In this document: one piece after another, positions 1-64,000 of the stretch
Numbering within the stretch: the stretch's first letter is position 1
How the letters are laid out: every line of letters starts with the position of its first letter
NCBI GenBank assembly: GCA_038049695.1
Contig: CP142461.1
Coordinates: 31,999,001 to 32,063,000, forward strand
Source: Cinnamomum chago
Taxonomy: Eukaryota > Streptophyta > Magnoliopsida > Laurales > Lauraceae
DNA: 64,000 nt
Direction: 5' to 3'
Position numbers and translations under genes: made by a program
The notes under the pieces: model-generated
The model's input: only the letters and a program-made list of their open reading frames with translations
The model's database searches: none
Told to the model about the DNA's origin: nothing

Positions 1-634
1 CTTTCCCCATCTGTATTACTAATTCATGATTGTGGTTATGGGTGTAAAAAAAAAAATTAAAAAAAATGATAACTGTCTAACCTAGGGAACTGTACCCCGG
101 TTAATAATCATATTTTTCTGTTCAATTAATGGTTATTAAAATTGAAAAATTGTGCCTCAAAATTTTATTACAGTTTTCAATCTCGACTCACGGTTATCAA
201 CTGAAGCAAGCCGTAAAATACAGTTCGATTAATCGTTTTTCGAAAACACACAGTTAACCAAATTGTTATACTAATAAAAAGAAAAAAAAATTAAAGGGCC
301 TAAGTGAAATAAAATGATATAAGTTAAGCCCACTTTCTCGCTTCCAAGAATACAATTATTTTATGAGTTGGATTATACTTGTTTCATGTTTCTTAGAATT
401 GCATTGCATGATAGATGTTTTATAGTTTCATTTTAGACTTTTAGTTGTGTTTATTTTTATAAAAAAAATGATAGTATTGTTTTGTTTAGTATGTGAAAAA
501 TAATAGTGTTGCTCTGCATGCAAATTTAAAGGGCAAATATATAAATTTTTTTAAGTGACAATTAACCGTAACAGAACCGTCTAATAGAGTTAACCTATTA
601 ACGGCTCCAATCGACTCATAACATTAGGTATGAG
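1..634. other. AT-rich intergenic DNA with AACCG/CGGTT motifs
   Basis: No gene is visible. The stretch is rich in scattered AACCG and CGGTT words, like the interior of the hAT-type element that follows at 635. A GGGTGTAAAA start near 40 and the CGGTT-rich block to about 290 look like a diverged copy of that same family, but no clean ends or target duplication could be seen here. The last eight bases (627-634) are the left target duplication of the next element. Confidence 0.4.
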
Positions 635-1155
635 GAGGGGTGTAATGGTGAACCGTTCATCTTGGGAAAACCGTTAACCGAATCATATTTTACGGATTTT
701 TATCTTTAAAAACCATAATCGTAACTGAACCATGAAAAACTATTAAAAACCGAACCGCGGTTAACGGTTCGGTTACGATTAATTATCACTTAAAAAAAAT
801 TTGGAAAATAATTTTCATTTACCAATAGAACTTACTATGAAAAAATAACTATAATTGAAGAATGGCATAATATGTTACTATAAAAAGAAAAAAGAAAAAG
901 TAATTTTCATTCAAACTCTTAGGTTTTATTCTATTAGCAAAACCGTTCGGTTAACTGTGTGTTTTGGAACACAGTTAACCAAACCACGGTTAATGATTCA
1001 ATTCGGTTAATAACTGTGAGTCAAGATAAAAATCATAACCGAACCGTGAATCACAGTTTTCCGATTTTAATAACCGTAAATGTAATCGAACCGTGAAACA
1101 CGGTTATTAACCGCAGTTTGGTTAGTCGGTTTTTCGGTTTTATTTTACACCCCTA
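635..1155. mobile_element. Nonautonomous hAT element (MITE), 521 bp
   Basis: The left end reads GAGGGGTGTAA and the right end TTTTACACCCCTA, giving short terminal inverted repeats of the TAGGGGTGTA type. The element is flanked by a perfect 8-bp direct repeat, GGTATGAG, at 627-634 and 1156-1163, the duplication length expected of hAT transposases. The interior is dense in AACCG and CGGTT motifs in both orientations and encodes nothing. Another element with the same terminal sequence type, also with an 8-bp duplication, lies at 63157-63638. Confidence 0.85.
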
Positions 1156-1368
1156 GGTATGAGTCGGGTTCATGGTTGCCATTCAACCAACCAACCCCAA
1201 CCCATTTTAGTCTAACCTGCAAGCCTGACCCAAACTTACTTCCTCATTCATAGTTTGAGGTTGACACTTAGATATATTTCCCTAGGCTGCAGTTGGGTAT
1301 GTTGGGAAATACTTTCTCAACATGGTACATAGAGAAGCCAAACCAGCCTTACTCATTACACTTTAACT

Positions 1369-1477
1369 CAATCCTTTGGGCTCCCCTGTAGCCCCTAGTG
1401 TGGTAGTGTAGTTTCGAACCTACAACCTCTTGATGCAAACCGTGGTATTAGGCCAACTGAGCTACCCCTTGGGATTT
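1369..1477 (-). mobile_element. tRNA-derived SINE, about 109 bp
   Basis: Read on the minus strand, the head has an A box (TAGCTCAGTTGGC) and a B box (GGTTCGAAACT), the internal RNA polymerase III promoter of tRNA-derived SINEs. The copy is bounded by a perfect 14-bp target duplication, ATTACACTTTAACT, at 1355-1368 and 1478-1491, which shows retroposition. There is no long poly(A) tail; the 3' end is GGATTGAGTT-like. It shares the B-box core and following ACACTACCACACT word with a partial copy at 41191-41318. Confidence 0.85.
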
Positions 1478-1491
1478 ATTACACTTTAACT

Positions 1492-2502
1492 TGCCAACCC
1501 AAAACCAACCTAACATGGTTCTGACATGCACAATAACATTTTTTCTGGTGCCACACCTAGTTATACACGGTGAAGTACTACTCTTGAGTATGATCAATCT
1601 ATAGGCAACTGATCGCCACTGGGACGCTAGTTGCCCTCGATCACCATGAAGACACCAACGAAGAAAGGAAGGAGGATATAGAGGAACTAAAGGAGTGTTT
1701 TATTTCAATAAAGGATAATATGGGTGTTTTTAAAAAATTGAAGGAAAAATCCGCCGGAAAATAGCTTAAAATAGACGGATGTCCTTAATTGAAAACTAAT
1801 TTAAAAACTGTTGCAACGAGCGAAGAGGGCTAAGAGATGACAAACTCGAACCATCTAAGGCGATGCTTTAAAAAACTCTTTGAGATTAAAACTTGTCAAT
1901 AGGCCCTTCTTTAAATTGAAACCTCTAAAATTTAAGATCCCCCCTCCTATTGATGCCTTACTAAATTTCATTCTTATTAGAGCTTGTCACATTATTATAT
2001 TGATTAAGGGCACGTTTTCCCATAAAAGAAGTGAGGGTTGCAAAAATTAAAATCCCGCACTTAATAAAATTTATGTTTGATGCAGCCGCTTTTCCTTACA
2101 TGAAATCACAAAAATGAGATTAGTTTTCTTTGATTTCTTTAAAAAAAAAATTTATAAAAAAAAAAAATTCTTCGGTAGATTTTTCCGCATTGCATACACA
2201 GACATACCTTAAAGTGTTACACCACATGGTTCGCTGAGTAAGATAAAGCTCAAATGAATCTTAATATGATATGATTTTGTCCACTGAGTAATGAAATTTG
2301 ATGCATTCTAACTAGACTAGGTTTCTTCCAACGTGTTGTGATTTGGAAAGCCTGCCAAAATGGGCTCCCAACAAAATCTCTCATGTAATATTTTTTTTTT
2401 TTTTGGCTCTATCCTATTCCTTTAATAAAGTATTGTTTTTCTTAAATAAAAAATAAAAAATAAAAAAAAACTACCACCAGCTAGACATAAACCCAGACTC
2501 TA
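1492..2502. other. Intergenic DNA, nothing recognised
   Basis: About 1 kb of AT-rich DNA with A and T homopolymer runs (for example near 2140-2170 and 2390-2405). No coding potential, RNA gene or element ends were recognised. Confidence 0.4.
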
Positions 2503-2824
2503 GGCATGTTTAGATAGACAAAAAATAAAGTAGAGTGAAATTAAACGGGCCCTAACGGTCTAAAATTTCAACTCTATTCCGTTTGGATGAGTCTAACCCG
2601 ATAGATGAAGTAATGTTGTGAACCTCATGTACTCCATTTCACTTCAACTCTAGATACTTTCATTTCCTCGAGTAAAAGTGATTTCTACTCAAAATCTTAA
2701 CTTCAAAATAAGCATCAAAATGGAGTGAAATACTCTACTTTAACTTCAACATACTTTTCTTAATTCCACTCTACATTTGAAATCCACTTCATTTTATTTC
2801 ACTCCTCATTTATCCAAACATGCC
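2503..2824. mobile_element. Tourist-like MITE copy A
   Basis: The element starts GGCATGTTTAGAT and ends ATCCAAACATGCC, near-perfect terminal inverted repeats of the GGsCTGTTTGGAT type seen in PIF/Harbinger-derived MITEs. Its body (ACTTCATTTTA, CTCCACTCC-like words) is about 80% similar by eye to the next copy, which follows after only eight bases. No trinucleotide duplication is clear at the ends. Confidence 0.6.
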
Positions 2825-2832
2825 CAAACTTT

Positions 2833-3113
2833 GGCCTGTTTGGATTGGCAAAAAATAGAGCAGAGAGAAATTAAATGGGTCCAATAGATGAAGTAATGTT
2901 TGTGAGCTACATGTACTCCATTTTAATTCAACTCTAAATACTCTCATATCCTTGAGTAAACGTGGATTCTATTATAAACCTTAACTTCAAAATAAACATC
3001 CAAATGGAGTGAAGTGAAGCACTCTACTTTAACTTCAACCTACTTCTCTTCACTTCATTCCACATGTGAAATCTACTTCATTTTACTCCACTCCTCATTT
3101 ATCCAAACAGGCC
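2833..3113. mobile_element. Tourist-like MITE copy B
   Basis: This second copy of the same family has perfect 13-bp terminal inverted repeats, GGCCTGTTTGGAT and ATCCAAACAGGCC. It lies head-to-tail with copy A and directly abuts the larger element that starts at 3120. It has no coding capacity; small open frames inside it are chance. Confidence 0.65.
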
Positions 3114-3119
3114 CTATTA

Positions 3120-4558
3120 GGGCCGTTTGTTTGCATGAGAGGAGTAAAAGAGGAGTGAAATATCATATGCAAGTAGAGTTAAAGAGGAGCGGATTGAAAT
3201 AAATGAGTGGAGTTATTTTTGTTGTGTTTGGATGATTGGGGTAAAATAAAATGAATTTACTCTTCATGTGTTCGGATAACATGAAGTAAAGTAACAAAAA
3301 AAAAAAAAAAAAAAACCACTGCCATTTAAAGTTTTGTGAACCATCCACTCTCAAATAATAAAATTGCTTGGTACCTTTTGACAATTCTCATTATGGGCCA
3401 CCCACATCTAGGATAAGTTGCCATCCAGTGGACCCCACTATTAGTGATTCATTAAGGAACCACTTAATGGGATTGCGACCCACAAGATGGATGACCCTGA
3501 CCAATATTTGTGGAAACCATGTAATTATCATAAGGCCCACCCTAATTGGGTGCACAGTATGCTTTTGATCTAACCATCTATTCAAAAGAATTCTATTAGA
3601 TGGTAAAAATGTCCCTCAATGAGAACCACTAGAGGCATTTTTTAAAATGTGGTAAGATGTCTCTGGCCATGGGATATTGTTTCTAACATTAAAATAAAAC
3701 TTCATATTGATAATCTGAACATGAACCCAACACATGCTTTCCACCATCCTAAAAATTCATGTGAAGGCAAACTTGATTTCGTTTGTTGCCTAAAGCCATT
3801 ACCAAAGAGTACTAAAGAATTTTATCGCAATAATAGACTACATAGTATGACTGAAGTCATGGCTTTGTGATAGTTATTACTACCATAAGAAACATTCACT
3901 AAAAAGATCACATCAACAAGACTCTTAAGCCAACCACAATATGGAACTTACTGAGCATATCAAATGGCAATGTTCATCAAGCAATCCATATACTTATAAC
4001 CGAAGACATGTAGTATATGAATACCTGTAACCAAATACCTGAATTATACTAACACAATTCCTATGCAAAACCAAAATTCTATTCTCCCAAAAGCAAACAA
4101 ACATCTCAGTGAATAAGCTAACATCCCAATTTAAGAAAACACATTCAAATAAAGTCTTAAACATATGCAACGTCACAATGAAAAGAGTTTTTATTGTAAT
4201 TATCCAAAGCAGCCCATATTGACATCTAATGTGCTGATTTGGATAATTGGGAATCACTGATAAAGCTCATCTCGCATTCTTCTCAATCGTCCCAAAATGA
4301 AATCCCTCTTATCGTACATGAGAGAATAAGAAGTAGAATAAATAGGAAGGTGGAGGAAGGTGGGGAGGAGTAAACGGATTTATTCGGGTGGAGTGGGATA
4401 ACTTGAGGGTGGATAAAGTCAAATAAAGTAACTGCAAGCTAGGCAGATGTGTTTACTCAACCCTTGAAATCTCCCCAAACACCCCTTAGAGTAAAAAATT
4501 CACCGTTGCAACCCATTTCAACCCTCCTTTATTCTACTCCATGACAAACAAACAGGCC
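3120..4558. mobile_element. PIF/Harbinger-like nonautonomous element, 1.44 kb
   Basis: The left terminus GGGCCGTTTGTTTG and the inverse of the right terminus, GGCCTGTTTGTTTG, form imperfect terminal inverted repeats that continue into matching GGAGTAAAA-type subterminal sequence. Both sides carry a TTA trinucleotide (3117-3119 and 4559-4561), the PIF/Harbinger target duplication. The interior has no transposase frame. It includes a stretch (3390-3560) of GGGCCCACC-like sequence typical of plant intergenic DNA. A chance pairing of two related MITE ends around ordinary DNA cannot be excluded. Confidence 0.55.
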
Positions 4559-4807
4559 TTAAGATGGTTTCAACTGACAACTTTTTTTCCCCTTTTCTCA
4601 TGCAAAGTAAAATAAGCAGGTTACAGAGGCATCAGTTTCATTTAAATTAAGCTTGATCATTAACAATCTCTTTCGACCAAATGCGAAAGCTGTCAGGTGC
4701 ATTTACAGATCGTCATAATATCAGGCCTTTGTCAAATAGAAATATAACATTTCAACAGTGAATGATGATATAATATTGAATTGAGGTGGTGTCACACAAT
4801 TTAAACC

Positions 4808-7800
4808 TTATGGGACTGACTGATAGTCTTTTGCAACCTTTGCAAATCGCTCCAAACCGCCTAGTAGCAAGCCTTCTAGAAAGGGTCTTAATGCCTGGAG
4901 AAACCCAAAAATAAATGCTGAATCCTATGAATGTGCATACCTAGTTTATGCAGGAAGAAAACTTGCAAGCGGAAGGGTCTTCTATATTCCAAGGAATAAG
5001 CGATATTTCCATAGATATGCGCAAATCTGATGTTCGGTGCAAAAAGATTTTGCCGGGGAAAAGTGCCGGGTAAAATCCACACTTGAGGATTGACACGAGG
5101 AGGGGAGGTTGGACCCATGATTTTTTAGCAGATCTGTGCACTCCCACCCTCCTCTGTCTAGCACTGAGCCAAACAGGCACTGTGGATTTCACAGCAAGAA
5201 GAATCTGAACCCAAAATGTCCGCAAAGAAGGACACCAAAGATTCCATAAGCCATGGAATCCATGCCTGCCTCCATACATCCTAAAAGTTTCTGAAGTAAG
5301 TTCAAGATACTTACTGATGCTACCGGTGTTAAAATCTGAGGTACTTCATATGAAACAGTTAGCTGAAATGGAAAAAAAAGATACACAACTGAGGCCCTCT
5401 TTTCAAAGAGATGCGAGGAAACCAATAAAAATAAATTAGTAAGGGTATGCTTGGACATAAGATCAATCACAAATGGTTTGCACAATTGGAAAAATGGAAG
5501 GTTACCTGTTCCTCTCCCTGTTTCTGAACAACATAAAGAAATCAGAAAACATATTAGGGAGAAGACAGTTTTGTAACTTTCCACCTCAATCAATCTTGGT
5601 GATTGGTGCCGATAGTGACACGGCAGAATAGACAAGATCATTGGGTTCCAAGTCCAAATGGATCACAGTTGGAAAACCATAAATTATGATTAAAAAAAAT
5701 TCAAACCATTTGAGTTTCAGAGTACATCCAGATGCACCCTAAAAAAATGATGGTAACAGAGATCCAGGTATCGTATAAGGTAGTCTCACTTCTATTAAGC
5801 ATGACGATGGGCCTTTTGGGTAAAATCGTGTAGCTCCTCTGCAAATGAGAACGCACTTAAGTTCACTGAATTCTTAACATCAGCTAGCTTTGAAAACTTG
5901 AAAAATACAGTGACTCATAAAATCAGAAAATATTGTGCATTTACATCAGATTAACCGATGAACATTCATCAATCAGACTCAAACTTTCATCTGGCAGAAG
6001 AAAGAACATTTTATGCAACTTCATTCAAAAAGTGCATCACAGATGAGATAAAGGGAGTGCAGCTCAAGAAAGGCCTACCCCATCTGGTCTAATATGAATC
6101 TGATAATAAAAGTGATATTGATGGATGCCCATGTGGGTGTTACAAGGCATCTAACAGTAAAAAAGATAAAACTACAGCACAGTTTCCATAAAGACCTCTG
6201 CGTAAAGAGAACAAAGGTTTGTAAACAAAAATCGATCAACACGTAGAAACTGATCAAATGGAAAGATTCAACTAAAGGTTGGTTCTAAAGTGATCGCTGT
6301 TGGCACGTCTTACAAGAACAAACTTACTTGTTAGGTACACCTTCCAGGGATCGCCAATGGATTTTCTGATTTGGGATAGGCTGCACTTAAGAAATACATT
6401 GAAGGATACTCTCATTTAAGTATTTACATGAACAACGGAGGAAAAGAAAAGGAAAAAGAATAATGTGATTCTCACCTGCATATTTCTGGCAAGCCATGAA
6501 AATTCAAGATCACGACCAAATGCTTCATACTTCAATGACCAACGTGAAAGGTCAGGCTTGTCTTCTAAAACCTGTTATAGTTTAACATGTGGGGTCAAAA
6601 TTTCTAGCCTAAATGTACACATTGCAGTCTACAGAAATTATTAAGAAAAATAAAACAAGGAATTTTCAGGTTTAGTTTTGCTCCTTGGAATCTTGGGAGC
6701 TGAGAGAAATCTACTGGTTTTAGTGGTCTTTTTTAACAGGTATAATCCCAAATCAAGAAAAATTTCTTGACTCCCAAAAAGGCTACGAGCCTAGGGCTGA
6801 GGAAGAAAATTTTTCTCAAGGGGGTCACAATGTAAAAAATAAAATAAAAAACTGACGGGGCCACTGTAAGATATAAATTAAACTTAGTAAAACTTGTTCA
6901 TCTGAAAGGATAAAACTTAAGTGGTTTGATACGCTCTAAAGTACCATGGTAAAGGGTTCTTCCCAAAAACATTTGCATTTTTGTTCTTTGCCTATAGTCC
7001 AAAGATGCTTCTGATTAGAGAAAACGAGACAAGAAATATATATATATATATATTCTCACATGGATTCCTCAATCTATGCATGTAACATTTACAGTTTGAT
7101 TACTCCAGCTACATTATTGTCAAAGGTGATTCAAGTAACATATAGCTTTGGCATCTAGGAAACAAGCAATCTCAATTATAAATATTACTCCATCTTATTG
7201 TCTTAGTCTTACAGGTTGTGTTTTGCCATCCTCTATGATACGGCAATCATGAGAAACTTGAAGGAGGCTCTGTCTCATCATTACTAGGGAGATAGACCAT
7301 GATAACGAGATGTCAGATCTCAAGGAAACAATATGCGGGAACTTGCAAACTTATCTCAAGGTGAACAGGCTATCAGATACAAATGGATCTATGGACACCC
7401 ACTCAAGCCAAATGGAGCTAAGTTCGCCTAGTTGCTAGAGGCCTTACTCAGAACTGCTTTCTTTTACACTTGAGACTAAAATCAGCTTTGCTTTTAGATG
7501 CATTCAACATACAAAAGTAAATCAACCTCTGAAACGAAGCTAAAATAAACAGAACCAAAAGAATCTGATGATCACCAATCAAAATGGTGAAGATCAACTA
7601 AAAATCGCATGCACATGTAAAAAGACATGCAAATTCTTTTTTTCCCATGGACTGTTCATATCATGGAGAAAATAACATCACTGGCTCAGATAGGAATTTG
7701 AATCACTTTACCTTAAAATATTTTCAGAAAGGAATTGAAAAAATAAATCCAGGGAGCAAGATATCCAAATAAGCTGAGAAGGAACCACAAAAGGCCAAAA

Positions 7801-10800
7801 GGAATTCCAAGAAAACGGCCATATAATTATTTTCCTTATAACCATTTTATCTGCATAAGAAAGGGATATGTCACAGTATGATGATGAGCAAGAAAAGGGC
7901 AGCGAGAATAGAACTTCTTGGGAGGAAGAAATGCTAATGTGCATTTTGTCCATTGCAATAACTGTTGCAAGTGCATAGGTGCCCCGTGCAAATAGAAAAA
8001 AGGAGGTTCCCACATCAGGGTATGCTATAAAACTTACTGTTTAGGAAGGAAAACGGGGCTAGTCTGGAAGGGAGTTCTTTATGAATAAATTTATTAACAT
8101 GAAAAGAGAATAGACAAAGATTCAACATTCAACTTGATTCAGGACATCTCATTCTATCTCTAATTTGTGACACTTTGACATAGTCAGGGCACTTCTTTGT
8201 ATAAGTTTATGAAGTCCTGGACATGTCACTAATTTCTAAGCCTACCTAAACATTGGAAATGAAAATCCCAGAAAGTGTCATGGTAACACTAGTAGTCCTT
8301 TCCTAGATGCCTCTTGCCAAGCGGGGAAGGACTGTACTTGGCAGGAAAAACCATATCCATGCAAATCATCATTCCAGTATGCATTATGAACTTAAAATCA
8401 GGTACATGAATACATTTAAAAACCACTCCCCTTTGCATCAGAATGTCTAAAAATAATTGTACCCAAATTAAGAGTTCATCTTATGTGTTGTATTGTATTC
8501 CAAAAATAAAGTTTCAGGGAATTTTTATTTGTTTTAGGCGAGCTGGAACCTTTATTACAGGTGAATATATCTCTGATTATGTATGTATTCTGTAAGCACC
8601 TTTACAGATGATATGAATGGCATCCAACGTGGAATGGCTTCACGATCACTATAGCAATTGTAGGCAACTGAACAAGGAACATCAACTTCAATTTTAGCCC
8701 TGCAACCAAGATGATTTAGTTACAAGTGCTAACAACCCTCATGACCTTTAGTTTCACTACTATGCCACTGATGCCACCATCTTTTCCAGCAAAATTAACA
8801 AACTGAAAAAAGGTAAGGTCATGAAATAGCACAATAATAGTTTACTGACAAATTCAATAAGCATAGTCAAATGGATCCACAAAGGGTGCATCACAAGTCC
8901 CATAAAGGATAATAATAGTTAAAACATGCACATGCAATTTTATAATACGTTCCACAATATCAGGGATATATTAGGTAGTTATTACACCAGACAAAACAAC
9001 TGATCATTGCCTAAAATATGAAGCAGATTATGGAAATGATGCTGAATAATTGATATGCTGACCAAACTATAGTTTCATGAATCTTCTACTGAGATTGCTG
9101 CCCAAATTTTGTATTATTGTGATAATTGTATGTGTCATATCCTGAAATAATATGTTGTATATTACTATATTTTTTGGTTGTCATTCCCATTCATGCCTCC
9201 TCGCCAGTTTCTCGTCAAATTGGTCGTGGAGAAAAATAAACTGAATGTTTCATACAAAGGCTGTCAAATCCCTTGTTTGTTTATCAAGAATAGCTTTAGA
9301 TATAGGTTTGGAAGGCCTTGTTTGATGGGCCCTAGCAGTGGATCCTTATTGGACTGATCTACTCAGGTAAATAAGGTAAATTTGGATTTTAGTGATAGTT
9401 AAAGGACATTTGGGACCTCGTGCTGGAATTGGGGACAAATAGAGACCACATCAGTATGGAGGGGAAGGGGGAGAGGTACTATTTCAGTCATCACTGGTTC
9501 CAAGGATTTGTCAAACTTGATTAAGCTGGAAGTGTTTGTACTACTAGTGGAATGATAAGAAGGTATGCACTTTCCGTTGTGTAAAGTTGTTAGAGGTGAA
9601 ACTTCTATGCAATTAAATGGATATGATGTTAGAATGAGACTCATGGAGGTTAGCTAATAGGTCAAAGAGATGACAGAGATCTATTCCGTCTGAATGCATC
9701 CTTATAAAAAATTCAAAGAGAGGCTAATATGGAAGCTGATTCTCTAGAACAATGGGACGTTGATTGTCCGCGTTTGACCAATAGCAAGGCCTTTTTCTTC
9801 ACAGCCTTCATGACTGGACCACTTATAGCAATTTAGCTGGCATTTATGTTGACGCAGGCCATTTCGCTAAGGCCAATTTGGCTCTTAAAGAAGTTTGAGA
9901 GGATCATCAACATTCGAGATTGTATGGCATACCATTTTCTAATCAGCTTGTATGCAGGCACTTCCAATTTGGCCACAGTTAATGGGTATGGAGTCACTAA
10001 AGTCAGCCTTTCCAAACACTCCCAACTTGAGTTATCTCACCATGCTAAAATCCCTTGCTAGACTGGATGATTTAGATGGTATGAAGAAATGCTTTGAGAA
10101 ATGGGAATTGGGTTGCCCTGCTAATGATATCAGGATAGCAAGTGTTCTCATAAATTATTACTTGAGATGGGGCATGACAAAGAAGCTGAAACACTTCTTG
10201 AGAACACCATGAGTAAGGCATCTGAACCCAACTTTAGGACCCTAGAGATAAACATAGATTTCTAGTTGAAGAACAATGACAAGGACAGTCGTTATATTCT
10301 TTAGATTTTGCTTTATTTAATAGTTACTTTTAACAGCTAAAAAAAAACTCCTAGGTGGAACAGAAATATAAGTATATAAAAGCTTAGAAATGGAGACCTG
10401 GTCATTTCAAATTTTCAATGAAGGGGTATACATCAAGCACTCAAAATAGTACTTAGAAAATTAATATAATTCTATCCTTAAGTTGATGCTACACACCCAT
10501 TACAGTTTGATCCTCCTCTACTTTTTTTTTTTTTTTCTTTTTTTTTTTGCTAGGATCCTTCTCTACTTGGTTCTTTTCAAACAAGAGCATTTAACGTGCC
10601 GTGGCACCACATTCAACCTAGGTGACTGTTCATGTGGGGCATGGCAAGTATAGCTCAGAAATGAGCTGAATTAAAATGAAACAGATATCAAACATCTATA
10701 ACAATACTTAAAAATCGGATGCGATAGGTCCAATTTTGATCAGAGCCACACAGGCAATTTCAATTCAGATCCTCGTTAAAAGGCCTAGCAATAATCACTA

Positions 10801-11753
10801 CTAGCATCAAATATTCCAGGAAATATATTAATACACATGCATTCCATAGATTTAATCGGAAGATAAAGCATAAATTGATGATAGGTTGAAGCCACTCATT
10901 TATGTTCAGGATGAGATCCCAACACAACAGTTCCAGGAGCATCAGATTTCTATCCCTCTAATTTCCTCTCACTCCAAAACCAAAAAAAAAACAGTAGACA
11001 TGGATGAGAAGCAGGCAGTTCATTCATCTGGGTCAGTCCCCAAATGAGCCATAGAGCAAAACCAGTAAGTAATATGCAGACAGATTGGTCAATCAACTGG
11101 TGGTACACATACCCAAACCAAAAGACACATAGCAAGGTACCCAACTGGATTGTTAAGATGGTCTAGCCATGGCAAATTTCTTTTTTCTGGCCCCCATCAA
11201 AGGTGAAGCCCTGATAATCACACACAAGCTCTCTGCCCCTGATGGCAGTGGATCACATCCTCATACAAACAAATGTCAATCAAATCAAAATGGGGTTTTT
11301 AGTCAATACATTAAAAAAACTAAGAAAATTAGATACCAATCAAGATACTTCTCTTTGCTTGAATCTACCAAAACCCATGTCATTTCAGAACCACCTCACT
11401 AAAATGCATGCTAACATGAAGATAAAGAAAATTACAAAAGAAAATCATGGGGGAATAAAAGAGAGGGGAGATGATGAAAACTATCAAATGGATAAGGTGA
11501 AAAGACTTGTGGGGTATGGTATTTACATGCAATCTTGCCATTCCATGACAGGTGAGAAAGGTCTGGAGGGAGTGATGGTAGATTTTCTCTTCACCCCAGA
11601 TGAGTTTCTGAAGAAAAGGTGATTGAGAGGTGGCTTTGAAGAGATTCTGCTGTTGAAAAAGGTGTTTAAAAAGACCCCATTTCTATTACTATTGCTTCTG
11701 ATGGAATGGGCGACTGAGGCAGGACTCGAAATTGAACATGGCACTGCAGACAT
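4808..11753 (-). CDS. SRPBCC (START-like, polyketide cyclase/lipid transport) protein, probably plastid-targeted
   Basis: Seven exons, 219 residues: 11753-11527, 8699-8600, 6571-6476, 6380-6328, 5838-5790, 5362-5315, 4894-4808. All introns are GT/AG and the frame stays open to the TAA. Residues 1-70 are rich in Ser, Asn, Arg and nearly free of acids, like a plastid transit peptide (SSPASVAHSIRSNSNRNG). The rest matches by memory the Arabidopsis At4g01650/At1g02475 family of COQ10-like SRPBCC proteins: EVDVPCSVAYNCYSDREAIP, DLSRWSLKYEAFGRDLEFSW, IHWRSLEGVPN, RFYPKGPSSC, and VSYEVPQILTPVASALRPFL closing with ERFAKVAKDY. Such helix-grip folds bind hydrophobic ligands; no catalytic role is certain. 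The start is the first Met of the open exon, fitting a transit peptide. Intron 1 is 2.8 kb and contains a broken antisense PPR copy. The next gene downstream on this strand is none within the window. Confidence 0.9.
9785..10280 (+). pseudogene. Broken P-class PPR gene fragment inside intron 1 of the SRPBCC gene
   Basis: The plus strand encodes pieces of a mitochondrial-type P-class pentatricopeptide repeat protein in shifting frames: DWTTYSNLAGIYVDAGHFAK (from about 9812), then FERIINIRDCMAYHFLISLY (to about 9955), then MESLKSAFPNTPNLSYLTML and LDDLDGMKKCFEKWELGCPA (to about 10210), and finally SEPNFRTLEI. At least two frameshifts (near 9890 and 9965) and a stop near 10265 interrupt it. It resembles the At1g02370/At4g21705 group as I recall it. 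No intron is apparent, so it may be a retrocopy or a fragment of an intron-poor gene. It runs antisense to the host transcript. Confidence 0.75.
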
Positions 11754-13248
11754 AGCTGAGCGAAAAACAGAGACGGTCGGTCAAGTGGAGAGGAAGAAGG
11801 AGAGTGTCATCAATCACGAAAAGTAAATAGAGGACGAAAAATTGTCAAATAAACACTAGGATGGAGACGAGACACGAGAGCCTATGGCTTATGGCTTATG
11901 GCTTATGGCCGTGCCAACATTCGTTTGGGAAGAGGATTTTGTCCCCTTTTTTTTACCTTTCTTTTCCTTTAAGCTCTTTTGGTAATTTTTACCGTAAAAA
12001 AAAAATAAAGTAAAGCATCAAATCAAAAAAGAATAAAATATAAGTGCATTAGGATAGTATTTTGTTTTGAATTATTTGGTATGGAATTTTTTGATCTTTT
12101 TAATAAAAAAGTGGTGTTTTTTCGTCTTTTAGTAGAGAAAAGATGTTTTTATAACTTTCTTTTTTAAAATGAGAGAATTTTGAAAAAATATATTATTGAT
12201 GTGACATTTTGTCAGAAAAATAGAGTCTTTACTTGAATTTTACTAAACTAGTAAAGTGTCAAACATAAACGGGTTGACAGAATGACCGCCCTTGCACTTG
12301 ATATTTGCCTTCGAAGTTCAAATATTTTTCCAGAGTTGACTTTGCAGCAAAAGAAAATCAATCTTCTTGGGCCGGATTAATCCCTATAGGCTTGGGAGAG
12401 CCGGGTAAATCCCTCTTAAGTTTTAACCTTGGTGTGATTGTACAATTTCAAACCAACTTTCACTATCCTGTGTATGTCACCCGACTTGTGTGGGCTATCC
12501 TTCTCACCTTGTGGGCTTCCTCTTCCCGCTTGAGTGAGCTCTCCTTCCTGCATCGTTGGCTTTATCTTCCTACTTATCTGGGCTCTAGGGGGTTGGGGTG
12601 CCAAAATAAAATTAGAAGAAGAAAAAAAAATTCATTCTCTATTAATGGGGAGACTATTTCATCGTTTCTGACCGTCGGCTTTCATTCTTAGTTTTTAACC
12701 ACTTTCATAAATACAAGTCTTTGAATTCCTAGGATTCCATACGTGAATGAAATGGGTCATAAAACATATTGATTTACCTTTTTAAGTAACATCTCTGAAA
12801 CATTAGTGATTTCATCTAAAAGCATGATGAGGGCATTTGTTACTCACTCAAAGCCATCATTTGAATGTTTTGAGCCATCAAACCACAAACCATGGAATAT
12901 CCAATAGAAACATTTTGATAGGCTATGATTGTCCAATGGTACATCTCTATCTCTCTTCTATCTTAATTGTCCATCATTTCTTCAAAATTAAGAAGGCAAG
13001 TTACTTCAGATTAGCATAGAAAAAATGGGGTAATGTTACAAAGTCTTGCCATTCTAATTCCACACAAGGAGCCCCATAGGAAAAGGAACAGACAACGTTT
13101 ATGCCCATTTATCTTGTCATAGCAGCAGCCCCAGATACAGAGCATCCCAAAAGCCCCAAACATGAGCACCAATCCCCAACCCATAAGGCATCCAACTGTG
13201 TCCCAAATAGCGAAAACAATGCAGCTCAATATAGACTGACTGATGAGG
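11754..13248. other. Intergenic region between two minus-strand genes
   Basis: This holds the promoter side of the SRPBCC gene and the 3' side of the SWC5-like gene. A 7-bp unit (TTATGGC) is repeated four times at 11882-11910. The purine-rich stretch 11755-11830 is probably the 5' leader of the SRPBCC gene. Open frames at 12305-12691 show no recognisable domain and are not called. Confidence 0.4.
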
Positions 13249-16200
13249 CTAAAAGTCCTCGCGCATGTCAGGCTTCCTCTTTGCCTGTAAAGCCAAACGG
13301 GCAGCCTTCTCCCGTTCGAATTCACGGAGATCAGTTCTCTCCAGAAATGAAACCCTCTCCAAGTACTGATTGGAGCTTTTCTTATATGCATCTAACTCGT
13401 TTTCTAGCCCCTTGGTCTCCTCCTTGAACTCACCCCAGTCCTTTTTCGTCTTGTCAAGTACACTGAGCTTTGGTTTCTTCTTAATTTGTTCAAGAACTGC
13501 ATCAATACCAGTAGGTGGCCCTGCTGGTGCCGCGGCCTTCTCAGCTGCCTCCTTTGAGTTGGCATCAACAAGCTTCTTTACCTCAATATTTTCACCCGCA
13601 AAGTCTCGTACCTCAGTGATCTGCGGCACATAGACAAACACATAAGAAATTGCAACTGGTATGATGCGAGAATGTCTAGAGAGAGAAAAGGAGTATTGTT
13701 GGCCAAGTCACTATGAGAACGAGTAAACTAAGTTAATGACATCACATGATTATTGTAGACTTAGTTGGTCAACCAGCAAATAATATCCAGAAGACCAGAA
13801 CCTTTACCACTGGACAAATGATTACATACATGAAACATGCGAAATGATTTGTCAAATGATGTGCCTTCTTTCTTTCAACCCCCAACTTCAAAGTCTATGA
13901 GGTGGTACAGAATTAAGTCCAACTCTGGATATTCTTTGAAAGTTCTTGGAAGAACTCAGTTCTATAGTCAGAATTAATGTTGGTTTTGTCAGACTCGAAT
14001 ACAGAGTTGGGCTTTCAAGTTTCAATTTGGTTTCATTGTCTGAATGAACATTGCTTAGTCACGCTAAAAAATACATGTGATTCAATACAATACTTAAAAG
14101 GGTTAATGTTCAGGAAAGAATTTTATTGACAACAGAGATTTCCACGTTGGATATTCTTGAAAGTCTTGGAAGGGCCCTTGAATAAGTCCACAACAGGATA
14201 TTCTTGAGTCACTGGGAGAACTCAGTTTCATTCTCTGAATTAAAGTCAGCTTTGTCAGGCTCAAATATGGTGTTGGGCTTTCAATTCAGTTCCATTGTCC
14301 AAATGAACATTGTTTCGTCAGGCTTGAATACAGTTTTTATTTCAATCCAATACTTAAATGGTGGATGTTCAGTTGAGCATTTCATTGACAAAAGACCCAT
14401 TACCAGGTTGGATCCAAAGTTAAAAACCTTTCTGTTGATATTTCTCCAAAACAAAGAAAACAGCAAAGGCATGTACGGTGCAGATTAAATTGCAATTATG
14501 AATAACAGGTGTGGACTTCAGAAAAATTAGCCAGAAGATTAGGATGTGACCCTGTAAACTCATGAGAAAATCAGCTGCAACTCTGCTTAGTTATAACATC
14601 CTGCAGCAGTTCTTTTACCATCAAATATCTGAGGGATGCAAAAGAAGGCAGCTGATGAGATGATTTTGACTGATTTTACTCTATACAATCTCACCTAAAT
14701 GCCCTAGGAGTCTTAGGACCCATCTGAAATTAGATCTTGGTTAAATCCCATCACTATCTTGGTCGATATTGGTGGTTGACAAGCTTGGACTTCACAAAAA
14801 AGTGACTGTGAAGCAGACAATGTGGTTGGTGACCCTAACAAGTCCACATGCACATACACAATATGTTCAGGAGCAGTTGGTAGTGCGCACACACGAATTA
14901 CCGCTGACCCAAAGTTGACACTTGTTCAAGTCATGTAGGCCCTTCAATTAATACCGCATAATTTGGCACATGTCCCACTTTATCTAATGGCTAGACTTGG
15001 ACAAGTTTGAGGGCCTCAAAACAATACATTACTGATTGTTGCACACAGGTAGGTCATAGGGAGACCTTTTGAAACCTCCCACCCATGATTGCTCCGGTGG
15101 TCCCCACAGGCAGGACCATTCCTGAAAATGATTATGCATATAAATATATATTTATGTCCTCCCATTTTTTAAGAATTTTGAAAGTCTTGGCAGATATTAT
15201 AGGAGATTAATCTGAAACTCTAATTGGATTGCAGATCAAGGATCTCATTAATCAACTTGAGGACGTATGAAGTTAAAAATGGAAGGACAAACATAAAATT
15301 ACATAATTACCTAATTCATGGAGTAACTCTGCATTTTTTTTTATTTGCAACGTTCTCATTGAAAAATAGCCATTAAAAAAAAAGAAGCAGCATTCTCAGA
15401 AAAAAAAAAAAGATACATGTTTTACATTAGCTAATTACTTCATCAGATGACTTCACAGTTAGATGAAAGTAGGGCTTTATGAAGGTTGTTTTAAGGTTTG
15501 AGGTAGATCTAGGCAAATCAAGCATGTCACTAGTTCACTAGTTTCATAGGAGTTAACATTCCATATATTTATGGAGATATTTTAGGGTCCCCAGTTTATG
15601 TTCCTTACTTTTTATGCAGATTGTTTAAGCCTCCCATGAAAAACCCATTCCTCTCTCCTCAAGGGAGACGCAGATCAAAAAGCTAACACAACTGTCAATC
15701 TACAAAGATTATTTATGCTTTTGGACATTTTGGCAATATTCAGACTCAGATATTTGAATATATTAAAAAAAATAAAAATGGAACAAAGAAACTGATGCCA
15801 ACCCACTGCTGGATTAGTGGTAATAAGGCACACCCCCTTTCATGGGGGCATCATGGTTTGGACCTTGGTGGTTACATAGAACACTCAAATAGATTGCCAG
15901 TTGCCAGTGAGGCAAATGGTAATACTAACAAAAATAAAATAAAAAGAAGTTGATATAAATGTACTTACCTCTACTTTTCCCCTGCTTGCCGCAGCAGAAG
16001 CAGCGGCAGCATCTTTAACTGCAGATAGAGCTGCTGCAGCAAGTTGCTTGGCTTCCTCACTGGTGCCATCTTGTATAACACTTGGCCTTTTCTGTGGCAT
16101 GTCTTTCCCAGATGATGCCGGTTTAGGTGACAGGCCAGAAGCTGCCATCCAATTCTATTAAAGTCAAAACGGAACAAAAATAATAATCTGTTAATATCAA

Positions 16201-16818
16201 CCAAAAACCCAAGTAAAACTTTTCTACAGCTATCACAATTCACAATTAGGAGAAGAAAAGGCATTCTTACATAGCTATTTTCCGGTTGTTTTTTATTCCT
16301 ATTTGAAGGTGGCTTACTTCTAAAAGACAGAGGCAGCTTCTTAACAGACATTCCGCTGTTCATTTGCTCCCATACAGCATTCACCCTGGCTTTCCTTTCT
16401 GGAACAGGTAGATTAAAAAATAATAATAACAAAGCCCTTAGGTTAAAGGTAATTCAATTAGAAATAAAGATAGAATGGCGGAGAGAGAACACTATGGCAA
16501 CAGTAAAGAGAAAAGAATAATTTCGAATTGGGAAATCACATCACAAAGACAGTATGTATGTGAATGGGTTCATAATTGTGCTCTAAACAGTGACAGGATA
16601 ATAGCAATTGGAAGCTTGGAACATGTGACATGTGCCATGTCTTGTTTTTTCCTTTTGTTTTTGAAAGGATCGGCACATGACTTTTACATCAAAATGATTT
16701 GAAGCTAAATAAACTAAGCATAGTGGACTTTTACTGTCCAGGTGTCATCAGACCCTGATTTTACTGGGTGGGTGTTCTGTCTTAAAATGTTACCAAATAG
16801 GTGTTTGTACTGGTCCAA

Positions 16819-16854
<36 letters not shown>

Positions 16855-19654
16855 TTGAATGGTACCAGTGCAAATTATTGAAGTGCCCATTTTTGGGCAA
16901 TATTGCATGGTTCCTGCTGAGATACTTGACAAGGAGGGCCTTTGAAAATAGAAATCAAATAGCCGAGGAGATTTCAGAGCCACTGAACTATTGTTTCAAA
17001 TCATATGAATCTTTCTTTGTGACTGTAATTTCAGGTGAATATATTCCATATCTCTGGTGACTTCCAGATACCCATACCGAGCTCACATGGTTACCAACTT
17101 ACCACCTCTAACCATGCTATTTGGCTGAAATCCCCACGATGCCAACTGCAAACAAAGATGCCTCCAGTACCAACCCAATCTCCCATGAAGAACCCATCCT
17201 CACCTTGGTCTTCCATGCCCTTGCCAAGGGCCAAATCCCACCTTCAGGTCAGGCCCAATGAGGCCAAATATATGGAATCTATTAACCAGATATTACAGTC
17301 ACAGAGAGATCCATGTGATTTAAAACAGCAATTCATTGGCTATGTAAACTCCTCAGCATTTTTGGGTTTCTTGGGTTTCCTTCGTCAAATATCAAATGCC
17401 CTCCTTGCCGAGCATCTCAACAGGAACTGTGTGATTCACACAGATGCGCTGTGCTATGCAAGATCGCACAAAATGGGCACTAAAGTAATTTGTAGTGATT
17501 TGAACACCTCTCTGGTAAAATTTTAAAATTCAATACCCGCACAACAAAATAGGGTAAGGACAACTGTATGGTAAAAGTCCCTAACAAAAATGTAGCATGC
17601 TGGAAATCATCCAAAAGTTAGTGTCCACTTGGAATCATCCCATATTGCAAGCAATTTGATTACCGTGGTAATACCTGAACAAATATTGCAGAACAGTTGG
17701 TATCATTTCCATTATGCATTTGGGTGAGGCAGAAATCAGTAGAGCATTTTGCTAAACTGTGTTCTTATAAATCTTCCACTCCAAATAATTATAGCAGTGA
17801 TGTGCCAAATATTCATTTGGAGTAGCAGTTTCAGAAAAATCTGTACCCCAACAACATGACAGCTGATTTCCACACACTTTTTTTTAATGGAGATTCCCAC
17901 ACTCCATGAAACCCGCATCAGAATGAATATGCATCAACTCTGACAAAATGTTCAAATAGGTTGGGATTTGAGTATATTCCAATGCACCCGTATAGTTAAC
18001 ATCAGATGCAGAGAAGGCAAGTACAACCAAAATTGGAAAACAAGCAATCATAATAAGAAGGAACATAACTGGATATGGAGAACCACAGACAAAATGAAAT
18101 GTACTTACCATTTTCCTCAATTTCTACTTGTGAACTAGAACTGGGCTTGACTTCTTGCACATTTTGAGCCAAAGTTCCATCTGCCTTTCCTGTATTAACT
18201 GCAATAAACAATATCTCAGACATGAGAACAATTTATAGGCAATTGATGCTAAGACACAGCAAAGTATGAAACATGTTAGTTTTATTATCTACGGGAACAT
18301 GTTTCATTTAGCTTATTAAAGTTACAACAGATAAGCACAACCAATCCATCCACCTTTCATTTAGGTTAAAACTTATCCTTAATTTCTGAGAGAGTTGAAG
18401 ATATTTCCATTAGTTTGAATTACAAAAGCCCAAGAGCAATCATTTTTCTTCCACATCATTCCTGCAATATATGATGTAGTGCGATCAAACAGGAAAACAT
18501 ATAATTCAAACAAGTCAAAACAGAATCCAGATTTTCTGCATTGTGGAGCTACAAAGATATAAATTACATGTTACAAAGCCTATCATATAAAATAAAATAA
18601 AATAAAATTCCTTCTCACAAGTATGCTTGGAGTTCAAAACTATGATTCAAAGTTGCACAGACATGATCACAAGAAAATGATTATCCCACAGAACCACATC
18701 ATCAAACACACAGCTCAAAAAGACCCCTCATTACAAATCCTGCCGAGTTCTTCCATGACAAATATGCTTAAAAAAGTAATTGGAACTCATGCAATCACTG
18801 GATCCACAAAACAAAACTTGAGAAGACTTTCTTACCAAGTGGGTTTGAAAGAAATCCTTAACAACATCTTCAAAAATCATAAACCTTAATCATTCTACCA
18901 TACAAAACACAAAAAAGCATATAAAACAACTCTAAAAATTATAAATTCACCATCACGGGCAGACCCAGGAAATCTTCCTTGGAGGCCACTATGTAAAAAA
19001 AAAGCCCTTAGAGGGGCCATATGTGAAAACATCATAAAGTTTTCTTAAACACTAAGGGGGTTTCCCCCAGTGTTCACCATCATCTTATATTAGCTTCCCA
19101 CTTATATAAGGATAAAAGTGAATGCGAGTTCAATGCATACAAAAGTAGACTGAAAATTTAGTTCACGCCTTCAAGGGCTCTCTATTCTTTTCTTTTTTTT
19201 TTCCTTGAAATAGACAGTAGACAAGACATGTGGCAGAGTTTCAGGGCAATACAACAAGACAAGTCATATTTAACATAGTGGACTAAAGGCCCAAAGAGGG
19301 GCAGCAGGGATCATCGTTAAAAAACAATCTTCTGCTGAATAAATCATTGCAGATTCTCAAAGAAATCATTCTATATGATCCAAATAACACATATATTTCA
19401 AATCCACAGAAAACCCAATATCACCATCAATTCAATAAAGCCAAAGATGATGTCTTTTTCTTCTTTTCTGCTCTTAAAATCTATTCACAAGAAGCCATCG
19501 GCCATGGTGATGGATGGATTAAAAAGCAAAGAAAGATATCGAAAATGGGTTTCTCAACAGATTGGGTGACGAGAAATCCGATCAGGAAGGAGGAGGAGGA
19601 GGAGAAGAAATGAAATGAAATCGCACCCGAATCGTTGAAGCTGGTGGACGCCAT
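13249..19654 (-). CDS. SWC5: BCNT-C domain protein, SWC5/CFDP1 homologue (SWR1 complex subunit)
   Basis: Five exons, 267 residues: 19654-19627, 18198-18109, 16398-16271, 16154-15969, 13620-13249; all junctions are GT/AG and the exon lengths sum to 804 bases in one frame. In the family this protein is a subunit of the SWR1 remodeller that exchanges H2A.Z into nucleosomes. Visible hallmarks are ARVNAVWEQMNSGMS near residue 50, the NWMAASGL block, an Ala-rich stretch LAAAALSAVKDAAAASAAAS, and the C-terminal BCNT domain in the last exon (ITEVRDFAGENIEVKKLVDA, LSVLDKTKKDWGEFKEE, KSSNQYLERVSFLERTD, ending KRKPDMREDF). The start is ambiguous: two in-frame Met codons lie ten codons upstream (19684), but MASTSF fits the usual short N terminus. 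Introns 1, 2 and 4 are long (1.4, 1.7 and 2.3 kb). Confidence 0.92.
15796..15885 (+). mobile_element. Possible tRNA-like SINE remnant
   Basis: Within intron 4 of the SWC5-like gene, GGATTAGTGGTAATAAGG and, about 35 bases on, GGTTTGGACCTTGG have the spacing and look of weak A and B boxes. No target duplication or tail was found, so this is only a suggestion. Confidence 0.25.
16819..16854. repeat. (ATT)12 microsatellite
   Basis: An uninterrupted trinucleotide run of about 36 bases in intron 2 of the SWC5-like gene. Likely length-polymorphic; no other role seen. Confidence 0.9.
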
Positions 19655-20659
19655 GGAGAGACAGCTCTTTCTTTCTTCCATCATGGGGAAGGAAGAAGAG
19701 CTCTTATAGAGTGTCCCATGCTCTTGAGGTGTATTGCAATCTATGGTCCACACTGAGAGTGGGGCCATTTTTTTATTATTGTTAATTGAATGGGACCCAA
19801 TCCAATTAGGAATGGATAGGGCATTTATTTTAATTTAAAGATGGCACTGAATTGGTGTTTTAGAAAGCAGACCAGTCTGCATTGAATTGTTGAAGGGTAT
19901 AGTAAGGTTGGGTCTAGATGGGGTCAAGAGGTGGTTCAACAGTTCATTCCAAGCAAGAATTAAATCATAATCTTAAATAGAGAAAATTGAATATTCCAAA
20001 GAAAAACATATCTAAAAGTAGAAAAATATAAAAATTACATATGTAAATTAAGCATACGATGATGATCTAGATTTAAGGTTGAAATTAACCAAATGTGACA
20101 TTAACGATTAAAGATTTTGGACACTACAGAATGGACCAACCTACAAAAAAAGGTTAAAAAAGACTACTCTCGTCTTCAACATGTTATTGGGTCATCGTCG
20201 GTCCTGTAAGGTCATATGAAAATTTTTCCTGTAATTTTTCCCTGAAAGATAAAAGCAACTGTGTATACATTTATATATATATATATATATGAAAAATATT
20301 CAAGTGGATCGACTAGCAACCCGTCCAAACCTAGCAACCAACATGGAACCTCCTTATAGTCACTAATCCCAAGGATGGACACACATCCGAATGGATTGAA
20401 CTGTTTGATCGATGATTGAATATTTTTTTGAATATGAAGCAATTAAACTTGTGGGCCATGGATGAAAGGGTTAGGAGCATGGGTTTGGGGTCAAACTTGA
20501 TACTTAGGGTGGTCTCATATAAATCTTTCCATCCCCTCGATCTCATTCCCAAATGGAGCCCCACAATTGGGTCTCACAAAAAAGTTCTCAGTTAATATAT
20601 GAGAACAATTCCCACCTGAATATTACCTTTTATATATATATATATTTATATATATATAT
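19655..20659. other. Upstream region of the SWC5-like gene
   Basis: About 1 kb of AT-rich intergenic DNA, including the promoter of the minus-strand SWC5-like gene. It contains two TA-rich tracts (20272-20290 and 20630-20659); the second is the landing site of the transposons that follow. No gene is seen. Confidence 0.45.
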
Positions 20660-20890
20660 GGGGCCATCTCCTAAGCTGAAGCTTAGTTTATCCTAAACTG
20701 AAACAGTGTCAGTCTCACAAATTAAAGTTGACTATCGTTGTTTTTTGCATGATGATCGTCTCTAAAATCAAGATAAATCTAATCAAAACTGGATTTTTCA
20801 GTTCTACCATGCAAAAAACAGATATAATCAACTTTAATTTGCTATTTCAGTTTAGGATAAGTTAAGCTTCAACTTAGGAAAGTCATGCTC
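20660..20890. mobile_element. Foldback-type MITE, 231 bp
   Basis: The left arm (CCTAAGCTGAAGCTTAGTTT, then ATCCTAAACTGAAA) pairs with the inverted right arm (CCTAAGTTGAAGCTTAACTT, then ATCCTAAACTGAAA). Pairing extends through TTAAAGTTGA and TGTTTTTTGCATG, so arms of roughly 90-100 bp leave a small loop. It sits in a TA dinucleotide tract on both sides, so the target duplication cannot be read. Superfamily is uncertain; the arm length suggests a Mutator-like MITE. Confidence 0.7.
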
Positions 20891-20909
20891 TATATATATA
20901 TATAAATAT

Positions 20910-21090
20910 GGGAAGGGCTCACCCAAGCTGCAGTTGTTAATTGTATCAGCTGGAGCGTGCGAGAGGCTCGTGTGGGCAAATGGGAAATGCAAATGAAATT
21001 TCGCTGGACCCCGCGCTTTTCCAGTTTGCCCTTTCATTCCCCCCCCCCCCCTTCCATCCAAGGTAGACCTAATCGAGGTCCAGCGAAATT

Positions 21091-21137
<47 letters not shown>

Positions 21138-21878
21138 AAATGCGATGCTGCTCTCTCTCTCATCGCTGCTGCTCATCTCTCCCTATCTCGTCGATCTCTC
21201 TCTGTTGCGCTCCCTCTCTCGTCGATCAATCCAGAAAAGGGTCTCTCTCCCGGACGTCTCTCCCGCTGCAGCGACGCCTGCTGGGCGTCGTCTCGAGCTT
21301 CTCGTTGTCTCGTCTACAACGGTCCTGCAACTCTTCCACAGAAAACAGAGTAATTTGTTTGGGGTTTTTGTGTCTTTTGTTCATGTTGTCTTCTGAACAA
21401 TAGAATTCAGTCAATCTTCGGTTCTTGAAACTGTAGCTCAGGGTGTTCAGTCAAACTGTTCATGCTAATGTACGTGTTTGACTAAATGTGTGACTTCTAC
21501 CATTTCACATCTAATTTATTTTTTGATGATTTTGGAAGGGGAGATAGATGATCAGGTAACTGGTGGAAAGAAGAAGAGTCAGAAAACTTCACCTAGACAT
21601 GTTAGTAAGCAATTACATCTGCCAAATGTTCAAACAGGAAGTCATACATGCCTTATTCCCCATTTGATTTGCAATGTGATTTTTTTTTCATCTCACCCAT
21701 CTGATTTGAAGTCTTTTTTTTTTTTTTTTTCTATCTGGAAACTGAATCAAAATCTGAGATGATGCACTGCTATTGCCCGCCTAAAATTTACCCAAAGATC
21801 ATGTTGTCAGGTACATGCAAACAAATTGCCCTCCTCTGTCTCTCTAGTTTTTGTTTGTTGCAAGAGGAAATTTTTTCT
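20910..21878 (+). repeat. Left terminal inverted repeat of the MULE
   Basis: The left arm begins at the GGGAAGGG terminus and continues through TGTATCAGCTGGAGCGTGCG, the C-run at 21040-21051, the TC microsatellite and CCGCCTAAAATTTACC to TTGCAAGAGGAAATTTTTTC. Its inverse is found at 23973-24969. Confidence 0.85.
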
Positions 21879-23972
21879 TTGGAGAAGTTATTGACATGTG
21901 GGACCCATTTCTTTTACTTTGTAGGGATTCAGATTAATGTGTTGGAGTCGAAATGCTTAAGGTTGAAGGTTTGGATTTGGATTTGTTGATTTGCTGTTTG
22001 ATTTCACTAATTCCTCTTGAGGAAATTTAATTTAACTAATTACTGACTTGTGTATTCCATTTCTTTTGCTTTGTAGGGATTCAATGGTATTCAGGATGTT
22101 TCCTTTTTGAACCCGATGTAGATGTGGAGATCAATTTGGGAGATCAACTTTTGTTGTTTTATATGTATAAGGATGGATATGTAAATGGTTGAAATTTTTA
22201 ACAAACAGGGCCCTTAATGTTAGACTTGCAAATGCTTGGGATTTTGGTTTCAATGGTTAAAATTGTTTCAATGCTCTAGAGTTTTATCAGATTTGTTGAA
22301 TATATTGTCCTATTTATCCCACAGCAAATGGCTTGTTTGTGATTGTTAGCTTCTTTCTTAAAACTATGTATGATATTACATGTTTCATGTTTCATCCATC
22401 AAGGAAAATGATGGTCTCGATTAATGGATTGAACAGGGTAAACCATACTAGATGGAGCACGCTGCATAAATGGGCACCTTTCATTGGAATACTTGCATGG
22501 CACATTTAGAACATCAGCCAGTATACTCATATATTGTTAAAGTTTCGCATGGCACATTCTGTTAATGATTCACTCACCGCGGACATTTAGAACAGCAACC
22601 AATATTTTCTTGATATTCTCAAATGAAATGCCTCTGGATCTCATAAGGTTCATACTTAGACCCACATACCTGAATGAGACAACTTCATTCTTGATAACTG
22701 AATGAAATAACTTCAGTCCAAGTCCACTGAGATCATTATCTACATATGAATTGATCTCCAACATTTGAAGTGATTCTCAGTGGGAACAAATAGCTAATGA
22801 GGTACAATACTAAACCCGACTTGTTCAACTCAAACCAAACTTAAGCCAACTCATTTACACTATGAGGGGGAATCATACTCCTCATTGTTGATTTAACTCT
22901 ATTAGGTTGGATTAAGCCAGCAAAGGCAATGGGTACCCCTTAAATCTGAAGCTATGGATAGCATTCGGAGAAGCTTATGGAGCTTCAGAAAAATGGGTGG
23001 GTTTGGCAAATCTGAAGGTAATAATTGAAGCAATGTTTATATCTCAAAGTATGATGTGTGGTGGTTTCACATGTACACCACAAGCAGGCCTGCACTTATT
23101 TAAAGCAGGTTCGTCAATCGAACCACATCATCCTTCCAACGAAGCTAAAATTTATATTCAAATTTATTTAAAGTATTTTTTAAATGAAAATGCAATTCAA
23201 ATTATATAATTTATGTTATGGCTAGCACTGATCATGTGGCCTGTTACACCTGCCTTATTTTATTTTAAATGGTGATAATCAGGATGACCTTTCCACCTAA
23301 ACAAAAAAGAGAATAAAAGCCTGAGATAAAATAATCACACTGCATATTTTACTCCCACTGTTCAACTAATAACAAGTTCATCCACAACATTAACTCCACA
23401 TTCAACATTAATTCTGTTTGCATCCACAACATAGACAAGTCATCCCCCACACCATCCACAACATAGACAAATAGGTCATCCACCCAATTTCCATGGAGAT
23501 TTGTTGCCATTGCCTCAAAAATGGGTCGAACATGATGAAAACACTTAGTTGGAGGAGAAAATGACGATATTAGCCCAAGAGACATTGTTATAACTTATTA
23601 GATAATATTGCAGGTTGATCCAAACAAGACAGTCATCCCCCACACCATCCACAACATAGACAAACAGGTCCCATTCCACAGCTTCAACCCCATCACCTGC
23701 AAGTTTATGACCATCCACAAGAACAAAAAACATTATAAAAGGAAATATATGAAATCGTGCATGATGATTATTAAATCAATAAATAAAAACCAGTTACCAT
23801 TGACAAGCTATGACATCATCTCCAAGCTGGGCAGAGTTGAGATGATTGATGCTGAGCTGCACCCCTTGAAAGGCTGCTCATCAAAATTACAACTTTCCAC
23901 AATTACAATCCATTCTTCCATTTCATTTCACTCATCTTATTAAACTCAACTTACTCTGATAGGTTCCAAGAG

Positions 23973-24722
23973 AAAAAATTTCCCCTTGCAACAAACAAAA
24001 ACTAGAGAGAGAGGAGGGCAATTTGTTTTCATGTACCTGACAACATGATCTTTGGGTAACTTTTAGGCGGGCAGTAGCAGTGCATCATCTCAGATTTTGA
24101 TTTAGTTTCTAGATAGAAAAAAAAAACCCACAGATGGGTGAGATGAAAATAAAATCACACTACAAATCAAATGGGGAAGAAGGCATGTATGACTTTCTGT
24201 TTAAACATTTGGCAGAAATAATTGCTTACTAACATGTCTAGGTGAAGTTTTCTGACTCTTCTTCTTTCCACCAGTTACCTAATCATCTATCTCCCCTTCC
24301 AAAATCATCAAAAAATAAATTAGATTTGAAATGGTCGAAGTCACACATTTAGTCAAATACGTACATTAACATGAACAGTTTGACTGAACACCCTGAGCTG
24401 CAGTTTCAAGAACCGAAGATTGACTGAATTCTATTGTTCAGAAGACAACATGAACAAAAGACAAAAAAAACCCAAAAAATTACTTTGTTTTCTGTGGAAG
24501 AGTTGCGGGACCGTTGTAGACGAGACAGCGAGAAGCTCAAGACGAGAGAGGGAGAACCTTTTCTGGATCGATCAACAAGAGTCGCTGCAGCGGGAGAGAC
24601 GTCCATGAGAGAGACCCTTTTCTGGATCGATTGACGAGAGAGGGAGCGCATAAGAGAGAGAGAGATCGACGAGACAGGGAGAGCTGAGCAGCACCGAGAG
24701 AGTGAGCAGCAACTCATTTCTT

Positions 24723-24760
<38 letters not shown>

Positions 24761-24967
24761 CAGTGCAGATCTGCAGAGAGAGAGAGCTCCACGAAATTTC
24801 GCTGGACCTCGATTAGGTCTACCTTGGATGGAAGGGGGGTAATGAAAGGGCAAACTGGAAAAGCGCGGGGTCCGGCGAAATTTCATTTGCATTTTCCATT
24901 CGCCCACACGAGCCTCTCGCACGCTCCAGCTGATACAATTAACAACGGCAGCTTGGGTGAGCCCTTC

Positions 24968-24969
<2 letters not shown>
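23973..24969 (-). repeat. Right terminal inverted repeat of the MULE
   Basis: The right arm is the inverse of the left arm. Differences seen by eye are a shorter C-run, an extra copy-like block around 24590-24640 (the CTTTTCTGGATCGAT word occurs twice) and changed microsatellite length. Otherwise the two arms are collinear. Confidence 0.85.
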
Positions 24970-24978
<9 letters not shown>

Positions 24979-24998
<20 letters not shown>

Positions 24999-26698
24999 GG
25001 AAACCAGTCCTATGAGGGGAAATTTAAAAAAAAAGTTCTTAAATTTTGTCGAGTTTTCGAAAAAGGACAAACAAAACTTAAAATTTCAACTGAGCCCTTA
25101 AGTTTTCCATCAATCTTTCAATTAGGTCCTTATGGCGAAATTAATTGGCTGCCGGTGGATTTCTACCCTCTTAAGAAAAACCCAAAATGCCCTCATGAGA
25201 AATAAGAGAGGGTAAGGGTTCATGGTTGGGGTGGCATCATGCCATTACAAGTGCTTTCTTCATTTAAGTGTCACACACCACACTCCCAAAATGGACCATA
25301 ATTGAGAAATGCTTTTACATCTCTACAGGCAGGAAACAAACATCCTACGCACGAGCCTCTTCTGGTTGCAAGCATTTTGAGGACATGTTTCTTTTTGAAT
25401 ATTTGGAGAACTTCAAATGCTTCTCTCTCAAAATAGAATTCCAAAATACTTGAGCCAAGTAACATTCTGAAATCCAAAGTTATGTAAGCCATCTAAACTC
25501 AATCGAACGGGGAAGTCAAATATCGGAGAGACAGTAATTGAAAGAAATCTTGCTACCAATTGGCCCTTAGTGTCCTATCATTTCTTTAAATAAGAAAACT
25601 ACTAGTGTGCAATGGTTTTAATTTTGGTATATTATTCGTTTAAACATACTTAGTGGCCTTACAAGTATGCCACATTTCTTATTCATCGCCTTCCCCATTG
25701 TCATCGTCATTTTACTTGATATCATCAATATGCTGCTAGCTTTTCCCTCTAAAATGAGTACATGAATATTTTCCATCTTCTAAACTAACTATGGTGCATG
25801 AACTTAATGAATGTGCATGAATGATATGGTTTTAATTCCTATAAATTATAAGGCTTGTATTTATAAAAAAAAAAAAGGTTAAAATGAAGGAATAACGTAA
25901 ATTTTCGAAAATGACCATCAAATAATCTCCTTCTAGCCACGACCCTAGATATCTTTTCTAGAATCTCGAGATCTACATGTGACGACTTTAATCGAAATAT
26001 ATAGTAAATAAATCAAAATATAAATCCACCTACCTGAGTCCATAGCTTTTCTTCTCTTTGGTTTTGCTTGTTTTGATGGGATTTACAACTCTCATTCACT
26101 TCTTCTTTTATGCAGGTTCTTAGATTTTTTTGTAGAAATATACAGGTTCTTAGTTGATGGTCTTCTTGGCAAGAGATGAGAGTGTTGAGATTTCCAAGAT
26201 CTTTTCTTTTTATAAGGCAGGCCTATCCCTCATGCGTTTCTTCCATCAAGTAACGCATGCTTTATTCCTCTTTATAGTAACGCATGCCTTTTTATCCTTT
26301 ATGGTAATTATGAAGAAATAACCGAGACAAGATGTTTTAGAACAAAACTTTTGAGGGATCTTATTTACTGGGATCTCATAGGAGCATCTCTCTTATTTAC
26401 ATATCCATAGTTATATCAAATGGAGCCCGATGGGTTGTAGTGGTCATGTAGGCCACACGAGTGAGTGTTTTATTACAATTCAAAACCTTGAAAAGTGGAG
26501 GTCCCATTTGTTTTTTCACTTTTTATCCTTCACCCCTTACCTCTTTAATAATAACCCTTAACTCATGAGTTATTATCTAATGCATTCCATGCAAACGAGC
26601 TGACAATAAAAGGTTAAAATTCAAGTAATCAAGAGAAGAAGTAGATCTATAAACACCTACGGGCTACGGCATGGAGAGGGGTTCAGGCTTCTCATTTA
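24979..26698. other. Intergenic DNA, nothing recognised
   Basis: About 1.7 kb between the MULE and the next MITE. It starts with a TA tract and continues as AT-rich sequence. No coding region, RNA gene or element boundary was identified. Confidence 0.4.
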
Positions 26699-27003
26699 GA
26701 GCCCATTTGGTAACTTTACTTGTAAAGTCAAGTAAAGTAAAGCCTCCATTTTCCAGACAAGATGTCACATCAAAAGCATTTTTTACCAAAATTCCTTCCA
26801 TCTTTTCTCAAAAAAAGTCAAAAAGCAACTGCATTTACTCACTAAAAGATAAAAATACTCCACTTTTCCATACAAAAAGTCAAAAAGATTACATAACAAA
26901 CAACTAAAAATAAAATACCATCATAACCCACTTATATTTTATTTTTTTTTCAAAATCAACTTTACTTGACTTGACTATATCAGTAGAGTTACCAAACGGG
27001 CCC
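26699..27003. mobile_element. Tourist-like MITE, 305 bp
   Basis: The left end GAGCCCATTTGGTAACTTTA and the inverse of the right end, GGGCCCGTTTGGTAACTCTA, are imperfect terminal inverted repeats. TTA lies on both sides (26696-26698 and 27004-27006), the PIF/Harbinger-type target duplication. Subterminal AAGTCAAGTAAAG words are also mirrored at the right end. No coding capacity. Confidence 0.8.
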
Positions 27004-27580
27004 TTAGAGAAATACAAGGAACATAATTAGGACTACCACAATAACTCGTGCTTACATATTCACCAGAAACAGAATATATTCTATCATTCATTAAAAATAT
27101 TTAGATCATGCAAAATCATCCTCAAAGACATATCGATAGCAGTTTCATTTAGATAGAGGATTAGATTTTAGAAAAAGAGAAAAAAGGGTTATGAGAGTAC
27201 CACTTTTTTCAAATGCTTACGTCAAGTAGAAATGGGCTAGGAGAAATAAAAGAGAAAGAAAAGAGGACAATGAGATCTAGGATGGAACAAAAGTTGTTGC
27301 ATAGAGTCAAAAGTGGAATTAAGACTTCAGTGGTTACAATTACATGTGGGAGGAGAAAGTTAGTTACTTGTAAAACATAAGTATAACTTCTCGTCAAAAT
27401 CAGAAGTTACTAACAAAATTAACTTCAAACCCTCGGATTTAATATAATATATACTTCTGCCAAAGGAAAGTAATGATTTTTTCACAAGAAAATTCTCCAC
27501 TTCTAGTCTTATCCTCATTCCTCCACCAAGCATGGGTTCCCTCGCGCCGCTTCACGTCCAAATGGGACCCATTGAAGAAA

Positions 27581-27688
27581 AGGGACCATTCGCTAATTTA
27601 TCATCTCTTACTTAGTTATTAAGGGACCGTTCGCTAATTTATCCTCTCTTACTTAGTTGTTAAGGGACCATTTGCTAATTTATCCTTA
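27581..27688. repeat. 41-bp tandem repeat, 2.6 copies
   Basis: The unit AGGGACCATTCGCTAATTTA plus 21 more bases is repeated at 27581, 27622 and (partial) 27663, with only a few mismatches between copies. Confidence 0.9.
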
Positions 27689-27889
27689 AAAAGGGGAGAA
27701 AAGAAAGAAAGAAAAGAAGAGAAAACAAAACCAGATGTTGGAAACAGAGCTGAATTGGTGGTGCCAAGGTAGGTCGCCAAGACCTGAAAATTCAAATGCT
27801 TCACATATGTGAGTAATCAGGCACCTGTAAGATTATGCCAGTGGGGCACCCTTTTGGGCCATTTATCAAGAGGGTCTCCCTACTCTATA

Positions 27890-28305
27890 TCCCATGTTCT
27901 TCAGGTCATCAATCACACCCAGTTAAAGCCACCATGGGCTATGATCTTCCAAGTATTCAATGGCCTGATGGGTCTAGCAGCCAAAGATGGGTCCCACCAA
28001 ATCAATGTGCCATGTTCTTCAGGTCATCATGCCCAGTTAAAGCAACCATGGGCTATGATCTTCCAAACATTCAATGGCCCCATGAGTCTACCTGCCAGAT
28101 ACTCGAGACATACCACTAGCAAGATGGGTCCCACTAAATCAACCCATTGGCTATGTAATTCCAAGTATTCAATGGCCCAATGATCTTACCAGCCAGATTT
28201 TTTGCAAAATGACAATAGCAAGATGCCATGTTCAGCAGGTCATCACAACCAATTAAAGTGATCACGGCTACGTTCTTCCAATATTCAAGGGTCTAAGGAA
28301 GAAGG
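27890..28305. repeat. Degenerate tandem repeat upstream of the membrane-protein gene
   Basis: Words such as TTCAGGTCATCA, CAGTTAAAGC, CCATGGGCTATGATCTTCCA, ATTCAATGGCC and GATGGGTCCCAC recur in the same order at about 27900, 28018, 28120 and 28230. The first two copies are 118 bp apart; the later ones are more decayed. The block lies 0.4-0.8 kb upstream of the start codon of the next gene and encodes nothing recognisable. Confidence 0.75.
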
Positions 28306-28527
28306 GTCCCACTAAATCAACGGTCTGGAGGTCTCACTCGTGTGTCATAAAAACTACAAACGTTTGAAAGAGAGACCACAAGATGGATGACTAAACAAGA
28401 GATTTGACCACAATCATGTGACCGCAGTCAATCCTCAACGTGATTTCTTGGTGGCTTAAAGTCCAACCTACCAGTTGTCCCTGCTTATCAACTGCTCAAA
28501 GTACCTAATCTCTTCAATGCAAAACAC

Positions 28528-28531
<4 letters not shown>

Positions 28532-28589
<58 letters not shown>

Positions 28590-28645
28590 TATCTCCATCT
28601 CTTACTGAGAGAGAGAGAGAACAGTTATCTCCATCTCTCACTGAA
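28532..28645 (+). repeat. (GA)n microsatellite and short duplication in a likely 5' leader
   Basis: A run of about 27 GA units (28532-28586) is followed by a direct repeat of GTTATCTCCATCTCT and GAGAGAGAGA up to 28645, nineteen bases before the start codon at 28664. GA/CT runs are common in plant 5' leaders and core promoters. The frame is open through it, but the repeat itself is unlikely to be translated. Confidence 0.8.
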
Positions 28646-28663
28646 TTTCTGTCAGTACTAGCA

Positions 28664-31600
28664 ATGGCACTAGTGGTTTATTGGTATGATTTTGTCTGCT
28701 TTGCCATAGTGGGGGGAGCCATTATTGGGTCCTTGTGGGTGCTGAGGCAGAAGGAAGGTGCTGGAAAACGCGACAACGACACCAAGTATGAGAGCTTGCT
28801 GGTCCATGGAAGTGATGGAAACGAGTTCTTGGGCCTGACGCGGAGCGGCCATGTGAGCTCCTCTCAGTTGTGGATGAGTTGCTGGAATGGGGTGCACCCA
28901 GAGTGGCTGCTAGCCACCCGGCTTGTCTCCGCCTTCATCATGGCTGGGTTCTTGGCATGGGACATCTCTCACTATGACTCAAGCGTCTTCATATACTACA
29001 CAGAGTAAAGATCAACAATTCACCTCTTAGTAGTAGTAGCAGTAGCTGCAGTATTGCGCATGATGAGGAATGGTTGAGGAAGCTTTAAAGTGCATTTGGC
29101 TGTAAGTGGTTTGAATACCCTGGCAGTATCCATTCCATGGTGCATTTTGGGAAAAAAAAAATCTGATCATTTTGAGTCTCCCCTGACACAAGGCACATCT
29201 AAATGGATAGTCAGCCATTTATCCAAATATTTGCTGGCAGTACTCCATTTTGAGTAGTACTTCACATTCAAGGCTCAAATCAGCCTTGAATTACTTTGTG
29301 CAAACATGGGGTCATTCTGAGCATATATACTACAAGCAGGGTTTTTCTTTTTTCTCTCTCTCTCTAACTTCATCACCAAAATTAGTACAAACTCAATTGT
29401 GCAAACATGGTGATGTTGAGTCCCTTGATAACTGAAGTTAATTCCATTCATTCATTTAGATGGAATCAAGGCTGGTCATTCCCACCATGGACGTTGGCCA
29501 TTGAGCTTTAAGGAAATTGGACTGGTGTTTCTCAACTGATGTTACTTTAAAACACCTCCCACATAGAATGGAACAAAGAGACAGATGCATTATTAAAAGC
29601 AAGCGTCCCCAGCTTAAAGAGATATGCGATGCTCTTCCATTCCAATTCCGTTTCTAATAGCAGTCTAAAGCCTTCATATGCTTCAGATTCTGATATACCG
29701 CCTTTTATTACCTCTGATAAATTGGGTGAATTACAAGACGCTCACCTTACTTTAAGGCAACAATCAAATCAAGTACTCACTCCATGATAAGATACTCTTG
29801 TATTTTTTGTACCCAAATCAGTATCAGGTTGACTCATTATATTGATTTGGAGCAGTTCCTGCTAGTCCACTATGTCCAACCTATTGTGATCTGTGATTCC
29901 TATGCTGCTCCAATTGCACAGTGGAATGGATAATAACTAGTTCTGCTTCAATGCTGAACCCACACCTACATCCAAATGTATGCCTGAGACGAAACGTTGG
30001 TTCAATAGAATGTAACAGTAAAGCGTATTGTTGAATGAATGCAGAGAGTAGCACAATATGTAATGAGATCTTCACCAATAATAACCGTCTAATATCTAAT
30101 TCTATTGCAACTAAAATGCAGGTGGACTTTCACATTAACCATCGCCTATTTTGTGGTATGCCTCTCACTCTTTGTTTCATAAGCGAAGGATTTGATGATG
30201 GTGATGCTATTAATTCAATGAGATATATACCAAGTAATAGCATGGTTTGCACTTCAAACATCATAAAAATGAAGCTGCAAGGTTCGGGCAGTTTCAAATG
30301 AAAGCAAGTGATGTTGGGGCACAAATTTTTTTTAAGCCCTCTCACCTTACTTTTGATGAATTTGCTTGTAGCTTGGCACTGTGATATCGGTTCACGGATG
30401 TCGGGTATATTCAAACCTCCCAATTGAAAATGAGGAAGAATCAGATCTAGAAGAGAGCGGGTACACAAGTATAACTCTCAGAACAAACAAAATCAGAGCT
30501 GCTATCAAATTGCAAAGTTGTCTAGTGCAAGAGGAGATCGAGAGACGAGCAGGATTTTGGGGATATCTGATGCAAACTGTTTATCAGGTTAGCCTTGCAA
30601 TCTCAGAACAGCTGTAACTTTTGCTTACCTCATTTTGTAGGCTAGCAGGCATATGTGCCTTTAATAAAATAGGCCCATCGTTATGCCCTTCACTCAAGTC
30701 CCCAGCCCACCATACCTGAATACTAGTTTAGGTCTGGAATACCAGTTCACAGAGGAAATGATATTAGATGCATCAATGAGATATGACTTCATACATATTC
30801 TACTGTGCTAAAAAATATATGTGAATATAATATACAATGATAGTCACAAACATATCCATCAAAACATATATGTATAGTATATATACTATATATATTCACA
30901 ATCATTATATATTGTAATTAAATGCTACTTTTCTATATACACAGCAGAAGCATATAAATATATGAAACAAGATGCATCTAACCATTTGCAGAAACTTTTA
31001 CTATTTAATTGGTTTTTTCTGTAGTAGCATGATTTTTAATAAAATTTTCATTAGTTGGATGGACAACAGAGCTTGATATTTGTGCCCTGGTTTTCTCAAA
31101 AGTGATCTATGTCCAATTATCCATACTGAGACGTAATAGCCCAAGTTTATATAAATACCAGGTCACGATGGTTGATGGTTGCTTTCTGTTATGTATGTTT
31201 TACAATTTATTTGATTTATCTTGGAAGCATAACTGAAAATTTAATAAGTAGTTTTGTCATACAAGCACCATCTATTGTAGATATTTCTGTTTGTCATTTG
31301 GTTGTTCTTTTGGTGGGAGATTCATCAAGTGCTTACTCAAACTTGAATACTTAAGTTATTTTGTTCATTTGAACAGACCTGTGCAGGTGCTGTGATGCTG
31401 ACAGATATTGTGTTTTGGTGTCTTATAGTTCCATTTCTGTCCATAGAACATTTCAGCCTAAATCTGGTGAGAGATTTTCTATTTGCTCCATCATTTTTCT
31501 TCTGTGAGATTATATGAGAATTACTGTGAGAGTTCATGTTGTCCAGACTCTAAACCATATAAAAAGTAAATACATGTGTCCTCAGCTGGTTAGGGACATG

Positions 31601-34600
31601 AGTGTTTGAGTGAGAGTAAGTTTGAACCTCCTATGTTTCAACAGATAAATAAATAAATACATGCTACTATATCATAAATAACTTTTAAGATGTTTGCGTA
31701 AAAAAAGTGTTGACATGCAGTTGTGTGTTCAACACAGGCATGAGTGTAAAATGCATTCTGTTTTCTTTTTAAGTACAATTCCCTTGTTACATAGTAAAAT
31801 GGAACTATGATATTTCTTTTCTTATTATGTAGTGGAAAACAAAGCTGCACTCTAAACCAAGGTTTTGAATTGCCTAGTCCTGCCCAATTCGCTTGGCCGG
31901 CTGGGTCCCATGGTTCTTGGGCCCTAAACACTTAATTTCTTTATATATATATATATATCTTGAAAAAACTATGGGAGGCTGTTGCTGACATTTTGCACTG
32001 ATTCTAGAAGATCAAACAACTGCTCTAAAGATCCAAACATTTGAAGATCAAGGGTGCTATTCATCCAAATAAAATAAATAAAAATGCGGTTACCTATCAT
32101 CTTTATCAGCTTCACATCTTTGTTCCAACTATGTTGCGGTCAGCTACATGAATTCTATTCTCTCTTCCAGTCAATCAGGCCAAATCCTTGGTTAGGTTGC
32201 ACTCCTTCAGATCTATCCTAACAACTTCCATCTAGTCTATCTTAGGCCAAATGCGGGTACCTATAACAACTTAAATTCATTATTAATAACATAACTTACA
32301 CAATAAGTCTTAAAATTTTTGATTTGTACAACTATATTTTTTATCTTTTAGATTTTTTTTTTGTTACTTTTCAAAAAATTTTAAAGGTTCTTGGGCATAG
32401 GGTGTGACTTGGTCTGACTTGGCGAGTCCCATACAACTCAACTAAGTTGACTCAACTTGAAAGTGACCAACTCACCCCTGGAGTCCAATTTTCAAAACCT
32501 TGCTTTACGCATATGAAAGCTATTTCAAGGTCAAATGCTAAGAGGAATTGGCATTTTCTTACAAAAGGGAATGGGATGGACTGGAAAATCTTGGCAAAAG
32601 AAATAGAAACATAATCGAGCATGCCATATTAAAGATTGGAAGGTGATTTTTTTTTTTTTATAGAAAATGATTTTTCACTCTCCTCAAAACGAATCTACAA
32701 ATATGAGAAAACTTGATGGTCTCTGCCCTTTGCCCTACGGTCTTGTGAAATCTCGCTCATTTCTAAGGAAAATACCACTTTCAGTTTTTTTAGAGGTGAA
32801 AATGCCACTTCCTGACAGATTTTTCCCAAGGGGAAGATTCATGGATGCTATTCTAGAACTGTCAAAAAATTTTAGATAGGTGATTACATCTTATGATAAT
32901 GAGTCCCTCTATTGTTGATGCTAAATCTTGATATTACACAATCACGTTTATATAACAGTTAAACTGCGTACAAGTCAAACCGCTCTAATTTTGCAGTTAC
33001 TTGTGATTGAGTGTTTCAGATAGGCAATTGATGAGTCAATGCAGAACGCGTAACAATACTTTATTATCCACATCATAGAAAATCACTCGGCAGAGAGGAA
33101 AAGAAGGAAGCAATCCACAAATTTTCAAATTGAGAATCAAACAATTACAGTCATTATAATAAGCATTGGGAGATTCATTATCTTTATGATTTTTTTTTTT
33201 TATCTTAGTAAGCTGGCTATCACCTTAATAGACTGCTCTACATAATCTATAATTTTGGCATTATTAATATAATCTCTTATGGCTGCTTCTCGAAAATAAT
33301 GAACTGGCAGTGTTTCATGAAAAGTTACTGTGTTCTTGTCCTTTATCAATCAATCCAACTTATAATTTTTCATACAAACTCTGTATGACATTTAACATAA
33401 TTTTCTATTGAGTGCTTTAGCTAATTCTATCATGCATAACTCCTCAAAACTTTCATGTTTCTGATAAGAGTGTGGCACGAACATAAAGAATACACTAGTT
33501 CTAAAAGAAATGACATATGGAACTACTCTCAATGATCAAGGATGTAAATGAAAAACTATAGAAACAGAGATTGTTTTCAGAGTGTATCATTTTATTTGTT
33601 CTCTGATCCTATTCCTACATATGCTTTTGCAACTTAGAATTGTGTTTATTTTGTTTACCATATGCCCTTTGATTAAGTGCTGAATTCTATTTGACAGTTA
33701 ATGGGGTGCATGCATACTCTTAACGCTGTGTTTCTTCTCATTGACACTGCTCTCAATAGCATGGTAAGTAAGATTGCTCTGGTTATATATACTAGGACAA
33801 ATTATACATCACCATTATGCATGGTTCTTTCTTAGTTTGTATAATGTAGGGTCCATGGCCCAGTGATACAGATTCTAGGCCATTGATCTGAGGGGCTCAT
33901 CCTGCGTAGAATGCACCTGCAAACTGCAAAACAACCCATAGTGAATGCTTTGCTTGGTTTCATTGTTTTGAATTTATACCATATGGACGGTCTCCTATGC
34001 CCCATGAGGAGCCAATTGCCATCCATAGGAGAGGGTAAGAATTTCCCATCAGGGTGATTCTGCAGCATATCCTATCATCAGTTCAGAAAGTTTGATCAAT
34101 GGTCTGGACTAAGCATCCATGAGTTCAGGCCAAAAGCTAAAAGCATCATCAGTTCTTGCATATCCTTGGGGCAAGAATAATATAGTTCTTCTGTATGCCA
34201 GTCACTAAAATCTCGGAGAAATTAACTCTGGCAAATTCAATTCTTGGTGTTAGCCATTCCCATGGTTCCGGCTGGCATATTTCGTGCTGTGGAGCTGTAT
34301 CTATGTCATTTTTCAATGGATTCTTCACGCCTGCGGCTACTCATTGTAAGCATTATGAGTTATCTATACAGTGTTTTCTTTGTCCTTATCTGTGCTGTAA
34401 ATGAATGAACAACATTTGAGTTTCGGGTTTAACATGGCATGATTAATGAAATTTTTGCTTAGGTGGCCTTATCCATTTCTTGAACTCTCAACTCCCTGGG
34501 CACCTCTGTGGTAAAGTATCATCACAATTCCTTTTTCTTTAACTTCCCCAACTCAGAATCTAACAGGAACTGATTGGCGATTATCATTCTTTCAGGTATT

Positions 34601-34713
34601 TTTGCCTGTCACTAGTTCACGTCCCTTGTTACGGTTTATATGCACTTGTGGTGAAGGTGAAAAACTCGATTTTCCCTAGATTGTTCCCCCATGCATATAG
34701 AAGGTCATATTAG
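28664..34713 (+). CDS. Multi-pass membrane protein, plant rolling-stone-like family
   Basis: Eight exons, 334 residues: 28664-29004, 30122-30155, 30372-30587, 31377-31466, 33698-33763, 34254-34345, 34463-34510, 34596-34713; all GT/AG, one frame, ending in TAG. Around seven hydrophobic spans are visible: residues 9-27, 83-100, about 109-133, the block from WGYLMQTVYQ through DIVFWCLIVPFL, LNAVFLLIDTAL, AYFVLWSCIYVIFQW and YFCLSLVHVPCYGLYALVV. A conserved-looking block, CWNGVHPEWLLATRL, lies at 73-87. An acidic loop (IENEEESDLEESG) separates spans 3 and 4. This matches, from memory, the plant proteins around At1g70505/At3g27770/At5g62960 related to rolling stone; their biochemical role is unknown to me. 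ATG 28664 was chosen over an upstream in-frame ATG at 28475, which would force translation of the GA run. Intron 4 carries a SINE and a MITE-like element. Confidence 0.88.
31577..31653 (+). mobile_element. Very short tRNA-like SINE, 77 bp
   Basis: The copy has an A-box-like CTCAGCTGGTTAGGGAC and a B-box-like AGTTTGAACC about 30 bases later, then an (AAAT)n tail. A 10-bp target duplication, TAAATACATG, flanks it at 31567-31576 and 31654-31663. At 77 bp it is almost only a tRNA-related head, so it may be a tRNA retropseudogene or a minimal SINE. It lies in intron 4 of the membrane-protein gene, in sense orientation. Confidence 0.75.
31858..32502. mobile_element. Possible MITE with CAAGGTTTTGAA termini, 645 bp
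   Basis: CAAGGTTTTGAATTG at 31858 is mirrored by CAATTTTCAAAACCTTG ending at 32502. Subterminal GACTTGGCGAG and CTGGGTCCCAT-like words fit a common plant MITE type. No clear target duplication was seen, so the boundaries are tentative. Located in intron 4 of the membrane-protein gene. Confidence 0.45.
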
Positions 34714-37713
34714 CAGCTTAATTCAATCTTTTTCCTATCGAAAGTTCCAGTGCTTTCATTTGTAACAGTGTAGTGAGTGTCTGTGTGTATATAGAAGATG
34801 GAGGATGGCTACTCATACAAATTTCCTTCATATAATTATAGTTTCATCTCTTGGTAATGAGGAAATAGTACTGGCATGTAATGTAAAAAAATTTCTTCTT
34901 CTTTTTTGTAAATGTAAGTCTGCTCGTGTAACTTCTTCATTCAAGAAGAACAGAAGATGAATGAGGATTCATCTTTGTGATGTTCATAGTAATAATTCTG
35001 ATTTTGGTTCTTTAAGTTCGATTAGTTGAACCATTGCATTTTACTATGTCTGTAATCATGGCTTTAAAACTCAGTTCAGTGTGCAACTCACACCGAAACT
35101 GTTACAACTTAGAAGAGGTGAGATTGTGTGGGAACCAGTTGTCACATTGAAAATTTTATCCATTCTGCTTTTATTAACTATCTTCTTGCAGTTTGTTCTT
35201 TTGTTTTTTCTACTTTATGTTTGGTGTCTAATTGTAGGCACCATTTTTCTATCTTTTCTTGAAACATGATATCGCTAGAACCTCAGAAGTCAGAACACAC
35301 CTCATGTCACAAGCTCCATGATTGGGCTGACCTCTATAATGTAAGAATGATCTGAAAACCTCATGACCGACCTCTATAATGTAAGAATGATCTGAAAACC
35401 TCATGACCAACCTTGGATTGACTGTTGTCCAGAAGCCATACAGGAGTATTATTAATTTATCTCAAGACTTTCTTGTTTAATGTGAGTTGTTGCTCTATAG
35501 TCCTCTTTAGGAAGTCCATCTTCATAGCACTTATTGGATGATATAGGTTCATCTGATCAAAACAAAATTCATGAAGCAATGGACAATTTTTTCTGAGGAA
35601 CCTGTTGCATAAAAGACTGGATCAGAAATAGGCTAACTGGTCCTTCTGGACAAGGCAGCTTCTGTGTGGTCTTGACAGTCGCACATGGGCCAGGTTCATA
35701 TTAAAATCGGACCTGTTTATAATGAAGGCTGGAAAAGGGCATCTGCTAATAGAACAATTTGCCATCCATAATGGAGCCTGTTGGATGAATGGTTCTAATC
35801 AATCTATAAGGAACTAGGACATGATAATTTTGATGTTATTATAACCATACTAAGGATTTCAAACTGGGATGTGAGAGAAAAATAAAATATCCTGTCAAGG
35901 TTCCCCTCTGCCAGCCAACATTTTTGTGCTTGCTCAGTACCATGGAACCATTTCTGGGAAAATATTTCTAGTAGGAAATATTATTTTGGTATGATCTTTA
36001 AAAAGTTAATTTGCCATCTGGCTGTTTTCAAAAGCTTAAAGGGATGTCACTGCATCAGAGAAAGTGAGTTGTTGGGAACCTTGATGCTAGATTTGTTGAA
36101 AATGGACACCCCAACATACTATGAACAAATTTTCGGAAAGAGTCAGTCCCCAGTCAAGCTTTGTAGGCATCCTCCACCCCTTACGGCTGTGTTCCGGATT
36201 CAAGAGAAAATTGGTTCCAATCCTGAGAAAATAAATTTTTTTGAAAGGATGAGATCCAAAGAAACCTATTCCTGCAACCAAGCAGATTAGGATAATGAAC
36301 AAGCTATTCATAACAACAAGAAGAAATGCACAGATCCAATTTGTTTCTATTTGGACCACATAAACTGTAGAAAGCAAAAGGGCTACGTATGAGAGTGCAT
36401 TGAAAGATTGCACTCAAAAATAAAAATATATAGTACTGGAGGAATAAATTTTGAGCATAAGCCCTTTTTTTTTCGGAAACAGTAACAAGCAACTTATATT
36501 AATAAAAGGGAATAAAAAAGTCAACAACAAAGCCAAAGCAGAGGAAAAAAAAACAACAACAACAAAGGTATAAGAGCATTATACCAACGCAAAAGAAAAC
36601 TTACATAGAAACAGCAGTAGCAGTTAGCAAAAAAAGTAACATCCCTTTCAATCCCTTGTTTTAGCCAAAGCATCTGCCATTTGCAAAGGCTGACCTCCTA
36701 ACATGCCAAAAACCCACCTGAAGCATGAGCCATTGATAAATTTCAAATTTGTGAATGGTCTTGTGGGGCCCACCTTCATGCATGCCAATAGGATGGTGGG
36801 GTTGTCATTTAAGGGGATGGAAAGTGTTCAATATCAAATATAGTTGGGAAAAGACTACCTCCATGAGATGACCCTAACCCTTGATTTAAGGGCTCCTACT
36901 GGTCTTATTGTATTATACCCGCCACACTACAACTAGCTTCTACCAAGAGTCATGCACAGAAGCTGGCATAGATTGTCCATCAGGCAGTGTGTTTTTTGTT
37001 TTTATTTTTCTACAAATTTTTGTGAGCCAACCAGAACAATAAGCCGAGATGCTACATTGCATTGAGAAAACAAAATGGGCAGCAAAATGTACTGACACCA
37101 AAAGCAAGTGGGAATACATCTACTGTCCAATGGACTTTTAAAGAGGACATAAGAATGGAAGCATTGATGTTCTGAAGAATTACTGGAATTGAATATCATA
37201 AAATCATGCTAATCTTTCCCAAATGCACACTAACTGATGCACTTGAGGTATTGTATTTAGTTTTGATTAAAGGATCTAATACATACGGTGTTACTAGTAT
37301 GTATATGGCACAGATTCAAGGAACATACACATGGCCTTATACGCTTCTACTGATCTCTCTTGGCATTGTATTTGCACCTCTACTCATACATTGCATTGGC
37401 CTGCTGCCCTTATACAATATAAAAGCTTGATGGTAAGTAGATGAATCATGAAACCATCTTGATGTTTGAGATATAAGGTACTTGCCTTTGATCTCTTGCC
37501 ATGGCCTTGTATCCTTCTTCCCTTCTATTATTCTCAAAACTCCTTTAAGCCTCACACTGCTTAAAAATCTGAACAGTAATTCATAAAAATAGCATGGAAA
37601 TCCTCCTAATGTCAGTTAAATGTTAACTCCCATGTTGTAAAATTATCTTGTAAAATGAGTATTCTAAACTTACAAGCTTGTCTATGCAAAGTCCGCGGAA
37701 TCTTTCAAAGTTC
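34714..37713. other. Convergent intergenic region
   Basis: Three kilobases between the 3' ends of the membrane-protein gene (plus) and the PPR gene (minus). A 40-bp unit is perfectly duplicated at 35329-35368 and 35369-35408. A possible truncated LINE tail is described separately. Nothing else was recognised. Confidence 0.5.
36463..36700 (-). mobile_element. Possible 3' remnant of a LINE
   Basis: Read on the minus strand, the sequence ends CTTTTATTAATATAAGTTGC, then TTGTTACTGTTTCCGAAAAA, the kind of 3' end and A tail I associate with plant L1-type LINEs. No reverse transcriptase motif is visible, so it would be a strongly 5'-truncated copy, and the upstream boundary is a guess. Confidence 0.3.
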
Positions 37714-39690
37714 TCACCAGTAATCCGAGCAAGAGCACAACCCATTCTTAAAATGATGGAAACGACTTTGATCCCTTACTATTATTTCTCGATCATAGAT
37801 CTTGGAGATAAGCTTTGTTGCAGAATGACAGTCACTACAAACACGAAGATTCTTCATCACCCGTATTGGTGTTTTACAACTTGTCTTAATAAGCCCAAAG
37901 GCAATGGCCAGCTTTTCACTGTGACTTTCCTCAAATATTGATGCATTCGAGGCATTGATCCCGTAATGCTCTTGGCTCATCATTTTCTCCATCTCAGCCA
38001 CCATAGAACGAATCTCTTCACTTTCAGCATGAAAACTCTCTCTGCCCATCAGAAATTCATGAACCTCACCATCCACCTCTATCCAACTGCAACCAGCAAC
38101 CTTCTGCACCTTCAAATCATTCATCTGTCTCCTCAAATTACCTACATTCTCCCATCGCCCTGCATCAGCAAAAACATTAGATGCAATTGCATAAAACCCA
38201 CTATCTTGAGGACCAGACTCAAGTGCAACTTTTGATATATGCTCAGCCATTTCAACATTCTTGTGAATTCTACAAGCACCAAGTAATGTCTTCCATATAA
38301 CCGAATTAGGCTCCATTGGCATATTCTCTACTAGCTCTTTTGCCTCTTCCAAGTGTCCAGACCGGCCTAGAAGATCAACCATACATCCATAGTGACTAAT
38401 ATTTGGAGTTCGCTTATAAAAATTAGTGAGGAGGTCAAAGACAAGTCGACCCTCATCCACTAACCCTGCACGGCTGCAAGCATTTAGAACACCAACAAAT
38501 GTAATGTCATTAGGGCTTACTGAAGAATCTTCCTGCATTCTAGAGAAAAAACTGAGTGCATCCTCACCAAGACCATGAGCTGCAAGGCCTAATATAATTG
38601 AGTTCCAAGCAGATAACTCTTTGCACTTGAGACTTTCAAACACCCCAAGAGCTTCCTTTATGCACCCGCATTTTGAATACATATTGACAAGAGCTGAACC
38701 GAGAACGCCATCCACCTCTATCCTTTTCCTTTCAATGTAAGCATGAATCCATCTTCCCTGAGTGAGTGCGCCCAATTGAGCTACAGCTGAAAGAACACTC
38801 ACAAGCGTGACTTCATTTGGATCCACACCAGCAATTTGCATTTGCAAGAACATTTCCAAAGCCTCCTTAAATAAGCAATTCTGCGCATAACCCGAGATCA
38901 TAACTGTCCAAGCCACAACATTCTTCTCCGGCATTCCATCGAAAATCAGCCGAGCATCTTCCACGTGCCCACACCTCAAATACCCAGACATCAAAGAAGT
39001 CCACGAAAACAGATTTCTCTCCGGCATTTCATCAAACAGCTGCCGGGCAGCCTCTACCATCCCATTCTTTGCATACCCATCAACCATAATACTCCAAGAA
39101 ACCACATTCCTCTGCTCCATTCCATTGAAAACCAGACGGGCAGCCTCCACTTCCCCATTTCTCCAACACCCACTGATCAAATCATTCTGAGGAACGATAC
39201 CCGGGTCGGGACATTGATCCAACACTCTCAAAGCACCACCACAGTTGCCCGTTTTCGCATACATTCGAACAAGAGCCCTCTGAACAAAAACATCCCTACC
39301 CAACCCAAATTTAACTGCTTGTGCATGGATCTGCCTGCCTTCTTCAGCAGCGGGTAATCCACCACAGGCATTAATTAGGGAGGGGAAGGTTAGATGATCT
39401 GGGTTAAGAAAAGCACTATCGCTGAGAAGCTGATGGAACAACAGGAGGTAGTCGTGGGGGCTGTTGGATTGTGATTGTTGTTTGATTTGGGCATTCCAAT
39501 GGCTTTCTTTTGTGCTTTCTTTTGGGTTGGAAGGAGGAACTGAACAGGGTTTCATTGAAGAATCGTGGAATTGGTGAAGTTGAGTTGTGGGTTTGTAAGA
39601 GTGAGGTTTTTCTCTGGGATATGTTTTGGAAGTGTTTCTTCCATGGGAGGGAAGAAGAACTGCTGATAGTTGTGATGATGTAGTTAGCAT
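37714..39690 (-). CDS. PLS-class PPR protein with E and DYW domains (organelle RNA editing factor type)
   Basis: Intronless, 658 residues. PPR proteins of this class bind organellar RNA; the DYW domain is a cytidine deaminase used in C-to-U editing. Residues 1-40 are Ser/Thr/Lys-rich with few acids, compatible with an organellar transit peptide. Tandem P, L and S motifs run from about residue 100 to 490 (for example [20 protein letters not shown] and [20 protein letters not shown]), followed by the E region ([19 protein letters not shown]) and [13 protein letters not shown]. In the DYW domain the zinc and catalytic residues are present: HSE at 590-592, CSDCH with Cys618 and Cys621, and the terminal CSCSDYW (Cys652, Cys654). 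The linker between CSWIEV and HSEKLA looks shorter than usual, lacking the common GYVPDT and HDVEEEEKE stretch. The editing target cannot be told from sequence alone by eye. Confidence 0.93.
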
Positions 39691-40389
39691 GGTCAGTGAC
39701 AGACTGTTTACCGTTGCTTTTGCTGGAAGAGTTGGTTAGAAGTCGGAACTTAGAAATGCAATCCGTCTATATGGACAAACTCACTGGCCCCGTTTTGGGC
39801 CAGATCCGACGTCGAGGTCCATGTGGCGCTGACCTCAGCAGGAAGTGTTTTTCACTTTATCAAATGGGCGCCAGAATGAAAATAGAAAAGTGGGGAAACA
39901 GTCTGAGAAGGAGAAACAGAGGAAACCTGCAGACCTCTGGTTTTATCCCTTCCACAAATGATCCTCCCTCCTCATCGCCCGCCTGGATTGAATCTCCATC
40001 CCTCTCTCTAGCACGGCAGTCTCTCTCTCTCACTCTCTCTCTCTGCGACAGTAACCTGATAAGCGCATTCATGTTTCTCTTGGGACATCAAATGCAATTG
40101 GTCCTCAAAGGTCTTAGGATGTAAAAAAAAAAAAAATGACAACATTGTATATTCTGTCCCTTTCATTTTTTTTTTTTTTTTTTTATGATATGGATCTGTT
40201 GCAGGCATAGTATCTCTTTCAAAGTTATTACACTTATCACACGATAGTTCCACTCCACCCTTCATTTGCATTCATGACGATGAATGCAAACACCACTTCA
40301 ATCTTGGAATTATGAGATGAGTTTGATTTGTATTGTACTGTTTGAAGAAATAATCTTTCTCAATGCATTTTTCCCTTTTCCATTTGAAG
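39691..40389. other. Upstream region of the PPR gene
   Basis: The first 450 bases are less AT-rich than the surroundings, with a CT-rich run at 40003-40046, and are probably the promoter and leader of the PPR gene. Homopolymer runs of A and T follow (40123-40183). No gene is called. Confidence 0.4.
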
Positions 40390-40791
40390 TTTTGGGCATC
40401 TGTCCCAAAAGTTGATTTTTTTTTTTTTTTTTTTGTTACGGAGATGGGCTATTTGAGATGGGTTTGGTTACAGAGATTTAGAAAGTAGTTGGAAATTATT
40501 GTCATTGGTGAGTATCTCACAGTGAGTTTGGATTACAATTTGAAATTTCTTTTTGTTTAAGATGGAGATTAGCATTGGGTAAACTACCAAATCTCTCACC
40601 TTGATTATTCTTAGGCAATGCAAATATCTAAAGTGAGTGAGTGAGCAAACTGTGCTGTAAAAGTGGTTGAGTTCTGACCATGGAAGATTTCATAAGGTGG
40701 GCCCCACTGTGAGATTTACATGGTTGGATTGTGGATTCTGAAATCTGCAAAAAACTGTGGGCAGTTTTCAGTTGGTCAGTCTAGCACGATT
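40390..40791 (+). repeat. Direct repeat copy 1 (about 400 bp)
   Basis: This copy starts near CTGTCCCAAAAGTTG and ends at CTAGCACGATT. It is collinear with 41833-42232 with few differences: GAGATGGGCTATTTGAGATG, TTGGATTACAATTTGAAATT, GGTAAACTACCAAATCTCTC and GGTGGGCCCCACTGTGAGAT occur in both. It encodes nothing. Confidence 0.85.
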
Positions 40792-41190
40792 GGAAATTCG
40801 GTCCATATAGACTTTTTGTCCAACAATCCAACCAATTGTGCTCACTGTTTAGATTGTATCACAAATATATGAAAATGGAATATCAAAGCAATTCAATTTC
40901 CTCCATCTCATATTGTTGCGTTCCTCACTTGTTTTACAATTTATTTCTAGTTGTAAGTCATAAGGTCAGACATTAAATTCCATTTAGGCGATTCTCTCCT
41001 ACTCAAATTTTTAGGAACCATTTGGCCATTTCTAACTTTGGATCGCTGTAGCTCTGCGTAGAGTTTCGGACTAAAACTCTTTTAGCCAGCCCTGAATTCA
41101 AGAGAAAAGCTCGGCTGAATTGGCACCGGAGCTGAACCATTTATTTCTCAAGTAAAACCCGTCATATACACACACAATATATTTTGATTT

Positions 41191-41318
41191 ACGAGAGTAG
41201 GTTCGAAACTGCACTACCACACTGGATTATAGGGGAGTTTATCTGGCTTCCCTCTGGGCCCGGAGGAATTAGTCCAACCCAAAGGGTTGGGAACCCTCCG
41301 ATAGCAAGAAAAAAAAAA
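41191..41318 (+). mobile_element. Partial tRNA-derived SINE with poly(A) tail
   Basis: AGGTTCGAAACTGCACTACC is the B box plus the downstream word shared with the SINE at 1369-1477. The body ends in a run of ten A residues (41308-41318). The A-box half is missing or unrecognisable, so the copy is 5'-truncated. No target duplication was found. Confidence 0.6.
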
Positions 41319-41832
41319 CTATGGTTCTAATTTCTTTTTTTTTTTCCAGAGGTATAAATAGTCATGGTCTTTCAATCCGAAAGGTGTCCCTATGGCATTG
41401 TTCTATTCACTCACTTCCATATCTGTAAACCTTCAGGCTTATAAACACATAATGAGTCCCTCCATAATTCTGTGATTCAAATGTTTTAATCTAATGTGCC
41501 CATGCACTTCACCTCATTTCAAATAAAAACAGAGAGAAAGCACACCCAAAATTGCATCCTAATGTTGATATGCTCTACAAAACATTCTTAAGTCTTGACA
41601 TATCAGAGTTGCTGGTGATCACCAACCTAACCATACCTCTCCAGGATGACATATATGATTCCAAACCTTCATCTAAAACCATGGCTGTGTTTGCAGCATG
41701 GTTTAAAAGCTCAGAAACTTGACTTGGGTGAGAAAGCCTACTAGCATAAATAACCTAGGTAGAACATTCAGTCTGATTGGACCTGGCTCATTCTACTCAT
41801 CTGAATCGGTGACTCTCAAATTGGAGTTGATT

Positions 41833-42232
41833 TGGGCCGATCTGTCCCAAAAGTTGTAAGTTTTTTTTTTTTTGGTTGTTATGGAGATGGGCTATTTGAG
41901 ATGGGTTTGGCTACAGAGATTTAGAAAGTAGTTGGAAATTATTGTCATTGGTGAGTATCTCACAGTGAGTTTGGATTACAATTTGAAATTTCTTTCTGTT
42001 TAAGATAGAGATTAGCATTGGGTAAACTACCAAATCTCTCACCTTGATTATTCTTAGGCAATGCAAATATATAAAGTGAGTGAGCAAACTGTGCTGTAAA
42101 AGTGGTTTTGACTTTTGACCACGGAAGATTTCATAAGGTGGGCCCCACTGTGAGATTTACATGGCTGGGTTGTGGATTCTGAAATCTGCATAAAACTGTG
42201 GGTAGTTTTCCAATTGGCCAGTCCAGCACGAT
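41833..42232 (+). repeat. Direct repeat copy 2 (about 400 bp)
   Basis: Second copy of the 40390-40791 sequence, offset by about 1.44 kb. Copies diverge immediately after CAGCACGATT. The unit plus spacer may be a segmental tandem duplication or two copies of one nonautonomous element; the ends do not look like LTRs. Confidence 0.85.
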
Positions 42233-45108
42233 TTCCTCATCAAAATCTCATCAGATTGGTTGAATCATTGTTTTTAGTTTTTACTTGTTCATATTGGATA
42301 ACATTGAGGCCTAAAATGAAGGTAACTGTTCTGTTCTGGGTTTTCCTGGATTAATATTTATGTGTGTACTGAATTGAAGATTTGAGTTAATTTTGACAGT
42401 CCACAAAGCTTAGATTATATTGTTTTCCTTAGTGTACAAAGCGTAAATCATATTACAATTTGGAGGGCTAGCTCTCTAATGTTGGTCCATATCTCAATGA
42501 TCCTCTCTAAATCATGAGTTCTAGCTCTCTAATAGGCCATTTGGAGGGCTATGAATGATTTGGTTTGGCTCTCTCTCTCTCTCTCTCACATACTCTCTGT
42601 GGTTGGGTATGAATGATACGTAGGCTCAAGTTATGTTGCTAATGAAAAAGAATAAAAGGTGAATGCTCTAGCTTAGATTTACAAAATGATGCTTCATTTT
42701 TCTTAATACTTGCATTTCTTTTATCGAGTTATTCTAAACACATGAATATTTTGTTTGTTTTTTAGAAGCATGGAAGAAGATGGGTTATCACATGAATTTG
42801 ATCGAGACGTCAATGAAATTGAAATGGGGACGGTTTATCATGAATTAAATAGTGTTGAGATGGAGAAGACCTTGGAGGAAAGCGAACACTTAAAAGAGGT
42901 AGTAATGGAACCTCAGAGGGGAATGGTATTTGGTTCAATTGAAGAAGTACATGAATATTATGCAGGATATGCCAGGCAGATCGGATTTACTGTCGCCCAA
43001 CGAACCTCAAAAAGGGGATTGGATGGAAAAAAAGGTTTATTACAATTGGATGCACTAAGGGTAGAAAGCCAAACCCAAGTGCAAGCAACCTAATTAAACC
43101 CCGTCCACAATCAAGAACAAATTGCAAGGTAGCAGTAAATATTTATTTGCAATTCGATGGGAAGTGGCTTCTGAACTCATTTGTGCTTGAGCATAACCAT
43201 GATATGAGTCCGAATAAAGCTCGATATCACAAGAGTAATCGGGTAATCCCATCACACGTGAAGAGGCAGCTTGAATTGAATGAGAAAGCGGGAATTAGAT
43301 TGACAAGACTGTTAGCTCATGTGTGGTAGAGGTAGGGGGCATGGGAATCTGACATAGTTAGCAAAGGATGCAAGAAACTACGTGGATAAACTCAGACGCT
43401 TAGAACTCAAGGAAGGGGATGTTGAGGCAATGCTAAGCTATTTCAGAAAAATGCAACAAGACAATGGATCCTTTTTTTATGTCATGGATCTTGATTTAGA
43501 GCATCGAGTAAGGAACATCTTTTGGGCTGACGTGAGAAGTAGAGCAACATTCGCTGAGTTTTGTGGTGTGTCACATTTGACACCACTTATTTGGTTAATA
43601 AATATGATATGCCTTTCGCTCCTTTTGTGGGTGTGAATCACCATGGACATTCGGTGCTGTTAGGTTGTGGATTGATATCAAGAGAGGACACAGATACGTT
43701 TGTATGATTGTTTCAGTCTTGGCTTGATTGCATGTCTAGGCCTCCTCCTAATGCCATAATCACTGACCAGGATAAGGCCATGCAAAATGCAATAGGAATA
43801 GCATTTCCTAAAGCACGGCATCGGTGGTGTTTATGGCATATTTTGAAAAAGTTGCCTGAAAAATTGATGGGGTATAATGAATACGAATCAATTAAATTTC
43901 ATCTTTTAAATGTTGTATATGATTCAATGAAAAAAGAGGAGTTTGAAGAGAATTGGGCCAAGTTTGTTAGTGCATATCAGCTAGAAGACAACGATTGGCT
44001 TGCTGGATTGTACGATGAGAGGTCCCGATGGGTGCCAGCATTCGTGAAAGATATTTTTTGGGCAGGGATGTCAACAACCCAGCGTAGTGAGAGCATGCAT
44101 GCTTTTTTTGATGGCTACATCAATTCTAAGACCACATTGAAGCAGTTTGTTGAGCAATATGATAATGCTTTGTCTAAGAAGGTGCAACTAGAAGCTAAGG
44201 AAGATGCCCGTTGTTTCAATGTATACATTCCACGTGTGACCCCTTACGAGTTTGAGAGGCAATTTCAAGAAGCGTATACTCTTGCTAAATTTAAGGAGTT
44301 TCAGAATGAAATAGCAGGTAAGATCCGTTGCAATATTTCCTCAGTTAAGGTAGGAGTTGAGTTTTTTGAATATGATGTGGAGGAAGATGTGATAGTAGGA
44401 GAAGACAATATCAGACATTTTATTTTCTATGTTCATTTTGATGAGATATCAAGAGAAGCTAATTGCAGTTGCCGGTTGTTTGAGTTTAGAGGTATTCTCT
44501 GCAAGCATATCATCGTTGTTTATTTGAAGAAGAAAGTTTATCAAATACCGGGGAAATACATTTTAGAAAGGTGGAGTAAAAATGTGAGAAGAAACCACAC
44601 AAAAATCAAGAACAAGTATGACAATTGGGAGAGGAAGCCTGAAGGACGTCGTTACGACAAAAATGTTGACTATTTTCAATCGGGTCAGCGATAAGGCCAT
44701 GGATTCCGATGAAAAGAGTCAGATGGTAGTGTCCTCGTTGCTAGAAGTGGAAGCTGAGCTAGATGTTTCTAAAGAGGTTGTTGTATGCAATAGACCTATG
44801 TCTATAGGTGTACATAAAGCTTCAATATTATGTCATGATGATAATCTTTCTTGCCAAGAGAGCAATAATCGCGTGTGTGATCCAATCAAACGCCGCCAGA
44901 AGGGCCGACTGCCAGAAAAAAGAAGACAGTCTAAGATTGAGACAATGATAAGGAAGACTCGGAAAACAAGAAAAAAGATGACAAAGAAGGTTAGTCTAAA
45001 AGTTTTATTTTTGATATCAAATAAACACTTCATTCAATTACTCACAATCTAATTGATATCAACTTTGTACATGTGCAGGGTACGACGGTGGTAAATCAGG
45101 GAGATGAG

Positions 45109-48084
45109 TGTTAGACCCCGACCCAGACCAGTTCGATTAGTATGCGATTAATATGTGTTTAGTCTTAAGTGAGTTTAGTTGTGGTTGGGTTAGAAGTGAT
45201 TAGCTTTAGTCCTGGACATAGCTTTGGGAATTTTGAGAACGTTTAGTATTGGTTAGACACACTCAAGAAGGCTTGAGTGCACGTGTAAGCTTGGGAAGAT
45301 CGTATCGTTTTCCGTGTGAGTGTGGTTTTGATTTCATTTGAATGATCTTTTTATGTGTTACAACTTTCGTTTTAAGACCATTCCTGTTTGAAGCCCAAAA
45401 GCCCATGTTTTGGCCCAAGGAGGGTAAAATTGTCTTTCTTGCACAAATCTGGACACAATTTTCGAGATCTCAAAACCATGTCAAAAATATACTTTTTGGA
45501 AACTAGATATTTCGACGATCATTTTATCCTTCTTCGTCGAAGTCATCCGAGGCCCACAAGACCATGTTTTAGTCACTTCAAGTTCAAGCCAAATGGGGCC
45601 CATGAGTCATCACTTATTCCCCTTTCCCCTCCCTTTTCATTCATTTCCCAATCTCTGCAACTTTTGAGTCTAGGGCAAAAGAGAAAACCTCTTTTCTCCT
45701 TCATCTTCCTCACTTGGTTTGATCTAGCTAGAGAGCTCCAAAGGAAATTCTAAGACTACCATTTTCTTCATCTCCTTGCAAGCTCTCCATTGATACAAGT
45801 TTCTTGAGTTTTCAAGTTGGGCAAGAGCTCCTTTTTCTTCCCTCTCTCTTGTTTGACCTTCTCTAGGTAAGAGCTTCAACCCATATTTTTCATGGAGTCA
45901 TTTTAGTTCCTTAAGATCATGTTTTTCATGTTTTCAAACCCTATTTGGAAAATGGGTTCCTTGTTTCCATTTTGAGTGAGTTTTGTGTGTTTTCTTGTTT
46001 TTGCTTGTAGTGTGAGATTAGCTTGTGTGAAGAGCTTGGAGGAGAGTGTTTAGCATTTGGGCAAGACAAGTAATCTCTATAGGATCATGGTGCATGTTTA
46101 TTTTAAGCTACATTGTTGTTTGAGAAGTTTTGTACATGAATATGTTTACAAGTTTCATACTCATGATTTCCTTTGTGTTGGATGTTTAAAGTTTGGAAAA
46201 ATATATGTCTTGTCCCTTGGAGAGTATGTAGACTCAGGGAATATAAGTGGAATGAGAATGAAGGGAAGGGAAAAAGAGAATGTGAAAAATCTGTGCTGAA
46301 ACGCATTCCCGTGCACTGGCGGTCAGCACAGCGGTCAGCTCGCGGCTAGCCGCCTGTGCCCACTGCGGCTAACCGCAGGCTGACCGAACCCAGCGGTTCC
46401 TTTTCCAGAAGCTAGCATTTTCGCCTGGGTTCAGCGGTCAGCCCACGGCTAACCGCCAGTCCCACTTGCGGTTAACCGCAGGCCAACCGAGGATTTCGGT
46501 TCCTTTTCCAGAAGCTGACATTTCGACCATGTTTCACGGTCAGCTCCACGGTTAGCTAGCGGCTAGCCGCCTCATCCCATCACGGCTAACCGCTGGCCAA
46601 CCGCGCATGCGGTTCCTTTTCCCGAGAGCTAAACACAGAATTTCATTCCAGCGGTCAGCCTGGCGGTCACCTTGCGGCTAGCCGCCAGACCCCAGTTCGG
46701 CTAGCCGACACCTGACCGCGAGGTGACCGAATTTGACAAGTTTCCTATTTTGAAGAGTTTTGCAAGAAGGAAAAAACTAGAACATGTTAAGTGACCTCTA
46801 GCCTGATTTTGTGCACTCGAAACCCAAAATGTCTTTGAACTTCTGGGGCACCAATCCTTTCCTAAAATTCTACTGTTTGGGTCTCAATTGCACAAAGATA
46901 AATCAAAGGTCCTTGCTTGTGCTTGATAGGCCTTGTGTTCGTGCTTCGGTTTTTGATATGATGAATATCATCGTGAACTTGTTTTGAAGTGTTAGTACAA
47001 GCTTGTTTTGAAGTTTTGTTAAGAAAAAGGGGATCACTTCCTAAGCGTGTTTTGCATAAATATTATGCCTCGTGCTAGTCGTGCTCGTCGTGTTGTGATA
47101 AGTGATTTCCCCCTTTTTATCTCGACGTGTTTGATCGTGCTTCGCGTGTTTTGTGCATTCATGAATTAAGTAAACACCACTGAGCTTAGACTGCCCTTTC
47201 GGTTTGATCCACTGTCTGGGGGTCTTTAAACATGTGGACTGTCTGCAGACTGGTCGTGTATTTATTACACATCGTGCGTGTCCGGTTCCGCCGCCGGAAT
47301 TCCCGTCTTTGTGGGAAATCGTGTCGTGCTTATATTATGTATATCGTGCTTGTCGTGCGTGCTTGCTCTTTTCATTATATAAATGATAGAGAAAGGATGG
47401 GCTCTTTGTGGATTGTAACTTTTCATGATATATTCAGTACTCATGCTAGTTTGTTTTGATACCTCAGCTATTGTGACAGTTCAAATCAAGTATTCGATTT
47501 CAAGTGTTTTTCCAAAGTATTATTGTCATGTTCATGCCTATATTGATTACCTGCCAAACCGTCGTGTTTGACCCTTGCTTGTTGGTGCCCAGGTGCAGGA
47601 GACGTTGCCTTTGAGGCGGAGCGTCAGGAGGAGGCTTGTGAGCCAACTCCCGTGAGAGAGTGGCAGCCCGACGATGTCATCTAGATGTCGGTCTGGTTCT
47701 TGAGTTTCGTCACATTTTGTCTTAGGGTTCTTTTGTTTATGTTGGAGATGTGTATTGGCCTCTGTTGGCCTCTCTTGGGAATTGTAACAAAACTTAATTT
47801 ACTTTCTTGTTAGACTTGTAACTTGAACAATGTTGGGAATGCCATGTTAACTTATTCCTTTGATACTTTGTCTTGTATATTATTGTGATAGCACCTAAAT
47901 ATTTTACTGGTGCTTATCTAGTTGTGTTTTGCTACACGCTTCCGCAAATCGTGTACGTGTGAGCCAGATTCCGCTTGTCTTTGGGAATCCTCACCGCGGG
48001 AACCTGTGGGAAAACAATGGTCAAATAAGAATAATCACAATCAACACCGTCGCGGGGCCTGGGATCCGTTCCGGGGTCGCGACA
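45109..48084. mobile_element. Solo LTR, about 2.98 kb
   Basis: Fossil of an LTR retrotransposon. It begins TGTTAGACCCCGACC and ends GGGGTCGCGACA, standard TG...CA borders with a short inverted repeat (GACCCCG), and is flanked by a perfect 5-bp duplication, ATGAG (45104-45108 and 48085-48089). No gag-pol region is present, so it is a solo LTR left by recombination between two LTRs. Its length suggests a Ty3/gypsy lineage with very long LTRs, but family cannot be fixed here. It lies inside a 3' exon of the FAR1-like transposase gene, so it is younger than that gene copy. Confidence 0.82.
46310..46740. repeat. GC-rich palindromic tandem repeats inside the LTR
   Basis: About four units of roughly 105-115 bp. 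CGGTTCCTTTTCC recurs at about 46394, 46497 and 46610, and each unit has self-complementary words such as GCGGCTAGCCGC and GCGGTTAACCGC. The block is much richer in G and C than the DNA around it. Confidence 0.8.
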
Positions 48085-48482
48085 ATGAGATCATCAAGCA
48101 AGATTCTGTGAATTTAACCGTAAGAATGCCACCTATTTACTATATGCTATGCTTAACTTTATTGCATATGGCCTCATATACTTATTGGGGAAAATTTTCA
48201 TCCTGAACAGGGCTATCTTGTATCTCAACAGGGCGAATGAGAACACTGCATGTGATTGGTCACAGGGACAATCTTTTGTATAGACAAATTACAAATATAT
48301 GTTACTTAATCTTTTGTATATGAATGGAACTATCTTTCATATTCTATACAAAAGCGAGCTTCAGGTTAGTTCAATGGGTAATTGAATCTCAATTTGATAA
48401 GCATTATTTAAAAATGCAGTTCATACTTTCTTAGTAAACTTTTATTTTGCTTGAGATTAATTCAAGATATTTCGTGTTGCAG

Positions 48483-48975
48483 GACCAAGTTTTAGAAGAC
48501 AACCTTCTTCACAAGACGGATTTTTGGCACATGCTGTGCTATTTTGAGCTCCTTGTGACAGATTTTGTATAGACAACTTGCAGATATCTGTTAATTAATC
48601 TCTTGTATATGACTGGAACAATCTTTCAGATTGGATGTTATTAATGTAATTATTGTAAATTTGATCAATGTAAGTAGTGCTTCAACAGATTACTTGCCAA
48701 TCTAATTGGTCCCCTTTTGTATTCGATGCAAAATCTTGGTATTAGATGGCATATGCGAAGGTCTGACAAAGGAAATTCATAGGTTTCAATTCTGTGTAAT
48801 AAGGTTGGATGAAAGAAATATTGTGTTATTATTGTTTCATTCAGCAAACCCCTGTATTGGATATAAAATCTTCAGACTTCAAGATGGCAGGGCAATACTA
48901 TGGTTTGAATCTTTATATGTGTAGGTTCAACCCAGATTGAGAAGGTTTTATGAATAAAATATTGAGGTTTCAGGA
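48483..48975 (+). repeat. Left arm of a large inverted repeat (transposase 3' end)
   Basis: This arm starts with the last coding exon of the FAR1-like gene and runs through its 3' flank (CCAATCTAATTGG, TATTAGATGGCA, CAAGATGGCAGGGCAATAC). Its inverse is present at 51260-51765 with about 90% or higher identity by eye. Confidence 0.85.
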
Positions 48976-49429
48976 TGGTCATTAGGCAAAATCCACCCCT
49001 ATTCGATGTAAAATCTATTTATTAGATGGTATGCGTAGGTCTCACAAAACATATTCGCAGGTTTCAACTCTGTGTACTAAGGTTGGTTGAATGAAATACT
49101 GAGGTTTCACTATTTCGTTAGACTTGACCAACCTGTATTCGATATCAAACCTTGGGGATATGAGAAGGCCTAACAAAGAATATTCATAGGTTTTAAAACT
49201 GTATACTAAGGATATATGCAATAAATACTGAGGTTGAAGTGTCTCATTCAGCGTGGTTCATATACTATAGTTTGAATCGTTATATGCGTAGCTTCAACCC
49301 AGATATGAGAGGGTTTTATGAATAAAATATTGAGGTTTCAACGTGGTCATTGGGCAAAGTCCACCTCTATTGTATGTAAAATCTATTTATTAGATGGTAT
49401 GCGTAGGTCTCACAAAACATATTCGCAGG
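48960..49429 (-). repeat. Inverted monomers of the satellite-like repeat
   Basis: Four degenerate monomers occur in the orientation opposite to the main array, marked by AATATTGAGG or AATACTGAGG near 48955, 49093, 49212 and 49326. They join the left arm to the copied protease 3' end at 49430. Confidence 0.7.
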
Positions 49430-49535
49430 TTCTGAAACGATGATTTCCCTATTTTGGGATTTCAGAACTTCAGTCATTCAACCTTTTTTTGGATCGAATA
49501 CAACCTAGGCTCATTTGAGAATATTTTATATCAAC
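49430..49535 (+). repeat. Inverted copy of the Ulp1-like gene's 3' end
   Basis: TTCTGAAACGATGATTTCCC, TATTTTGGGATTTCAGAACT and GAATATTTTATATCAACT match the minus strand of 51790-51895, which contains the stop codon and 3' flank of the Ulp1-like gene. Here the segment lies on the opposite strand and is embedded in the repeat array. Confidence 0.85.
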
Positions 49536-49559
49536 TATTTCATAAGGACAAACTTCTCA

Positions 49560-51310
49560 CACTATAACATAATTCAAACCATCTGGACTTTCCCCTATGA
49601 ATATTCTTTGTCAGACCTTCTCATTCCCCAAGGTTTTAAATTGATTACAGGTTGGTGTAACGAAACAGTGAAACCTCAGTATTTCATTCAACCAACCTTA
49701 GTACACAGAGTTGAAACCTGCGAATATGTTTTATGAGACCTACGCATCCATCTAATAAATAGATTTTACATACAATAGAGGTGGACTTTGCCTAATGAAC
49801 AGCTGAAACCTCAGTATTTTATTCATAAAACCTTCTCATATCTGGGTTGAACCTACGCATATAAAGATTCAAACCATAGTATATGAACCACGCTGAATGA
49901 AACATTTCAACCTCAGTATTTATTGCATATATCATTAGTATACAATTTTAAAACCTATGAATATTCTTTGTCAGACCTTCTTATATCCCCAAGGTTTTAT
50001 ATCGAATACAGGTTGGTCAAGTCTAACGAAACACTAAAACCTCAGTATTTCATTCAACCAACCTTAGTATACGGAGCTAAAACCTGCGAATTTTTGTGAG
50101 ACATACGCATACCATCTAATAAATAGATTTTACATACAATAGAGGTGGACTTTGCCTAATGACCACGCTGAAACCTCAGTATTTTATTCATAAAACCTTC
50201 TCATATCTGGGTTGAACCTACGCATATAAAGATTCAAACCATAGTATATGAACCACGCTGAATGAAACACTTCAACCTCAGTATTTATTGCATATATCCT
50301 TAGTATACAGTTTTAAAACTTATGAATATTCTTTGTCAGACCTTCTCATATCCCCAAGGTTTTATATCGAATACAGGTTGGTCAAGTCTAATGAAATAGT
50401 GAAACCTCAGTATTTCATTCAACCAACCTTAGTACACAGAGTTGAAACCTGCGAATTGTTTTGTGAGACCTACGCATACCATCTAATAAATAGATTTTAC
50501 ATCGAATAGAGGTGGACTTTGCCTAATGACCACGCTGAAACCTCAGTATTTTATTCATAAAACCTTCTCAATCTGTGTTGAACCTACGCATATAAAGATT
50601 CAAACCATAGTATATGGACCACGCTGAATGAAACACTTCAGCCTCAGTATTTATTTTGCATATATCATTGGCATACAGTTTTAAAACCTATGAATATTCT
50701 TTGTCAGACCTTCTCATATCCCCAAGGTTATATCGAATACAGGTTGGTCAAGTCTAACGAAACACTGAAACCTCAGTATTTCATTCAACCAACCTTAGTA
50801 TACGAGCTGAAACCTGCGAATATGTTTTGTGAGACATACGTATACCATCTAATAAATAGATTTTACATACAATAGAGGTGGACTTTGCCTAATGACCACG
50901 CTGAAACCTCAGTATTTGATTCATAAAACATTCTCATATCTGGGTTGAACCTACGCATATAAAGATTCAAACCATAGTATATGAACCGCGCTGAATGAAA
51001 CACTTCAACCTCAGTATTTATTGCATATATCCTTAGTATACAGTTTTAAAACCTATGAATATTCTTTGTCAGACCTTCTCATATCCCCAAGGTTTTATAT
51101 CGAATATAGGTTGGTCAAGTCTAATGAAATAGTGAAACCTCAGTATTTCATTCAACCAACCTTAGTACACAGAGTTGAAACCTGCGAATTGTTTTGTGAG
51201 ACCTACGCATACCATCTAATAAATAGATTTTACATCGAATAGAGGTGGACTTTGCCTAATGACCACGCTGAAACCTCAGTATTTTATTCATAAAACCTTC
51301 TCAATCTGTG
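49560..51310 (+). repeat. Higher-order tandem repeat, 365-bp unit made of three monomers
   Basis: The word CCTCAGTATTT recurs 14 times, at about 49674, 49809, 49911, 50040, 50174, 50275, 50406, 50541, 50642, 50771, 50907, 51009, 51138 and 51274. The spacings follow a fixed cycle of about 135, 101 and 129 bp. Thus three related monomers form a 365-bp unit present in about four full copies that are nearly identical to each other, while monomers within a unit are only loosely similar. Several copies leave short frames open, but they have no recognisable product. Confidence 0.9.
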
Positions 51311-51765
51311 TTGAACCTACACATATAAAGATTCAAACCATTGTATTGCCCTGCCATCTTGAAGTCTGGAGATTTTATATCCAATACAGGGGTTTGCTAA
51401 ATGAAACAATAATAACACAATATTTCTTTCATCCAACCTTATTACACAGAATTGAAACCTGTGAATTTGTTTTGTTAGACCTTCGCATGTGCCATCTAAT
51501 ACCAAGATTAAATCGAATACAAAAGGGAACCAATTAGATTGGCAAGTAATTTGGTGAAGCACTACTTACATTGATCAAATTTACAATAATTACATTAATA
51601 ACATCCAATCTGAAAGATTGTTCCAGTCATATACAAGAGATTAATTAACAGATATCTACAAGTTGTCTATACAAAATCTGTCACAAGGAGCTCAAAATAG
51701 CACAACATGTGCCATAAATCCGTCTTGTGAAGAACCGTCTTCTAAAACTTGGTCCTGCATTGTAT
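51260..51765 (-). repeat. Right arm of the large inverted repeat
   Basis: Inverse of 48483-48975, including a copy of the last exon of the FAR1-like gene (51765 down to about 51675). It therefore places a second, oppositely oriented transposase 3' exon directly downstream of the Ulp1-like gene. Confidence 0.85.
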
Positions 51766-51886
51766 ATCAAGTGAGCTTAGAGAGTGTCTAGTTGATATAA
51801 AATATTCTCAAATGCGCCCCGTATTCAATCCGAAAAAAGGTTGAATGACTGAAGTTCTGAAATCCCAAAATAGGGACATCATCGTT

Positions 51887-54800
51887 TCAGAATCTCTTGA
51901 ACTCCCTCACATGAACACATATTTCTATACAAGAAATTCTGTACGCCACCTGCAATAAATATGAGATCAATGTTAGAAAACAAAAAAAAAATCACCGGAC
52001 AATAAAAATGTAAGAGAGTATTAATTTGATCACCAACACCATAAAGAAGAAATATTGATAAGACGATAGTTTTTATTTTTACCCGTTCCACAAGAAACTC
52101 TGCCAGGTCAGCCTTTGAGTCTTCATGTTTGTCATTCGATATTCGACCAAGCCATAAATGTGCTGCTATTTTTTTCCTATCATACCGGATTTCATCCTAT
52201 TCCAAGAACAAAGAAAAAGAAAGAAAAAAAGAAGAAATGAAAGAAACAGACAAAAAAATTAGAACAAGGAGAAGGAGTTGTATACGTAAATTTGCTTATA
52301 AAAAATCATAGTATTTACCGGCTGGAAATCAAATGTAACGCCACGCGATAGGCAGTCCATAAATTTCATCACGAAGATGCCACAATCATAACTGTTAAAA
52401 AAGGGGTATATAAGATGGATTGTTATACCAATTAGAATAGATACTGTATTTCTAATACGAGCCTCTAATAGAGAGACATACCCATTGTCTTGTTGAGGGC
52501 AGTCATCAACGAAATGAATATCATCCTTATCCCATTTATGAATCTTCCTTTGTACAAATTGTTCTTTTAAGAAAGATACCTGCATAATCTCCATATAACA
52601 GTTAAGTTTTATATACAAGTACATTATTTATTTCGAACATTTCACAGGAGCATATACCTTATTATGGGTACTCACCGTTTCATTCACGTATGTAACGTCA
52701 CCACAAGACTTCAAAGAGTTGTATATACAAAACAACTTCTTGTTTGAATCAAGTACAAGGAGAAGCCAGTGTTTTGAAGCCCAATTCATTGGGATAAATA
52801 TTCTGTCCCATGAGGTTAAGATGGACTTCAAATTCTTCACATTTAAATGCTTTTTAATTGATTCTTCATTGTTGGAATGTAATGCCATCTGGGAGTTAGT
52901 AAATTACATGTTAGCACTAATATTCAAAAATTAAAAATCTCTACAAATATTTGGAAGAATACTTACATTAAACCACTAAGTGAAGAAGTAACACTTCAAT
53001 GAAGCCAACTTCCCTGTTGGCTTTCTCCCACTCATCAACTTAGCATAGGTGTCAATAATTTAGAAGTGAAGATAGCATGTTCAGTGTTAGTTGTCAAGGT
53101 TCCAAATTGTATACTTGATTGAATGCTTATAATAAGATGTGAAATTAATTAACTACCAACCTTATCGGATATCCAACCTTCATCATCCAATGATTCTGAA
53201 CGCCAAATTTTTAGCTTGCCCACCTCCTCAGCACTAAAGAAAGAGAACTTATTATTTAGTAATTAATAAATATAAATACTAATTATCTAGTGTGAGTGCT
53301 ATGGTATAAAGTGACTAGGTTTATAATGGTTCATACTCTTTTCCAACTTTGGCTTCAAAACTTGCAATTGCGTCCTCCTCTTCTTCCGAAATGTCAATCT
53401 TTGATTGGATTTCATCCGCAATCAATCTCTCTCTCTTGTGGCAAGTTCCTTTATTCTTCGTTCTTTGCAAAGTTGCTTTTGTGCATGCATCGTATGGGGT
53501 CCGTAACATCTGCGATGGCTTCCGAACTCTAGCCCCATTTTTCTTTGAAATATTCTCGGCGGCTCTTGATGTATCAACACAACCAGACATTGACGGAATT
53601 GGAGAAGAAGGATGATCCATACGATGGAGTGAGGCATCCACAATATCCACGGGCGAGTGAGGCACCGAGATCCCTCTATTTCGCAACTCCATATTTTCAC
53701 TCCTTAATCGTTCATTCTCTTCCTCCAATATGGTAAACCTTAGCTCCAAATCCTTAATCTTCGTTATATAGTTCTCGCGATCACCCTATGTAAGTTTCAA
53801 ATAGTCAGTGAAAAATAGATTTAAAACATGAAGTTAATATTAAAGATTTTGAATAGCATTTTCCACTTTTAAACAAATGTGGCTAAAGTTACAATGATAT
53901 CCGGCATGCGTTCCTCCATTCTCCTGACTATGAAATCAGCCATCGCCGTTGTCTCCTGTAACCCATAATTAAAACAAGTATAAGTCACAAAAAGGATGCA
54001 ACCATACAACCATGACCAAGTACTTTAAATTAAAGAATAAAAATAAGTTAAAAAATACCTGAGACACTTTTGGGGGAGATAACAAGGTCATTTCTTCTTT
54101 AGTTGGAGTGATTTCCTCAATGACCTAAAAAATAGAGTATTCGTTTCATTTATTGTAGTCAATTTCATAAATTACTACAAGAAGTAAATCAAAGAGAAAA
54201 GTGAAGGTATACATACCTCTGCATAGCTAAGATTGTCCAATATAGCTTTAAAAGACTTACTTTGCATGTATTTCGAACTCTTAGCCCATCGCATATAACG
54301 TGGATAAGAATTTGCGTGAATAGGCTCATATTGGTTAACATGTTCATAAAACCAAGGCTGTAAGAAAAGGTATAAGAATGTAAGTGAAGATGTGAAAGTC
54401 ACAAGTTCTATTGTATTGTAATAATTATAAAAACCCTAATTAAAAAAGAAAAAAAGGATAACTACTTACTTCCAAGAGCATGACACATCCATTTATAAAT
54501 TCAGTTGTCTTCCTCGAGCTTTCGCGTATACTTTTTATCAAGAACTCATGTACAGCAATAGCCCATGCATAATCATTGACTTTTTCCAACTTATCAACCA
54601 TGAATATGATATTGAATGGAAATGACCGACATGATTTTTGAAAAAGAAGGGTACTACAAACGTACAACATATAAAGCTTCTTGAAATCAGCAATCGAATC
54701 CAACCTCTTCTTATCCAACGACTTCTTCTTGTTAGATGCAATCTTCTTCGAGATTACTTTTAAATGACTCTCTAATGTTTCCGTTCCTATATAGTTCTTT

Positions 54801-55123
54801 TCAAGATATTTCTCCAAAAACTCAAATTCTTCTGTCAAAACCCTTGTCTCTAATTGTATTCTTTCTCCACTCATATTCAACACCATTATCAGCGCGACAT
54901 CTTGAGGTAGAATTGGACGGAGCTTTCCTCCAAGTTGAAATGCACTTTTTTCATCATCCCACCTAGTTATTATCATTGACAAAAACGTACGCTGACATTT
55001 CAAGTTCGCAGGCATCTTTGTAAAGTGTTTAAAAGGTGTTTCTCGTATCGCATTAATATGAACCTCCTCTAGCTTTAAATCCTCAATGAACTTGATAAAC
55101 CTTGAAGGGCGGCATTTCGTATC
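51887..55123 (-). pseudogene. Ulp1-type SUMO protease (C48) gene of transposon-associated type, broken
   Basis: At least eleven exons can be followed by GT/AG borders: 55123-54470, 54357-54217, 54124-54059, 53955-53893, 53785-53337, 53233-53161, an ill-defined one near 53035-52970, 52888-52676, 52579-52482, 52391-52319, 52196-52083 and 51949-51887. The N-terminal part (LSMIITRWDDEKSAFQLGGK, LRPILPQDVALIMVLNMSGE) resembles the DUF1985/plant-mobile-domain region of transposon-linked Ulp1 genes. A coiled-coil-like stretch follows (LEEENERLRSENMELRNR). The C-terminal protease keeps its catalytic set: KHW (His), VLD (Asp), DCPQQ (Gln) and YDCGIFVMKF (Cys). Decay is visible: the conserved-looking TKCRPSRFIKFIEE at the start of the first exon is out of frame with what follows, and the exon near 53000 has an in-frame TAG (CYFFT then stop) and no good acceptor. 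It converges on the FAR1-like gene. Confidence 0.8.
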
Positions 55124-57287
55124 TAATTTTACAATTTCATTTGTATTTTAGTTGGCTTGTATCAAATTACAACAAAAGAAAAATAAAATAAAAACGAAAT
55201 TCAGATGAGAAGACACTAATGAATTGAAGTCATGTTCAGTGATTACCATGATTCAGTCTATACTCCCTCCCTCCCGTATTAAATCCAAGGAAACCTTAGC
55301 AGCCAACCCAATCAGTAGTACCAAAACAACCCAACTGGAAATGAACAAGAAAAAAAAATAAAAAATCAAAACCCAATCACCAAAAAAATCAAACAAGAAA
55401 ACATGAAACCAGCACCCCAAAACTTAAGTTTCAATTGATCCTTCAACTGACATCTGAATTTCAGTTTTCATGAAGATAAATCTTTTAACTACCATCCCAT
55501 TCTGAGTTTCTTGGCTAAACGAAAATTTATTCACTGGAAGCAGCACAACTTCCACTGGCTAGTGGTAACAAAATAGCACTTTCAAGTCGCTCTCACATTA
55601 ACACATCAAGTTAACATAAATCTAATAAAAATGGTTCAAACATAAGAATTTCTTGTCTATATATGTGCCACACTATGAAATCAAAATATCAAACATCCTT
55701 GGAGCTAACACAGTTTATATAAAATAAATTAAAAAAAATGAAGATGGTACTTAACAAATCAATATTTGTAAGATATATTCAGAACTGCTCTCATCTTTTC
55801 TCCTTCATGTCAAACAAGAATCCTCATATCACAGATTCCTCTATTGATAATTGTAACAAGAACAGTTTTTTGTGGTAATTTTATTCAGTTTAGCTATATA
55901 CCAAGGCTAGCCATTGCATGAAATGGACAACAATCAGATTCAGTGAATAAATTATCTATACAACAGATTCATGAAAACGTAAGTCATACAGATGTGTAAT
56001 GATTTTAGTGTGGGCAAAAAAATGCTATAGAACAAGCGATACTAATAAAAAAAAATGCTACAACTAACAAAAAATAGAACAAACTTATACCAAATTTGTA
56101 TGAAGGAACAGGTCAATTTAGTTATAATCAATCTACAGCAAAAAAAAGTTGGTCATTTTGGAATAAATTCCACAGCAATTTAGCTTCAGCATTTCCTAGC
56201 TTTGGATGTAACCTAATCACAAAAAGCCTGATGAGAAGATGGAGAAAAGCCTGACAACAAGAAGGAAGTCATCTAAATGATAAAAGAAAATAAAAAAAAA
56301 ATAAAAACTGAATTCAGAACCTTACAAAGGAAATGTTTGGATATTGTCAGGTTTTAAGTGCCTATCAAATAGAACATGACAGAGTCTGCAAACTGTACAC
56401 CCAGGTATTGGGCAAAATGTGTGTCATCTTAACGAAATCCTGAGATTGGCACTAGAGACTAATAGCATATTAATCGATTATGTTTTGACCAAGTCCTCAT
56501 ATCTTAGGTTTGTTGTATTTGAACTCGAAATATTTTTATTGCACTTAAAAGACTTGCAACTAAACTAAACAAGCATGAAACCTGATAGAGTAGATGATAT
56601 TTCAAACTGATACGGTGACGATTACTGCCACAACGAGTACAGGAATCCAACGAAATTAAACGAGCATTTGTGAAAAAAAAGGCTTTCAATTAAAGAAGCG
56701 AAACAGATCACATCGCAATCACGCTTTCAAATTCTAAAAACAAAAAACCACAAACAGATGGAAGGCCAAAGATCATATAAAACTTAACAAGGATTTTCTA
56801 GCCTTTATGTTGTAGAAAAAATTGCCCCTTTTCTGGATCGGGTCGGAGATGGGAGCGCAGGGCGGACCAGTCGAGAGATGGAGAGATGAGGAGAGAGGGT
56901 AGCACGTCAGGGATGCTTTCACCGCAGTTAGGAGATGTTCCCCTTTTTGCGCGTGCAGACGAGAGAGGGAGAGGGGAGACGAAGGACGCGCGAGAGGGGA
57001 GGGAGAGCTTAGAAGGAGAGAGGAGATGACGTCGGGATGGGTGAGGCAGGCACCGTCGCGCGAGAGGGAGAGAGGCGAGAGAGGGAGAGGCATAATGGGA
57101 GAGGCAAGAGAGCGATGGGGCTTCAACAGTAGTCTAGGGCATTCCCATTTTTCTTCTCAACAACGTATTCCTCTGGCGGGCTTTGAAAATTTCGGGCGGG
57201 CTTTCTAAACATTTGGTCCAACTCACCCTCCAGCTAGGATCGGGTTGGAATTCGGGCAAGCAAGTCGGGCCACATAGACTTTTTGCT
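55124..57287. other. Upstream region of the Ulp1-like gene
   Basis: AT-rich sequence to about 56800, then a purine-rich, GC-richer block (56815-57125) with GAGAGAGGGAGAGG-type words. That block shares CCCTTTTCTGGATCG with the right arm of the MULE at 20910-24969, hinting at a related leader sequence. A terminal inverted repeat for a larger element was sought here and at 40-42.7 kb, but none was found. Confidence 0.4.
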
Positions 57288-57341
57288 TAGAAATGATTTC
57301 AAATAAAGGGTACCTAGAAATGATTTCAAATAAAGGGTACC
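57288..57341. repeat. 27-bp tandem duplication
   Basis: TAGAAATGATTTCAAATAAA plus GGGTACC is present twice without a gap and without mismatches. Confidence 0.9.
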
Positions 57342-57924
57342 TTTTAAAATAAAAGGTATAAAACTTTGGGAGCTGCTACTTGCTCAGCCATAATTTCTCC
57401 CCTTCAAGGGACCCTTCTGATAAAAGACCAAAATACCCCTATTCTTCTCTCTCTCCCTCTTCCCGCGCCCACTCCCTCCTCTCTCCTTCTCCTTCTCCCG
57501 GTCTCTCTCCCTCTCCCTCCTCTCTCTCTCTCCCCTTTTTCCGGTCTTTCTCCCTCTGCCTGCTCACCACCCAATTCCGCCCCTCTCCCTCTCCTTCTCT
57601 CAACCTAAATGACTTAGTGGGGCCCACTCAAAAAAGGCAAAAGCATGTCATAAGGGAAGGGTGTTTTTGTCGTTCCTCAAAGAATCTTCATGGAGAGAGT
57701 ACTTGATTAAAAGAATTATGGAAAACTTCTTTTTTTTTTTGGTTTTTTGAAAAATTCAAATATTCATGTATTTTTTCTAGAAATGAGTAAAAAGTTTTGG
57801 AGGATTTTACCGAAAAAATCACATTAAATTCACTGTAGAGAAAAAAATGACTTAAAAGATATGAAATGACTGTAGCAGTCACGACAGCCCTTTCCGATTC
57901 ATATTTATTGTTGTTTCAAAGATC
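57342..57924. other. Intergenic DNA with CT-rich block
   Basis: A CT-rich stretch (57443-57602) dominates. Open frames across it are Pro/Ser/Leu-rich by composition only and are not called as genes. Confidence 0.4.
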
Positions 57925-58056
57925 GGTAATATCCCCGTTCACCTACATATATGAGCGGAGATATCCCCGCTTGTTTTTTCATTTTCTTCAGAATTAGGTG
58001 GCGATATCTCCACTCACTCACATATACGAGTGGGATGTCCCCGCTTGTTTATTCTT
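57925..58056. repeat. Imperfect tandem duplication with inverted motifs
   Basis: Two units of about 60-70 bp (57925-57989 and 57999-58056) each contain ATATCCCCG or ATATCTCCA, then ACCTACATATA or ACTCACATATA, and GAGCGGAGATATCCCCGC or GAGTGGGATGTCCCCGC. Within a unit the first and last motifs are mirror-like. Confidence 0.7.
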
Positions 58057-59673
58057 CCTCCTCCTCTTTCCTCCAACTCCTTTTTACCCTACCAACTAAT
58101 CCCTTACCCTTTATACAAAGTCGGCGGTAACATAAGGCCAACAAAGCCATTACTTTAGGCCCTAAAAAATAAGGCAATAAAAAAAAGGCCTCATTATAGC
58201 AGCTTACATCTTTTGAAATTCCAAAATAGCAAATTTTTCAACCGCCATCCCTTTTTTTTCTCCCCAAAATATAAGGCCCCATAATAACTCAATTTTGAGA
58301 AGATACGACCAAGATTTTCATGGGGTCTTAAAGTGTCATTTATGAAATATTATATTTCCAAATCTGCTCTTTATATTTCTATTGGTAGGAGTTCAGTTGA
58401 TTTTAGCACACCATTATATTTCCAACAGTCTATGTGTACCGAATCTCAACCATACATTCAGTAATGAACTTGCTTCACAAGCCTTTTTCATTATTTTTGT
58501 GTATCTTATTTCAATAAGGGCCCATTTAGATTTGATACATGATGTGGTTGTAATAAATCCACAGCTTGGTATTTCAACTCTAATAATATATCTTAAAATT
58601 TAGAGGAATTTACGGGTAAAATTCCAGTAGGACCACATACGTCCCCGTAGGACTCAGTTCCATGTTCGATACGAAATGGATCCTCATATGGGCTTTTTTT
58701 CCTTTTTTTGTCGTTTTGCGATATGGTCAATATCGACCATTAATATTGGCGATATCTATGCGAGTATGCACTTATATCTCGCCCCCGATTCCACTTTTCT
58801 TATTTCTCCATTTGGGTCGTCTTCAACACTGCATTGGAGTTTTTTTTCTTCTAGAAACCACCATAAAACACCATCTCCATGGTGGTTGAACTCCATTAAG
58901 ACAAAGGTACACACATTATCTACCACCTTAGACTACTTTATGTTCCCTAAAACACTATCACATAGATTCATCTCCAATATTTAATTTTTGGAAATCCTAG
59001 AAACCCTAGCTGTGGTTTATGGGGTTTGAAGGGTTTGTTTTGTGATTGCATTAGCGTCCATTGCCATTAGAAATAATGTATTATGATTAAATTCAACAGT
59101 GGGAGAACTGTTTGGTCATGAATTGGTTTTTTTTGTTGTCCCTCTTTTCATACGTTTGTTACTCTTAGAAGAAAACTATCAACGGTTTTAATCAATTTGA
59201 TAAGATGTTGTGGGTGAAAGTGAATCTGCATATTGGTTTTGTTTTGGACTGATCTTACAAAGTTTTAGACTTTAAAGCTGTATTTCATATAATCAAAATA
59301 ATTATAGTTGGTTCTTTTGATGTTTTTTTAATAACAAGAGAATGGGTGGAGTAATGTGTGCGGAATAATACTCAATAGCATGGTTTGAAAGCATTCTTCC
59401 AAGCTTTATAATAAATAGACTATTGATCTCCATGCCTTTTCTTTTTGTTGATAAAACTATTGTTATAAATGTTTAGTTAGTAGTAAACGTTTGAGAACAG
59501 CTGCCTAATCTTTTTATTTGACATGGTGTGTGGAGTTTTTATCAATGTGAAGACTTTTTCTTTACTCTCAGAGACATACAAATGTTGTTAATACAAATGT
59601 GTAATAACTATCATTCTGAATGTACCTAATTTTCACCTATGTCTTTATTAATTTCAGCTGATATAATGACAGC
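58057..59673. other. Upstream region of the MuDR-type gene
   Basis: About 1.6 kb without a gene. A telo-box, AAACCCTAG, lies at 59001-59009, a motif common near transcription starts of plant genes. An AG acceptor at 59656-59657, 17 bases before the ATG, suggests that the leader of the MuDR-type gene has an intron running from around 59.0 to 59.65 kb. Confidence 0.5.
59001..59009 (+). promoter_or_regulatory. Telo-box (AAACCCTAG)
   Basis: Exact AAACCCTAG upstream of the MuDR-type gene and before a plausible leader intron. In plants this motif is frequent in promoters and leaders of translation-related and other genes; its use here is inferred only from position. Confidence 0.4.
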
Positions 59674-62600
59674 ATGTCAGATAGAGAGGTGTTGTTCATC
59701 TTCCACTGTGGCGGTGACTTTGAATTCGATATAAGTCGTCCTGTGTACAATGGAGGAAAGCAGAATATGAGATATTTAGCTACAGACATAACATATGAAT
59801 CTCTAGTTTAAAAAGCAAGCGACGCATCTAATGGGGACTCATCCATCCAAAATTTAAGCATGCAATTCCTACATCACAACAGACGGGCATTCTCCATGGC
59901 CAGCATTGATGATGATAATAATATTAGGAGTATGTTCAAAGCATCGGGTGATGAATCGAATGAGATATATTTATATGCCTTCAACGGTCGGAACAAGGAG
60001 CAATGCAGAGGAGGAGATAATTGGATGTAGACTTATAGATTGCATAAGTATATTGTACATCACCAAATACTATATTTTCATTTTTACTTGCTTATTTATG
60101 TAATAATTCATTGTAGGTTTCAAAGGAGCTCTGTTAGTCACTCTTGTCCGGAAAAATCAAGGAACTCATCAGGAACTTTCAACAAAAAACAAGTTTTTAA
60201 CTCAACTAGCTGTGGATATGTACCTACCATTGACATCTGTGAAGACAAAGACTTGTTTTTTCCTATTGTGCGGGTCGATTTCAGTCCAAGTCAGACGGTT
60301 GGGCAAGACATTGTCGATGATGATTTGGTATTTGGGACAGACCGCGGTGATGATATCCATATTAATGGGCCTCCCTCCATAAGCCAAATACATTTGATTC
60401 CAATGGTGAAGGCCGAAAGTAAAGTTGAAGGAGTCAATCCAATCAATGAGGCATTTCGTTGTAATGAAACTCCGACTGAAGTTGTAGGAGCCAATCGAAT
60501 CAATGAGGCATTTCGTTGTAATGAAACTCTAGTTGTTGATCTTGAAGATAAAATGGAGCCTGAGGACATAAACACAGATGTTGGGAACAACTCGGCACGA
60601 GAAATGTAGATCGGTCGTGAGTTTCAAGATCGACAAACATTCCGGAATACTTTGGCTAAGTTCGCAATTTAGGGCAACTTCACTCTTAGACCCTTGAAGA
60701 CCAACATGACCAAAGTAATTGCATGTTGTAGAGATCAGGAATGTTCATGGCGTATTCACGCTTCAATTGTCGAATCAGGCCCACATTTTAAAGTAAGGAC
60801 GTACAATCCTAACCATAAATGCTCAAGGCCAATGATGGGTATGGCACATCGACAAGCATCCTCGACACTTATTACAGAGTTCATTATGGATAGAGTCAAA
60901 TAAAATGTCAATTTGAAACCGAAGGAGATCATGAATGACTACCAGATGGAGTTTGGGGCGACCATTAGCTACAGAAAGGCTTATATAGCAAGGGAGATGG
61001 CATTGAATATGGTCCATGGATCATATGAAGACTCCTTCCAGCAGCTACCTCTATACTGTAAAGAACTTCATATGAGCAACCCTTGCACTGTAACAAACAT
61101 AGACACCACAACAGAGGACCGCTTCAGAAGATTTTTTTGAGCATTCAGACCTTTTTTAAGATCCTTCACGTCTTCGTTAAGACCGGTGATTGCTATCGAC
61201 TGTTCACATCTCTGAGGCAAGTATCCAAGTGTCTTGCTTGTAGCCAGAGGCGGATGGAGTTTGAATCCACTGGGGGCCTGGGCCCCCAGTGGATTTCTAA
61301 GTTTCAATTCAAATTTTGGTGGGGCCCACTAATTTTTTCCATAAGGCCCCCAGTGAACTTTTTGGACCCCTAATGGATTTTTGTAGCCCAATATTAACTT
61401 TAGGTATTCCATATTCTTGTCCTCCCTAATTTTGATTGTTTTAATCACTTTCTTGTAGCATCACCGTGTTCTCAGTCTCCTGCAAGAGCTAATGCCAAGG
61501 AAAATTAACAGCAGTCATCGCTGAAAACAGTTAAGATAAATTAGTATGCAGAGGCGGATGTAGTTCATAGTCACTGGGGGGCTGTGCCCCCAGTGACTTT
61601 TTGGGGAAAAAAAATTATGTATACTAAGTTAGGCTCAAATCAATTAGCCCCCAGTGACATTGAACCAAGCCCCCCAATGAAAACTCGTAGAGAACAATTG
61701 TGATAAATAAATGTCTTGTTTTATTGCTTGAAATTATTATATTATATTTGTTCCATATAAAAGGTTTGGGGTAAATCTGCACACTATTTGTCCTTGGTAG
61801 GCATAATTTGCAATGCAGTGGAAATCTACAAACTATCTGTCTTTGAATGCATCTTTCTGTGTATTAGTTACTGATAGTGTATGTAAAAGGTCCACTACTT
61901 TTTTTGTGTATTGTTTTTTTTCAAGCATGAAGAAAAAAAGAAGAAAAAATCATTTGCAATCATATAAATAACCCAAAAAATAACCCCCTACTACTTAATC
62001 GTGCCCCCAGTGATTTTGAATCCTGGATCCGCCACTGCTTATAGCAGTAACACATGATGCCAATCAAAAGCTACTTTCAATTGCCTTCGCATTTACAAAA
62101 GTCGAGCGTCGTGACAACTGAGAGTGATTCCTTGCTAATTTGTTCATATCGCTAGGGGAGCCAGTCAACTTGACTATTGTTTCAGATCGTCAGAAGAGCC
62201 CCATTCCAGCACTGAAGAACACCATGCCATCCACATTTCACTGTTATTGTTGTCATCACATTGCTGAAAATATCAAGGCTGCTTTCAGTGATGGAGCAAT
62301 CATAATGAAATTTTGGGGGGCAGCAAAGTCGTATAGGCCTTATGAGTACGAGGCTTACATGACAGATATACGTGCAGTAAGCCATGAGATGTTCAACTAC
62401 ATTGAGGCAATTGGGCGGCAACGTTGGGCGAATGCATATGTAGAAGGTTATCGGTATGATATGTTTACTAGCAACGTGGCAGAGTGCATTAACAGCCTCT
62501 TAAGAGACGTAAGAGTCCTGCCCATCACAAAGCAGGTAGAGGAAATACGTGCCAAGTTAATGGAGTTCTATCAGAAACGACACCTCACATTTGAAAGCAT

Positions 62601-63098
62601 AACAACTCGTCTAACTCCGTATGCAGAGAAACTTCTGAGCCAAGAAATGGAGGATGCTCGTTGAGTGCACGTTCGAATTGCTGGGCTCGTTCAATTTCAG
62701 GTCCAATATGCAAAGTACGTGGATGTTATTGACCTCGAACGGAAAACCTGTACATATCAGAAATGGCAGCTATTGGGCATCCCGTGTTGTCACGCATTGA
62801 CTTCAATGAAGGTCAGAAATTATGATCCGTACGCATTATACAAGCATTGGTACCTGTCAAGCACTTACTGTACATCATACAGTGAAGTCCTACATGCTAC
62901 CGCGACATCAAACAATGGGAGCACACATGTGATGTTAGGGTTCTTCCACCGAGAGCCAGTAAACAGCCCGGACGTCCAAAAAAGAACATGATCCATACCG
63001 AAGATCGTGGTCACCAAAGAAGGGTCGTAACATGTTTAAATTGCAAAGGGAGAAGACATAACCGTGGAGGGTGTCGCAATCCTCCAGTAAGCAGTTGA
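59674..63098 (+). pseudogene. MuDR-type MULE transposase gene, broken
   Basis: The frame opens with MSDREVLFIFHCGGDFEF and LATDITYESL, a PB1-like N terminus usual in plant MuDR proteins. A linker then carries a near-repeat (INEAFRCNET twice, near 60440 and 60500). The MuDR DNA-binding region follows (MTKVIACCRDQECSWRIHAS, RTYNPNHKCSRPMMG), then the DDE catalytic core: VIAIDCSHL (Asp), IVSDRQKSP (Asp) and NVAECINSLL (Glu). A SWIM finger (CTYQKWQLLGIPCCHALTSM) and a CCHC zinc knuckle (CLNCKGRRHNRGGC near 63030) precede the TGA. In-frame stops lie near 59809, 60607, 60670, 60901 and 61138, and the core is interrupted by a hAT insertion at 61245-62037. No terminal repeats were recognised in the window. 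Confidence 0.88.
61245..62037. mobile_element. Nonautonomous hAT (Tip100-like) element, 793 bp
   Basis: The left end CAGAGGCGGATGGAG and the inverse of the right end, CAGTGGCGGATCCAG, are terminal inverted repeats of the CAGnGGCGGA type known from hAT-Tip100 relatives. The flanking 8-mers CTTGTAGC (61237-61244) and CTTATAGC (62038-62045) differ at one base, fitting an aged 8-bp duplication. An internal second start, CAGAGGCGGATG, lies at 61555, and GGGGGC/GCCCCC words recur, suggesting a nested or duplicated copy. It splits the MuDR-type transposase core. Confidence 0.82.
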
Positions 63099-63138
63099 TG
63101 GACGTAGGTGGAAGTTTTTTTGTGCTATTTTTTGGGTG

Positions 63139-63890
63139 GACTAAGATGATGCATATTAGGGGTGTACACGGATCAGATTGGTGCGGATTGAGCCAAATCC
63201 GTCACCAATCCGTTACCTACGGATTGACGGATTTAAAATCCGTCGCCAATCCGTGGCTGTTAAAATCCGATCCGATCTGGTTCGTAGAGGACCGGATCGG
63301 ATCGGATTAATCCGTTCAATCTAATGTTAAAAGAAAAATATTAAACATGTCGTAAGAAATTTACATTTTGACCCATAAATTTTTTTTCTTATTTTATATT
63401 TAGACATCTTAATTTATATTTAGATCCCTTATATTTTATTTATTTATATTTAATGTCAACGGATCGAATCGGATTGAATCCACGGATTGAGGGTGAAATC
63501 CGCCACCGATCCATTGCTAACGGATTACAAAATTCTCAATCCGTCACCAGTTCGTTTACCTTCGGATCGGATAAAAATCCGCGGACTAGATCAGATTGGA
63601 TCGGATTTACGGATCAACGGATTTTTTGTGCATCCCTAATGCATATAGTCCCATTGTAAGTAAGAACAGTTGTCTGTCAATTTCTTGGGTCGTTCAAAAC
63701 CTGCATACAGCTCCATTGTAATTAAGAACAATTGTAAGTAAGAACAGTTATGCAGGAAATTTTTTGGGTATTAAATGATGCATATAGTCCTATTGTAAGT
63801 GGAAACGGCTCTAAGTAAGAGAAGTTGTGCAGGATGTTTTTTATTAGATGATGCATATAGTCCTATTGTAAGTGAAAATATCTGTATGTG
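63139..63890 (+). repeat. Tandem repeat of about 75 bp after the MuDR-type gene
   Basis: GATGCATATAGTCC(C/T)ATTGTAAGT begins units at about 63148 (interrupted by the hAT element and resumed at 63647), 63775 and 63849, with a more diverged unit near 63700. Each unit also carries GTAAGTAAGA and TGCAGGA-like words. Confidence 0.75.
63157..63638. mobile_element. Nonautonomous hAT element (MITE), 482 bp
   Basis: It starts TAGGGGTGTACACGGATC and ends GTGCATCCCTA, with a perfect 8-bp duplication, ATGCATAT (63149-63156 and 63639-63646). The interior is full of GGATCGGAT, AATCCGT and mirrored ACGGATT words. The terminal type is shared with the element at 635-1155, although the internal repeats differ (GGATC here, AACCG there). 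Confidence 0.87.
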
Positions 63891-64000
63891 TATTTTGTAT
63901 GGTCGTCCTGTTACGTAAAGAGATATTTGAAATCCACTGCAGCAATTTGTCCCATTTGGTTTGGATGTGTGCTTACTTTAGTGGCACTGGATTGATGGTT

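Follow-up and report, generated by a model that had tools for sequence, protein, structure and literature searches.

Two genes face each other in the stretch of Cinnamomum chago DNA analysed here (the window, 64,000 nucleotides), and the locus raises the question of whether they belong to one mobile element and what the second gene does there. The convergent layout of the original prediction is confirmed: a plus-strand transposase gene with FAR1, MULE and SWIM domains faces a minus-strand Ulp1-type gene with plant mobile (PMD) and C48 domains. The interval first proposed, 42770-55123, covers the genes but not the whole element, which extends over 39759-57285 and whose outer features and one nested insertion were as follows.

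39749..39758, no strand assigned: left copy of the target site duplication CTTAGAAATG
39759..57285, no strand assigned: whole MULE with both genes inside, 17,527 bp with the later solo LTR counted, delimited by ends common to several loci and a perfect 10-bp duplication
39759..39778, plus strand: left terminal repeat CAATCCGTCTATATGGACAA, 13 of 20 bases matching the opposite end
45109..48084, no strand assigned: solo LTR (TGTTAG...GCGACA) nested in the element, 2,976 bp, ends TG..CA, flanked by the 5-bp duplication ATGAG
57266..57285, minus strand: right terminal repeat, ending CCACATAGACTTTTTG
57286..57295, no strand assigned: right copy of the target site duplication CTTAGAAATG

The solo LTR at 45109-48084 is a later insertion inside the transposase gene. 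It was missing at the same place in nine of the ten other copies fetched, and the tenth (C7) was without that stretch.

The genome in which the window lies, about 1.06 Gb in 14 contigs, was searched for places where the two genes lie together. In the DNA searches the best 40 of 101 FAR1 candidates and the best 40 of 80 Ulp1 candidates were scored, so that the pair counts are lower bounds. The 43 FAR1 and 45 Ulp1 rows gave 40 and 39 places, respectively; the three and six rows dropped were all second pieces of loci already listed. At least 17 FAR1/Ulp1 pairs were less than 25 kb apart, compared with about 0.07 expected by chance, and all 17 were convergent. Inspection by eye of a protein search added one extra convergent pair (C1:30030690 on the plus strand and C1:30038149-30039753 on the minus strand). 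Ten pair loci were fetched and two on C9 were read at the ends only, which with the window makes 13 of the 17.

Most of the two-gene loci compared had ends of the form CA....GTCTATATGG / CCATATAGAC....TG, the exceptions being C6, which starts with AA, and the right end of the window copy and of C5c, which is CCACATAGAC. Exact duplications were located at the ends of eight of 11 loci (the window and the ten fetched pair loci), with a length of 10 bp in the window copy and 9 bp in the other seven; that of C3b, TTTTTTTAT, is exact but of low complexity. The exactly duplicated elements among these loci were 12.4-17.5 kb long. In the fetched DNA the right end of C5b and the left end of C3c were not recognised, and in C7 both ends were recognised with the duplication absent. 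The two further C9 loci measured 20,762 and 20,342 bp; one had the exact duplication ATCTAAATA and the other a match at seven of nine bases. The 8-11-bp duplication by which MULEs are known, and which had been suggested as a check on the shared outer ends, was thus present as an exact 9-10-bp repeat enclosing both genes at nine of the 13 pair loci examined for their ends. Terminal inverted repeats were found as well: the 20-bp ends agreed at 13-19 of 20 bases in eight loci, two of which had long repeats (86 and 91 of 100). Both genes therefore lie within one pair of ends with 9-10-bp duplications at many sites, and the proposal of one large two-gene element family is borne out by the uniform orientation of the pairs and by these duplications. 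In the two C9 loci, the right-hand 2.9 kb were 99.86% identical with different flanks, and no stop interrupted the 570-residue transposase match, which indicates recent movement and the existence of better-kept copies.

The first gene occupies the left part of the element.

42770..45108, plus strand: FAR1-MULE-SWIM transposase gene with frameshifts and stops; it goes on past the solo LTR, and homology to other copies resumes at 48085-48087

The broken frames of the window copy (42955-44694) matched the FAR1 DNA-binding domain at 3.6e-09, the MULE transposase at 4e-14 and SWIM at 8.8e-09. A better-kept copy on C7 (L028:311-2020:-), with 570 unbroken residues, matched MULE at 5.2e-36 and FAR1 at 7.7e-16, the latter at the transposase N-terminus as in Jittery/FAR1 elements. 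Besides this transposase domain, the DDE residues expected of a MULE (D272, D334 and E442 in the L028 frame) were readable in all 13 aligned copies, 12 of which contained stops. Divergence at the codon positions between the subfamilies of about 96% and about 91% was 0.075, 0.053 and 0.147, and purifying selection on the transposase is clear between them. The element very probably belongs to the MULEs of the FAR1 (Jittery-like) transposase clade, as a large cut-and-paste transposon whose two genes converge.

The second gene lies on the opposite strand.

52116..55135, minus strand: PMD/coiled-coil/Ulp1-like (C48) gene of 11 coding exons, 5' start not settled; exon model made by eye, phases match
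54470..55135, minus strand: exon E1, most of the plant mobile domain
54217..54357, minus strand: exon E2, end of the PMD match
53337..53785, minus strand: exon E5, coiled coil; weak zipper matches only, heptads by eye
52967..53059, minus strand: exon E7; in the window copy the acceptor AG is changed to AA and there is an in-frame stop
52676..52888, minus strand: exon E8, catalytic His, and Asn in place of the catalytic Asp
52482..52579, minus strand: exon E9, conserved Gln
52319..52391, minus strand: exon E10, catalytic Cys (YDCG)
52116..52196, minus strand: exon E11, coding to the stop position; the stop is in frame in eight of 12 copies with the exon and lost in the window

This is a spliced PMD-coiled-coil-C48 protease-like gene. 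A coiled coil joined to a DUF1985/PMD-like protease had been predicted, of which the PMD was confirmed: its score went from 1.4e-09 on the single window exon to 9.6e-17 on the spliced gene, where Peptidase_C48 scored 2.7e-26. DUF1985, the domain of VANC, gave a weak 0.057 on one exon and was absent up to E 1 from the spliced protein, and the coiled coil was seen in weak zipper matches. Judged by these matches, the N-terminal domain is PMD and not DUF1985. Set against 12 further copies, of which two are partial, the exon model had mostly AG/GT borders, with single deviating copies at several exons. All 11 other copies holding the stretch have AG at the acceptor of E7; the window copy of the gene is damaged at this acceptor, by the in-frame stop and by the change of the E11 stop. 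The PMD exon is open and free of stops in several copies.

Aligned with yeast Ulp1 (7.2e-13), the C48 part of the window copy keeps His, Gln and Cys and has Asn for the catalytic Asp of the His-Asp-Gln-Cys set. Asn stood at this position in all 11 copies with the residue in frame; in C3c a 25-base deletion had put it out of frame, and U83_C8 showed no such exon. The catalytic set of a SUMO protease is thus incomplete, and proteolysis itself is uncertain, since the replacement is found in every in-frame copy. Nei-Gojobori dN/dS was about 0.4-0.6 in most pairs and 1 or more, up to 1.8, in the closest pairs. Among the values listed, 0.54 in frame 0 was only slightly below the shifted-frame controls (0.77 and 0.63), which undercut dN/dS as evidence of selection, and the divergences at codon positions 1, 2 and 3 were used instead. 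Those of the C48 part were 0.054, 0.077 and 0.113 against the 90% copy U90_C11, and those of the whole gene against the 83% copy were 0.155, 0.146 and 0.178, with 0.140 in the introns. Selection on the PMD part was not visible against either U90_C11 (0.076, 0.066 and 0.064) or U83_C8 (0.150, 0.132 and 0.158). With weak apparent selection on the C48 part, none visible on the PMD part and dN/dS near its controls, no strong selection on this gene is claimed.

Between the two genes lie a palindrome and a motif array.

48478..49431, plus strand: left palindrome arm, transposase 3' flank and array, a 95% inverted match to 50811-51759
49594..51346, plus strand: tandem array of 4.8 units of 367 bp, CCTCAGTATTT occurring on one strand, three times in each of the three units that were counted
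50811..51759, minus strand: right palindrome arm, protease 3' flank
51789..51892, minus strand: protease-side flank block, with an inverted copy at 49430-49537 (91%)

Inverted copies of the 3' ends of the genes had been reported, and such copies exist at 95% and 91%, but they are an array-bearing palindrome of the non-coding 3' flanks and not of gene ends. BLAST matches to both arms were obtained in six of the 11 loci (the window, C3a, C3b, C11a, C5a and C6), to the left arm alone in C9a, C3c and C5c, to the right arm alone in C5b and to neither in C7. The palindrome was rejected as a pair of element ends because the outer ends with their duplications enclose it and both arms are present in part of the copies only. 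The central module was also considered as an independent inserted element, as homology appeared to start at one base in several lone places. At L042/L043 the apparent start was a small deletion, and the outward arm led through the protease 3' end into the right-end sequence of other copies; the module is therefore not an independent element. Right-end-like matches between the genes were found in four of the 11 loci (C6, C9a, C3c and C5c), with two substitutions, the limit of tolerance. In all four the bases past the shared one were the same internal sequence, with no match to the left flank (C3c having no left end for comparison). Since identical internal sequence follows and no duplication accompanies them, these matches are not ends of these insertions, nor do they supply the shared end between the genes that the original prediction had named as contrary evidence.

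The motif CCTCAGTATTT occurred 14 times on one strand in 1.8 kb of the right arm and twice on the matching strand in the left arm; it was absent from the 46 kb of the window outside the element. Ten of the 11 loci have a one-strand motif array in the space between the genes, with CTCAGTATT in varying number and orientation; the two-gene copy C3b had no CTCAGTATT, though its low-complexity duplication is exact. The 21-base pattern GAAACCTCAGTATTTNATTCA had 316 occurrences in the genome and its reversed control none. Motif density alone proves little, because tandem units share words by descent.

The original prediction had held that lone copies of each gene would speak against a common element. 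Pairing varied with the identity of the FAR1 copy to the window: 12 of 13 copies of at least 95%, five of 12 of 90-94% and none of 15 of 88-89% had an Ulp1 partner among the best-scored places, and 22 of the 39 scored Ulp1 places were without a FAR1 partner, all these pairings being lower bounds. Two copies of the 88-89% clade were read further, and neither had a PMD/C48 match at 1e-4 in 16-17 kb; one of the two is complete, a FAR1-only element 10,621 bp long flanked by an exact 9-bp duplication. The divergent Ulp1 locus U90_C11 had different flanking inverted repeats (79%), and in the 17 kb fetched FAR1 had no match. Its 10-bp direct repeat, the best of many positions tried, is only suggestive. 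Lone copies thus occur, and together with the FAR1-only element and its own duplication they indicate that the two genes are separable modules, which does not refute the two-gene element. The two halves have also diverged to different degrees between subfamilies, as though they had been exchanged: the FAR1 coding part was 90-92% identical and the protease gene, introns included, 95-98%. An exchange of element halves is the simplest reading of this difference. Among the best 40 places scored for the protease-side flank, 16 formed eight facing pairs 2.4-5.0 kb apart. In the one read, on C1, the left arm when traced outward passed from right-end sequence across the last C48 residues to the array (the outer part of the right arm was not fetched), and the sole match to the protease at 1e-3 in 7.1 kb was to C48 residues 129-155. 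This palindrome is a gene-poor derivative that kept the array and lost most of the protease coding sequence.

The pairing of such a transposase with such a protease, first taken for a combination not yet described, is already known from Jittery-like MULEs. The available part of PMC2528002 reports ULP sequences downstream of the transposase in some Jittery-like families of grapevine, among whose Jittery-like families are Jitvine-1 (11.9 kb) and Jitvine-2 (14.4 kb), and cites van Leeuwen 2007 for the same transposase-ULP combination in melon. These elements resemble ours in their FAR1/Jittery-type transposase, the Ulp1-like sequence downstream and their length. The same part of that paper does not mention a PMD-coiled-coil or a motif array and leaves the ULP-bearing families unnamed; the likeness is one of description. 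No PMD-coiled-coil-C48 gene in a FAR1-type MULE was found in the literature searched, which is weak evidence as it covered few subscription papers and no Repbase. Less expected here are the PMD-coiled-coil make-up, the Asn at the catalytic Asp, the apparently swapped halves and the dense one-strand array.

Closer to a possible role of the second gene are the KAONASHI (KI) and KIU-VANDAL elements of Arabidopsis, MULEs which like ours carry a C48 gene in reverse to the transposase, as the available text of PMC2528002 notes for the ULP gene of KI-MULEs. They also have tandem repeats in non-coding DNA, the targets of VANC in VANDALs; they differ in their mudrA-type transposase and non-TIR ends. 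According to the parts seen of PMC5735166 and PMC10398659, VANC proteins of Arabidopsis bind short one-strand motifs within tandem repeats of non-coding DNA and lift silencing, and KIU proteins are described in PMC13317346, likewise seen in part, as VANC with an Ulp1 domain. VANC carries DUF1985/DUF287 where the element here has PMD. The array has the form expected of a VANC target, with a different N-terminal domain in the protein. The VANC21 motif YAGTATTAY was tried as a match for the array and had no occurrence in it, and the shared AGTATT core was therefore not counted as evidence. In the portion available, PMC5418596 speculates that a PMD captured by MULEs serves anti-silencing; its elements likewise carry a plant mobile domain on a MULE, with the PMD-C fused to the transposase, whereas here PMD is joined to C48 in a separate convergent gene.

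Judging from its domain, the ends and the duplications, the FAR1-type transposase would bind the ends and move the DNA. By analogy with VANC and KIU, the PMD-C48 protein would bind the central array and remove silencing marks from the copies that carry it, and its C48 part may act on SUMO or another ubiquitin-like tag. The array would be a cis platform, retained by at least one palindromic derivative. We tentatively prefer this role, a VANC/KIU-like sequence-specific anti-silencer acting through the array, which we infer as a possibility short of an expectation. It is doubtful whether the scheme would hold in its fullest form, in which FAR1-clade MULEs have their own sequence-specific anti-silencing, convergent with VANC/KIU: a PMD-coiled-coil-C48 protein with a His-Asn-Cys active site would recognise the one-strand CCTCAGTATTT array and free array-bearing copies, including gene-poor palindromic derivatives, and array and protein would travel as an exchangeable half-element.

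It is also possible, if somewhat unlikely, that the protease gene travels as a passenger, having been captured once from a host or a transposon by transduplication as in Pack-MULEs and then copied without use to the element. The decay of most copies of both genes, the invisible selection on PMD and the FAR1-only element of the same family with its 9-bp duplication would fit such a history; the mostly conserved splice sites of 11 coding exons, the stop-free PMD exon of several copies, the pairing with nearly all FAR1 copies of the closest clade and the faster divergence of C48 third than first positions do not. Quite improbable is a protein without a silencing role that aids the transposase directly in the manner of mudrB, by removing SUMO or stabilising the transposase during integration. 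MuDR of maize has two convergent genes, 9-bp duplications and long TIRs, and its mudrB is not a C48 protease. The layout and the duplications are alike here, and C48 retains His, Gln and Cys, but the FAR1-only relative has its own duplication without a C48 gene, and the array is left unexplained. The mudrB position suggested for the protease accordingly holds as an analogy of layout only, since the second gene, judged by its domains, is PMD-C48; our TIRs, moreover, are mostly short and heterogeneous. Two unrelated neighbours in chance juxtaposition, to which the lone scored copies of each gene, the different inverted repeats of the Ulp1-only locus and the right-end-like matches might point, are rejected as next to impossible by the excess of pairs, all convergent, by the nine pairs of shared outer ends whose exact duplications enclose the two genes and by the identical internal sequence, without duplication, that follows the match in all four loci.

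The element bears on the question of why plant DNA transposons repeatedly acquire Ulp1-like genes, for which a special 'affinity' is spoken of in the available part of PMC2528002. If the array is the target, anti-silencing would have a second origin, in another MULE clade and with another N-terminal domain. Beyond the grape and melon cases, many copies are readable here to their exact ends, and the central array points to escape from silencing as a role that can be tested. Two-gene elements, a FAR1-only element and an Ulp1-only locus all occur in one genome, together with apparently exchanged halves and palindromic derivatives bearing the array; these natural combinations make the roles of protease and array testable by comparing methylation and mobility.

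The window copy itself is a decayed insertion adjoining a PPR gene, with the later solo LTR inside. The element starts 69 bp upstream of the first in-frame ATG of this minus-strand PPR-DYW gene.

Two elements of about 20 kb on one contig of the same genome (C9:10598279-10619040 and C9:38044398-38064739) each carried both genes, as does the main element. Their right-hand 2.9 kb was 99.86% identical although their insertion sites differ, and no stops were found in the transposase match of either copy. This near-identity at different sites, together with a transposase match free of stops, indicates recent movement.

In four other two-gene loci, the right-end-like sequence TCTTCTGTATAGACAAATTG was located inside the element, directly 3' of the transposase gene (C6, stretches L019/L020; C9a, L021/L022; C3c, L023/L024; C5c, L025/L026). 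It may represent what remains of an earlier terminus, or else a candidate site for transposase binding. A copy of the right-hand terminus was likewise present in the left part of the main element, adjoined by a direct repeat. The features in and beside the main element are as follows.

37714-39735, minus strand, open PPR-DYW gene (PPR 1.8e-56, DYW 1.3e-34)
40391-40791 and 41831-42233, direct repeat, 400 bp, 93%
40799-40818, copy of the right-hand terminus
45109-48084, solo LTR of 2,976 bp inside the transposase gene, duplication ATGAG

A short relative, nested in the main element or recombined with it, may be the source of the element's left end, which lies 69 bp from the first in-frame ATG of the PPR-DYW gene. 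The solo LTR contained several GC-rich repeats of about 100 bp with CGGCTAACCG-like motifs.

A gene-poor palindromic derivative (C1:120680200-120687300, stretches L042/L043) carried two facing protease-side flanks (non-coding 3' flanks of the protease gene) together with the motif array. At least 8 such facing pairs occur in the genome, among 40 scored places.

A second MULE-like insertion was observed in the window at 20910-24969. Its inverted arms, about 1 kb each and 87.5% identical, begin GGGAAGGGCTCACCC. The site is a TA-rich stretch, and the 9-bp duplication TATAAATAT is one choice out of many TA-repeat alternatives, over which these ends were chosen because they mirror one another.
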